29,825 nucleotides of DNA from a virus. Position numbers and translations under genes: made by a program. The notes beneath the pieces are model-generated. The model worked only from the letters and a program-made list of their open reading frames with translations, was not told the origin of the DNA and ran no database searches. The first letter of the stretch is position 1, and the number at the start of each line of letters is the position of its first letter. This document shows positions 1-29,825 of the stretch, in pieces. The DNA is taken from IMG/VR virus record IMGVR_UViG_3300030333_005934, positions 3,651-33,475 of that record. One strand, 5' to 3'.

Positions 1-2
1 TT

Positions 3-257
3 GGCTTAGCTGACGCGGATGAGCGCTCAATACGTGGAATAAGCAAAAGCAAATCAAAATCAGTCGACCACCCAGAGCATTATAACTCTGGAAAGATTGA
101 GGCGATTGAAGTTATTGAAGATTGGAAGTTGGATTTTCACTGCGGCAATGCTCTTAAATACATTGCCAGACACAAACATAAAGGAAAATCCAACGAAGAC
201 ATTGAGAAAGCTATTTGGTATCTGCAAAGATATTTAGAGACTTTGAATGATGAGTAA
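3..257 (+). CDS. DUF3310 family protein (5'-partial)
   Basis: An open frame runs from the window edge to TAA at 255-257 and gives about 84 residues. The start lies outside the window. The visible part holds the DUF3310 pattern: HPEHYNSGKIEAIEVIEDW, then FHCGNALKYIARHKHKGK, then an acidic stretch and KAIWYLQRYLE. DUF3310 is a small phage domain of unknown biochemistry, often described as nucleotide-kinase associated; that link is family lore and not visible here. The stop overlaps the next gene by 11 nt, so the two are probably translated from one message. Family membership is fairly sure; function is not. Confidence 0.8.
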   Translation, partial: GLADADERSIRGISKSKSKSVDHPEHYNSGKIEAIEVIEDWKLDFHCGNALKYIARHKHKGKSNEDIEKAIWYLQRYLETLNDE

Positions 258-720
258 GTGGTTTACGGGCGCTGGAGAGAGCATAGAATTTGATGAGATA
301 GTTGCCATTGTAAAAGACCACGCAAAAGCTGACGGCACAATTTATGTTGGTAGTGATAGTTTCTTACACAAAAGAGAATGTGTTTTTTCATCTGCAATAT
401 GCTTACGCAATGCAGAAGGACAGCACGGTGGAAGATACTTTATAAAACGCAATATCTTCAAGGCAGAGAGATTTAAAACATTAATGGTTAGAATTATGGC
501 AGAGGTTCAGACTTCGATTGATGTTGGAATGGAGTTGTTGCATTTCTGTCCTCAAATAAATATTGAATTGCACCTAGATGTCAGCAGTTCAAATAAAAAT
601 ACAAAAACTAGCAAGTTTTCAGACATGCTAGTTGGATATGCCAAGGGTAATGGCTTTGAGTGTAAAATTAAGCCAGACGCTTTTGTAGCATCATCCATAG
701 CGGACAAGCATTCTAAATAA
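247..720 (+). CDS. YkuK/DUF458-type RNase H-fold protein
   Basis: This 157-residue protein matches the YkuK (DUF458) family, a predicted RNase H-like nuclease group. The first strand carries YVGSDSF with an acidic residue at the usual RNase H position. A later block has ELHLDVSSSN, and the C-terminal block GFECKIKPDAFVASSIADKH contains the last acidic residue and a terminal Asp-Lys-His. Length is normal for the family. The start is the first of two adjacent ATG codons inside the end of the DUF3310 gene; ATG at 250 is equally possible. It lies just upstream of the purine enzyme gene. The nuclease activity is inferred from the fold; no substrate is known to me. Confidence 0.75.
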   Translation: MMSKWFTGAGESIEFDEIVAIVKDHAKADGTIYVGSDSFLHKRECVFSSAICLRNAEGQHGGRYFIKRNIFKAERFKTLMVRIMAEVQTSIDVGMELLHFCPQINIELHLDVSSSNKNTKTSKFSDMLVGYAKGNGFECKIKPDAFVASSIADKHSK

Positions 721-729
721 GGAGAAAAG

Positions 730-1755
730 ATGCAAGAGGGATTATCATACGATGATGTTTTGTTGGTGCCACAATTTAGCGATATTGAAAGCAGGTCGCA
801 GGTTGATATAGGCAGCGATCTAGACGAGAATATACATTTAAAGCTGCCGGTTATTTCAAGTCCGATGGATACGATTACCGAGAGTCGAATGGCTTTATCC
901 ATGGACAAGATGGGTGGCTTAGGAATAATTCATAGATATGATGAAGTTGAAGAACAAGTACGAAAACTGGCATATGCTCTTGCATTGAATTCGGAAATGA
1001 AAGTTGGCGCTGCGATTGGCATGACTGATGATTTCGAAATGCGAGCTATGGCCCTGCGCTCAGTCGGTGCTCAAGTTTTATGTGTTGACGTTGCACACGG
1101 ACACCATTCTGTTATGGAGCGCTGCCTCAAGACTCTTAAAGATCGCTTTGCCGAGTCTGTGCATATCATGGCTGGCAACGTCGCGACCTTGGAAGGTTTT
1201 GATGCTTTAGCCTCTTGGGGCGCTGATTCGATTCGTGTTGGCATAGGTGGAGGATCGATTTGTTCTACTAGATTGGTGACCGGTCATGGCATGCCAACTT
1301 TTCAGAGTCTTTTAGAGATCTCCAAGACTACTTATAGTTCAAAGATTATTGCCGATGGTGGCATAAAAACTACCGGAGATATGATCAAGGCATATGCAGC
1401 TGGTGCAGATTTTGTCATGATCGGATCAATGCTAGCCGGTACCGAGGAGACTCCGGGTGAAACCTTTTCTAGTAACACAGGGAAAAAGTATAAAGTATAC
1501 AGAGGTATGGCCTCAGCAGACGCACAAATCGACTGGAGAGGCAAATCTTCAACGCCAGAAGGAATATCAACTACCGTTCCGTATAAAGGAAGTGTTGAAG
1601 ATATCCTTGAAAACATTGGTGGCGGTATTCGCAGCGGCCTTTCTTATTCAGGTGTACGCAACTTGTCAGAGCTTCGATGTAAAGCAAATTTCCTACGACA
1701 GACAAATTCAAGTCAAGTAGAAAGTAACACACATATTCTGGGGAGGAACAAATGA
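730..1755 (+). CDS. GMP reductase / IMP dehydrogenase family enzyme
   Basis: A 341-residue TIM-barrel enzyme of the IMPDH/GMPR family. The N-terminus has the [10 protein letters not shown] signature. The catalytic loop is [11 protein letters not shown] with Cys178 and Thr180, followed by [12 protein letters not shown] and [13 protein letters not shown] phosphate-binding segments and YRGMAS. There is no CBS (Bateman) domain, and the length matches GMP reductase (about 347 residues). The IMPDH flap Arg-Tyr pair (RYF) is missing; the region reads [12 protein letters not shown] with Glu277 where GMPR has its catalytic Glu. I favour GMP reductase (GMP + NADPH to IMP + NH3), but IMPDH is not excluded. 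A good Shine-Dalgarno (AGGAGA) precedes ATG 730. The stop overlaps the next start by 4 nt (ATGA). Confidence 0.8.
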
Positions 1756-2093
1756 AAGATCCTACAATTCCAGACCCAAAGACAAGAAAGAAATTCATGT
1801 TCTATGATACTGAAAAGCGACAAGCTGACTTGAGAATACGCTTGCGTCACGATGGTATGAATCAATCTCATTTCTTTCGCGCAATGATAACTGGATACCT
1901 GAACAATGATGAAGATATAATTTCTTATTTAGATCGCTATAAGGGAGAGAATAGTATACAAGGGGTGAACAAAAGATCTGCCTCATCACGACTCCTTAAG
2001 AAAGGGGAGGAGACTAAAAAAGTTTTTGGCTTGAACGAAAATGATATTGAAGATATGTTTGATATTATAGCCCAGGAGCACCCGGATCTATGA
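1752..2093 (+). CDS. putative small DNA-binding protein, RHH-like
   Basis: A 113-residue protein I do not recognise with certainty. Residues 20-50 read like a ribbon-helix-helix unit: a basic strand (RQADLRIRLRHDGMN) followed by two predicted helices (QSHFFRAMITGYL). The middle is basic (KRSASSRLLKKGEETKK) and the C-terminus acidic. Its start overlaps the stop of the purine enzyme gene (ATGA), and its own stop overlaps the sigma-4-like gene the same way, so the three are likely translationally coupled. A role as a small regulator or DNA-binding protein is inference only. Confidence 0.6.
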   Translation: MKDPTIPDPKTRKKFMFYDTEKRQADLRIRLRHDGMNQSHFFRAMITGYLNNDEDIISYLDRYKGENSIQGVNKRSASSRLLKKGEETKKVFGLNENDIEDMFDIIAQEHPDL

Positions 2094-2326
2094 AATGTTT
2101 GGAAACTTGTAGAAAACTAAATGTGTCATGTCCGGTAAAAGAGTGTCGATCTTGGGTTGATTATGACGAAGACAGAAATTGCGTACACGAGACAGTATCA
2201 AAGCACGGGCCTTTGACTTTGAGAGAAACTTCCGAACGTTTGGGGGTTAGTTTTGTGCGAATTAAGCAGATTGAAGAAAAGGCATTAAAAAAACTAGGCA
2301 AAATGATCAAACCAGATACTATTTAG
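2090..2326 (+). CDS. small protein with sigma-70 region 4-like helix-turn-helix
   Basis: A 78-residue protein. The C-terminal half (LTLRETSERLGVSFVRIKQ, then IEEKALKKL) closely follows the region 4.2 helix-turn-helix of sigma-70 factors, including the RIKQIEEKALKKL stretch that in sigma factors contacts the -35 element. The N-terminal half is short and Cys-rich (Cys at 3, 7, 14, 19, 31), which could bind a metal. No region 2 is present, so it cannot be a complete sigma factor. It might be a transcription modulator working with host polymerase at the phage promoters found downstream. That role is a guess; the HTH similarity is directly visible. Confidence 0.65.
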   Translation: MKCLETCRKLNVSCPVKECRSWVDYDEDRNCVHETVSKHGPLTLRETSERLGVSFVRIKQIEEKALKKLGKMIKPDTI

Positions 2327-2406
2327 AATAGTAAAAAATGCATTTGTATCTTTTGCGTACTATTTAATTTAAACTGTAAAACCGTTTTTTAAAAGGAGAA
2401 AGAATT

Positions 2407-2955
2407 ATGAAAAAGCGCTTACTTAAAGAAGAAACCACTCGTAGGTTTATGAAGTTGGCCAATTTACAGCCCTTAAACGAAGATTTCTTCCAAGAAGATG
2501 TCGTTAGTGAGAATGAAGTTCAAGAAGAGGGCATGGGTATGTATGAAGAGGATCCAGAAGTTGGAATGGATGCAGACGCTGATCCCGCTCCAGACATGGA
2601 TATGGCAGACCCAGAAGACGATATGTCTCCAGAAGACGGTGGATGCTCAGATGAAGTTGTCTCTTTAGTTAATGCAGTCGCTGCCGCAATTGAGGACGCA
2701 ACTGGCTGCAACATGACGGTCGCAAACGATGATCCAGGCGAGATGGACATGGATGCGCCCGAGGGTGACGAAGAGCCAATGCTTGAGCAGGAAGATACTC
2801 TAGAGGAAGAGACAGAGGTCACCGAAGAGAATCTCGAAGAAGCGCTAGCTAATGCTGACATCGAATTGGTTGATTCTGGTAAAGAAGAATGGCTGGTTAA
2901 CGAGACTTTGCGCAGAGTCACCAATAGGCTTATTGAAGCCAGCAAAAACAACTAA
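2407..2955 (+). CDS. acidic protein, possible prohead core/scaffold-like
   Basis: A 182-residue, very acidic protein with a basic N-terminal leader (MKKRLLKEETTRRFMKLAN). The middle is low-complexity and rich in Asp, Glu, Met and Pro, interrupted by a short uncharged helix (VVSLVNAVAAAIEDATG). The C-terminus returns to a predicted helix with positive charges. Such composition recalls phage prohead core or scaffold proteins, and a ClpP-like protease lies 450 nt downstream, the kind of partner a scaffold might have. No capsid gene is in the window, so this is only a suggestion. A strong SD (AAAAGGAG) precedes ATG 2407, and a clear hairpin terminator follows the stop. Confidence 0.6.
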   Translation: MKKRLLKEETTRRFMKLANLQPLNEDFFQEDVVSENEVQEEGMGMYEEDPEVGMDADADPAPDMDMADPEDDMSPEDGGCSDEVVSLVNAVAAAIEDATGCNMTVANDDPGEMDMDAPEGDEEPMLEQEDTLEEETEVTEENLEEALANADIELVDSGKEEWLVNETLRRVTNRLIEASKNN

Positions 2956-2985
2956 TTGAATATTCTTTTAGTTAACTGAAACTTG

Positions 2986-3015
2986 AAAGCCTGTTAGAAT
3001 TCTAACAGGCTTTTT
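2986..3015 (+). terminator. rho-independent terminator
   Basis: A perfect 28-nt palindrome at 2986-3013 (AAAGCCTGTTAGAA and its complement) folds into a strong hairpin ending in a run of T. It sits 31 nt after the acidic protein gene and just before the next start, so it probably ends the upstream transcript. Confidence 0.85.
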
Positions 3016-3029
3016 ATTTGGAGTTGTAG

Positions 3030-3416
3030 ATGGAGTCAATGGATTTTACAATGTTGCAAGCGGTTTTTTGGTACGCAATGGGAATTATCTCTTATAAAAT
3101 TGTGGCCAAGGCACTTAATATTACCATGGCTGCAACTATATTTAATGAAGCGCTGCTTTCATCATTGTCGCTTCTTAAAAATGCTAGTGATAATTACGAT
3201 TTAGTTAGCCAGCAAAGCTTTGACAAGCTGTCGGAACTTGATGAAGAGAAAGCCAAGGAACAAATAGAAAAAGACAAGCAGGCGTTACAATTTTGGCAGA
3301 GGCTAGTTGTCTTGAATATAAGAAACCTAACTCCCACAAGATTAAGGTCAATCACGACATTTAAAGATTGGCAAGGTGCGATGAAACACTTGAAAAAAGG
3401 AATAAAAAATGTTTAA
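3030..3416 (+). CDS. hypothetical protein with N-terminal hydrophobic segment
   Basis: A 128-residue protein I do not recognise. Residues 9-48 are largely hydrophobic and could form one or two membrane passes (MLQAVFWYAMGIISYKIV, then ITMAATIFNEALLSSLSLL). The rest is a charged, helical, probably coiled-coil region (KLSELDEEKAKEQIEKDKQA). ATG 3030 is used here; ATG 3039 is possible. Its end overlaps the start of the ClpP-like gene by 8 nt, which suggests coupled translation with the protease. A membrane or capsid-vertex role would be guesswork. Confidence 0.6.
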   Translation: MESMDFTMLQAVFWYAMGIISYKIVAKALNITMAATIFNEALLSSLSLLKNASDNYDLVSQQSFDKLSELDEEKAKEQIEKDKQALQFWQRLVVLNIRNLTPTRLRSITTFKDWQGAMKHLKKGIKNV

Positions 3417-4071
3417 CGTTAGCAAAAAGAAAGAAAAGAAAGAAGAAAAAGATGAAACAAAAGAAGAGTTTGAGGCTATTAGCTTGTCTGATTTAAGTTC
3501 TGTGTTATCCGATACTCCAAAGCTAAGAATACTAGGAATATATGGAGATATCAACGAAGAAAGATGCTCAGAAGCAATTTATACTCTCAAGTATTTGAAA
3601 GAATCAGGCTTAATGGTGGCTCAACTAAGCAGCACAGAGGAAGAGGAAGTCGCACCCGAGCCAATTGAATTTTGTATCTCGACATATGGTGGCGCCGCCA
3701 TGGATATGTTTGCTGTTTATGATACCATGAGAGAAATTCGCAACGTTGTGCCGATACACACCGTAGGCATGGGAAAGGTTATGTCTGCTGGCGTGCTTCT
3801 ATTAGCAGCCGGCACCAAGGGTCAAAGAAAGATTGGTAAAAACTGTAGAGTGATGATCCATGGTGTGATATCGGGCCAGCACGGCCACCTGCACGACGTT
3901 GAAAATGAATTTGAAGAGGCGAAGATAACTCAGAAGCAATATGTCAAGGCCTTGGCTGCTGAAACAAACATGACCGAAGCACACCTACGAAAACTAATAC
4001 AAAGAAAGACGAATGTATATATTGACGCAGAAGAAGCTGTTGAGCTAGGCATCGCTGATATAATCTACTAG
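3409..4071 (+). CDS. clpP: ClpP-like serine protease (S14 family)
   Basis: A 220-residue protein with the ClpP fold. After a Lys/Glu-rich N-terminal tail (residues 1-25), it shows ISTYGGAAMDMFAVYD, matching the ClpP oxyanion region. It then has GKVMSAGVLLLAAG with Ser126 at the nucleophile position, and CRVMIHG with His151. The C-terminal block NVYIDAEEAVELGIAD aligns with the end of ClpP; Asn202 lies where ClpP has the catalytic Asp. The protease may therefore be altered, or the third residue may be supplied elsewhere. In phages, such proteins can act as capsid-maturation proteases; the acidic protein gene upstream fits that idea, but no capsid gene is here. Host ClpP mimicry is the alternative. 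Confidence 0.8.
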   Translation: MFNVSKKKEKKEEKDETKEEFEAISLSDLSSVLSDTPKLRILGIYGDINEERCSEAIYTLKYLKESGLMVAQLSSTEEEEVAPEPIEFCISTYGGAAMDMFAVYDTMREIRNVVPIHTVGMGKVMSAGVLLLAAGTKGQRKIGKNCRVMIHGVISGQHGHLHDVENEFEEAKITQKQYVKALAAETNMTEAHLRKLIQRKTNVYIDAEEAVELGIADIIY

Positions 4072-4081
4072 AGGACAAAGC

Positions 4082-4951
4082 ATGGGCTGGATAATTAATC
4101 GATACAACAAGAGATCTGCCAAGAGGCTTGGCTGGGATCCTTCATGGCTGGGTGTTGAGAAATTCAACACTGAGCTTGAAAGAGAAGTGCGCAAGTTTCA
4201 ACTTGAGCATGACCTTAAGGTTGACGGGATGGTGGGCACTAATACTTTCAGGCGCATGCAGCTCCACCGCGAATCTGAACTGGATTCTCTTGAAGGGCTT
4301 AGTAATTTGATGATCAACGGAAAACTGGTCCCGATCGCTTGGCCTAAAGTAAAAAGAGATATGCTTCCCTCGAAGTGTTACAAAACTTATAGAAAACAAA
4401 GAAAGCCACATGTAATCGTAACGCATTGGGATGTTTGCACTTCAGCTGATTCTTGCAAGAGAGTCTTGGAGAAGAGAGGCATCTCTACACATTTTGTAAT
4501 CGATAACGATGGAACAATTGTTCAGCTAGTTGACACCAATAATATTGCTTGGCACGCTAAGGGTTCAAACAACAATTCGATTGGTATTGATATTTCTAAT
4601 GCCTACTATGTTAAGTACGGCTCACGCTATAAGAGAATGGGCCTGGAAGAGCGCCCAGTTTTATCAGACAGCAAGGTTCACGGTCGAACTTTAAAGCCGC
4701 ATTTGGGCTATTATCCTGCGCAATTAGAGGCTTATAAAGTATTGATTGACTTTTTGAATAAGTGCCTGGATATTCCTTTAGAGTATCCCAAGAATGAAGA
4801 TGGAAGTCTGTGTACTGGTGTTTTTCCTGACGCCGTTAAAGGAAGATTCAAAGGAGTAATCAACCACTATAATCTAACCAGAAACAAAATTGATACTGCT
4901 GGTCTGAAAGTCGATGAAATTATTGAATCTATTAAGAAGGAAAGGAGCTAA
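4082..4951 (+). CDS. endolysin: peptidoglycan-binding domain plus N-acetylmuramoyl-L-alanine amidase
   Basis: A 289-residue lysis enzyme. Residues 30-62 form a PG_binding_1 unit (VRKFQLEHDLKVDGMVGTNT). Residues 108-275 form an Amidase_2 domain, which cleaves the bond between muramic acid and L-alanine. His115 (VTHWD), His262 (INHYN) and Asp271 (KIDTAG) fit the zinc ligands, and AWHAKGSNNNSIGIDISNA is the family core. The domain order (binding domain first) is common in endolysins of Gram-negative phages. There is no signal peptide, so it would need a holin or other export; none is obvious nearby. The SD is GAGGA before ATG 4082. Confidence 0.88.
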   Translation: MGWIINRYNKRSAKRLGWDPSWLGVEKFNTELEREVRKFQLEHDLKVDGMVGTNTFRRMQLHRESELDSLEGLSNLMINGKLVPIAWPKVKRDMLPSKCYKTYRKQRKPHVIVTHWDVCTSADSCKRVLEKRGISTHFVIDNDGTIVQLVDTNNIAWHAKGSNNNSIGIDISNAYYVKYGSRYKRMGLEERPVLSDSKVHGRTLKPHLGYYPAQLEAYKVLIDFLNKCLDIPLEYPKNEDGSLCTGVFPDAVKGRFKGVINHYNLTRNKIDTAGLKVDEIIESIKKERS

Positions 4952-4959
4952 TTATAGTT

Positions 4960-6465
4960 ATGAATTCAGAAAAAGAAATGCTAGATAACAAAACTACCCC
5001 AAAATTAAATTTTGATTCTTTAATACAAATAATTGAAGAACAAATGTCAGTGTTTAATCTTTTGACCGAAGATGAGACCGCTACTATTGATTATTCTAAC
5101 GTTAACATATCGTTGCCAACAATCAAAATTACAGAAGACTGGGGCAAGATGAATTCCAAAGACCGCGCAATCATCGAAGGGTTCACTAAGCGTATCGGCG
5201 GAACTTCTTTAGAAGAAAAAATAGCTAGTATTAATAGTATTATAGCAGAAAAGAAAGAGGCTGCAAGTATTTCTGAAATCCTCTCTAGCATGGTCGTTTG
5301 TGAAATACTTTCTTCAATCATTAGAGAGTTTACAGAATCAGCTGGTGGTTTTATTTTTGAGGGCTTTCTTGCTGGATTGTTTGGTGGCGAATCTGTGCAG
5401 ATCACAGGACCAGAAGATATTGGCTCGGGTGCTTCAGGAAAACCAATTACGGATGTGATTTTAAATGACAAGCATTACTCTCTTAAGCTTTTAGGCCAAA
5501 CAACAGGTGTCAAGGGATCCTTTAGAAACATGGTTGAACATTTTGCTGACTATGACCATGTTATTTATCTAGATGCCCGCCGGATTAATCAAGACCAAGG
5601 CCTTGAATTTGGCGAGTTCTTAATCACCCTGCAGAACTTTTTGGATGTTTTCGTAACGCCGTTCTTAAGAGAGGTGACAACGAGAGGAGTAGAAATAGAG
5701 ACAGCCACAGGTCTCAAACAGTTTCTTCAAAAATTAGATTCAGAAGGCAAGCCGGTTAAATTTATTAAGTTTAGTAAAGTCGGCTTTGTCCCCGGCCAAC
5801 GCGCTGGCGAATTTAAATTCTCACCGTCTGCTCCATCGAGGTTAAACGAGGTTGGTGTTCGCGGCGAAGATCTCAACAAAATCTTAAATAGAGTTATGCA
5901 GACGCCAGATGAAGATCTGCAGGAGTTCGCTCCATTTGTTATTAATCATGCTGATAGAAGATTCGAGGGCACAAAAGCGCAGAAGCTATTTGGTTCGATA
6001 GCCGTTGTTGACATCTTAAAAAGAAATATTGAATCTGGTGACAAAGACGCAATTATTGATTCTCTGAGACAGACAGCTGGCTACCAAGGCAAAGAGCAGT
6101 TTGAGTTTACAAGAGATCAGGCCGAAGAGATCCGTGGCTTTCGCTCCCTTGGAACCTTGATGATTGGCGAGCAATACATGAAGCAAACCTGGGCAGCATA
6201 TGCCGATCTCTTGAAAGAAACTATCGGCCCTGTTTATGCAACACTTCAGACTTTTACTGGAAACGTAAATAATTATTTCTTAGCTACAACGGAAGAAGGG
6301 CAGAATAGAAAACAATTTGCTTTAGATGCAATTCAAGACGCAGAAAAGCTGCAGCAAGCAACCTCAAACGCTGTACAAGCAATTGATGGCGGTGCATCTG
6401 GAGGAGAAACGTATATGGATTATTCAGTTTCCCCTCCGACGCTTCGTAAAGGTTCTGGTTCATAA
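4960..6465 (+). CDS. large protein of unknown function, possible PD-(D/E)XK-like core
   Basis: A 501-residue protein I do not recognise by name. The best-conserved-looking stretch is residues 130-215: FEGFLAGLFGGE, then GSGASGKPITDVILNDKHY and SLKLLG, followed by KGSFRNMVEHF and YLDARRI. Glu134, Asp165 and Ser174-x-Lys176 are spaced like a variant PD-(D/E)XK nuclease core, with Ser in place of the usual acidic residue. The C-terminal 150 residues are predicted mostly helical. It lies directly after the endolysin with a strong SD (AAAGGAG) 12 nt from the start. A virion structural protein is as likely as a nuclease. Confidence 0.7.
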   Translation: MNSEKEMLDNKTTPKLNFDSLIQIIEEQMSVFNLLTEDETATIDYSNVNISLPTIKITEDWGKMNSKDRAIIEGFTKRIGGTSLEEKIASINSIIAEKKEAASISEILSSMVVCEILSSIIREFTESAGGFIFEGFLAGLFGGESVQITGPEDIGSGASGKPITDVILNDKHYSLKLLGQTTGVKGSFRNMVEHFADYDHVIYLDARRINQDQGLEFGEFLITLQNFLDVFVTPFLREVTTRGVEIETATGLKQFLQKLDSEGKPVKFIKFSKVGFVPGQRAGEFKFSPSAPSRLNEVGVRGEDLNKILNRVMQTPDEDLQEFAPFVINHADRRFEGTKAQKLFGSIAVVDILKRNIESGDKDAIIDSLRQTAGYQGKEQFEFTRDQAEEIRGFRSLGTLMIGEQYMKQTWAAYADLLKETIGPVYATLQTFTGNVNNYFLATTEEGQNRKQFALDAIQDAEKLQQATSNAVQAIDGGASGGETYMDYSVSPPTLRKGSGS

Positions 6466-6477
6466 TAAATTAATTAA

Positions 6478-6506
6478 TTGACTTAAATAGTTATCGTTCT
6501 TATACT
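6478..6506 (+). promoter_or_regulatory. promoter of the groEL cluster
   Basis: The -35 is TTGACT (6478-6483) and the -10 is TATACT (6501-6506), with a 17-nt spacer ending in CGTTCT. It is the best sigma-70-like site in the window and the only member of the promoter family with a spacer of 17 rather than 16. The groEL start lies 38 nt downstream. Confidence 0.85.
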
Positions 6507-6543
6507 AATATGTGTAAGAATTAGAATACAGAAGCGAGGTCAT

Positions 6544-8109
6544 ATGTCTAAAAACTACCAGAACGGCAAAGATTTGCAGGTTCGTATAATCGATGGAGTA
6601 AATAAGCTAGCAGATAATGTAGCTTCTACCTTGGGACCTAAAGGTCGAAACGTTATACTGCATAGAAAAAATAATCCACCAATCATTACAAAAGATGGTG
6701 TGACTGTAGCTAATTTTGTGGAGCTTGAAGATTCTTTTGAGAATGTTGGCGCGCAAATAATCAAACAAGCTGCAGCGCAAACAAATTCCAAGGCCGGTGA
6801 TGGTACAACCACGTCAACTGTACTAGCCCGAGCAATCCTTAATAACGCACAGAAATACCTAGCTGCAGGGGCTTCCCCGGTTGAACTTAAGCGAGGTATG
6901 GATAAAGCCGTAGAGTCGCTTCTAGAGCGTCTAGAGGGCATGTCACACCCCTTGTCTTCTACTGAAGACATAGAGCATGTGGCCACCATTTCTGCCAATG
7001 GAGATCAATCGATTGGAAAGATGATTGCCATGGCCGTCGATCAAGCTGGCAAAGATGGTTCAATTACTATTCAAGACGGCAAATCAATGGAGACTTCTGT
7101 CGATATTACAGAAGGATTTAGATTTGACTCTGGCTATTTTGCCTCTGCATTTATAACAAACGAAAGAAAGGCTGCTGTAGAGTACGATGATGCCTTGCTA
7201 TTGGTCACCAATCACAAGATAGAATTGGTTGAAGATATTTTGCCTGTTCTAGAATTCGTCTCACGAGAAGGACGTCCCTTGATTATTGTTGCCGAGGAGG
7301 TCGAGGGCCAAGCACTCGCCGCATTAATTATGAACACTGTGCGAGGCACAATGAAGATCGCAGCTGTCAAGGCCCCGCGTTATGGCCAAGAGCGCAAGAA
7401 GATAATGGAAGACTTGTCTATTTCTTGTGGCGCAACTTTTATTGGTCGGGATTCGGGAATTAAGCTGCAAGATGTGAAGTTAGAGAATCTTGGACGATGT
7501 AAAAAGATAGAGGTGCTAAAAAACTTTACCACTTTGATCAGTGGTAATTGTGATTGGCAACAAATTGACAAGAGAATTGAATCTTTAAAAGAAGAAATAA
7601 AACAAACTGAAGATTCAGAGGAGTGCTTCAGGATTCAAGAAAGAATCTCACGACTTGCTAGCGGGGTAGCGGTCATAAGGGTTGGTGCTCCGACAGAGAT
7701 TGAAATGATAGAGAAGAAGCATCGGATCGAGGATGCCTTGGAAGCTGTCAAGTCAGCCCGCGAAGGCGGTATTGTTTCCGGTGGAGGCTCTGCTTTGGTT
7801 CGCTGCATGGACTTCGAGGTCGACACAGAAAACGAAGACCAGAGGCTTGGAACAGAAATTGTGCGTAAATCTTTAAGCGCTCCCCTTCGACAGATGGCCA
7901 GCAATGCAGGATTGAGCCCGGACCTAATAGTAGATACAGTTAGCAAGTCGCCAGAAGGCGAAGGCTGGGATTTTAACTCTGATGCACTGGTGCCTATGTT
8001 AAGCGTGGGTATCATTGATCCTGTTAAGGTAACTTCTACTGCTCTGATTAACGCAGTTTCGGTGGCCTCTACCTTAATAACAACTAACTATGCGATCGTT
8101 GAAGTATGA
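6544..8109 (+). CDS. groEL: GroEL-like chaperonin
   Basis: A 521-residue group I chaperonin subunit that would fold phage or host proteins in an ATP-driven ring. The equatorial ATP site is clear: TLGPKGRNV, DGVTVA (Asp51), AGDGTTTSTVLA (Asp86) and RIEDAL (Asp397, the hydrolysis Asp). The apical domain has VEGQALAALIMN and the hydrophobic helices expected. It is about 27 residues shorter than bacterial GroEL and lacks the Gly-Gly-Met C-terminal tail, ending TNYAIVEV. No obvious groES is present; the next gene overlaps by 4 nt (ATGA). It could work with host GroES or a diverged partner. The promoter is visible directly upstream. Confidence 0.95.
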   Translation: MSKNYQNGKDLQVRIIDGVNKLADNVASTLGPKGRNVILHRKNNPPIITKDGVTVANFVELEDSFENVGAQIIKQAAAQTNSKAGDGTTTSTVLARAILNNAQKYLAAGASPVELKRGMDKAVESLLERLEGMSHPLSSTEDIEHVATISANGDQSIGKMIAMAVDQAGKDGSITIQDGKSMETSVDITEGFRFDSGYFASAFITNERKAAVEYDDALLLVTNHKIELVEDILPVLEFVSREGRPLIIVAEEVEGQALAALIMNTVRGTMKIAAVKAPRYGQERKKIMEDLSISCGATFIGRDSGIKLQDVKLENLGRCKKIEVLKNFTTLISGNCDWQQIDKRIESLKEEIKQTEDSEECFRIQERISRLASGVAVIRVGAPTEIEMIEKKHRIEDALEAVKSAREGGIVSGGGSALVRCMDFEVDTENEDQRLGTEIVRKSLSAPLRQMASNAGLSPDLIVDTVSKSPEGEGWDFNSDALVPMLSVGIIDPVKVTSTALINAVSVASTLITTNYAIVEV

Positions 8110-8363
8110 AGGGTGAAATAAAAATAGGACAACTTATTTATATACCTTCGAGTGTTAGTTTGCTTAAGTTTGCACGCTCTCATGACAAGAAAAATTCAAT
8201 TGAATCAATCCCAGAAAAGTATTTTACCATCAAAGAGCCCTTGAATTTACTTGTTACTGAAGTAGAGAATACGCATCCACGAAGGCTTTTGGGTGTACAT
8301 TATCTAGGTGAAACTTGGTATGTAAACCAAAAAGATGTATATGGCTTGCAGGCAGAGATTTGA
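8106..8363 (+). CDS. small SH3-like protein coupled to groEL
   Basis: An 85-residue protein translated from the groEL stop (ATGA overlap). It begins with IKIGQLIYIPSSVSL and ends with LGETWYVNQKDVYGL, a beta-rich pattern like the small SH3/KOW-type proteins in the arrays at 16.7 and 28.1 kb, but with no close identity. GroES is about the same size, and a phage co-chaperonin could be highly diverged, yet I see no GroES mobile-loop or signature residues. I leave it as unknown, with SH3-like fold inferred. Confidence 0.65.
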   Translation: MKGEIKIGQLIYIPSSVSLLKFARSHDKKNSIESIPEKYFTIKEPLNLLVTEVENTHPRRLLGVHYLGETWYVNQKDVYGLQAEI

Positions 8364-8620
8364 GCGAATACAAATACATATTATATTTGAAGAAAGAGTG
8401 TCCCTTTTGCATAAAAGCTGAGAATGTTTTATCTCTCAAAAACATTCACTATAAAGCAATTTACTTTGATCAGAATGTTAAGATCCTTGAAGAATTAAAA
8501 GAGGCATATAATTGGTCGACGGTACCAATGGTCTTTCAGAAGAAAGAAAATGAATATACATTTGTGGGGGGCTATACAGACCTTTTAGAAAAACAGGATA
8601 TCAATGAGCAACAAGAATAA
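8360..8620 (+). CDS. glutaredoxin
   Basis: An 86-residue glutaredoxin. The CPFC redox motif is at residues 14-17, the STVPMVF cis-Pro segment near residue 55, and GGYTDL at the glutathione-side loop. I start at TTG 8360, which overlaps the previous stop by 4 nt (TTGA) and gives the normal family length. The upstream in-frame ATG 8315 would add 15 residues that do not look like glutaredoxin. In phages, glutaredoxins usually reduce ribonucleotide reductase; that enzyme is not in this window. The stop overlaps the next gene by 17 nt. Confidence 0.85.
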   Translation: MSEYKYILYLKKECPFCIKAENVLSLKNIHYKAIYFDQNVKILEELKEAYNWSTVPMVFQKKENEYTFVGGYTDLLEKQDINEQQE

Positions 8621-8954
8621 TAACAAGGTTTACTCTTTGCCTATCGACGCGCTAGAGGAATTATTAAGCGAGTGCAAAATTCAGTTTAGCTTTTCGGAAG
8701 AATTATTGTTTGAAAACTTATTAGAGGGAAAGAAGAACAAGGATGTCATCGGACTTTTGTGTGAGTTTTATGCTTCATCCCGCGCGACCGAAAGACATTT
8801 AGAGAACGCATTGGAGAATTACATCGAAGAAGAAGATGAAGGTCAGGTTTATATAAGTTCTGATATCATGATGATAGTAGAGTCTGCATTGATATCCAGG
8901 TATCTGGTTTCAAAAGAACTAACAAGATATAATATTTCTTTAGCTATAAATTAA
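8604..8954 (+). CDS. hypothetical acidic protein
   Basis: A 116-residue protein I do not recognise. It is acidic and predicted to be all helical (ALEELLSECKIQFSFSEE, then RATERHLENALENYIEEE). It is the last gene of the groEL cluster and begins inside the end of the glutaredoxin gene. The start ATG 8604 has a modest AGGA upstream. No domain or signal is apparent. Confidence 0.6.
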   Translation: MSNKNNNKVYSLPIDALEELLSECKIQFSFSEELLFENLLEGKKNKDVIGLLCEFYASSRATERHLENALENYIEEEDEGQVYISSDIMMIVESALISRYLVSKELTRYNISLAIN

Positions 8955-8958
8955 TTTC

Positions 8959-8986
8959 TTGACTTTTGTAAAAGTGTGTTTATTCT
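8959..8986 (+). promoter_or_regulatory. promoter of hsp20
   Basis: TTGACT (8959-8964), a 16-nt spacer with TGT six bases before the -10, and TATTCT (8981-8986). It leaves a leader of about 58 nt that contains the hairpin at 8996-9019. Confidence 0.75.
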
Positions 8987-8995
8987 TTAAACAAG

Positions 8996-9019
8996 ACCCT
9001 CTTGCTGTAAGGAGAGGGT
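8996..9019 (+). promoter_or_regulatory. hairpin in the hsp20 leader
   Basis: ACCCTCT (8996-9002) pairs with AGAGGGT (9013-9019) across a 10-nt loop. An SD-like AAGGAG lies partly in the 3' arm, but the true SD (9038-9043) is outside, so a thermometer role is unproven. It is followed by no T-run, so it is not a normal terminator. Confidence 0.45.
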
Positions 9020-9051
9020 GTTTAAAACTTGCTTAAAAAGGAGAAAATATT

Positions 9052-9486
9052 ATGACTACTACAACACTTACAACATATAGACCGAGCCTGTTAGGTCGGA
9101 ACGTATTCGAGGATATCTTTGATTCAATGCTGGATTTTCCGCAATTGATGCAAAAGACAACACAGGGATATCCTGTGGCTGATATCTATCGCGAGGAGAA
9201 TGGAAACACCGTAATGGAGTTTGCTTTGGCTGGCTTTAGAAAAGAAGATCTCTCAATCGAGATCAAGCCAGAGAATAAATCTATCACAGTTAGCGCTAAG
9301 AGTGAGAATATTACTGAACGCGAACGCCAGAGACGCGTCGCACGCCGTAATTTTTCTAAGACTTATGTCAATTATGACAGCAATTTAGACCTCAACGCCA
9401 CGACGGCCGAGTTTGAGAATGGATTGCTCCGCTTGGTTGTTCCGCAAAGACCAGAGGCTAAGCCTTTACGCGTCGAAATTAAGTAG
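9052..9486 (+). CDS. hsp20: small heat-shock protein, Hsp20 family
   Basis: A 144-residue alpha-crystallin-type chaperone that holds unfolded proteins. The N-terminal arm (residues 1-38) is followed by the crystallin domain starting at PVADIYREENGNTVMEFALA. FRKEDLSIEIKPENKSITV and FENGLLRLVVPQRPEAKP are the family landmarks, and the C-terminus LRVEIK resembles the IxI tail. Hsp20 genes are common in marine myoviruses. The gene has its own promoter, a structured leader and a hairpin terminator, so it is an independent transcription unit. Confidence 0.93.
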   Translation: MTTTTLTTYRPSLLGRNVFEDIFDSMLDFPQLMQKTTQGYPVADIYREENGNTVMEFALAGFRKEDLSIEIKPENKSITVSAKSENITERERQRRVARRNFSKTYVNYDSNLDLNATTAEFENGLLRLVVPQRPEAKPLRVEIK

Positions 9487-9501
9487 ATTTGTAAATCTCA
9501 T

Positions 9502-9527
9502 AAAAGGAAGTTTCGGCTTCCTTTTTT
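9502..9527 (+). terminator. rho-independent terminator of hsp20
   Basis: AAAAGGAAG (9502-9510) pairs with CTTCCTTTT (9517-9525) over a TTTCGG loop, followed by T residues. It lies 16 nt after the hsp20 stop and just before the next promoter. Confidence 0.85.
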
Positions 9528-9528
9528 A

Positions 9529-9556
9529 TTTACTTTTTGCGATAAGAAAGTATACT
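9529..9556 (+). promoter_or_regulatory. promoter of the PAP2 gene
   Basis: TTTACT (9529-9534), a 16-nt spacer and TATACT (9551-9556). It lacks the YGT element seen in most others of the family. The leader to ATG 9607 is about 44 nt. Confidence 0.75.
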
Positions 9557-9606
9557 TATAAGTAAGCAGGTGTACCTGTTCTTTTGGTTGCAAGGAAGAA
9601 CCATAT

Positions 9607-10227
9607 ATGCCGAGATATGAAAAGGCTAAATATATCTCACTAGTGCTGGTATCTTATATCAGTATGTATATCTTTATCCAAGCCATAGTCACCACGCATG
9701 AGTTTGATTTTATAACGCAATTTGACTTGGCAATACCTTTCATGCCACAGCACATATGGATATACCACAGCATACTCCCTGTTATATTATTAACGATGTT
9801 TTCGCTAGTGCAGACTCGGCAGCTATTTATCACAACTTTTTGGGCATGCGCAATTGCAACTGTAGTTTTGAATATATCTTATTTATGTTTTCCGAGTTTT
9901 TATCCCAGACCAGAGTTTGAGGTCAATACAATATCGGAAGCACTAGTGCATTTAACTAGGAAGATAGACGCGTCTCATAACACTTTTCCATCTGGTCATG
10001 TTACATTTGCCTGGATTATGTTTTTAGGAGCCATAAAGACTAGGTTGGCTAATCGAGTGGAGGGTCTGAAGGCCTTATACCTTTTGTGGGCTATAGGCAT
10101 TGCTTTGTCAACCCTGACTCTAAAACAACATTATTTGATAGATGTTATATCTGGAATTACACTAGCTTACATAAGTTTTTATGTTTCTGCGGCTTTTGTA
10201 AGGACGAGACTGATGTCTAAGTCCTAG
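9607..10227 (+). CDS. PAP2-superfamily membrane phosphatase
   Basis: A 206-residue membrane protein with about six hydrophobic segments. The PAP2 motifs are present: FYPRP (Arg101-Pro102) for motif 1, FPSGH (128-131) for motif 2, and STLTLKQHYLID (Ser168, His175, Asp179) for motif 3, with Thr in place of the usual Arg169. The Thr form resembles the inositol-phosphotransferase-like PAP2 branch. Such enzymes remove phosphate from lipid phosphates or undecaprenyl pyrophosphate, or transfer phospho-headgroups. In a phage it might alter the host envelope; this is inference. The SD is AAGGAAG before ATG 9607. Confidence 0.8.
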   Translation: MPRYEKAKYISLVLVSYISMYIFIQAIVTTHEFDFITQFDLAIPFMPQHIWIYHSILPVILLTMFSLVQTRQLFITTFWACAIATVVLNISYLCFPSFYPRPEFEVNTISEALVHLTRKIDASHNTFPSGHVTFAWIMFLGAIKTRLANRVEGLKALYLLWAIGIALSTLTLKQHYLIDVISGITLAYISFYVSAAFVRTRLMSKS

Positions 10228-10237
10228 TTAAATAAAG

Positions 10238-10684
10238 ATGTATAACTTAATTACAAACAAGACACGACTTGAAAAGCCGTGCGTTAAAGCGTCCCCGGAG
10301 GAAGGCGAACGCATAGGAAAGATTTTGCTTAGTGCGCTATCTGGTCACAAAAATGGTGTCGGATTGGCAGCAAATCAAATCGGAATCAATAAAAGAGTAT
10401 GTGTTGTGAACGTTAACAAGCCGATTGTTTTAGTAAATCCAAAAATTGCTGGCCATTTTGGAAAGTTTTTGTTTAAAGAGGGTTGTCTTTCTTTCCCCGG
10501 GGATTATATTGTTACTGAAAGATTCACAGATATTGCTGTGAAAGCTGACAACCATGCAACTATGTTATATTTTAGTGCGAGAGACAGTGCGTTAGAGTGC
10601 GTCTGTGTGCAGCATGAAATAGATCACTTGAATGGTATCACCATGTATGAAAGACAAAAAGGAGAAATAGATGGCGAAGATTAA
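10238..10684 (+). CDS. def: peptide deformylase
   Basis: A 148-residue deformylase that removes the N-formyl group from new proteins. All three motifs are visible: GVGLAANQ (40-47), EGCLS (81-85, Cys metal ligand) and HEIDH (126-130, two His ligands and the catalytic Glu). It is shorter than bacterial enzymes at the C-terminus, as is usual for phage deformylases. It follows PAP2 by 10 nt with a weak SD and overlaps the next small gene by 14 nt. Marine phages with such genes are thought to speed photosystem or phage protein maturation; for this host the target is unknown. Confidence 0.93.
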   Translation: MYNLITNKTRLEKPCVKASPEEGERIGKILLSALSGHKNGVGLAANQIGINKRVCVVNVNKPIVLVNPKIAGHFGKFLFKEGCLSFPGDYIVTERFTDIAVKADNHATMLYFSARDSALECVCVQHEIDHLNGITMYERQKGEIDGED

Positions 10685-10850
10685 TACGAAAGGAAATAGC
10701 TATACACCAAAAAAGACATCTCAGGGCAATGGCGTCTATACACGATCGCCACACTCTGGAGGCGAAACGTTCTATAATAACCACAGGGCAGGCACTACTC
10801 CAAGCCGCGCTCGCCGGCGCAAAAAACCTTATAGGGGCCAAGGAAGATGA
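10671..10850 (+). CDS. small basic protein
   Basis: A 59-residue, strongly basic protein ending in PSRARRRKKPYRGQGR. The N-terminal part is low in hydrophobic residues and probably disordered. It starts at ATG 10671 within the deformylase gene, with AAAGGAG upstream (10658-10664), and overlaps the next gene by 4 nt (ATGA). It might bind nucleic acid; there is no recognisable domain. Confidence 0.65.
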   Translation: MAKINTKGNSYTPKKTSQGNGVYTRSPHSGGETFYNNHRAGTTPSRARRRKKPYRGQGR

Positions 10851-11002
10851 GCCATCGTGAACAAGAATTAGAAGATCTAAAAGAAAGATATGATATTTTA
10901 ATTCTAACTGTTCACGATATGAATGATTTGATTCATGAATTACGCGAAGAAAATCAAGAACTTAAGAGGATCTTAGAGGAGATAGAAAATGGGGGAGAGT
11001 GA
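10847..11002 (+). CDS. small coiled-coil protein
   Basis: A 51-residue acidic protein that looks like one continuous helix with heptad spacing (ELEDLKERYDILIL, then LREENQELKRILEEIE). It starts in the stop of the basic protein gene and overlaps the next gene by 14 nt. No function can be given. Confidence 0.65.
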   Translation: MSHREQELEDLKERYDILILTVHDMNDLIHELREENQELKRILEEIENGGE

Positions 11003-11132
11003 GAGACCGTTCGTTCAGATCCCCTTGCCCCCTCCCGAGTGGGAAGAGTATGTTCGCAAAACCAGGGAACAAGAAGAGCAAGAGAAAGAAGAACTAGACG
11101 ATAACCGTGGCGTAATTATAATAGACATATGA
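10989..11132 (+). CDS. small hypothetical protein before uvsE
   Basis: A 47-residue protein with a Pro-rich start (VQIPLPPPEWEEYV), a highly charged centre (REQEEQEKEELDD) and a hydrophobic end (GVIIIDI). It starts inside the coiled-coil gene and overlaps the uvsE start by 4 nt (ATGA), so it is part of one coupled chain from deformylase to uvsE. No function can be given. Confidence 0.55.
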   Translation: MGESERPFVQIPLPPPEWEEYVRKTREQEEQEKEELDDNRGVIIIDI

Positions 11133-12049
11133 AAAACAACCTAGGCTATGCCTGCATTAATATGACGCTCTCCGAGCAACCTAAATCTAAACGTATCACA
11201 ACTAATCGATCAATGATCAAACGAACGTTCAAGGCCAAAGGCTTGCCTTATGCTTCTGAACTGGCATTACAGAACTGTCTCGACCTACTTACGATTCTTA
11301 AGTGGAATGAAAAGCACGACATTCGTTTCTTTCGTATATCATCAGATATTTTTCCGTGGTCTTCTGAGTACAAACTGTCTGACTTACCAGACTTCGAAGC
11401 CATTTGCGATGCGCTGCAAGATGCGGGTGACTTTATCGACGACCATGGCCATCGGATTACTTCACATCCTGGCCCATTCAACAAACTTACATCGCCCAAT
11501 GAGCAAGTTGTACTCAACACTATCCGTGATCTAGATACGCACGGTGAGCTTTTTGATATGCTTGGCCTCTCGCGCACTCCGTACAACAAACTGAATATTC
11601 ATGTTGGCGCGCACTATAACGACAAGCCAATGGCGCTAGCTAATTTCAATCGCAACTATCACCGATTGTCTGAAGCTGCCAAGTCTCGCTTGACTGTTGA
11701 GAATGATGACAAAGCTAGTTTGTACTCTACCAAAGAGTTGTACGAAGAGGTATATCAGAAGATTGGAATACCTATTGTTCACGATTTACATCATCATACT
11801 TTTTGTACTGGCGGCATTGACCAAGAAGAGGCTTTGCTTATGGCAGCAATGACTTGGGGTGACATCAAGCCGGTTGTACACTATTCAGAGTCTCGCTCCC
11901 GTGAAAAGCAAGATCCAAAGATTAGACCTAACGCACATTCCGACATGATTGTTGATGAAATCAATACTTACGGTTTGGATGTTGATGTCATGATTGAAGC
12001 TAAAAGCAAAGAATTGGCTTTACTAAATTATCGCCGTACCTATTATTAA
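11129..12049 (+). CDS. uvsE: UV damage endonuclease (UvsE/UVDE)
   Basis: A 306-residue TIM-barrel repair enzyme that nicks DNA 5' of UV photoproducts and other lesions. The family path is complete: LGYACINMTL at the N-terminus, FFRISSDIFPW, RITSHPGPFNKLTSP, NIHVGAHYNDK, LTVENDD, IVHDLHHHTF, VVHYSES, NAHSDMI and VDVMIEAKSKELALL. The His, Glu and Asp residues of these blocks form the metal site in known UVDE proteins. Length is normal. It gives a light-exposed phage its own alternative excision repair. The gene is the end of a chain of overlapping small genes. Confidence 0.95.
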   Translation: MKNNLGYACINMTLSEQPKSKRITTNRSMIKRTFKAKGLPYASELALQNCLDLLTILKWNEKHDIRFFRISSDIFPWSSEYKLSDLPDFEAICDALQDAGDFIDDHGHRITSHPGPFNKLTSPNEQVVLNTIRDLDTHGELFDMLGLSRTPYNKLNIHVGAHYNDKPMALANFNRNYHRLSEAAKSRLTVENDDKASLYSTKELYEEVYQKIGIPIVHDLHHHTFCTGGIDQEEALLMAAMTWGDIKPVVHYSESRSREKQDPKIRPNAHSDMIVDEINTYGLDVDVMIEAKSKELALLNYRRTYY

Positions 12050-12052
12050 GTC

Positions 12053-12307
12053 ATGGCACGCAGAACAGGATTTAGAAAAAAGCCCACGGGCCTCAAGAAA
12101 CTAAAAGAAAACAAAGAAGTAAGTAACTATATAATCAACCATGTTCGACATGGATGCTACGAGGTTATACTTAAAATAAAAGAAAAGTTAGTTTATCTTA
12201 CAAACTTTCGTAACAAAAAAGCAGCCGAAAGATTTATTGAAGCACATAAGAAAAATATGGTTACGATAGATCCTGAAACCTGCATACCCACCCCAGATTT
12301 TAAATGA
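12053..12307 (+). CDS. small basic hypothetical protein
   Basis: An 84-residue basic protein that I do not recognise. The N-terminus is very Lys-rich (RRTGFRKKPTGLKKLKENK), followed by an alpha/beta segment (YEVILKIKEKLVYLTNF) and a helix (KKAAERFIEAHKKN). It lies 3 nt after uvsE. Small nucleic-acid-binding roles are possible but not shown. Confidence 0.6.
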   Translation: MARRTGFRKKPTGLKKLKENKEVSNYIINHVRHGCYEVILKIKEKLVYLTNFRNKKAAERFIEAHKKNMVTIDPETCIPTPDFK

Positions 12308-12323
12308 TAAGAACGGAGACAAA

Positions 12324-12455
12324 ATGAAATTTAGACAGTGGTATAAAAGAACATTTAACTATAATACGACAGAAAAATCAGCAGACACAATGTTATTAAC
12401 TTTGATTATTTCAGGCTGGCTTGTTTCACTGTCGGTATACTTAATGACAAATTAG
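12324..12455 (+). CDS. small single-pass membrane protein
   Basis: A 43-residue protein with a charged N-terminus (KFRQWYKRTF) and one hydrophobic segment (TMLLTLIISGWLVSLSVYLM). A GGAG SD lies 6 nt before the ATG. A holin or membrane anchor is imaginable, but size and topology alone do not show it. It ends 5 nt before the tRNA-Thr gene. Confidence 0.55.
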   Translation: MKFRQWYKRTFNYNTTEKSADTMLLTLIISGWLVSLSVYLMTN

Positions 12456-12460
12456 TAGTT

Positions 12461-12537
12461 GCCTCCTTAGCTCAGATGGCCAGAGCAGTTGATTTGTAAT
12501 CATCAGGTCCACGGTTCGAATCCGTGAGGAGGCTCCA
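12461..12537 (+). tRNA. tRNA-Thr (anticodon TGT)
   Basis: A 77-nt cloverleaf with acceptor GCCTCCT/AGGAGGC, anticodon loop TTTGTAA (anticodon TGT), T-arm CACGGTTCGAATCCGTG and encoded CCA. The anticodon stem has one T-T mismatch. It decodes ACA and other Thr codons by wobble. Confidence 0.9.
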
Positions 12538-12541
12538 GTAA

Positions 12542-12614
12542 TGCGCAGTAGCTCAGTTGGTAGAGCAGGCGGCTGTTAACCGCCGGGTCACAGGTTCGAG
12601 CCCTGTCTGCGCAG
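12542..12614 (+). tRNA. tRNA-Asn (anticodon GTT)
   Basis: A 73-nt cloverleaf starting 4 nt after tRNA-Thr. The acceptor TGCGCAG/CTGCGCA is perfect, the anticodon loop is CTGTTAA and the T-arm is ACAGGTTCGAGCCCTGT. CCA is not encoded. Confidence 0.92.
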
Positions 12615-12642
12615 TTTTTATCTTCAAATAAAAGGAGTTTTT

Positions 12643-12960
12643 ATGAAGATGTTGATGGCAGTGCTAGCAGTTTCGTTAGTATTTGTGGGATGTAGCGACT
12701 CAGTTGAGCCAATCGCTTTGGAACAGGAGCAAGAGGTTGTATCTGACGTCGTTGAGGAAGTTGACGAAGAGGTTGTTTCTGAAGTTGACTCTGCTGATGA
12801 TGTTCTTATACTAGATGTAGAAGAAGAAGCAGATGTGAGCGTCGAAGAAGGACCAGACGTCAGCGCAGAAGAAGAATCAGAGCAATTGGATGAGGATCCG
12901 ACTAGTTTTCGGAACAATCCAGATCCAAGTTCACAGTTTTTTGCTCCAGAGATTCCTTAG
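12643..12960 (+). CDS. acidic lipoprotein
   Basis: A 105-residue protein with a lipoprotein signal: MKMLMAVLAVSLVFVGC, with Cys17 after FVG as the lipidation site. The mature part is low-complexity and made almost wholly of Glu, Asp, Val and Ser, including repeated VEEE/VSEV-type units, and ends in FFAPEIP. Such a protein would be exported and anchored in a membrane of the infected cell. An SD (AAAGGAG) precedes the ATG. A superinfection-exclusion or spanin-type role is possible but unsupported by any motif. Confidence 0.7.
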   Translation: MKMLMAVLAVSLVFVGCSDSVEPIALEQEQEVVSDVVEEVDEEVVSEVDSADDVLILDVEEEADVSVEEGPDVSAEEESEQLDEDPTSFRNNPDPSSQFFAPEIP

Positions 12961-12966
12961 TCCACC

Positions 12967-12981
12967 GGGCGCTTTGCGCCC
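12967..12981 (+). terminator. GC-rich hairpin after the lipoprotein gene
   Basis: GGGCGC (12967-12972), a TTT loop and GCGCCC (12976-12981) form a perfect 6-bp hairpin 6 nt after the stop. The following CAATTTAT has only a weak T-run, so termination strength is uncertain. Confidence 0.5.
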
Positions 12982-13041
12982 AATTTATATACGTGAGGAT
13001 CCTATACGAAGGTTTTTCACACAACAAAGTCTATATACTAT

Positions 13042-13311
13042 ATGGGCATCGGTTTCAATCAAGAAGAGGAAGTAGAAGAAGAGTATGTTCCTCTTTATCG
13101 AACGGTAATCGAATGTAATTTTTGCGGTGACGATACTTTAATGAATGTTTACAAAGGATACTGTCAATGTGGAAACTTATATATTTCCGTGAAAGAATCA
13201 GCATCCAAAGTGAGGCACAAGCCTGAATCAAAATGGACTCACTTCAAGACTGTGCATTATAGAAGTGAGCCTCCGCTTATTTACGAAGTGCTTATAGCCG
13301 ACGAAGAATAA
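13042..13311 (+). CDS. small zinc-finger-like protein
   Basis: An 89-residue protein with CNFC (residues 25-28) and CQCG (45-48), spaced like a four-Cys zinc ribbon. The N-terminus is acidic (EEEVEEEYVPLYR), and the C-terminal 40 residues form a probable beta/alpha tail. The start ATG has no clear SD, and TATACT-like sequence lies immediately before it, so a leaderless start is possible but weaker than the other cases. The exact function is unknown. Confidence 0.65.
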   Translation: MGIGFNQEEEVEEEYVPLYRTVIECNFCGDDTLMNVYKGYCQCGNLYISVKESASKVRHKPESKWTHFKTVHYRSEPPLIYEVLIADEE

Positions 13312-13315
13312 CTAA

Positions 13316-13392
13316 GCGCCCGTAGCTCAGCTGGATAGAGCATCGGCCTTCTAAGCCGAGGGTCACAGGTTCGAATCCTGTCGGGCGTGCCA
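13316..13392 (+). tRNA. tRNA-Arg (anticodon TCT)
   Basis: A 77-nt cloverleaf, acceptor GCGCCCG/CGGGCGT, anticodon loop CTTCTAA (TCT) and encoded CCA. It reads AGA and AGG, which are common in the phage genes here. Confidence 0.93.
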
Positions 13393-13398
13393 TATAAC

Positions 13399-13426
13399 TT
13401 TACTTTCTGAAAAGGGAGAGTATAAT
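13399..13426 (+). promoter_or_regulatory. promoter of the ParB-like gene (leaderless type)
   Basis: TTTACT (13399-13404), 16-nt spacer, TATAAT (13421-13426). Only 6 nt separate the -10 from ATG 13433, so transcription should start at or next to the A of the start codon. It lacks the YGT element. Confidence 0.8.
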
Positions 13427-13432
13427 ATTAGT

Positions 13433-14635
13433 ATGAATAAATTAAAACTAAAAACAAATCATAGCGTGAACCGAGCACAATATTATAAAAATGCTGCTCT
13501 TGATATTTTTAAGGCTGGATACCAGGATCCATCTCAAGATCACGGAGACCCCCGACAAATTGAAATTTGGGACTACATTCGAAATAATAATCTGTCAGTG
13601 CGTTTCGAGCCGAACTACAATTTTTCTGAAAGGCTATACGATATTTCAGAGATTGGCATCAATCCCTTGATCACCAACGCGCAATGTCGGGCCTATCGTC
13701 ATGATCCTTCAAAAGTTAAGGAGCTTTACGAAAGATTTTATGAAGTGGAAGAAAAACAAAAGCGACCTTCGATCGGCATGGAATTTGATAATATTTTTTA
13801 TCCCGCTGTCGGTAATCATAGGGCCTTTGCACATGTGAAAGGACAAGTGGAAGGCATGCAGCTTGAATCTCCAGCCATAATCGTTGGTGAATATGATGTT
13901 TCAACTGGACGTCCTATCTCAAAAGATCATCTAAGAGTGCATATGCACAAGATATCAATTAAATCAAACAAACAAACTGGCGATGAGACGGAGAAGGAAT
14001 CGGTAGAAGATTTAGCAATTCAGCTAAAAGTTGCATTTGAATTGGAGAAGGAAGTTAATGAAGAGTTGAGTTCTTTTGATTTTCCAGCTCAGAGAGAGTG
14101 GGGTTTAGAGTGGCTTTCTGAGAACAAATCAGAAACAAAACAAAGAAAAGGCGCAGCAATAAATCAGGCTTTCAATGAAAGGTATGGCGCAGTAGTGCCT
14201 ATGCCAGACGAGAGCATGCAGCCCAAGATATGGTTGCAGCATTTCAAGAAAAACAGTGAAAAATGGGCGCCTGAATTAAACAAAGAAAATCAGCATCGTC
14301 CGAGATTGCAGATTCCTTACTCCACTACATTTCAAATGCTATCTCACAGGCTAAATGTAGAGTTGCAACAGAGAAATCAGACAGGGCTTAAGCAATATGC
14401 TGCGATTGATTTAATGCTGCATCCCGGCAAGGAGGCCACCAGCTTAAAAACTATCGAGAAACGTAGAGAGGAATGGCTGGAAGATTTAACAGAGCGTAAC
14501 TTATTTTTAAGCGCGCCGTATAAAATGCCCTATGTTGATAGAATTGTTTTTGTCAGGCAGGTTGAAATTGATGGCCATGGCCCCGAAGCGTGGGAGTGGA
14601 ATCACCTAGATGAAAGGTTTGAAAAGGTTGATTAA
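13433..14635 (+). CDS. ParB/sulfiredoxin-like domain protein
   Basis: A 400-residue protein. Residues 60-160 fit a ParB-like nuclease domain: ISEIGINPLITNAQ, then IFYPAVGNHRAFAHV with the GNHR loop (127-130) that is diagnostic for the fold, then SPAIIVGEYD. The remaining 240 residues are mostly helical and basic-acidic mixed, with no domain I can name (one segment reads LNVELQQRNQTGLKQYAAI). ParB-like phage proteins may bind DNA, act as nucleases or modify proteins. The gene follows tRNA-Arg and has a strong promoter, but no SD: the predicted mRNA is leaderless. It overlaps the next tiny gene by 1 nt. Confidence 0.7.
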   Translation: MNKLKLKTNHSVNRAQYYKNAALDIFKAGYQDPSQDHGDPRQIEIWDYIRNNNLSVRFEPNYNFSERLYDISEIGINPLITNAQCRAYRHDPSKVKELYERFYEVEEKQKRPSIGMEFDNIFYPAVGNHRAFAHVKGQVEGMQLESPAIIVGEYDVSTGRPISKDHLRVHMHKISIKSNKQTGDETEKESVEDLAIQLKVAFELEKEVNEELSSFDFPAQREWGLEWLSENKSETKQRKGAAINQAFNERYGAVVPMPDESMQPKIWLQHFKKNSEKWAPELNKENQHRPRLQIPYSTTFQMLSHRLNVELQQRNQTGLKQYAAIDLMLHPGKEATSLKTIEKRREEWLEDLTERNLFLSAPYKMPYVDRIVFVRQVEIDGHGPEAWEWNHLDERFEKVD

Positions 14636-14745
14636 TGAATAAATTTCAAAAAGATATAGAGAAGGCAGAGTACGTTTTGTTAATTATTTTAGGCATCGTT
14701 TCATTTTCGATGGTTGCCTATGTTGTAAGCGCGCTTTTTATTTAA
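14635..14745 (+). CDS. tiny membrane protein
   Basis: A 36-residue protein whose C-terminal two thirds is one hydrophobic segment (VLLIILGIVSFSMVAYVVSA) after a charged N-terminus (NKFQKDIEKAE). The start overlaps the ParB-like stop (TAATG), which supports coupled translation. The GGTTG upstream is a poor SD. No function can be given. Confidence 0.55.
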   Translation: MNKFQKDIEKAEYVLLIILGIVSFSMVAYVVSALFI

Positions 14746-14751
14746 AAAAGC

Positions 14752-14779
14752 TTTACTGTTATGAACGTGTTATTATAAT
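14752..14779 (+). promoter_or_regulatory. promoter of the tRNA-Glu/Lys pair
   Basis: TTTACT (14752-14757), a 16-nt spacer with TGT six bases before the -10, and TATAAT (14774-14779). The tRNA-Glu gene starts 12 nt later. Confidence 0.82.
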
Positions 14780-14790
14780 ATAATACGTAT

Positions 14791-14865
14791 GGTCTCATAG
14801 TTTAGTGGTTAGAACACCGGGCTTTCATCCCGGTAGCCGGGGTTCGATTCCCCGTGAGACTACCA
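14791..14865 (+). tRNA. tRNA-Glu (anticodon TTC)
   Basis: A 75-nt cloverleaf with acceptor GGTCTCA/TGAGACT, anticodon loop CTTTCAT (TTC), T-arm CGGGGTTCGATTCCCCG and encoded CCA. Confidence 0.93.
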
Positions 14866-14870
14866 TATAT

Positions 14871-14943
14871 GCCCTCTTAGCTCAGTTGGTAGAGCACCGG
14901 ACTCTTAATCCGTAGGTCGTAGGTTCGATCCCTACAGGGGGTA
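14871..14943 (+). tRNA. tRNA-Lys (anticodon CTT)
   Basis: A 73-nt cloverleaf with acceptor GCCCTCT/AGGGGGT, anticodon loop CTCTTAA and T-arm GTAGGTTCGATCCCTAC. The anticodon is CTT, which reads only AAG. The first anticodon-stem pair is a C-T mismatch. CCA is not encoded. Confidence 0.88.
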
Positions 14944-14956
14944 CTGAGAGAAACAA

Positions 14957-15205
14957 ATGTCAAAGAAAACAGACTTAGAGAATATTAAAAGAATTGTCGA
15001 GGAAGAGGCGATTGAAGTGTTCGTTGAGTACAATGCTCAGTTTGAATTTCGTCACTTTTGCAATGATTTAAAGACTGTTTTTATTTATGAATTGCCGGAG
15101 ACGGAAGTCGAAGTTGATTTTAAGATGACAAAAAACCTTGAGAGAAGACTCAAGGAACTTAGCAAAAGATACACAGTGGGTATTTTTTATCAATCAAAAA
15201 AATAG
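14957..15205 (+). CDS. hypothetical protein
   Basis: An 82-residue protein I do not recognise. It has alternating helical and strand segments (NIKRIVEEEAIEVFVEYN, FRHFCNDLKTVFIYELP, EVEVDFKMTKNLERRLKEL) and ends in YTVGIFYQSKK. It lies 13 nt after tRNA-Lys and may be on the tRNA transcript. The SD is GAGAG, weak. Confidence 0.6.
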   Translation: MSKKTDLENIKRIVEEEAIEVFVEYNAQFEFRHFCNDLKTVFIYELPETEVEVDFKMTKNLERRLKELSKRYTVGIFYQSKK

Positions 15206-15206
15206 T

Positions 15207-15234
15207 TTTATTTTTTAGATTTTGTTGCTATAAT
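15207..15234 (+). promoter_or_regulatory. promoter of purA
   Basis: TTTATT (15207-15212), a 16-nt spacer with TGT six bases before the -10, and TATAAT (15229-15234). The leader to ATG 15300 is about 60 nt and contains a small GCCTC/GAGGC hairpin (15250-15262). Confidence 0.7.
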
Positions 15235-15299
15235 ATTGGTAGCGTGGTTGCCTCAAGGAGGCGGGATATGGGAATGGGGTTTATACAAAAGGAGTTTAA

Positions 15300-16301
15300 A
15301 TGCGTGCGGACGTAGTTATTGGTTTACAACATGGGGATGAGGCTAAGGGAAAAGTTACACATTATTTGTGTAAATACAAAGATTATACGCACGTTTTAAG
15401 ATTCAATGGCGGGTGCAACGCTGGACATACGATCTATCATGAGGGTCGTAAATTTGTAACACACCACATACCAGCAGGTGTATTTTATGGTATTAAATCT
15501 ATCATAGGTCCTGGCTGTGTTGTTAATGTAGAACAGTTTTTTAAAGAACTAGCGGAATTGGAAGAGGGTGGAGTTAATGCGAAGGGAAAGATTTTCATTG
15601 CCAAAAATGCTCACGTTATTTCCGACGCTCACATTCAAGAGGAACATTCAGAGAAGAAGATTGGCACAACCAAAAGAGGAAACGGACCAGCATACCGTGA
15701 CAAGTACGCTCGCCTTGGTGTACAGGCAAAGGATGTTTCCGCTCTAAAACCATATCTAATTGATTTATATGAGGAATTCTATAGTATCCCCTGTAGTGTC
15801 AACATTCTATGTGAAGGCGCACAAGGCTTTGAGTTGGATATCGACTGGGGAGATTACCCCTATGTAACTTCAAGCCACTGCGGAGTTGCTGGTGCCTTGC
15901 TCAATGGTATTCCACACAACTCAGTTGAAGATGTATGGGGAGTGGGCAAGGTATATGAAACCTACGTCGGCGCGAAACAGTTTGAGCCAATCGACGAGCC
16001 GGAAGAGAGAGAGTTTTTTGCTCGCATGCGTGAGGCAGGCGAGGAGTATGGCGCCACCACTGGACGTCCAAGACAGTGTAATTATTTAAACTTGTCAAAC
16101 TTGAAAAGATCGATAGCAGTCAATGCTGTTAATAAGTTAGTGCTTAATAAAGTTGATGTTTTGAGATCTTTGGACACTTGGAGACTAATTAATAACGATG
16201 AAATAATTTCATTCTCTGGAGAGAGTGAGATGCTTGATTTCGTAAAGAAAGAACTATCAGATGTAGATATATATTTTTCAGATTCCAAACACAGGATTTA
16301 G
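15300..16301 (+). CDS. purA: adenylosuccinate synthetase, short archaeal-like form (PurA/PurZ family)
   Basis: A 333-residue PurA-family enzyme joining Asp to a 6-oxopurine nucleotide. The P-loop GDEAKGK keeps Asp13, the catalytic base of PurA. NAGHT supplies His43, IGTTKRGNGPAYRDKYARLG the IMP site, YGATTGRPRQC the Asp-binding loop and NKVD the guanine specificity. It is about 100 residues shorter than bacterial PurA (about 430), the size of archaeal PurA and phage PurZ. PurZ enzymes that make 2-aminoadenine usually have Ser at the Asp13 position, so I favour IMP as substrate; a GTP-using PurZ0-type activity on dGMP is not excluded. Good SD (AAAAGGAG) before ATG 15300. The phage GMP reductase could supply IMP. 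Confidence 0.88.
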   Translation: MRADVVIGLQHGDEAKGKVTHYLCKYKDYTHVLRFNGGCNAGHTIYHEGRKFVTHHIPAGVFYGIKSIIGPGCVVNVEQFFKELAELEEGGVNAKGKIFIAKNAHVISDAHIQEEHSEKKIGTTKRGNGPAYRDKYARLGVQAKDVSALKPYLIDLYEEFYSIPCSVNILCEGAQGFELDIDWGDYPYVTSSHCGVAGALLNGIPHNSVEDVWGVGKVYETYVGAKQFEPIDEPEEREFFARMREAGEEYGATTGRPRQCNYLNLSNLKRSIAVNAVNKLVLNKVDVLRSLDTWRLINNDEIISFSGESEMLDFVKKELSDVDIYFSDSKHRI

Positions 16302-16321
16302 CTAAGTTGGAGGTCGTTTCA

Positions 16322-16591
16322 GTGAAGAGCAAGATATTTCATGAGCGATTGGATTTAATCAACCAAGCAAAGCATAAGTTAACGACCATGCAAAACAAGA
16401 ATGTGTATACCCTAGATATTGAGGCAATGAGGCTGCTAGACGCCTTGTCGAGCGAGCTTCAAGAGATTTTGACTGAGAATATTCTTTTACAGAATAAAAA
16501 CAAAGTTTTATCGGCAAGAATCGAGCGTTTTAGGAGAAAAAAAAGTGCCAAGAGTTTACGTTCCAAACCCGGCAGAGAAGACAATCAATGA
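16322..16591 (+). CDS. hypothetical helical protein (GTG start)
   Basis: An 89-residue helical protein with a Lys/Arg-rich C-terminus (RIERFRRKKSAKSLRSKPGR). The start is GTG 16322 because a strong SD (GGAGG, 16309-16313) lies 8 nt upstream; the in-frame TTG 16307 is part of that SD context. The middle looks coiled-coil (ELQEILTENILLQNKNKVL). It overlaps the next gene by 47 nt. Function unknown. Confidence 0.6.
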   Translation: MKSKIFHERLDLINQAKHKLTTMQNKNVYTLDIEAMRLLDALSSELQEILTENILLQNKNKVLSARIERFRRKKSAKSLRSKPGREDNQ

Positions 16592-16718
16592 AGCGCTAAA
16601 AGAGCTTTATCTTTTGAAAACCGCAATAAAAACGGAAAGTGAAGAAAAGATTAGCAATAGAATTGATAAAATAAGACAAGCATTAATGGACGTTGCAGAG
16701 GGATTAAAAAATCCTTAA
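16545..16718 (+). CDS. small hypothetical protein (GTG start)
   Basis: A 57-residue protein starting at GTG 16545 behind an AGGAG SD (16532-16536, spacing 8), inside the end of the previous gene. The sequence is helical (TINEALKELYLLKTAI, then KISNRIDKIRQALMDVAEG). Its stop codon lies inside the -35 box of the next promoter. No function is recognised. Confidence 0.55.
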   Translation: MPRVYVPNPAEKTINEALKELYLLKTAIKTESEEKISNRIDKIRQALMDVAEGLKNP

Positions 16719-16742
16719 CTATAGTTTGCACGTGCGTATAAT
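16715..16742 (+). promoter_or_regulatory. promoter at the head of the SH3-like array (leaderless type)
   Basis: TTAACT (16715-16720), a 16-nt spacer with CGT six bases before the -10, and TATAAT (16737-16742). ATG 16749 follows after 6 nt, so the mRNA should be leaderless. Confidence 0.83.
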
Positions 16743-16748
16743 TATATC

Positions 16749-16931
16749 ATGGACATTGGCGATTTAGTCAAGTGGTCAGATTCTAGTCGTAGTTATCTTG
16801 TCGGCCACATGGGTGTTATTCTAAGGCTAGAAAGTATAAGTAATAATGAAGGCGCCTGGATACGCTGGCTTACTGATGAGTACGGACCTCAAGAAGCCTG
16901 GACGCCGCTAATATGTATTGAAAAAGTATAG
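16749..16931 (+). CDS. SH3-like array protein 1
   Basis: A 60-residue protein that starts MDIGDLVKW, then GHMGVILRLE and AWIRWL before a WTPLICIEKV end. This is the family pattern of the array: a conserved N-terminus, a Gly-Val/Ile turn, a V-x-W strand and a final Trp/Leu-Glu strand, as in small SH3/KOW-type barrels. It is the first gene after a strong promoter and has no SD. It ends in EKV rather than ESR, so it lacks the conserved junction to the next gene. Function unknown. Confidence 0.8.
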   Translation: MDIGDLVKWSDSSRSYLVGHMGVILRLESISNNEGAWIRWLTDEYGPQEAWTPLICIEKV

Positions 16932-16950
16932 TTCAAGTGGAGTATTGATG

Positions 16951-17154
16951 ATGACAAAGACATATATTGTTACACCAGATACCGACATGTCTGATGTGAG
17001 GAACATAACCTGTAATACTATTGAGGAATGTGCCGAGGCAGCGAAAGTTTTTTTTCTAACGCCATGTCAAATCATTTCTAATGATGGCACGGAGTCTGCC
17101 TCGGTAGAAAAAAACGGAAGCATTAAAAATATCTTAACTAATTCCAGTTCGTAG
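16951..17154 (+). CDS. hypothetical protein within the array
   Basis: A 67-residue protein unlike the SH3-like family. It has a beta-alpha start (TKTYIVTPDTDMSDV) and a Cys-containing helix (TCNTIEECAEAAKVFFL). I chose ATG 16951, 8 nt after a GGAG SD (16939-16942); ATG 16948 and an upstream TTG 16918 are possible. Its 3' end contains the -35 of the next promoter. Function unknown. Confidence 0.6.
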   Translation: MTKTYIVTPDTDMSDVRNITCNTIEECAEAAKVFFLTPCQIISNDGTESASVEKNGSIKNILTNSSS

Positions 17155-17161
17155 ATATATT
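17134..17161 (+). promoter_or_regulatory. promoter inside the array (leaderless type)
   Basis: TTAACT (17134-17139), a 16-nt spacer with CGT six bases before the -10, and TATATT (17156-17161). ATG 17169 follows after 7 nt. Confidence 0.78.
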
Positions 17162-17168
17162 TTGATAA

Positions 17169-17360
17169 ATGAAAGTGGGAGACATAGTACAGCCTCGTGT
17201 CCGCGCTGATGGAATGTTCACTGATGAATATCGATATGGTGTGATTCTTGATTGTTATGAGGACGATTATGGAATAGTGTACTATGAAATTCATTGGATG
17301 AGTGACCAAGAATGGTGGAAGGAAGATGAATTGCGACTTGTCAGCGACGGAAAGAAATAG
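17169..17360 (+). CDS. SH3-like array protein 2
   Basis: A 63-residue family member: MKVGDIVQPR, YRYGVILDCYED, YYEIHWMSDQEWW, LRLVSDGKK. No SD is visible and the promoter predicts a leaderless message, yet translation can continue into the next gene through overlap. Function unknown; SH3/KOW-like fold inferred from the pattern of strands. Confidence 0.8.
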   Translation: MKVGDIVQPRVRADGMFTDEYRYGVILDCYEDDYGIVYYEIHWMSDQEWWKEDELRLVSDGKK

Positions 17361-17571
17361 CTCAGCATTTCCAAAAGTAGGCGATATTATTGGATGCAAT
17401 GACGGTGATATCGGCGTAGTTATTTCAACTAAAGAAGACCCATACTACTTTTCTAAAGAAAGAATTGTGGTTGAAGCGCGCTGGATTAATGCTGGCTTGT
17501 GTACGGACGCATGGTGTTCTGAAGATTTCAACACTGGAAAAGAGATGTTTCACGTCATCAGCAGGGCATGA
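17326..17571 (+). CDS. SH3-like array protein 3
   Basis: An 81-residue version with an N-terminal extension before FPKVGDIIGC, followed by DIGVVISTKED, IVVEARWI and FHVISRA. I take ATG 17326; TTG 17338 is an alternative and would be closer to the family length. It overlaps the previous gene by 35 nt and the next by 4 nt (ATGA). The extension may be real or a relic of a changed junction. Function unknown. Confidence 0.65.
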   Translation: MNCDLSATERNSSAFPKVGDIIGCNDGDIGVVISTKEDPYYFSKERIVVEARWINAGLCTDAWCSEDFNTGKEMFHVISRA

Positions 17572-17741
17572 AGGTCGGTGATTTGGTGTCAGTGCTCTAC
17601 GAAACAAGACGATATTATCTTGTCTTGGAGAAGTTAGACAATAATACCCATGGCGAAGATAGATACGTTTTGTACGGCTTGAGAGACGGTGTTAAGAGAA
17701 CGCAAGTGTATTCAGAAATTAAAGTTGTCAGCGAGGCTTAA
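17568..17741 (+). CDS. SH3-like array protein 4
   Basis: A 57-residue member: MKVGDLVSVLYE, YLVLEKLD, DRYVLYGLRDG and KVVSEA. It starts in the stop of the previous gene (ATGA) and ends TAA directly before the next ATG. The first 20 nt repeat the array junction core with one change. Its C-terminus is SEA, not SESR, and the GAGG within that codon run can serve as SD for the next gene. Confidence 0.78.
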   Translation: MKVGDLVSVLYETRRYYLVLEKLDNNTHGEDRYVLYGLRDGVKRTQVYSEIKVVSEA

Positions 17742-17939
17742 ATGAAGATTGGCGACTTAGTGAGTCTTAAATCAGGCTACTCATACGAAACTGCTGATAA
17801 GGATATTTACTATCGATCCGGCGTTATTATAATGATTGATGAGTACGACACATCTGGCCTATGGTATCAAGTTCAATGGGGACAAGAGAGTCTTTGGCAC
17901 AGAGCTGGTGATTTGGAGTTGGTAAATGAAAGTGGGTGA
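17742..17939 (+). CDS. SH3-like array protein 5
   Basis: A 65-residue member: MKIGDLVSLKSG, YRSGVIIMIDEYD, LWYQVQWGQESLW and LELVNESG. The end GAG-TTG-GTA-AAT-GAA encodes the LEL-V-N-E residues and also supplies the GGAG SD and ATG of the next gene, with a 14-nt overlap (17926-17939). Confidence 0.82.
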   Translation: MKIGDLVSLKSGYSYETADKDIYYRSGVIIMIDEYDTSGLWYQVQWGQESLWHRAGDLELVNESG

Positions 17940-18147
17940 TTTGGTTATAGATTTTGGCGATGGTGATATTGGCATTGTCGTGAGTGAAATCCGTAGTTAT
18001 CCTGCGGAAGTTAATAATAAGCGCGCCTATCCCAACGGCCACAAATACGTTATGGTCTCTTGGCCTTCTAATAATCACGAGCCTGTACAAATGGATATGC
18101 TGGCTGTTAAAAATGGCTGGGTGGAGATTATAAATGAAAGTCGGTGA
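17926..18147 (+). CDS. SH3-like array protein 6
   Basis: A 73-residue member: MKVGDLVIDFGDGDIG, then IVVSEIRSY, KYVMVSW and GWVEIINESR. The segment after residue 25 is longer than in most members. Its C-terminal codons carry the next SD (GGAG) and start. The overlap with the next gene is 14 nt (18134-18147). Confidence 0.82.
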   Translation: MKVGDLVIDFGDGDIGIVVSEIRSYPAEVNNKRAYPNGHKYVMVSWPSNNHEPVQMDMLAVKNGWVEIINESR

Positions 18148-18319
18148 TTTAGTAAAAAACATTCACGGCCTTTACCCTGCGAATATGGGGATTATAGTAG
18201 AGGTGAGCGAGCCGCAACTAAAAAATTCCAACGCATGCCCTTATAGGGTGCATTGGTTTGAACACGGCTACGAGTCGGCTTGGATGAGAGCCACGTGGCT
18301 GGAGAAAATAGATGAATAA
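18134..18319 (+). CDS. SH3-like array protein 7
   Basis: A 61-residue member: MKVGDLVKNIHG, MGIIVEVSE, PYRVHWFEHGYESAW and WLEKIDE. It ends DE-stop rather than SESR, and the following gene is not an SH3-like member; its start overlaps by 8 nt (ATGAATAA). Confidence 0.82.
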   Translation: MKVGDLVKNIHGLYPANMGIIVEVSEPQLKNSNACPYRVHWFEHGYESAWMRATWLEKIDE

Positions 18320-18605
18320 TGAAAGAATAGAATGTGCTGACGGATTCAGTATGAGTGTACAAGCGAGTAGGTTTAATTATTGTGAACCTCGCATTGACAA
18401 CGCCGATAAGTATGTCGCAGTGGAGATCGGCTTTCCGAATGATTATGAATCTTTGTTGGTCGATTATGCGGAGGATAAAGAAAACTATACTGGCACTGTA
18501 TATGGATATGTCCCCTCGGACATTGTGACTCTGGTTTGCGCCAAGCATGGTGGGGTTGTGAAAGGGGAAATGCCAAATGGTATTCCATATCTGAGTGTGA
18601 AATGA
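18312..18605 (+). CDS. hypothetical protein inserted in the array
   Basis: A 97-residue protein with no similarity to the SH3-like members that I can see. It is acidic, with beta segments (KYVAVEIGF, YTGTVYGYVPSDIVTLVCA) and two Cys. It overlaps both neighbours (8 nt before, 4 nt after), so it is translated as part of the chain. It starts MNNERIE and ends LSVK without the SESR signature. Function unknown. Confidence 0.7.
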   Translation: MNNERIECADGFSMSVQASRFNYCEPRIDNADKYVAVEIGFPNDYESLLVDYAEDKENYTGTVYGYVPSDIVTLVCAKHGGVVKGEMPNGIPYLSVK

Positions 18606-18793
18606 AAACAGGTGACCTAGTTAAAGTTTTACCAGCGAGGTTTGGTCACTATATTGTTATTGGAAGATCAGAAATAGATGAGGATTATGTCGGTCGAAGA
18701 GTATACTGGGACTTGGCGCCTCTACCTGATACTCCATTTGATCATGGTGGACCGATGGATGAGAAGTATATTGAGGTTGTAAGTGAAGCATGA
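18602..18793 (+). CDS. SH3-like array protein 8
   Basis: A 63-residue member: MKTGDLVKVLPAR, YIVIGRSEID, RVYWDLAPL and YIEVVSEA. ATG 18602 overlaps the previous stop (ATGA). An upstream in-frame ATG at 18536 would add 22 residues with no family match and is rejected. The tail codes for the GTG start of the next gene with an 11-nt overlap. Confidence 0.8.
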   Translation: MKTGDLVKVLPARFGHYIVIGRSEIDEDYVGRRVYWDLAPLPDTPFDHGGPMDEKYIEVVSEA

Positions 18794-18938
18794 ATTAACA
18801 GAAGAAATTGAGAATATTCTTATTGAGCAATGCAAGGCTCGATGTCTCGATGACGAAGAGGATTTCAAAGCTGTGATTGAGGTTGTTGAGGGTGCCATTC
18901 AAGAATGGATTGACAACCGCTGTCCCGGATGTAGATAA
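18783..18938 (+). CDS. small helical protein inserted in the array (GTG start)
   Basis: A 51-residue protein starting at GTG 18783 inside the VVSEA end of array protein 8, with GAGG (18774-18777) as SD. It is helical and acidic (HELTEEIENILIEQCKARC, then FKAVIEVVEGAIQEWID) and ends in NRCPGCR. It does not share the SH3-like pattern but uses the array's junction to start. Its TAA overlaps the next ATG by 1 nt. Confidence 0.6.
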   Translation: MKHELTEEIENILIEQCKARCLDDEEDFKAVIEVVEGAIQEWIDNRCPGCR

Positions 18939-19120
18939 TGAAAGTCGGTGATTTAGTTAAGGTAAAGACAAGACATTACGGCACAAAATTAGGCGTGTTA
19001 GTTGAGAGTTACAACCGTCCCGATTGGCGCGGCGGTGAGTGGCGCGTAAAAATGCTGGACCATCTACGTGACGTACATGCTGCTGGGTGTGATATAGAGG
19101 TCATCAGTGAAAGTCGGTGA
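18938..19120 (+). CDS. SH3-like array protein 9
   Basis: A 60-residue member: MKVGDLVKVKTRHYG, LGVLVESYN, EWRVKMLDHL and CDIEVISESR. The last codons (GAGGTCATCAGTGAAAGTC) hold the next gene's SD, its GTG start and its first residues. The overlap is 14 nt (19107-19120). Confidence 0.84.
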   Translation: MKVGDLVKVKTRHYGTKLGVLVESYNRPDWRGGEWRVKMLDHLRDVHAAGCDIEVISESR

Positions 19121-19283
19121 TTTAGTTAAACTAATTGGCTCATTCCATGGAGAACAAGTCGTCGGAGTGATAATTGAAACCAACGTGTTTACACGCGGCT
19201 GGCATACAATGTCTTGCTCGATACAGGCCGAACCAATACATTGGCCCGAATCGCAGTTGGAGGTTGTCAGTGAAAGTCGGTGA
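19107..19283 (+). CDS. SH3-like array protein 10 (GTG start)
   Basis: A 58-residue member: MKVGDLVKLIGS, VVGVIIETNVF, CSIQAEPIHW and LEVVSESR. It begins at GTG and its first 24 nt are identical to those of array protein 12 at 19710. The GGAGG in its own tail is the SD for the GIY-YIG gene, overlapping 14 nt (19270-19283). Confidence 0.82.
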   Translation: MKVGDLVKLIGSFHGEQVVGVIIETNVFTRGWHTMSCSIQAEPIHWPESQLEVVSESR

Positions 19284-19530
19284 TTGGTGGTTTTACGTTT
19301 TACTTTGTGCTGACGGTACTTATTATGCTGGTGTGACAACGAACATTGATAGAAGATTGTACGAACACAATCATACTAAACGCGGCGCAAAATACACTAG
19401 AACAAGAAGGCCAGCAAAGATTGTTTTATCGGAGTCACACCCTGATAGATCTTCAGCCATGAGGGCTGAGATCAGGTTTAAGCGCCTAAAACGGAAACAA
19501 AAAGAAGAGATTATTAATGAAAGTCGGTGA
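19270..19530 (+). CDS. GIY-YIG endonuclease (UPF0213/YhbQ-like) carrying array ends
   Basis: An 86-residue single-domain GIY-YIG nuclease. The two motif strands are WWFYVLL (residues 6-12) and YYAGVTT (18-24), followed by Arg28 in IDRRLYEHN, KYTRTRRPAK and the catalytic Glu67 in SAMRAEIRFKRLKRKQK. This is the compact UPF0213 form. The frame starts at GTG 19270 with MKVGD, the same leader as the SH3-like genes, and ends IINESR-stop; both ends are 14-nt array overlaps. An ATG upstream at 19174 in the same frame would include part of array protein 10 and is not needed. It may cut DNA to promote spread or recombination of array modules; that is inference. It may equally be a passenger. Confidence 0.88.
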   Translation: MKVGDWWFYVLLCADGTYYAGVTTNIDRRLYEHNHTKRGAKYTRTRRPAKIVLSESHPDRSSAMRAEIRFKRLKRKQKEEIINESR

Positions 19531-19723
19531 CTTGGTTAAATTTCGCATAACAACTTTGCTCGATAGGCCATTCGGATGTCTTCCTGATATTAATGATGAG
19601 AGATGGTCTGGCCATGGGATAGTTTTAGAAATTTCTGGTGGCAATGTCAATGTTCTGTGGCCTAAAGAAGGCGCGCAGCTAGTTGATAATCGATTCTTGG
19701 AGTTAGTAAGTGAAAGTCGGTGA
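19517..19723 (+). CDS. SH3-like array protein 11
   Basis: A 68-residue member: MKVGDLVKFRITTLL, GHGIVLEISG, VNVLWPKEGA and LELVSESR. The start lies in the INESR end of the GIY-YIG gene (overlap 19517-19530). The tail (GGAG, then GTG) starts the next gene, overlapping 14 nt. Confidence 0.83.
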   Translation: MKVGDLVKFRITTLLDRPFGCLPDINDERWSGHGIVLEISGGNVNVLWPKEGAQLVDNRFLELVSESR

Positions 19724-19874
19724 TTTAGTTAAAGTAAAGGGACGTCCTGAATACGGTGCTGGCAAGATCGTTAGATTCTACGCCATGCATGGCACTATTT
19801 TGGTCGAGTTTCCTAAAAAGGAAACTATGATATACTGCGATTATTCAGAGGTAGAGAATCATGAAAAGACCTGA
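19710..19874 (+). CDS. SH3-like array protein 12 (GTG start)
   Basis: A 54-residue member: MKVGDLVKVKGRPEYG, AGKIVRFYAMHG, TILVEFPKKE and YSEVENHEKT. It ends HEKT-stop, so the tail has diverged, yet it still overlaps the following unrelated gene by exactly 14 nt (19861-19874), with GAGG nearby as SD. Confidence 0.78.
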   Translation: MKVGDLVKVKGRPEYGAGKIVRFYAMHGTILVEFPKKETMIYCDYSEVENHEKT

Positions 19875-20064
19875 GTGTGTTGAATGTGGAGATGAATTTA
19901 ATCCTAGACGATTTGCTCTTGGTTATTATACTTGTCTTGAGTGCGGAGATAATGAAGCCGCTAAGCAAATTTTACACAAGTCTCGTTGTACAGCACCCGC
20001 ATACAATAAAGGCGGATATATGTATATCTCTAGCAAGAGGATGGCAAGAGATGCTGGGAAATAA
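19861..20064 (+). CDS. small zinc-ribbon protein at the end of the first array segment
   Basis: A 67-residue protein with CVEC (6-9) and CLEC (25-28) pairs, a four-Cys zinc site, separated by GDEFNPRRFALGYYT, a spacing like small DksA/TraR-type or phage zinc fingers. A later Cys is in SRCTAP. It begins within array protein 12 using the usual 14-nt overlap though it is not SH3-like. Nucleic-acid binding is possible; function unknown. Confidence 0.75.
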   Translation: MKRPECVECGDEFNPRRFALGYYTCLECGDNEAAKQILHKSRCTAPAYNKGGYMYISSKRMARDAGK

Positions 20065-20068
20065 TGCC

Positions 20069-20096
20069 TTGACTATAACTAATTCGTCAATATAAT
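20069..20096 (+). promoter_or_regulatory. promoter inside the array (leaderless type)
   Basis: TTGACT (20069-20074), 16-nt spacer with CGT six bases before the -10, TATAAT (20091-20096). ATG 20103 follows after 6 nt. Confidence 0.85.
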
Positions 20097-20102
20097 TGTT
20101 TT

Positions 20103-20303
20103 ATGATAAAAAGAATAGTAAAGGTTGGCGATTTGGTTAAATGGACCCGCCCCGGAGCAGAAGATATTGGGATGATTATTAACCTAGATCATTCATTGTG
20201 CAACGACTCAGATGCAGTTATTCATTGGTTTGGAACGCCAGAATTCAGCGGTCTATACACTCTCAACCATAGATATTTAGAGGTTTTTGATGAATCCGGG
20301 TGA
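20103..20303 (+). CDS. SH3-like array protein 13
   Basis: A 66-residue member with five extra residues: MIKRIVKVGDLVKW, then IGMIINLDH, AVIHWF and YLEVFDESG. The leaderless promoter fixes the start at ATG 20103; the rest of the N-terminus aligns with MKVGDLVK. Its tail encodes the next start with a 14-nt overlap (20290-20303). Confidence 0.8.
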   Translation: MIKRIVKVGDLVKWTRPGAEDIGMIINLDHSLCNDSDAVIHWFGTPEFSGLYTLNHRYLEVFDESG

Positions 20304-20472
20304 TAAGTTAATCTTGGTAAAGAAAGAAGGTACAAGTCAAAGCTATTTGCCATACGGATCGATTTGTAGTTTTATTTGCAGCTTTGATGTTTATATCTGC
20401 CTTGAACATCAAGGTAAGGAGATGTTAATCCATAAAGATCTTTTGGAGCAACTCGATGATGCAGCCGGGTGA
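20290..20472 (+). CDS. SH3-like array protein 14
   Basis: A 60-residue member, more diverged: MNPGDKLILVKKEG, YGSICSFICSFD, YICLEHQGKEMLI and LEQLDDAAG. Lys-Val is changed to Asn-Pro, but the Gly-Asp that provides the previous stop codon is kept. TTG 20287 is possible. The overlap with the next gene is 14 nt. Confidence 0.75.
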   Translation: MNPGDKLILVKKEGTSQSYLPYGSICSFICSFDVYICLEHQGKEMLIHKDLLEQLDDAAG

Positions 20473-20671
20473 CTTAGTTTTCCACATTGAAGACGCGAAG
20501 GACTACGAAAATCCTCCTCCCGGTCTTATAACTGAGGTCTACAACATTGGCGATCAGGTTGAGGCTATTGTTTATTTCTCTGATCGTGAGTTTGGAGAGT
20601 ATCATCTAATAGAAAATTTGATATATGTTGATAATTGGCTTGACTACAAAGATCCAGTGCCTATGTTTTGA
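20459..20671 (+). CDS. SH3-like array protein 15 (last of first array)
   Basis: A 70-residue member: MQPGDLVFHIED, PGLITEVYNIG, VEAIVYFSDRE and then a longer end without ESR (WLDYKDPVPMF). ATG 20456 directly upstream is possible, but the family alignment favours 20459. It ends the array 15 nt before the tRNA-Ile gene. Confidence 0.76.
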   Translation: MQPGDLVFHIEDAKDYENPPPGLITEVYNIGDQVEAIVYFSDREFGEYHLIENLIYVDNWLDYKDPVPMF

Positions 20672-20686
20672 TTGTAAGTAGATTAC

Positions 20687-20763
20687 TGGCCCATAGCTCA
20701 GTAGGTTAGAGCGCCATTCTTATAAAGTGGGTGTCACGGGTTCAAGTCCCGTTGGGCCAACCA
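20687..20763 (+). tRNA. tRNA-Ile (anticodon TAT)
   Basis: A 77-nt cloverleaf with perfect acceptor TGGCCCA/TGGGCCA, anticodon loop CTTATAA (TAT) and encoded CCA. It reads ATA, a codon many hosts decode only with a modified CAT tRNA. Confidence 0.92.
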
Positions 20764-20768
20764 TATAC

Positions 20769-20845
20769 GGACCTTTAGCTCAGTTGGTTAGAGCCCCCCG
20801 CTCATAACGGGGTAGTCCTCGGTTCGAGTCCGAGAGGGTCCACCA
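20769..20845 (+). tRNA. tRNA with CAT anticodon (Met, or Ile2 if modified)
   Basis: A 77-nt cloverleaf with acceptor GGACCTT/AGGGTCC, anticodon loop CTCATAA, T-arm CTCGGTTCGAGTCCGAG and encoded CCA. The first acceptor pair is G-C, unlike bacterial initiator tRNA, so elongator Met is more likely. Ile2 by lysidine cannot be excluded. Confidence 0.88.
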
Positions 20846-20880
20846 TAATTTTTTACTCACGTACATATACGAGGGTTACA

Positions 20881-21051
20881 ATGAGAGAGACTATTTTTAT
20901 TTTTATGCTTTCCTTTTTGCTTGGCGGTTGCTATGTTCCTTATCCAAGCGTAGGTAAAGGAGCTACGATCCGTGCCTATGAAGTGCATTGTCAAAAGTTT
21001 TTAACTAATCACGGCAGGGTCATTGAGCGCTGCCGTCGTCACTATAGGTAA
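20881..21051 (+). CDS. small lipoprotein
   Basis: A 56-residue protein: MRETIFIFMLSFLLGGC ends in a good lipobox (LGGC, Cys17). The mature part is short, basic and Cys-containing (RAYEVHCQKFLTNHGR, ERCRRHYR). It is similar in size to phage outer-membrane spanin subunits, but no inner spanin is seen beside it. There is no clear SD; a CTCACG promoter-like motif lies upstream. Confidence 0.65.
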   Translation: MRETIFIFMLSFLLGGCYVPYPSVGKGATIRAYEVHCQKFLTNHGRVIERCRRHYR

Positions 21052-21060
21052 GGTAAGAAA

Positions 21061-21552
21061 ATGAGTCTTTCGCATTTTATGTTTAAACCAAAGTACGGCA
21101 TTGAGATTGTTCACAAAGTTATTAGATGCTTTGTGGACGATCATTTGAGATGGCATGATTACGGAGTAGATTGGCACATCAAGCCGCTAAAAAACAAAGA
21201 GGGCTGGTATGAATTAGAAGCTAACCCTTCTTATGATGGAAGTGTCTTGGAGGGGTTCACTGAAACTAGCTTTAGTGATTTGCCTCTTTCAGGAAAAGAA
21301 TTGACTGAGGATATGATGATTCTTTTGGTCGAGGCTGGTATCGCTTGGAATTTGAATAAGGACCATCCAGAGGATCCAGCCGAATATTGCCTCGAAGATG
21401 TGGAGCTTACCAGTGTTATCACCGCGCTGTCAGCCGAAGATTCGCACGTCTTTTCGCCGTGGGATAACCGATGCTATGTTGTCAACGTGAAGACTGGCGA
21501 AGCCAAACACCATGATATAACTGATCTTATTTTTTCTTTGGCAGCAGCCTAG
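21061..21552 (+). CDS. hypothetical protein
   Basis: A 163-residue acidic protein I do not recognise. It begins MSLSHFMFKPKYGIEIVHK and has a mixed alpha/beta composition with many aromatic residues (WHDYGVDWHIKPL, FSPWDNRCYVVNVKTG). It follows the small lipoprotein by 9 nt, with a moderate SD (AGGTAAG). Its 3' end overlaps the -35 of the next promoter. Function unknown. Confidence 0.65.
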   Translation: MSLSHFMFKPKYGIEIVHKVIRCFVDDHLRWHDYGVDWHIKPLKNKEGWYELEANPSYDGSVLEGFTETSFSDLPLSGKELTEDMMILLVEAGIAWNLNKDHPEDPAEYCLEDVELTSVITALSAEDSHVFSPWDNRCYVVNVKTGEAKHHDITDLIFSLAAA

Positions 21553-21577
21553 ACTTTTAAACTTTCGTAACTATACT
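21550..21577 (+). promoter_or_regulatory. promoter of the CCHC zinc-knuckle gene
   Basis: TAGACT (21550-21555), 16-nt spacer with CGT six bases before the -10, TATACT (21572-21577). Confidence 0.78.
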
Positions 21578-21608
21578 TATAACGTAACCGCCACAACGGA
21601 GGGTTGAG

Positions 21609-22394
21609 ATGGCGTACACTACTGACAAAAACGGAAACTACAAGCGCACTGTTCGATGTGGATACTGCTATGAGGTTGGACATAACAAAAGCTCATGCCC
21701 ACAAAAGAAGCAGAATCACAGAGACCAGATTGTTGAATATGAAAGGCAACTTGCAGAAGATAACTTCACTGATGACTGGGAGCGTAACTATGCACAGCGC
21801 CAGCTTGATCGCCACAAGGAACAACTGAACAGGACTGTCAATCGTGGCAAGCATCGCAAGTGTTCTTACTGCAAACAAGAGGGCCATACTCGACGGACAT
21901 GTAAATATCGCAAGGCTGATATGAATGATTGGGCCGATAAGTGCCTCGCCGCCCGCGAAAAGTTTGCAGAAAGCATGACTGCTGCGGGTTTTGGCGTCGG
22001 TGCTTTGGCTTATCGCAAAGATTACTACAGTGGCGATCGCAAAGATCTTGTACTAATTGAGCGAGTTGCATGGAAAATGATTAATCATAAAGTCGCAGTT
22101 GGTCAAGGCAATCATTATGCCGATGTTTGCTATGGTCGGTCGTTGACTCCAGATAGCTACTACCCAAATGGACGTCTATTTCAATTGCAGCTTCCTTCTT
22201 CGGTTAGCAACATCAATAACGAGGAGTTTCCTCATCGCTTTGAGGATCGTTGTCCCGTTATCGTGTCACCCGCGCCTGTCTCAGTACCGGAGGATTTCTT
22301 GACTAAAGAGTCGGCCATGGCGGCTGCCAAGTTTAGTGAAGAGTTTAACGATTCACGACCTTATGACTACAATGGCGTTGAATATGATGACTAG
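21609..22394 (+). CDS. protein with two CCHC zinc knuckles
   Basis: A 261-residue protein with two exact C-x2-C-x4-H-x4-C zinc knuckles: Cys17-Cys20-His25-Cys30 (CGYCYEVGHNKSSC) and Cys85-Cys88-His93-Cys98 (CSYCKQEGHTRRTC). They are joined by a charged helix. Zinc knuckles of this type bind single-stranded nucleic acid in retroviral nucleocapsid and many eukaryotic proteins; they are much rarer in phages. The remaining 160 residues are of no known family. The gene has its own promoter and a strong SD (GGAGGG). RNA or ssDNA binding is a reasonable inference. Confidence 0.85.
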   Translation: MAYTTDKNGNYKRTVRCGYCYEVGHNKSSCPQKKQNHRDQIVEYERQLAEDNFTDDWERNYAQRQLDRHKEQLNRTVNRGKHRKCSYCKQEGHTRRTCKYRKADMNDWADKCLAAREKFAESMTAAGFGVGALAYRKDYYSGDRKDLVLIERVAWKMINHKVAVGQGNHYADVCYGRSLTPDSYYPNGRLFQLQLPSSVSNINNEEFPHRFEDRCPVIVSPAPVSVPEDFLTKESAMAAAKFSEEFNDSRPYDYNGVEYDD

Positions 22395-22398
22395 AATG

Positions 22399-22426
22399 TT
22401 TACTAACATAGTCTTGTTCTTATAAT
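22399..22426 (+). promoter_or_regulatory. promoter of the 89-residue gene
   Basis: TTTACT (22399-22404), 16-nt spacer with TGT six bases before the -10 (ending TGTTCT), TATAAT (22421-22426). Confidence 0.85.
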
Positions 22427-22444
22427 TCTTTCACGGAGGTTTAG

Positions 22445-22714
22445 ATGGAAAAAACAATCACGATTAATAGGGCATCAGCCGAGGCCCTTCTGCATGTAGC
22501 GAATGAGGTATTAGGCACGACAAACGCAACTGGGCCTGATAACTTGGAAAGGGCTGAAGTTATTGTTAAAAACAATGTTCGCAGGAATCTTACTGAAGCT
22601 GTTTATCAACTAGAGAAGTCTCTTTATGAGATCGATGCATGCGAAGGTAGTGGGAAGACAGAGGCAAAAGAGAATGATCGATCATTTTCCAAAGAGAATT
22701 GGATAGCGCGATAA
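22445..22714 (+). CDS. hypothetical protein
   Basis: An 89-residue, mostly helical protein that I do not recognise. It opens with a beta strand (MEKTITINRASAEALLHV) and has a long helical middle (VRRNLTEAVYQLEKSLYEI) with a charged tail (AKENDRSFSKENW). It has a private promoter and a strong SD (GGAGG). Confidence 0.65.
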   Translation: MEKTITINRASAEALLHVANEVLGTTNATGPDNLERAEVIVKNNVRRNLTEAVYQLEKSLYEIDACEGSGKTEAKENDRSFSKENWIAR

Positions 22715-22721
22715 ATTATTC

Positions 22722-22749
22722 TTAACTATTACAAACTCGTTTCTATACT
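22722..22749 (+). promoter_or_regulatory. promoter of the MGYRS-type gene
   Basis: TTAACT (22722-22727), 16-nt spacer with CGT six bases before the -10, TATACT (22744-22749). Confidence 0.84.
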
Positions 22750-22768
22750 CTAGGTGAAGGGGGAAACC

Positions 22769-23155
22769 ATGGGTTATCGTTCGCAAGTAGTATTGGCAAT
22801 CTCACCTGAAGCTGCACCAGCGTTTATGGCCCTCTGTGCCAAGCATCCAGAAGTTATGGAACTCTGCCAAGATGCCGACGATTTCACTTCTGGCTATGAG
22901 CAGCCCGGTGATTACTTTATGCACTGGTCAAGCATTAAGTGGTATGAAGATTACCCAGAGATTGATGCTATATATGCATTTGTTTGCTCTTTGGAAGAAG
23001 AGGATTTGACTAATTATGGCGAGCCATCAGTGCCAGAAGGCACAGATTGGAACGATTGTTTCAAGTTTATTCGCATCGGTGAAGACCCTGACGATTACGA
23101 CCAGCGAGGCTATGGTTTTCCAGATATAATCATGTATCGCTCTATCTCTTTTTAG
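22769..23155 (+). CDS. phage MGYRS-type conserved protein
   Basis: A 128-residue protein starting MGYRSQVVLAISPEAA, a start I recall as common to a family of phage early proteins without known function. The body is acidic with aromatic pairs (DYFMHWSSIKWYED) and ends in GFPDIIMYRSISF. I use ATG 22769, behind a GGGGG SD; the in-frame GTG 22754 is less likely. It has its own promoter. Confidence 0.72.
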   Translation: MGYRSQVVLAISPEAAPAFMALCAKHPEVMELCQDADDFTSGYEQPGDYFMHWSSIKWYEDYPEIDAIYAFVCSLEEEDLTNYGEPSVPEGTDWNDCFKFIRIGEDPDDYDQRGYGFPDIIMYRSISF

Positions 23156-23156
23156 C

Positions 23157-23184
23157 TTTACTGATTAGCTTTCGTTCCTATACT
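23157..23184 (+). promoter_or_regulatory. promoter of the 211-residue gene
   Basis: TTTACT (23157-23162), 16-nt spacer with CGT six bases before the -10 (CGTTCC), TATACT (23179-23184). Confidence 0.85.
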
Positions 23185-23213
23185 TGAGGCGTACCCCGAT
23201 TACGGAGAACAAA

Positions 23214-23849
23214 ATGACCAAGTGCAAGAGTATCAAATCTAAACTTCAAATGATATCAAGGATTGATACCCTCCTCGCGCGTGATGTTGAATTCACTGAT
23301 TGGGAAAAGTCCTTTCTGTCTTCGATTAAGGAAGGCATCAAACGGTATGGAAGCCTGACAGGAAAGCAAGAGTCTATCCTTCAACGTATTGAAACTGGTA
23401 AAGATCCAGCTGTCATTGCTCAGCGTCAGGATTGGAAAGCTAATTATAATGATGACATGCGCGCCAAAATGAAAATTGCTGCGCGGTATTATTGGAATAA
23501 TCCCCCCTACTTTGCCGATTTGGCTAAGCGAGTTTTGAATGATAACGCATTTATTCCAACCGAAAAGCAGTTTCGTGCGATGGTTGAGAATAAATATGTT
23601 CAAAAAGTGCTAGACAATATGAATTCGGTTCCTACGTTTCCTGTGGGTTCGATGGCGCAGGTTCGAAAGACTGCAACTCGGCCATATCTTAACATTGGAA
23701 AAATTGTAGGCAAGATGGTTATGATTATTGAATATCCTGACAAGGTTGCAGGTGCGGCAAAAGGTGCGATTCCAGTGGTTGTACTGCCGATCGGCTCCTC
23801 CGAAACTATTGAGACAGAAGTTCGCTGGCTTAAAAAAGCCCGAGGTTAA
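23214..23849 (+). CDS. hypothetical protein
   Basis: A 211-residue basic protein I do not recognise. Residues 25-65 (FTDWEKSFLSSIKEGIKRYG, then LTGKQESILQRI) resemble a small helical module seen in various phage proteins. The C-terminal half is beta-rich (GKMVMIIEYPDKVA, IPVVVLPIGSSE). ATG 23214 is preceded by CGGAG; an upstream ATG 23184 lies in the promoter and is rejected. It has its own promoter and is followed directly by a zinc-ribbon gene. Confidence 0.68.
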   Translation: MTKCKSIKSKLQMISRIDTLLARDVEFTDWEKSFLSSIKEGIKRYGSLTGKQESILQRIETGKDPAVIAQRQDWKANYNDDMRAKMKIAARYYWNNPPYFADLAKRVLNDNAFIPTEKQFRAMVENKYVQKVLDNMNSVPTFPVGSMAQVRKTATRPYLNIGKIVGKMVMIIEYPDKVAGAAKGAIPVVVLPIGSSETIETEVRWLKKARG

Positions 23850-23850
23850 A

Positions 23851-24030
23851 ATGTTTGATTGGTCTATTAAACCACCTAAAGTTACCTATAATTACTACTG
23901 CGGCTCTTGTGGCTGTAAGTATATCAACAGGCCCGGTGCCACACGATCGGCTTGTTCGGCCAACTGTTACGCTTGTGGCAGTAGCCGCATCATTCGCTAC
24001 GAGTGGGCTACTGACGACGAAGAAAAATAG
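23851..24030 (+). CDS. small zinc-ribbon protein
   Basis: A 59-residue protein with CGSCGC and CSANCYAC clusters (Cys at 17, 20, 22, 35, 39, 42), a rubredoxin-like zinc ribbon layout. The N-terminus MFDWSIKPPKVTYNYY is hydrophobic-aromatic, and the C-terminus is acidic. It starts 1 nt after the previous stop. Likely metal-binding; partner unknown. Confidence 0.7.
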   Translation: MFDWSIKPPKVTYNYYCGSCGCKYINRPGATRSACSANCYACGSSRIIRYEWATDDEEK

Positions 24031-24031
24031 C

Positions 24032-24059
24032 TTTACTTGTGAAAGACCGGTCTTATGAT
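24032..24059 (+). promoter_or_regulatory. promoter of tRNA-Leu
   Basis: TTTACT (24032-24037), 16-nt spacer, TATGAT (24054-24059). The YGT position reads CGG. The tRNA begins 12 nt later. Confidence 0.78.
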
Positions 24060-24070
24060 TCGACTATCAA

Positions 24071-24156
24071 GGCACTGTGGCGGAATTGGTATACGCAACG
24101 GACTTAAAATCCGTCGCCCTTTGGGATTGAGGGTTCGAGTCCCTCCAGTGCTACCA
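24071..24156 (+). tRNA. tRNA-Leu (anticodon TAA)
   Basis: An 86-nt class II tRNA with acceptor GGCACTG/CAGTGCT, anticodon loop CTTAAAA (TAA), a variable arm CGCCCTTTGGGATTG, T-arm AGGGTTCGAGTCCCT and encoded CCA. Confidence 0.92.
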
Positions 24157-24194
24157 TTTGTTTAATAATTCCATAGACTTTTAGGAGGGTTATC

Positions 24195-24278
24195 ATGGAT
24201 TTTGCTACTTTGACTGTTTGTTATTCTATCTTTGCTGCTATTGGCCTGACTCACTCTATTTTGATGCGTCCGGTCTAA
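24195..24278 (+). CDS. tiny membrane protein
   Basis: A 27-residue, wholly hydrophobic protein (MDFATLTVCYSIFAAIGLTH, then SILMRPV) with an excellent SD (AGGAGGG, 24183-24189). The SD is the main reason to call so short a frame. One membrane pass is likely. Function unknown. Confidence 0.55.
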   Translation: MDFATLTVCYSIFAAIGLTHSILMRPV

Positions 24279-24285
24279 AAAAAAC

Positions 24286-24313
24286 TTAACTCTATTTCAA
24301 CCGTTCTTATCAT
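24286..24313 (+). promoter_or_regulatory. promoter of the MoxR-type ATPase gene
   Basis: TTAACT (24286-24291), 16-nt spacer with CGT six bases before the -10 (CGTTCT), TATCAT (24308-24313). Confidence 0.82.
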
Positions 24314-24354
24314 AGAAGTGTAAGACGAGCCACTAGTTACTACAGGAGATTATG

Positions 24355-25425
24355 ATGGCTGTTGATTTCAAGACATTTCGCACTGTTGCCCCGCATGTTA
24401 TTGCTGTTCGCAAGCCTGTGCTTCTTCGCGGTCGCCATGGCGTTGGCAAGTCCGAGGTTGTCTACCAAGTTGCTGGTGACCTCGATCTTCCCGTTGTCGA
24501 GCGTCGCGCCTCGCAGATGACTGAGGGTGACCTGATTGGTCTTCCCAAGACTGACGGCGACGTCACTTCTTTCTGTCCACCCGATTGGTTTCAAGAGGCT
24601 TGTGACAAGCCCGTGGTCCTCTTCTTTGATGAGGTCGACCGCGCTGTGACTGAGGTCCGTCAAGGCCTCTTCGAGCTTACCGATTCACGCAAGTTGTTCG
24701 GCAAGGCCATTCACCCCGACACGGTTATTATTGCTGCTGTCAATGGCGGCGAGCATGGCTCACAGTATCAGGTTGGCGAGATGGATCCTGCCGAGCTTGA
24801 CCGTTGGACTGTCTTCGACGTGGAGCCAACTGTCGAGGATTGGCTCGATTGGGGTAAAGATAACGTCGATGGTCTCGTTTGGGATTTCGTTAATCAGAAT
24901 CGCTCTCACCTTGAGCATGCCGAGGATTACGAGCCTAACAAGGTATACCCTTCCCGTCGTTCTTGGAAGCGGCTAAACGATTGCTTGCTCAATGCTGGTC
25001 TTCTCGGTGATGACCATCGCAATGATTCTAGCATCTATCACTTGTCCGCTGCTTTCGTCGGCATGGAGGCTGCCGTCGCGTTCAACGATTTCGCTCAGAA
25101 CTATGAGCGTCAGGTTACTATCGAGATGATTCTTGATGATGGACAGGTCTCCAAGACGTCTGATTTCGGTATCAATGAGCACTGTGCTTTGATTGAAAAG
25201 ATTGAGGCTAGCGATACTTTCAAAGAGGAATTGGGATCAGAGCGTATTCAAAACCTCGCTAATTACTTCGTTACACTGCCCTCCGAGGCTGCAATGAAGC
25301 TATGGACGGTTATCGGCAAGGGTGACAATGCCAATGTTATCTCACTGCACAAGTCGACTGCTTCTGATGGCACTAAGGTCTCTTCTCGCATGGTAGAAAT
25401 GCTGACTGGCAATAAGGACAGCTAG
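24355..25425 (+). CDS. MoxR-type AAA+ ATPase
   Basis: A 356-residue AAA+ ATPase of the MoxR/AAA_5 type. Walker A is GRHGVGKS (26-33), Walker B VVLFFDEVD (87-95), and a sensor-1 Asn is in IIAAVNGG; an arginine-finger-like ELDRW follows. MoxR ATPases act as chaperones that load or activate a partner with a VWA domain, and the next long gene encodes such a partner. ATG 24355 has an AGGAG SD at a 6-nt spacing; ATG 24352 is adjacent. Codon use here favours C-ending codons (CTC, GTC, GAC) more than most neighbours, which may reflect separate origin or high expression. Confidence 0.87.
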   Translation: MAVDFKTFRTVAPHVIAVRKPVLLRGRHGVGKSEVVYQVAGDLDLPVVERRASQMTEGDLIGLPKTDGDVTSFCPPDWFQEACDKPVVLFFDEVDRAVTEVRQGLFELTDSRKLFGKAIHPDTVIIAAVNGGEHGSQYQVGEMDPAELDRWTVFDVEPTVEDWLDWGKDNVDGLVWDFVNQNRSHLEHAEDYEPNKVYPSRRSWKRLNDCLLNAGLLGDDHRNDSSIYHLSAAFVGMEAAVAFNDFAQNYERQVTIEMILDDGQVSKTSDFGINEHCALIEKIEASDTFKEELGSERIQNLANYFVTLPSEAAMKLWTVIGKGDNANVISLHKSTASDGTKVSSRMVEMLTGNKDS

Positions 25426-25445
25426 CAACTAATTAAAAATAGTTG
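25426..25445 (+). repeat. hairpin after the MoxR-type gene
   Basis: CAACTA (25426-25431) pairs with TAGTTG (25440-25445) over an 8-nt A/T loop, directly after the MoxR stop. It could be a weak terminator or processing site. It overlaps a possible promoter for the RNA at 25462. Confidence 0.4.
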
Positions 25446-25459
25446 CATATGATTATGAG

Positions 25460-25589
25460 GTGATGGTCGAGGAGTTTATTACTAGTACCCGCCAATTTGC
25501 TGGTTTCGGCGGAGGACACGAGTCCACTAATCAAAAAACCAGATAGCAAGGCTGCTCTGCGAGTAAACAGTCCCTCGGCCATCTTTTTT
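25460..25589 (+). ncRNA. probable structured RNA between the MoxR and VWA genes
   Basis: GATGGTCGAGG (25462-25472) pairs with CCTCGGCCATC (25573-25583) as an 11-bp helix with one G-U pair, and six T residues follow at once, like an intrinsic terminator. Inside are GTTTA/TAAAC (25474-25478 with 25564-25568), CCGCC/GGCGG (25489-25493 with 25508-25512) and GGAC/GTCC (25514-25517 with 25522-25525). The loop segment TTGCTGGTTT (25497-25506) can pair with AAACCA and GCAA (25536-25549), a pseudoknot. A TATGAT box at 25448-25453 would start transcription at about 25460. No long ORF covers it. It resembles no RNA class that I can name; a riboswitch-like leader or free RNA are both possible. Confidence 0.6.
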
Positions 25590-25590
25590 C

Positions 25591-25618
25591 TTTACTGTCT
25601 AAAAACCGTTCTTATGCT
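25591..25618 (+). promoter_or_regulatory. promoter of the VWA/metallopeptidase-like gene
   Basis: TTTACT (25591-25596), 16-nt spacer with CGT six bases before the -10 (CGTTCT), TATGCT (25613-25618). It begins right after the T-run of the putative RNA. Confidence 0.83.
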
Positions 25619-25641
25619 TGTACTGTAAGACGGAGGTTACG

Positions 25642-26883
25642 ATGAGTTTCAATCTTAATGACCACATCTTTCGGCTTCTTAGCCGCGAGCCTTTCTTCGC
25701 CGCGCTATCTCGCCGTATCGAAAAGCAGGAATCAAAGAACATTCCGACTGCCGGTGTGCGCGTTAACCCTGAGACTGGGTACTTCGAGATGATGTACAAT
25801 CCAGATTTCTTCGAGGGTCTGACTGATGCACAGCGAACTGGTGTCCTGATGCACGAGTTCTATCATCTCGTTTTTGAGCATGTGACTGGCCGTCTTCCTG
25901 ATGAATTGGCTGGTGTCTTCACTAGTCATGGCAACATACCAAAAGAAAAGGCAGAGCTTTTCAAGCTATGGAACATCGCCGCTGACCTTTCAATTAACTG
26001 CATGATCGGCAAAGATAAGCTGCCAGATATGTGTTGCTTTCCGGGCACTGCACCCTTTGAGGACATGCCTAGTGAGCAGACAAGCGAGTGGTACTATGAG
26101 CAACTGAAGAAAAAGGTTGAGGAGCAGAAAGATCGAGGCGAGGGCGATGAGGGCGAAGACGGTCAACCCGGCTTCAATCCTGACTCTGCCGGCCAGTTCG
26201 ATGACCATGGTTCATGGGGTGGTGAATCTTGTGACGAGGCTACAAAAGAGATTGCTAAGGAGCGCCTCAAAGAAGCCGTCAAAGACGCGGCTAATGAAGC
26301 TGCGAGTCATAGCAACTGGGGCACTGTGTCTCATTCTGTCCGTCGAGAGATTATGCAACGCCTAGCGACTAAAGTCGACTGGCGTAAGGTTCTGCGATGG
26401 TTTGTCAAGTGCTCTCAGCGCTCTAACAAGCGCTCTACTCCACGTCGCCTAAACAAGCGTTATGCTTACGTGCATCCCGGTCGCAAGGTCGAGCGCGTTG
26501 CTAATATCGCGGTGAGTATTGACCAGTCAGGTTCGGTATCCGATGAAATGTTGGCTGCTTTTTATTCTGAGCTTAACAAATTGGCTGACGTTGCTACATT
26601 TACTGTGATTCCTTTTGATACGCAGGTTGCAGAGGACAAGGTTTATGTTTGGAAAAAAGGCGAGAAGCGCAAGCGCGAGCGTGTTTTGTACGGTGGCACT
26701 TGTTTCAATGCGCCGACTGAGTTTGTTAACAAAGGCAAGTATGACGGTCATATCTGCCTGACTGACATGTGTGCTCCCAAGCCTAAGCCTAGCAAGTGCC
26801 CACGTATGTGGATGACTGATAGCCGGAATGGCAGTAACCCTTATTTCAAGACTAACGAGAGGATTGTAATTGTTGATAAATAA
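25642..26883 (+). CDS. VWA-like protein with metallopeptidase-like domain (MoxR partner)
   Basis: A 413-residue protein. The N-terminal 130 residues have HEFYHLVFEH (71-80), a HExxH zinc motif, and NIAADLSIN (111-119) with a possible third ligand, as in the DUF2201-type putative metallopeptidase domain. After an acidic Gly/Glu linker (about 155-195), the C-terminal VWA-like domain contains the MIDAS motif Asp294-Gln-Ser296-Gly-Ser298 (SIDQSGSVSDEM) and later YGGTCF and LTDMC. This is the known partner type for MoxR ATPases. I use ATG 25642 behind a GGAGG SD. Its target in the infected cell is unknown. Confidence 0.85.
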   Translation: MSFNLNDHIFRLLSREPFFAALSRRIEKQESKNIPTAGVRVNPETGYFEMMYNPDFFEGLTDAQRTGVLMHEFYHLVFEHVTGRLPDELAGVFTSHGNIPKEKAELFKLWNIAADLSINCMIGKDKLPDMCCFPGTAPFEDMPSEQTSEWYYEQLKKKVEEQKDRGEGDEGEDGQPGFNPDSAGQFDDHGSWGGESCDEATKEIAKERLKEAVKDAANEAASHSNWGTVSHSVRREIMQRLATKVDWRKVLRWFVKCSQRSNKRSTPRRLNKRYAYVHPGRKVERVANIAVSIDQSGSVSDEMLAAFYSELNKLADVATFTVIPFDTQVAEDKVYVWKKGEKRKRERVLYGGTCFNAPTEFVNKGKYDGHICLTDMCAPKPKPSKCPRMWMTDSRNGSNPYFKTNERIVIVDK

Positions 26884-27061
26884 TGAAAAGATTAATTGCC
26901 AAGAGCCATCGATGAACGAAGAGGTAGGCCCAAGTGCTGAAGAATATTACGAATATGAGGACATGGATCTTGCTTATCTCGATTCATATTATGGCGACGA
27001 TGACTGGGCTCGCCGCTACGAATCAACCGGCTCTATTGATTACGATCCAGACTGGATTTGA
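26870..27061 (+). CDS. small acidic, Tyr-rich protein
   Basis: A 63-residue protein from TTG 26870 with GAGAGG 7 nt upstream; ATG 26912 would give 49 residues and may be the true start. The sequence is acidic and tyrosine-rich (AEEYYEYEDMDLAYLDSYYG, then RRYESTG). It overlaps the VWA gene end by 14 nt if the TTG is used, the same length as in the arrays, though the sequence is unrelated. Function unknown. Confidence 0.5.
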   Translation: MLINNEKINCQEPSMNEEVGPSAEEYYEYEDMDLAYLDSYYGDDDWARRYESTGSIDYDPDWI

Positions 27062-27063
27062 AA

Positions 27064-27249
27064 ATGAGAAAACTAATTAGCATTTTATACTCTTGTGCAG
27101 CAGGTCTTGAGCAAGCATGCGCCACTTTTGAGGCCATTCAGATTGCGCGCACAAGCCCAAAAAATGATGCTCTAACTGTTGGTCAGCCAAAAAAACCAAT
27201 TGGTTTTCAAAAAAACATCGTCACGGCCTTTACTGAACAAAAGCCGTGA
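27064..27249 (+). CDS. small hypothetical protein
   Basis: A 61-residue basic protein (MRKLISILYSCAAGLEQACA) with a short hydrophobic N-terminus and a C-terminal tail rich in Lys, Pro and Gln. It begins 2 nt after the previous stop. Its 3' end contains the -35 of the next promoter and most of a hairpin. Function unknown; reality moderately supported by spacing. Confidence 0.5.
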   Translation: MRKLISILYSCAAGLEQACATFEAIQIARTSPKNDALTVGQPKKPIGFQKNIVTAFTEQKP

Positions 27250-27256
27250 TTATATT
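27229..27256 (+). promoter_or_regulatory. promoter of the 68-residue gene (leaderless type)
   Basis: TTTACT (27229-27234), 16-nt spacer with CGT six bases before the -10, TATATT (27251-27256). ATG 27263 follows after 6 nt. A CACGGC/GCCGTG hairpin (27222-27249) overlaps the site and may end upstream transcription. Confidence 0.78.
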
Positions 27257-27262
27257 TTCAAC

Positions 27263-27469
27263 ATGGAAAAGGCTACAAAAGAGGTAATCTCTATTTTTCA
27301 GGATGATAAGCATATGTGTTCGCTTGTCGAGTCTTTGAAAATGACAGACGCATCTCAATTTGAAAGTCTTTGCCGTTATATGTGGGGCAACTTAACCCCC
27401 GATAAACTTGAATTAAATAACGTTGACTGGTCTAAAGTTACAGCACAAGTTGGATACAAAGTGAAATAA
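27263..27469 (+). CDS. small hypothetical protein (leaderless)
   Basis: A 68-residue, mostly helical protein (MEKATKEVISIFQDDKHMC, then ASQFESLCRYMWGNLTPDKL). The promoter places its start at ATG 27263; no SD is present, and an upstream in-frame ATG at 27179 lies before the promoter. Function unknown. Confidence 0.65.
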   Translation: MEKATKEVISIFQDDKHMCSLVESLKMTDASQFESLCRYMWGNLTPDKLELNNVDWSKVTAQVGYKVK

Positions 27470-27473
27470 AGTG

Positions 27474-27501
27474 TTTACTAAACAAAAACTGTGCTTATAG
27501 T
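27474..27501 (+). promoter_or_regulatory. promoter of the Cys-rich lipoprotein gene (leaderless type)
   Basis: TTTACT (27474-27479), 16-nt spacer with TGT six bases before the -10, TATAGT (27496-27501). ATG 27508 follows after 6 nt. Confidence 0.84.
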
Positions 27502-27507
27502 TTGCAT

Positions 27508-27807
27508 ATGAAAACAATCACTAAAATATTGGCCATCGTTTCGTTCAGCGGTTTTCTGTTCGCATCGTGTTATTTCGATGTCGACAGTCGCCGCGATGAT
27601 CATTCGACACATACAGTGTATAACAACGAGCAAGCTGATGTATTTCTATATCATTTAGAATGTTATCACGAGCCATATGAAACTCAAGCACACTGGTGTG
27701 ATTTATATTCTGAGGCTGAATGTTGCACTTGGAATGTCGATGGGTGGTATGAGGAATGGTGTGACTGGAATTTCGACGGATGTTGGGAATATAATAGGAG
27801 TTTTTAA
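27508..27807 (+). CDS. Cys- and Trp-rich lipoprotein
   Basis: A 99-residue protein. Its signal peptide MKTITKILAIVSFSGFLFAS ends at Cys21 (LFASC lipobox). The mature chain is rich in Cys, Trp and Tyr (CYHEPYETQAHWCDLYSEAE, then GWYEEWCDWNFDGCWEY), with even Cys numbers that would suit disulfides outside the cytoplasm. It has no SD but a leaderless promoter. It may sit on the cell surface or periplasm in infection; exclusion of other phages is a guess. Confidence 0.72.
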   Translation: MKTITKILAIVSFSGFLFASCYFDVDSRRDDHSTHTVYNNEQADVFLYHLECYHEPYETQAHWCDLYSEAECCTWNVDGWYEEWCDWNFDGCWEYNRSF

Positions 27808-27809
27808 GC

Positions 27810-28115
27810 ATGTTTACAGTAACGAACAATACACTTGACGCTAATTACACTTGCTTGCAGGCGCATGTATCGCTTCCCGCCCGCGCAACATTTGACCTTC
27901 TAGGTGAGCCTCTTGAGGGCGATGGACACAAGGTTAGCGTGGAGTGGATTCTTCAGGATGAAAATGGACACGTCGTAACACTCTACGATTGGAAGGCTGT
28001 CCCAAGCGCTCTAAGTCAGCAGGAATCAGATGAGCCTTTTACTTTTCACATTGGCGGTCATGACTCGATGACTGCTAGCAATTTCAAAGATTGGTTAGTT
28101 AAAAACTTAAAATAA
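27810..28115 (+). CDS. hypothetical protein
   Basis: A 101-residue protein with a beta-rich profile. It begins MFTVTNNTLDANYTCLQAH and has GDGHKVSVEWILQDENGHVV and FTFHIGGHDSMTASNF. The latter segments resemble a recurring small phage protein family of unknown role. A good SD (AGGAG) precedes ATG 27810. It is 2 nt after the lipoprotein gene. Confidence 0.68.
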   Translation: MFTVTNNTLDANYTCLQAHVSLPARATFDLLGEPLEGDGHKVSVEWILQDENGHVVTLYDWKAVPSALSQQESDEPFTFHIGGHDSMTASNFKDWLVKNLK

Positions 28116-28118
28116 TAT

Positions 28119-28146
28119 TTTACTCACGCATATACGTGCCTATGGT
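28119..28146 (+). promoter_or_regulatory. promoter of the second SH3-like array (leaderless type)
   Basis: TTTACT (28119-28124), 16-nt spacer CACGCATATACGTGCC with CGT six bases before the -10, TATGGT (28141-28146). ATG 28153 follows after 6 nt. The spacer contains a near-palindrome, CACGCATATACGTG. Confidence 0.8.
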
Positions 28147-28152
28147 TTAGAC

Positions 28153-28356
28153 ATGAAGAGGATGAAGCCAACCGTTGGTGACTTAGTGAGGCTGGATAAG
28201 TTAGCTCAAGACGAGCTAGATGCATACGGACAGCCATGGGCTAACGTCGGGTTGGTCGTCGAGTGTGTTGGTATCCGCTGCAAAGTTGATTGGACTAATG
28301 GCACAACTACTAGGCCGATGCGCTCTGTCTTAGAGGTTATCAATGCAAGTCGGTGA
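28153..28356 (+). CDS. SH3-like array protein A (second array)
   Basis: A 67-residue member with a short extension: MKRMKPTVGDLVRLDKLA, then GLVVECVGI, CKVDW and LEVINASR. The leaderless promoter places the start. Its tail has GAGGT as SD and the ATG of the next gene, overlapping 14 nt (28343-28356). Confidence 0.82.
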   Translation: MKRMKPTVGDLVRLDKLAQDELDAYGQPWANVGLVVECVGIRCKVDWTNGTTTRPMRSVLEVINASR

Positions 28357-28516
28357 TATTATTAGACTAAAACCTGAGCCATGGCGCTTAGAGCGCCGTC
28401 TTGCTGTGCTTTTGGACGAAGGGGACAACGGTTATATGCTAATCCAGTGGTTAACTGACGGCTATCGTGAGAGGGTGGGGAGAGAGCACCTAGAGGTTGT
28501 CAGTGAAAGTCGGTGA
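28343..28516 (+). CDS. SH3-like array protein B
   Basis: A 57-residue member: MQVGDIIRLKPEPW, RRLAVLLDEGD, YMLIQWLTDGY and LEVVSESR. It is too short to be found by a 60-residue cutoff but shares both array ends, so I include it. The overlap into the next GTG start is 14 nt (28503-28516). Confidence 0.82.
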   Translation: MQVGDIIRLKPEPWRLERRLAVLLDEGDNGYMLIQWLTDGYRERVGREHLEVVSESR

Positions 28517-28685
28517 TATTGTTCAGCTTAAAGAAGACTGGCAAATAAAAGATGTTTACTATGGCCTAGGCGTTATTACATCTATTTGTGAAGAAGAATA
28601 TTGGACCTCTTACAGAGTTCAATGGAATGATGATTTTTCATTTCATGAAAAAGAACACTTGGAGCTAATCAGTGAAAGTCGGTGA
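28503..28685 (+). CDS. SH3-like array protein C (GTG start)
   Basis: A 60-residue member: MKVGDIVQLKED, YGLGVITSICEEE, YRVQWNDDF and LELISESR. The GTG start is aligned by the family start MKVGD; an upstream TTG 28497 is not needed. The 14-nt overlap continues at 28672-28685. Confidence 0.83.
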   Translation: MKVGDIVQLKEDWQIKDVYYGLGVITSICEEEYWTSYRVQWNDDFSFHEKEHLELISESR

Positions 28686-28866
28686 TTTGGTTAGAGTTTG
28701 TGATGATAGGGTTGCCCGCCTTTGTGGCTCTGACCCTGGAATTGGAATCATCGAGAGCATGAGCACAAACCTAGTTAGAGTTAGATTTGTATCAGAAAGT
28801 CGATGGCAGAACGTAACCAAGCCGCTAGCTCAAGGCTGGGTGGAGGTAATCAATGAAAGCAGGTGA
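28672..28866 (+). CDS. SH3-like array protein D (GTG start)
   Basis: A 64-residue member: MKVGDLVRVCDD, GIGIIESMST, VRVRFVSESRW and WVEVINESR. It contains an internal VSESR as well as the terminal one, possibly a sign of past junction slippage. The tail starts the next gene with a 14-nt overlap (28853-28866). Confidence 0.82.
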   Translation: MKVGDLVRVCDDRVARLCGSDPGIGIIESMSTNLVRVRFVSESRWQNVTKPLAQGWVEVINESR

Positions 28867-29077
28867 TATCCTTATCCTTTCTGGTAAGACAAAGCACGGG
28901 AAGAATCGAGTCAGAGAGCAGGGCGAACTCTGGAGAATCATTAGGATTAAGGGCGCCTTGCCCCATAGCCGTTGGCCCGCTGGTACAGAGGTTGCGGAGC
29001 TTGAAACGCTTGACGGCAAGCATTGGCGCTTTGTGTCAGTCCCATCCGATGAAGACTTTGATTTTCGGCCACAGTAA
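28853..29077 (+). CDS. SH3-like array protein E
   Basis: A 74-residue member, diverged: MKAGDILILSGKTKHG, ELWRIIRIKGA, TEVAELETLDGKHW and then a tail DEDFDFRPQ without SESR. It closes the overlapping run of the second array; a further promoter-like motif follows. Confidence 0.75.
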   Translation: MKAGDILILSGKTKHGKNRVREQGELWRIIRIKGALPHSRWPAGTEVAELETLDGKHWRFVSVPSDEDFDFRPQ

Positions 29078-29104
29078 TTTTTTCCTCACGCATGCGAGGC
29101 GTAT

Positions 29105-29182
29105 ATGCTTGATATTGTTTTTATTTTCTTATGCACAGTGATTGTAGTTTATGCCACTGCCCGATACATTGAGACCCGGTAA
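29105..29182 (+). CDS. tiny membrane protein with array-like end
   Basis: A 25-residue frame: MLDIVFIFLCTVIVVYATAR, then YIETR-stop. It is one hydrophobic segment. The end IETR-TAA and the following TTG-AGA-CCC-GGT copy the array logic: a 14-nt overlap (29169-29182) with the next gene. So short a frame could be chance; the junction pattern is the support. Confidence 0.45.
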   Translation: MLDIVFIFLCTVIVVYATARYIETR

Positions 29183-29360
29183 CCTAGTGCGAATCAAGCG
29201 CGGCACATTTGGCGTGGAACCGGGCACAATTGCTTTAATAATCGAGGGCTTTACTTCCAATGATGGCAGTTCTTCAGACCCTAAGTCTATTTGGACTGTT
29301 AAACTCATGAATGGCCGACGTCTAAGGTATTTGACGAGAGATTTAGAAAAAATCAGTTAA
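29169..29360 (+). CDS. SH3-like array protein F
   Basis: A 63-residue member if started at TTG 29169 (MRPGNLVRIKRG), which aligns with the family MKVGDLV and overlaps the tiny gene by 14 nt; ATG 29151 would add six residues. The rest is PGTIALIIEGFTS, WTVKLMNGRRL and DLEKIS. Gly-Asn replaces Gly-Asp, and the overlapping stop is TAA instead of TGA accordingly. Confidence 0.7.
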   Translation: MRPGNLVRIKRGTFGVEPGTIALIIEGFTSNDGSSSDPKSIWTVKLMNGRRLRYLTRDLEKIS

Positions 29361-29364
29361 ATGC

Positions 29365-29392
29365 TTAACTCTCTAAAAGCTGTTCCTATAGT
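29365..29392 (+). promoter_or_regulatory. promoter of the last gene group
   Basis: TTAACT (29365-29370), 16-nt spacer with TGT six bases before the -10 (TGTTCC), TATAGT (29387-29392). Confidence 0.84.
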
Positions 29393-29416
29393 TGTAGCGT
29401 GAAAGGAGAAAGCACA

Positions 29417-29596
29417 ATGAAACGAGAGAGAAATCCCTACGCTGGATTTTGGACCTTCGAGGACTTCAAGGTTAAATACTTTGGCGAGAATCAAGACGTG
29501 CCAAAGAAGATTGCACGCGAATTTTGGAATGACTTTAACTATGCTTTTGTCGGTGGCCTCAACCGATACATTGAAGAGACAACGGAGATTTGCTGA
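29417..29596 (+). CDS. small hypothetical protein
   Basis: A 59-residue protein (MKRERNPYAGFWTFEDFKVK, then FWNDFNYAFVGGLNRYIEE) rich in aromatic residues. The SD AAAGGAGA is 9 nt before ATG 29417. It follows its own promoter and heads a chain of small genes. Function unknown. Confidence 0.65.
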   Translation: MKRERNPYAGFWTFEDFKVKYFGENQDVPKKIAREFWNDFNYAFVGGLNRYIEETTEIC

Positions 29597-29597
29597 T

Positions 29598-29741
29598 ATG
29601 AACAGTCAACACTGGCGTGTTTACGTCGTTGTCAATGGTGTTGCTGAAGTCGCTGGATTTCATGCAACTTTTGAATCCGCCGAAAAGGATGCCATGTGGC
29701 TCCAAGAGCACGGATATAAAGTAGAAATCGGTCACTTGTAG
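29598..29741 (+). CDS. small hypothetical protein
   Basis: A 47-residue beta-alpha-beta protein (HWRVYVVVNGVAEVAGFHA, then AEKDAMWLQEHGYKVEIGHL). ATG 29598 has GGAG 10 nt upstream. The in-frame ATG 29481 lies within the previous gene and would add a poor, basic extension, so I do not use it. Function unknown. Confidence 0.6.
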   Translation: MNSQHWRVYVVVNGVAEVAGFHATFESAEKDAMWLQEHGYKVEIGHL

Positions 29742-29753
29742 GAGAAAACTAAA

Positions 29754-29825
29754 ATGCTGACACTCGAAGAACTTATCCAACACCGCGAATCTATGGACGA
29801 AATGCTTGAATGTGGCCTCTTGGCA
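29754..29825 (+). CDS. hypothetical protein (3'-partial)
   Basis: A frame open to the window end: MLTLEELIQHRESMDEMLEC and on. It has a good SD (TAGGAG) before ATG 29754. Only 24 residues are visible, helical in character, so no assignment is possible. Confidence 0.55.
   Translation, partial: MLTLEELIQHRESMDEMLECGLLA

Follow-up and report, generated by a model that had tools for sequence, protein, structure and literature searches.

Introduction

How phage genomes can be mosaics without carrying broken genes is a long-standing question. Some have argued for homology at gene boundaries, others for joining at random followed by selection. The locus studied here poses this question at the scale of single small genes that a single repeated DNA word links into a chain. 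What is this word for? The window, that is the whole stretch of 29,825 nucleotides that was analyzed, contains two arrays of small genes with an SH3/KOW fold, at 16749-20671 and 28162-29077. We regard it as probable (about 0.72 for this reading as a whole) that large T4-related phages keep modular gene cassettes in these arrays, with a junction between genes that would both couple translation and offer a short stretch of homology for modular exchange.

Two arrays of overlapping small genes

The initial annotation had described about fifteen tandem paralogues with a 14-nt overlap at most junctions. About 15 SH3-like ORFs are indeed present in the main array, 12 detected by profile HMM and three by eye, but at least five further ORFs are not SH3-like, among them the supposed module at 19270-19530, which is a GIY-YIG nuclease and no paralogue. 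The exact 14-nt overlap was found at twelve joints across both arrays; there, TGAAAGTCGGTGAT or a variant ends one gene and at the same time begins the following one. Eight of these belong to the main array (starts at 17926, 18134, 19107, 19270, 19517, 19710, 20290 and 20459) and four to the second (28343, 28503, 28672 and 28853). For the main array "most" was therefore too strong, since this geometry applies to about half of the joints; at the rest, neighboring genes share 4 or 1 nt, touch without overlap or are separated by a gap. With up to two mismatches the 14-mer has 13 matches in the window versus 0.24 expected, and all seven exact copies reported earlier were recovered at the positions given for them. 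The features are listed below (L numbers are related loci; the basis of each assignment is given in brackets).

16749..20671, all +, main array, about 15 SH3-like modules and at least five non-SH3 genes (ORF list, HMM modules, Pfam)
16749..16931, +, module MDIGDLV..., first of the array, start without junction; L144 relative 73% (ORF list, HMM)
16918..17154, +, non-SH3 ORF in the main array
17169..17360, +, module MKVGDIV... (ORF list, HMM)
17302..17571, +, SH3-like ORF with internal KVGDIIG..., exact start uncertain, ATGA overlap with the next gene (ORF list, by eye)
17568..17741, +, module MKVGDLVSVL... (ORF list, HMM)
17742..17939, +, module MKIGDLVSLK..., weak DUF2158 match below cut-off, E 0.0035 (Pfam, HMM)
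17926..18147, +, module, 14-nt junction with the preceding module (HMM)
18134..18319, +, module, 14-nt junction at start, five-stranded SH3-like barrel, pLDDT 92.5 (HMM, AlphaFold)
18312..18605, +, non-SH3 ORF, 97 aa, no Pfam match (ORF list, Pfam)
18602..18793, +, module MKTGDLVKVL... (HMM)
18783..18938, +, non-SH3 gene, 51 aa; the L131 and L144 relatives end in junction-coded NESR (comparison with relatives)
18938..19120, +, module with an exact 14-mer at 18939, yet only a 1-nt overlap, the preceding gene stopping with TAA (motif scan, HMM)
19107..19283, +, module, 14-nt junctions on both sides, DNA 82% identical to L129:8001-8168 (HMM, alignment)
19258..19290, +, example junction GGAGGTTGTCA-GTG-AAAGTCGGTGAT, combining a Shine-Dalgarno sequence (SD), a start codon, the TGA stop and Gly-Asp
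19270..19530, +, GIY-YIG nuclease occupying a module slot, both ends junction-coded (start MKVGDWWFYV, tail IINESR) (Pfam, comparison with relatives)
19517..19723, +, module, junction at both ends, SH3/KOW-like, pLDDT 82.4 (AlphaFold)
19710..19874, +, module, junction at start, DNA 85% identical to L129:8429-8593 (HMM, alignment)
19861..20064, +, non-SH3 gene, CxxC-rich; the L133 relative ends in junction-coded DESR (comparison with relatives)
20103..20303, +, SH3-like ORF ...VGDLVKW..., by eye, relatives found by HMM search (ORF list)
20290..20472, +, SH3-like ORF MNPGDKL..., by eye, 14-nt overlap with the preceding ORF (ORF list, read from sequence)
20459..20671, +, module MQPGDLV..., closes the main array and overlaps the preceding ORF by 14 nt (ORF list, HMM)
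28162..28356, +, second array, module 1 (HMM)
28343..28516, +, second array, module 2, 14-nt junction (HMM)
28503..28685, +, second array, module 3, 14-nt junction (HMM)
28672..28866, +, second array, module 4, 14-nt junction (HMM)
28853..29077, +, second array, ORF 5 MKAGDIL..., 14-nt junction (motif scan)

The module proteins

The products of most units are SH3/KOW-like proteins that are diverse and evolve under purifying selection. A single HMM collects 1,522 distinct homologous module proteins, and the module bodies have a dN/dS of about 0.18 (303 pairs). Both modules that were modeled with AlphaFold, 18134..18319 and 19517..19723, are SH3-like, and Foldseek aligns them at TM values of about 0.6-0.8 with PsaE, the KOW domain of NusG/Spt5, NdhS and YorP of SPbeta (2heq). 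No module in the window was seen to reach a Pfam cut-off (DUF2158 at best 17.5 bits versus 22.3, DUF1918 14.4 versus 24); among 80 family members, DUF2158 matches two (best E 0.002) and DUF1918 one at E 0.01, and none of the 80 matches a PADLOC anti-phage defense profile. The modules are alike in fold to PsaE, NusG KOW, YorP, DUF2158 and DUF1918, but function cannot be transferred from these.

The junction and the protein tail

The junction, conserved and about 32 nt long, has the consensus TGGAGGTnATCA-RTG-AAAGTCGGTGAYTTGGTnA and spans two genes. It codes for the last residues of the upstream protein (LEV-I/V-S-E-S-R-stop), carries the SD and the start codon, and codes for the first residues MKVGDLV of the downstream protein. 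An overlap of exactly 14 nt is found in 367 of 484 module pairs, and in 326 of 447 adjacent module pairs from the set fetched without the motif, as compared with 5 of 332 ordinary pairs of large ORFs from the same kind of loci; about a quarter of the module pairs have other spacings. Loci selected by the motif were left out of the key counts because they had been fetched by the very word under test. In relatives, random pairs share 27% identity in the bodies and 75.5% across the junctions, which bears out the earlier impression of variable bodies and constant junction DNA. Neither of two outcomes named beforehand as arguments against a cassette role was observed, these being related genomes of identical module order with no junction-bounded differences, and junction codons that evolve no slower than the bodies.

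The proposal that DNA and translation needs set the conserved tail is supported as well. At 87% of the overlapped starts there is an SD of at least 4 nt; the figure is 55% for the remaining module starts and 15% for control positions. The Glu codon that supplies this SD is GAG in 230 of 238 overlapped tails (97%) versus 110 of 140 non-overlapped ones (79%), with a background of about 41% in the bodies. Exactly four residues (SESR, NESR and the like) follow LEVx in 233 of the 238 overlapped proteins; in non-overlapped proteins this number ranges from 0 to 12 and the residues vary. The tail SESR is imposed by the DNA: genes that lack the overlap have lost it, whereas it is shared by 39 unrelated, non-SH3 protein families that end in the junction, 26 of which have relatives with ordinary ends.

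Exchange at the junctions

A comparison of close relatives revealed gains, losses and swaps of whole units that are bounded by junctions, and differences in module order, as expected if the junction is a recombination point, which had been suggested from the window alone. Among 12 pure in-array indels, ten have both edges at a junction (shuffled control: mean 1.7, maximum 6; none of 5,000 shuffles reaches 10), and the edges of these ten share 5-35 nt of identity. Edges off the junction occur in the other two indels and once more at L152:16590. Whole units differ at several junctions between L152 and L156, whose flanks are 99% identical, L137 and L138 differ by one module, and L104 and L136 have modules partly in common but in different order. 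Of L142 and L242 (flanks 99%), one has and the other lacks an unrelated non-SH3 ORF of 75 aa, and this difference extends exactly from one junction to the next. The data consist of metagenome assemblies throughout, and assemblers can be misled by short repeats, although identity over 5-35 nt falls below the usual assembly k-mer length.

The junction might be kept only for translation and protein ends, with illegitimate recombination and selection for intact genes producing apparent breakpoints at boundaries. The conserved junction positions do coincide with SD, start codon, MKVGD and stop, the third position of Val at -5 is free, and selection for intact genes alone would favor breakpoints near gene boundaries. 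Against this account stand the junction identity shared by the indel edges and the acquisition of the same word by unrelated families. A further argument against it is the one doubly synonymous base, the third of Val and part of Arg CGG/AGG in the upstream frame, where C exceeds A by 217 to 30; Val usage predicts 51% and both codons together 31%. We rejected the overlapping reading frame as the source of this C, because C is also the dominant base at starts with a closed upstream frame (52 C, 9 A, 9 T). At starts with a Gly codon other than GGT, C is not dominant (23 C, 26 A). On balance we consider a purely translational role unlikely.

Unrelated genes in module slots

Unrelated genes occupy junction-bounded slots as well. 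The GIY-YIG nuclease (Pfam PF01541, E 1e-16) has both ends coded by junctions, while most of its relatives lack such ends. Together with one module it lies between two modules which in L129 flank an unrelated gene of 94 aa. GIY-YIG genes are also found near arrays in relatives, and one might think that a dedicated enzyme, a site-specific recombinase or a GIY-YIG homing endonuclease, targets the junction and so moves the cassettes. We hold this to be very improbable, as tyrosine integrase and serine resolvase families were detected in none of ten whole contigs, and the identity at breakpoints varies in length. GIY-YIG as a universal driver was rejected, since only three of the ten contigs encode it.

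Still less probable is that the presence/absence differences are assembly chimeras at repeated words of 14-33 nt. The contigs are exclusively metagenomic, but like differences recur in several independent contig pairs, the shared tracts are short, and junction-coded ends on unrelated genes recur in many independent contigs. If one gene had simply been duplicated in tandem and its copies had diverged, with no exchange from array to array, this would explain why the modules are homologous and have the junction in common. Such an origin is already contradicted by the array comparisons, in which order differs, unrelated genes fill slots and whole non-homologous units differ between 99%-identical backgrounds.

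Occurrence of the arrays

The same arrangement was found at more than 60 other viral loci, and the carriers are large, uncultured, mainly marine phages with dozens of such tiny genes. The terminase of the relatives is T4-like, and by this protein the nearest isolates are Flavobacterium immuto (46%) and Microcystis Mel-JY01 (43%); purA, tRNAs and an AAA ATPase lie in the array neighborhood. All ten whole contigs encode a RecA-family recombinase. No near-DNA relative was found in annotated phages; in tblastn one module had no match and another only weak partial ones, and junction DNA searched against phages gave only partial matches of 17-23 nt. A junction-like site in Det7 was rejected, as it lies on the strand opposite to the annotated genes. 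The stretches scanned in immuto (before its last 10 kb) and in Mel-JY01 contain no convincing modules and no junctions. No relative was found in the scan of bacterial and archaeal genomes, no cultured phage with such an array in the phage searches, and no description of this array in the partial literature collection searched.

Proposed mechanism

In the cassette reading that we favor, the junction would couple translation along the gene chain and, since the DNA at the two ends of a unit is almost identical, would offer a ready-made short homology block. Recombination between junctions could then insert, delete or swap whole genes, each remaining gene keeping its start, ribosome site and stop. 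A slot might take any gene, whose ends would then gain junction-coded residues. The exchange is probably performed by homologous recombination, likely with a RecA/UvsX-type system of the phage. The roughly 1,500 diverse SH3/KOW-like phage proteins of the family defined here turn over fast and are therefore candidate host-interaction factors; such a repertoire may serve host interaction, takeover or counter-defense. More tentatively, and with considerable doubt, the junction could have been selected as an evolvability element, a coding and self-repairing recombination site by which this repertoire is reshuffled and foreign genes are captured in any frame, integrase-free and by the phage's own homologous recombination. 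The idea of boundary homology becomes directly testable here, because the word is repeated hundreds of times, genomes that are otherwise nearly identical differ at it by single units, and unrelated genes occur with and without it.

Comparison with known systems

In integron cassette arrays, small promoterless genes are separated by a conserved site, and the gene content is interchangeable. The arrays described here resemble them in these respects, but no integrase family was detected in the ten whole contigs and the identity at breakpoints has no fixed length. The closest known systems are the T4 PeSL cassettes and the lambda nin region.

PeSLs are mobile regulatory cassettes of T4-type phages (Arbiol 2010; Comeau 2014, both cited in PMC4503421). 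According to that article they are short repeated elements between T4-like accessory genes, thought to mediate shuffling by recombination; they are, by this source and general background, promoter/stem-loop elements lying between genes. The element here, unlike a PeSL, lies inside two coding frames and contains SD, start and stop rather than an early promoter with a stem-loop. In the array region, promoter-like sites number 18 versus 12.1 expected (sd 3.3) and terminator-like sites 2 versus 2.9.

The lambdoid nin region was called a "chain of interlinked genes" (Kroger and Hobom 1982, via PMC8022706). As described there, it consists of small non-essential genes on the same strand with overlapping stop and start codons, its content varies among related phages, and its joint is a short ATGA, whereas here a word of about 32 nt with a 14-nt overlap codes for the protein ends. 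Our arrays are likewise tightly packed small genes on one strand with overlapping stops and starts. Their surroundings, T4-like and with purA, tRNAs and an AAA ATPase, are not those of the lambdoid early right operon between the replication genes and Q. Most genes of the nin region are not paralogues. Here, in contrast, the genes are mostly paralogous and SH3-like, and the exchange of units at the word is directly visible.

Arrays and their overlapping junction

The window is part of a 33,475-base uncultivated viral contig and carries two arrays of small SH3/KOW-like genes (modules), recognized from the ORF list and a family profile.

Features of the window
6544-8109: phage-encoded GroEL, 521 aa, matching phrog_5725 over its full length
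12461-24156: eight dispersed tRNA genes, two of them immediately 3' of the first array (20687-20845)
15300-16301: adenylosuccinate synthetase-like gene, matching phrog_1211 ('2-aminooxy adenylosuccinate synthetase'), N-terminal loop GDEAKGK; a link to modified purine DNA is possible
16749-20671: first array, about 15 SH3-like ORFs; exact 14-nt overlap at eight starts (17926, 18134, 19107, 19270, 19517, 19710, 20290, 20459)
18312-18605: non-SH3 gene of 97 residues inside the first array, no Pfam match
24352-26883: MoxR-type AAA ATPase and next gene (phrog_1314, labelled HNH endonuclease), adjoining arrays in many relatives
28162-29077: second array, five ORFs in a run; exact 14-nt overlap at four starts (28343, 28503, 28672, 28853)

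The initial annotation had counted about fifteen modules in the first array and seven exact copies of the word TGAAAGTCGGTGAT, and both counts hold, each copy lying where it was placed. With up to two mismatches 13 copies are observed, compared with 0.24 expected from shuffled sequence. The overlap itself is real, but its attribution to most junctions has to be reduced to about half in the first array, because only eight starts there overlap by exactly 14 nt. At the word at 18939 the upstream gene ends earlier and in a different frame, with a 1-nt overlap instead of 14.

Relatives, all array data being from metagenomic contigs, were gathered by the word, by a module protein and, independently of the word, with the adenylosuccinate-synthetase-like protein and the MoxR-type AAA ATPase that flank the arrays as queries. 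The whole collection holds 147 loci with at least four modules, overlapping loci from the same contigs counted in. In the 66 loci that were neither fetched by the word nor overlap word-selected loci, the exact 14-nt overlap occurs at 326 of 447 distinct module-module boundaries, versus 5 of 332 pairs of large neighbouring ORFs in the flanking-protein loci. The longest unbroken chain comprises 13 modules. Ten long contigs carry the word in a single orientation, mostly clustered, and the reversed control gave zero matches.

Gain and loss of modules at the junction

That the junction works as a recombination point is supported by related arrays. We searched close relatives for pure insertions or deletions with 85-100% identical flanking DNA; 10 of the 12 in-array events have both edges at a junction, while random repositioning of the same events within the same arrays gave a mean of 1.7 and a maximum of 6 (5,000 trials). 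Identity shared at the edges of these ten spans 5-35 nt. One pair of loci (L137 and L138) differs by a single 176-bp module. Another pair, L152 and L156, is 99.3% identical across 14 kb up to the array, where several whole units then differ; as an exception, the edge at L152:16590 falls outside any junction. Where they can be aligned, L104 and L136 are about 88% identical; part of their modules is common to both, and the order is different.

By terminase the carriers are T4-related (Flavobacterium phage immuto at 46%, Microcystis phage Mel-JY01 at 43%); a scan of these two phages, running up to the last 10 kb of immuto, found no arrays. The gene content of the long contigs (185-293 kb) speaks for general recombination between short homologous stretches rather than for a dedicated enzyme, without proving it, because a RecA-family protein is encoded in 10/10, a GIY-YIG protein in 3/10 and a tyrosine integrase or serine resolvase in 0/10.

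Coding content and conservation of the junction

The junction consensus, TGGAGGTnATCA-RTG-AAAGTCGGTGAYTTGGTnA, reads Leu-Glu-Val-Ile/Val-Ser/Asn-Glu-Ser-Arg-stop in the upstream frame and Met-Lys-Val-Gly-Asp-Leu-Val in the downstream frame. A Shine-Dalgarno match of at least 4 bases precedes 87% of overlapped starts; the share is 55% for the remaining module starts and 15% for control positions. The Glu codon within it is GAG in 230/238 overlapped tails versus 110/140 non-overlapped ones (bodies about 41%). As had been proposed, the protein tail is dictated by the DNA that starts the following gene, because LEVx is followed by just four residues, usually SESR or NESR, in 233 of 238 overlapped proteins, while none to twelve follow it in non-overlapped relatives.

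Junctions also stay constant while bodies vary (random-pair identity 75.5% versus 27.4%), and much of this identity is explained by the Shine-Dalgarno sequence, the start, MKVGD and the stop. One base falls outside this explanation, the third of the Val codon, where a C (giving GTC/CGG) or an A (giving GTA/AGG) leaves the residues of both frames unchanged. C outnumbers A there by 217 to 30, while Val usage would predict 51% and the two codons together 31%. The sequences counted are not phylogenetically independent, and the p value is not to be read at face value. The overlapping frame could be thought to keep this bias, but at GGT starts with a closed upstream frame it is retained (52 C, 9 A, 9 T). 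The word therefore appears to travel as DNA rather than being maintained by the overlapping frame, since the bias persists at these starts and is absent where Gly is not GGT (23 C, 26 A).

Module proteins and unrelated genes in their place

AlphaFold predicts small barrels for modules 18134 and 19517 (pLDDT 92.5 and 82.4), in line with the annotated SH3-like fold. The best structural matches (PsaE, NdhS, KOW domains of NusG/Spt5, SPbeta YorP) all have weak E-values but agree in fold. With a sequence profile, too, the NusG KOW domain is the top match (E 0.002); Pfam gave no confident family match and PADLOC profiles zero matches. The modules are used proteins, because purifying selection acts on their bodies (dN/dS about 0.18 in 303 pairs). 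Small SH3/KOW-like domains are common binders of proteins or nucleic acids, and the high turnover of this accessory repertoire suggests that modules interact with variable host factors.

Unrelated genes occupy module slots as well. Between two loci with 99% identical flanks (L142 and L242), L142 carries a 75-residue ORF, Cys-containing and without a Pfam match, exactly from junction to junction. Across the whole collection 39 families without detected SH3-like character end in the junction, among them one SWIM-like CxC and one MazG-like protein, each identified by eye, as well as a DUF2061 membrane protein; 26 of the 39 have ordinary-ended relatives. The GIY-YIG nuclease of the window starts with MKVGDWWFYV and ends with IINESR; among its relatives the junction-coded tail is found only in two loci (L290 and L276) and the junction-coded start in none. 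Together with module 19517 it sits between modules 19107 and 19710, whose counterparts in locus L129 (82% and 85% DNA identity) enclose a different 94-residue gene, and the relative of that gene in L148 differs at its N-terminus. At L266:14299-14794 a GIY-YIG nuclease and an SH3-like module share a single open frame, with DVNREMKVGDLVK at the joint; two array genes are naturally fused here.

Relation to known phage systems

The lambda nin region is described as a tight chain of small genes whose stop and start codons overlap as ATGA (PMC8022706, citing Kroger and Hobom 1982), and the PeSLs of T4-like phages as repeated regulatory elements to which the mediation of gene shuffling is ascribed (PMC4503421, citing Arbiol 2010 and Comeau 2014). 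The junction arrays work like both, but their element is longer than ATGA, sits within two reading frames, marks the proteins and is common to one very large paralogous family and dozens of unrelated families.
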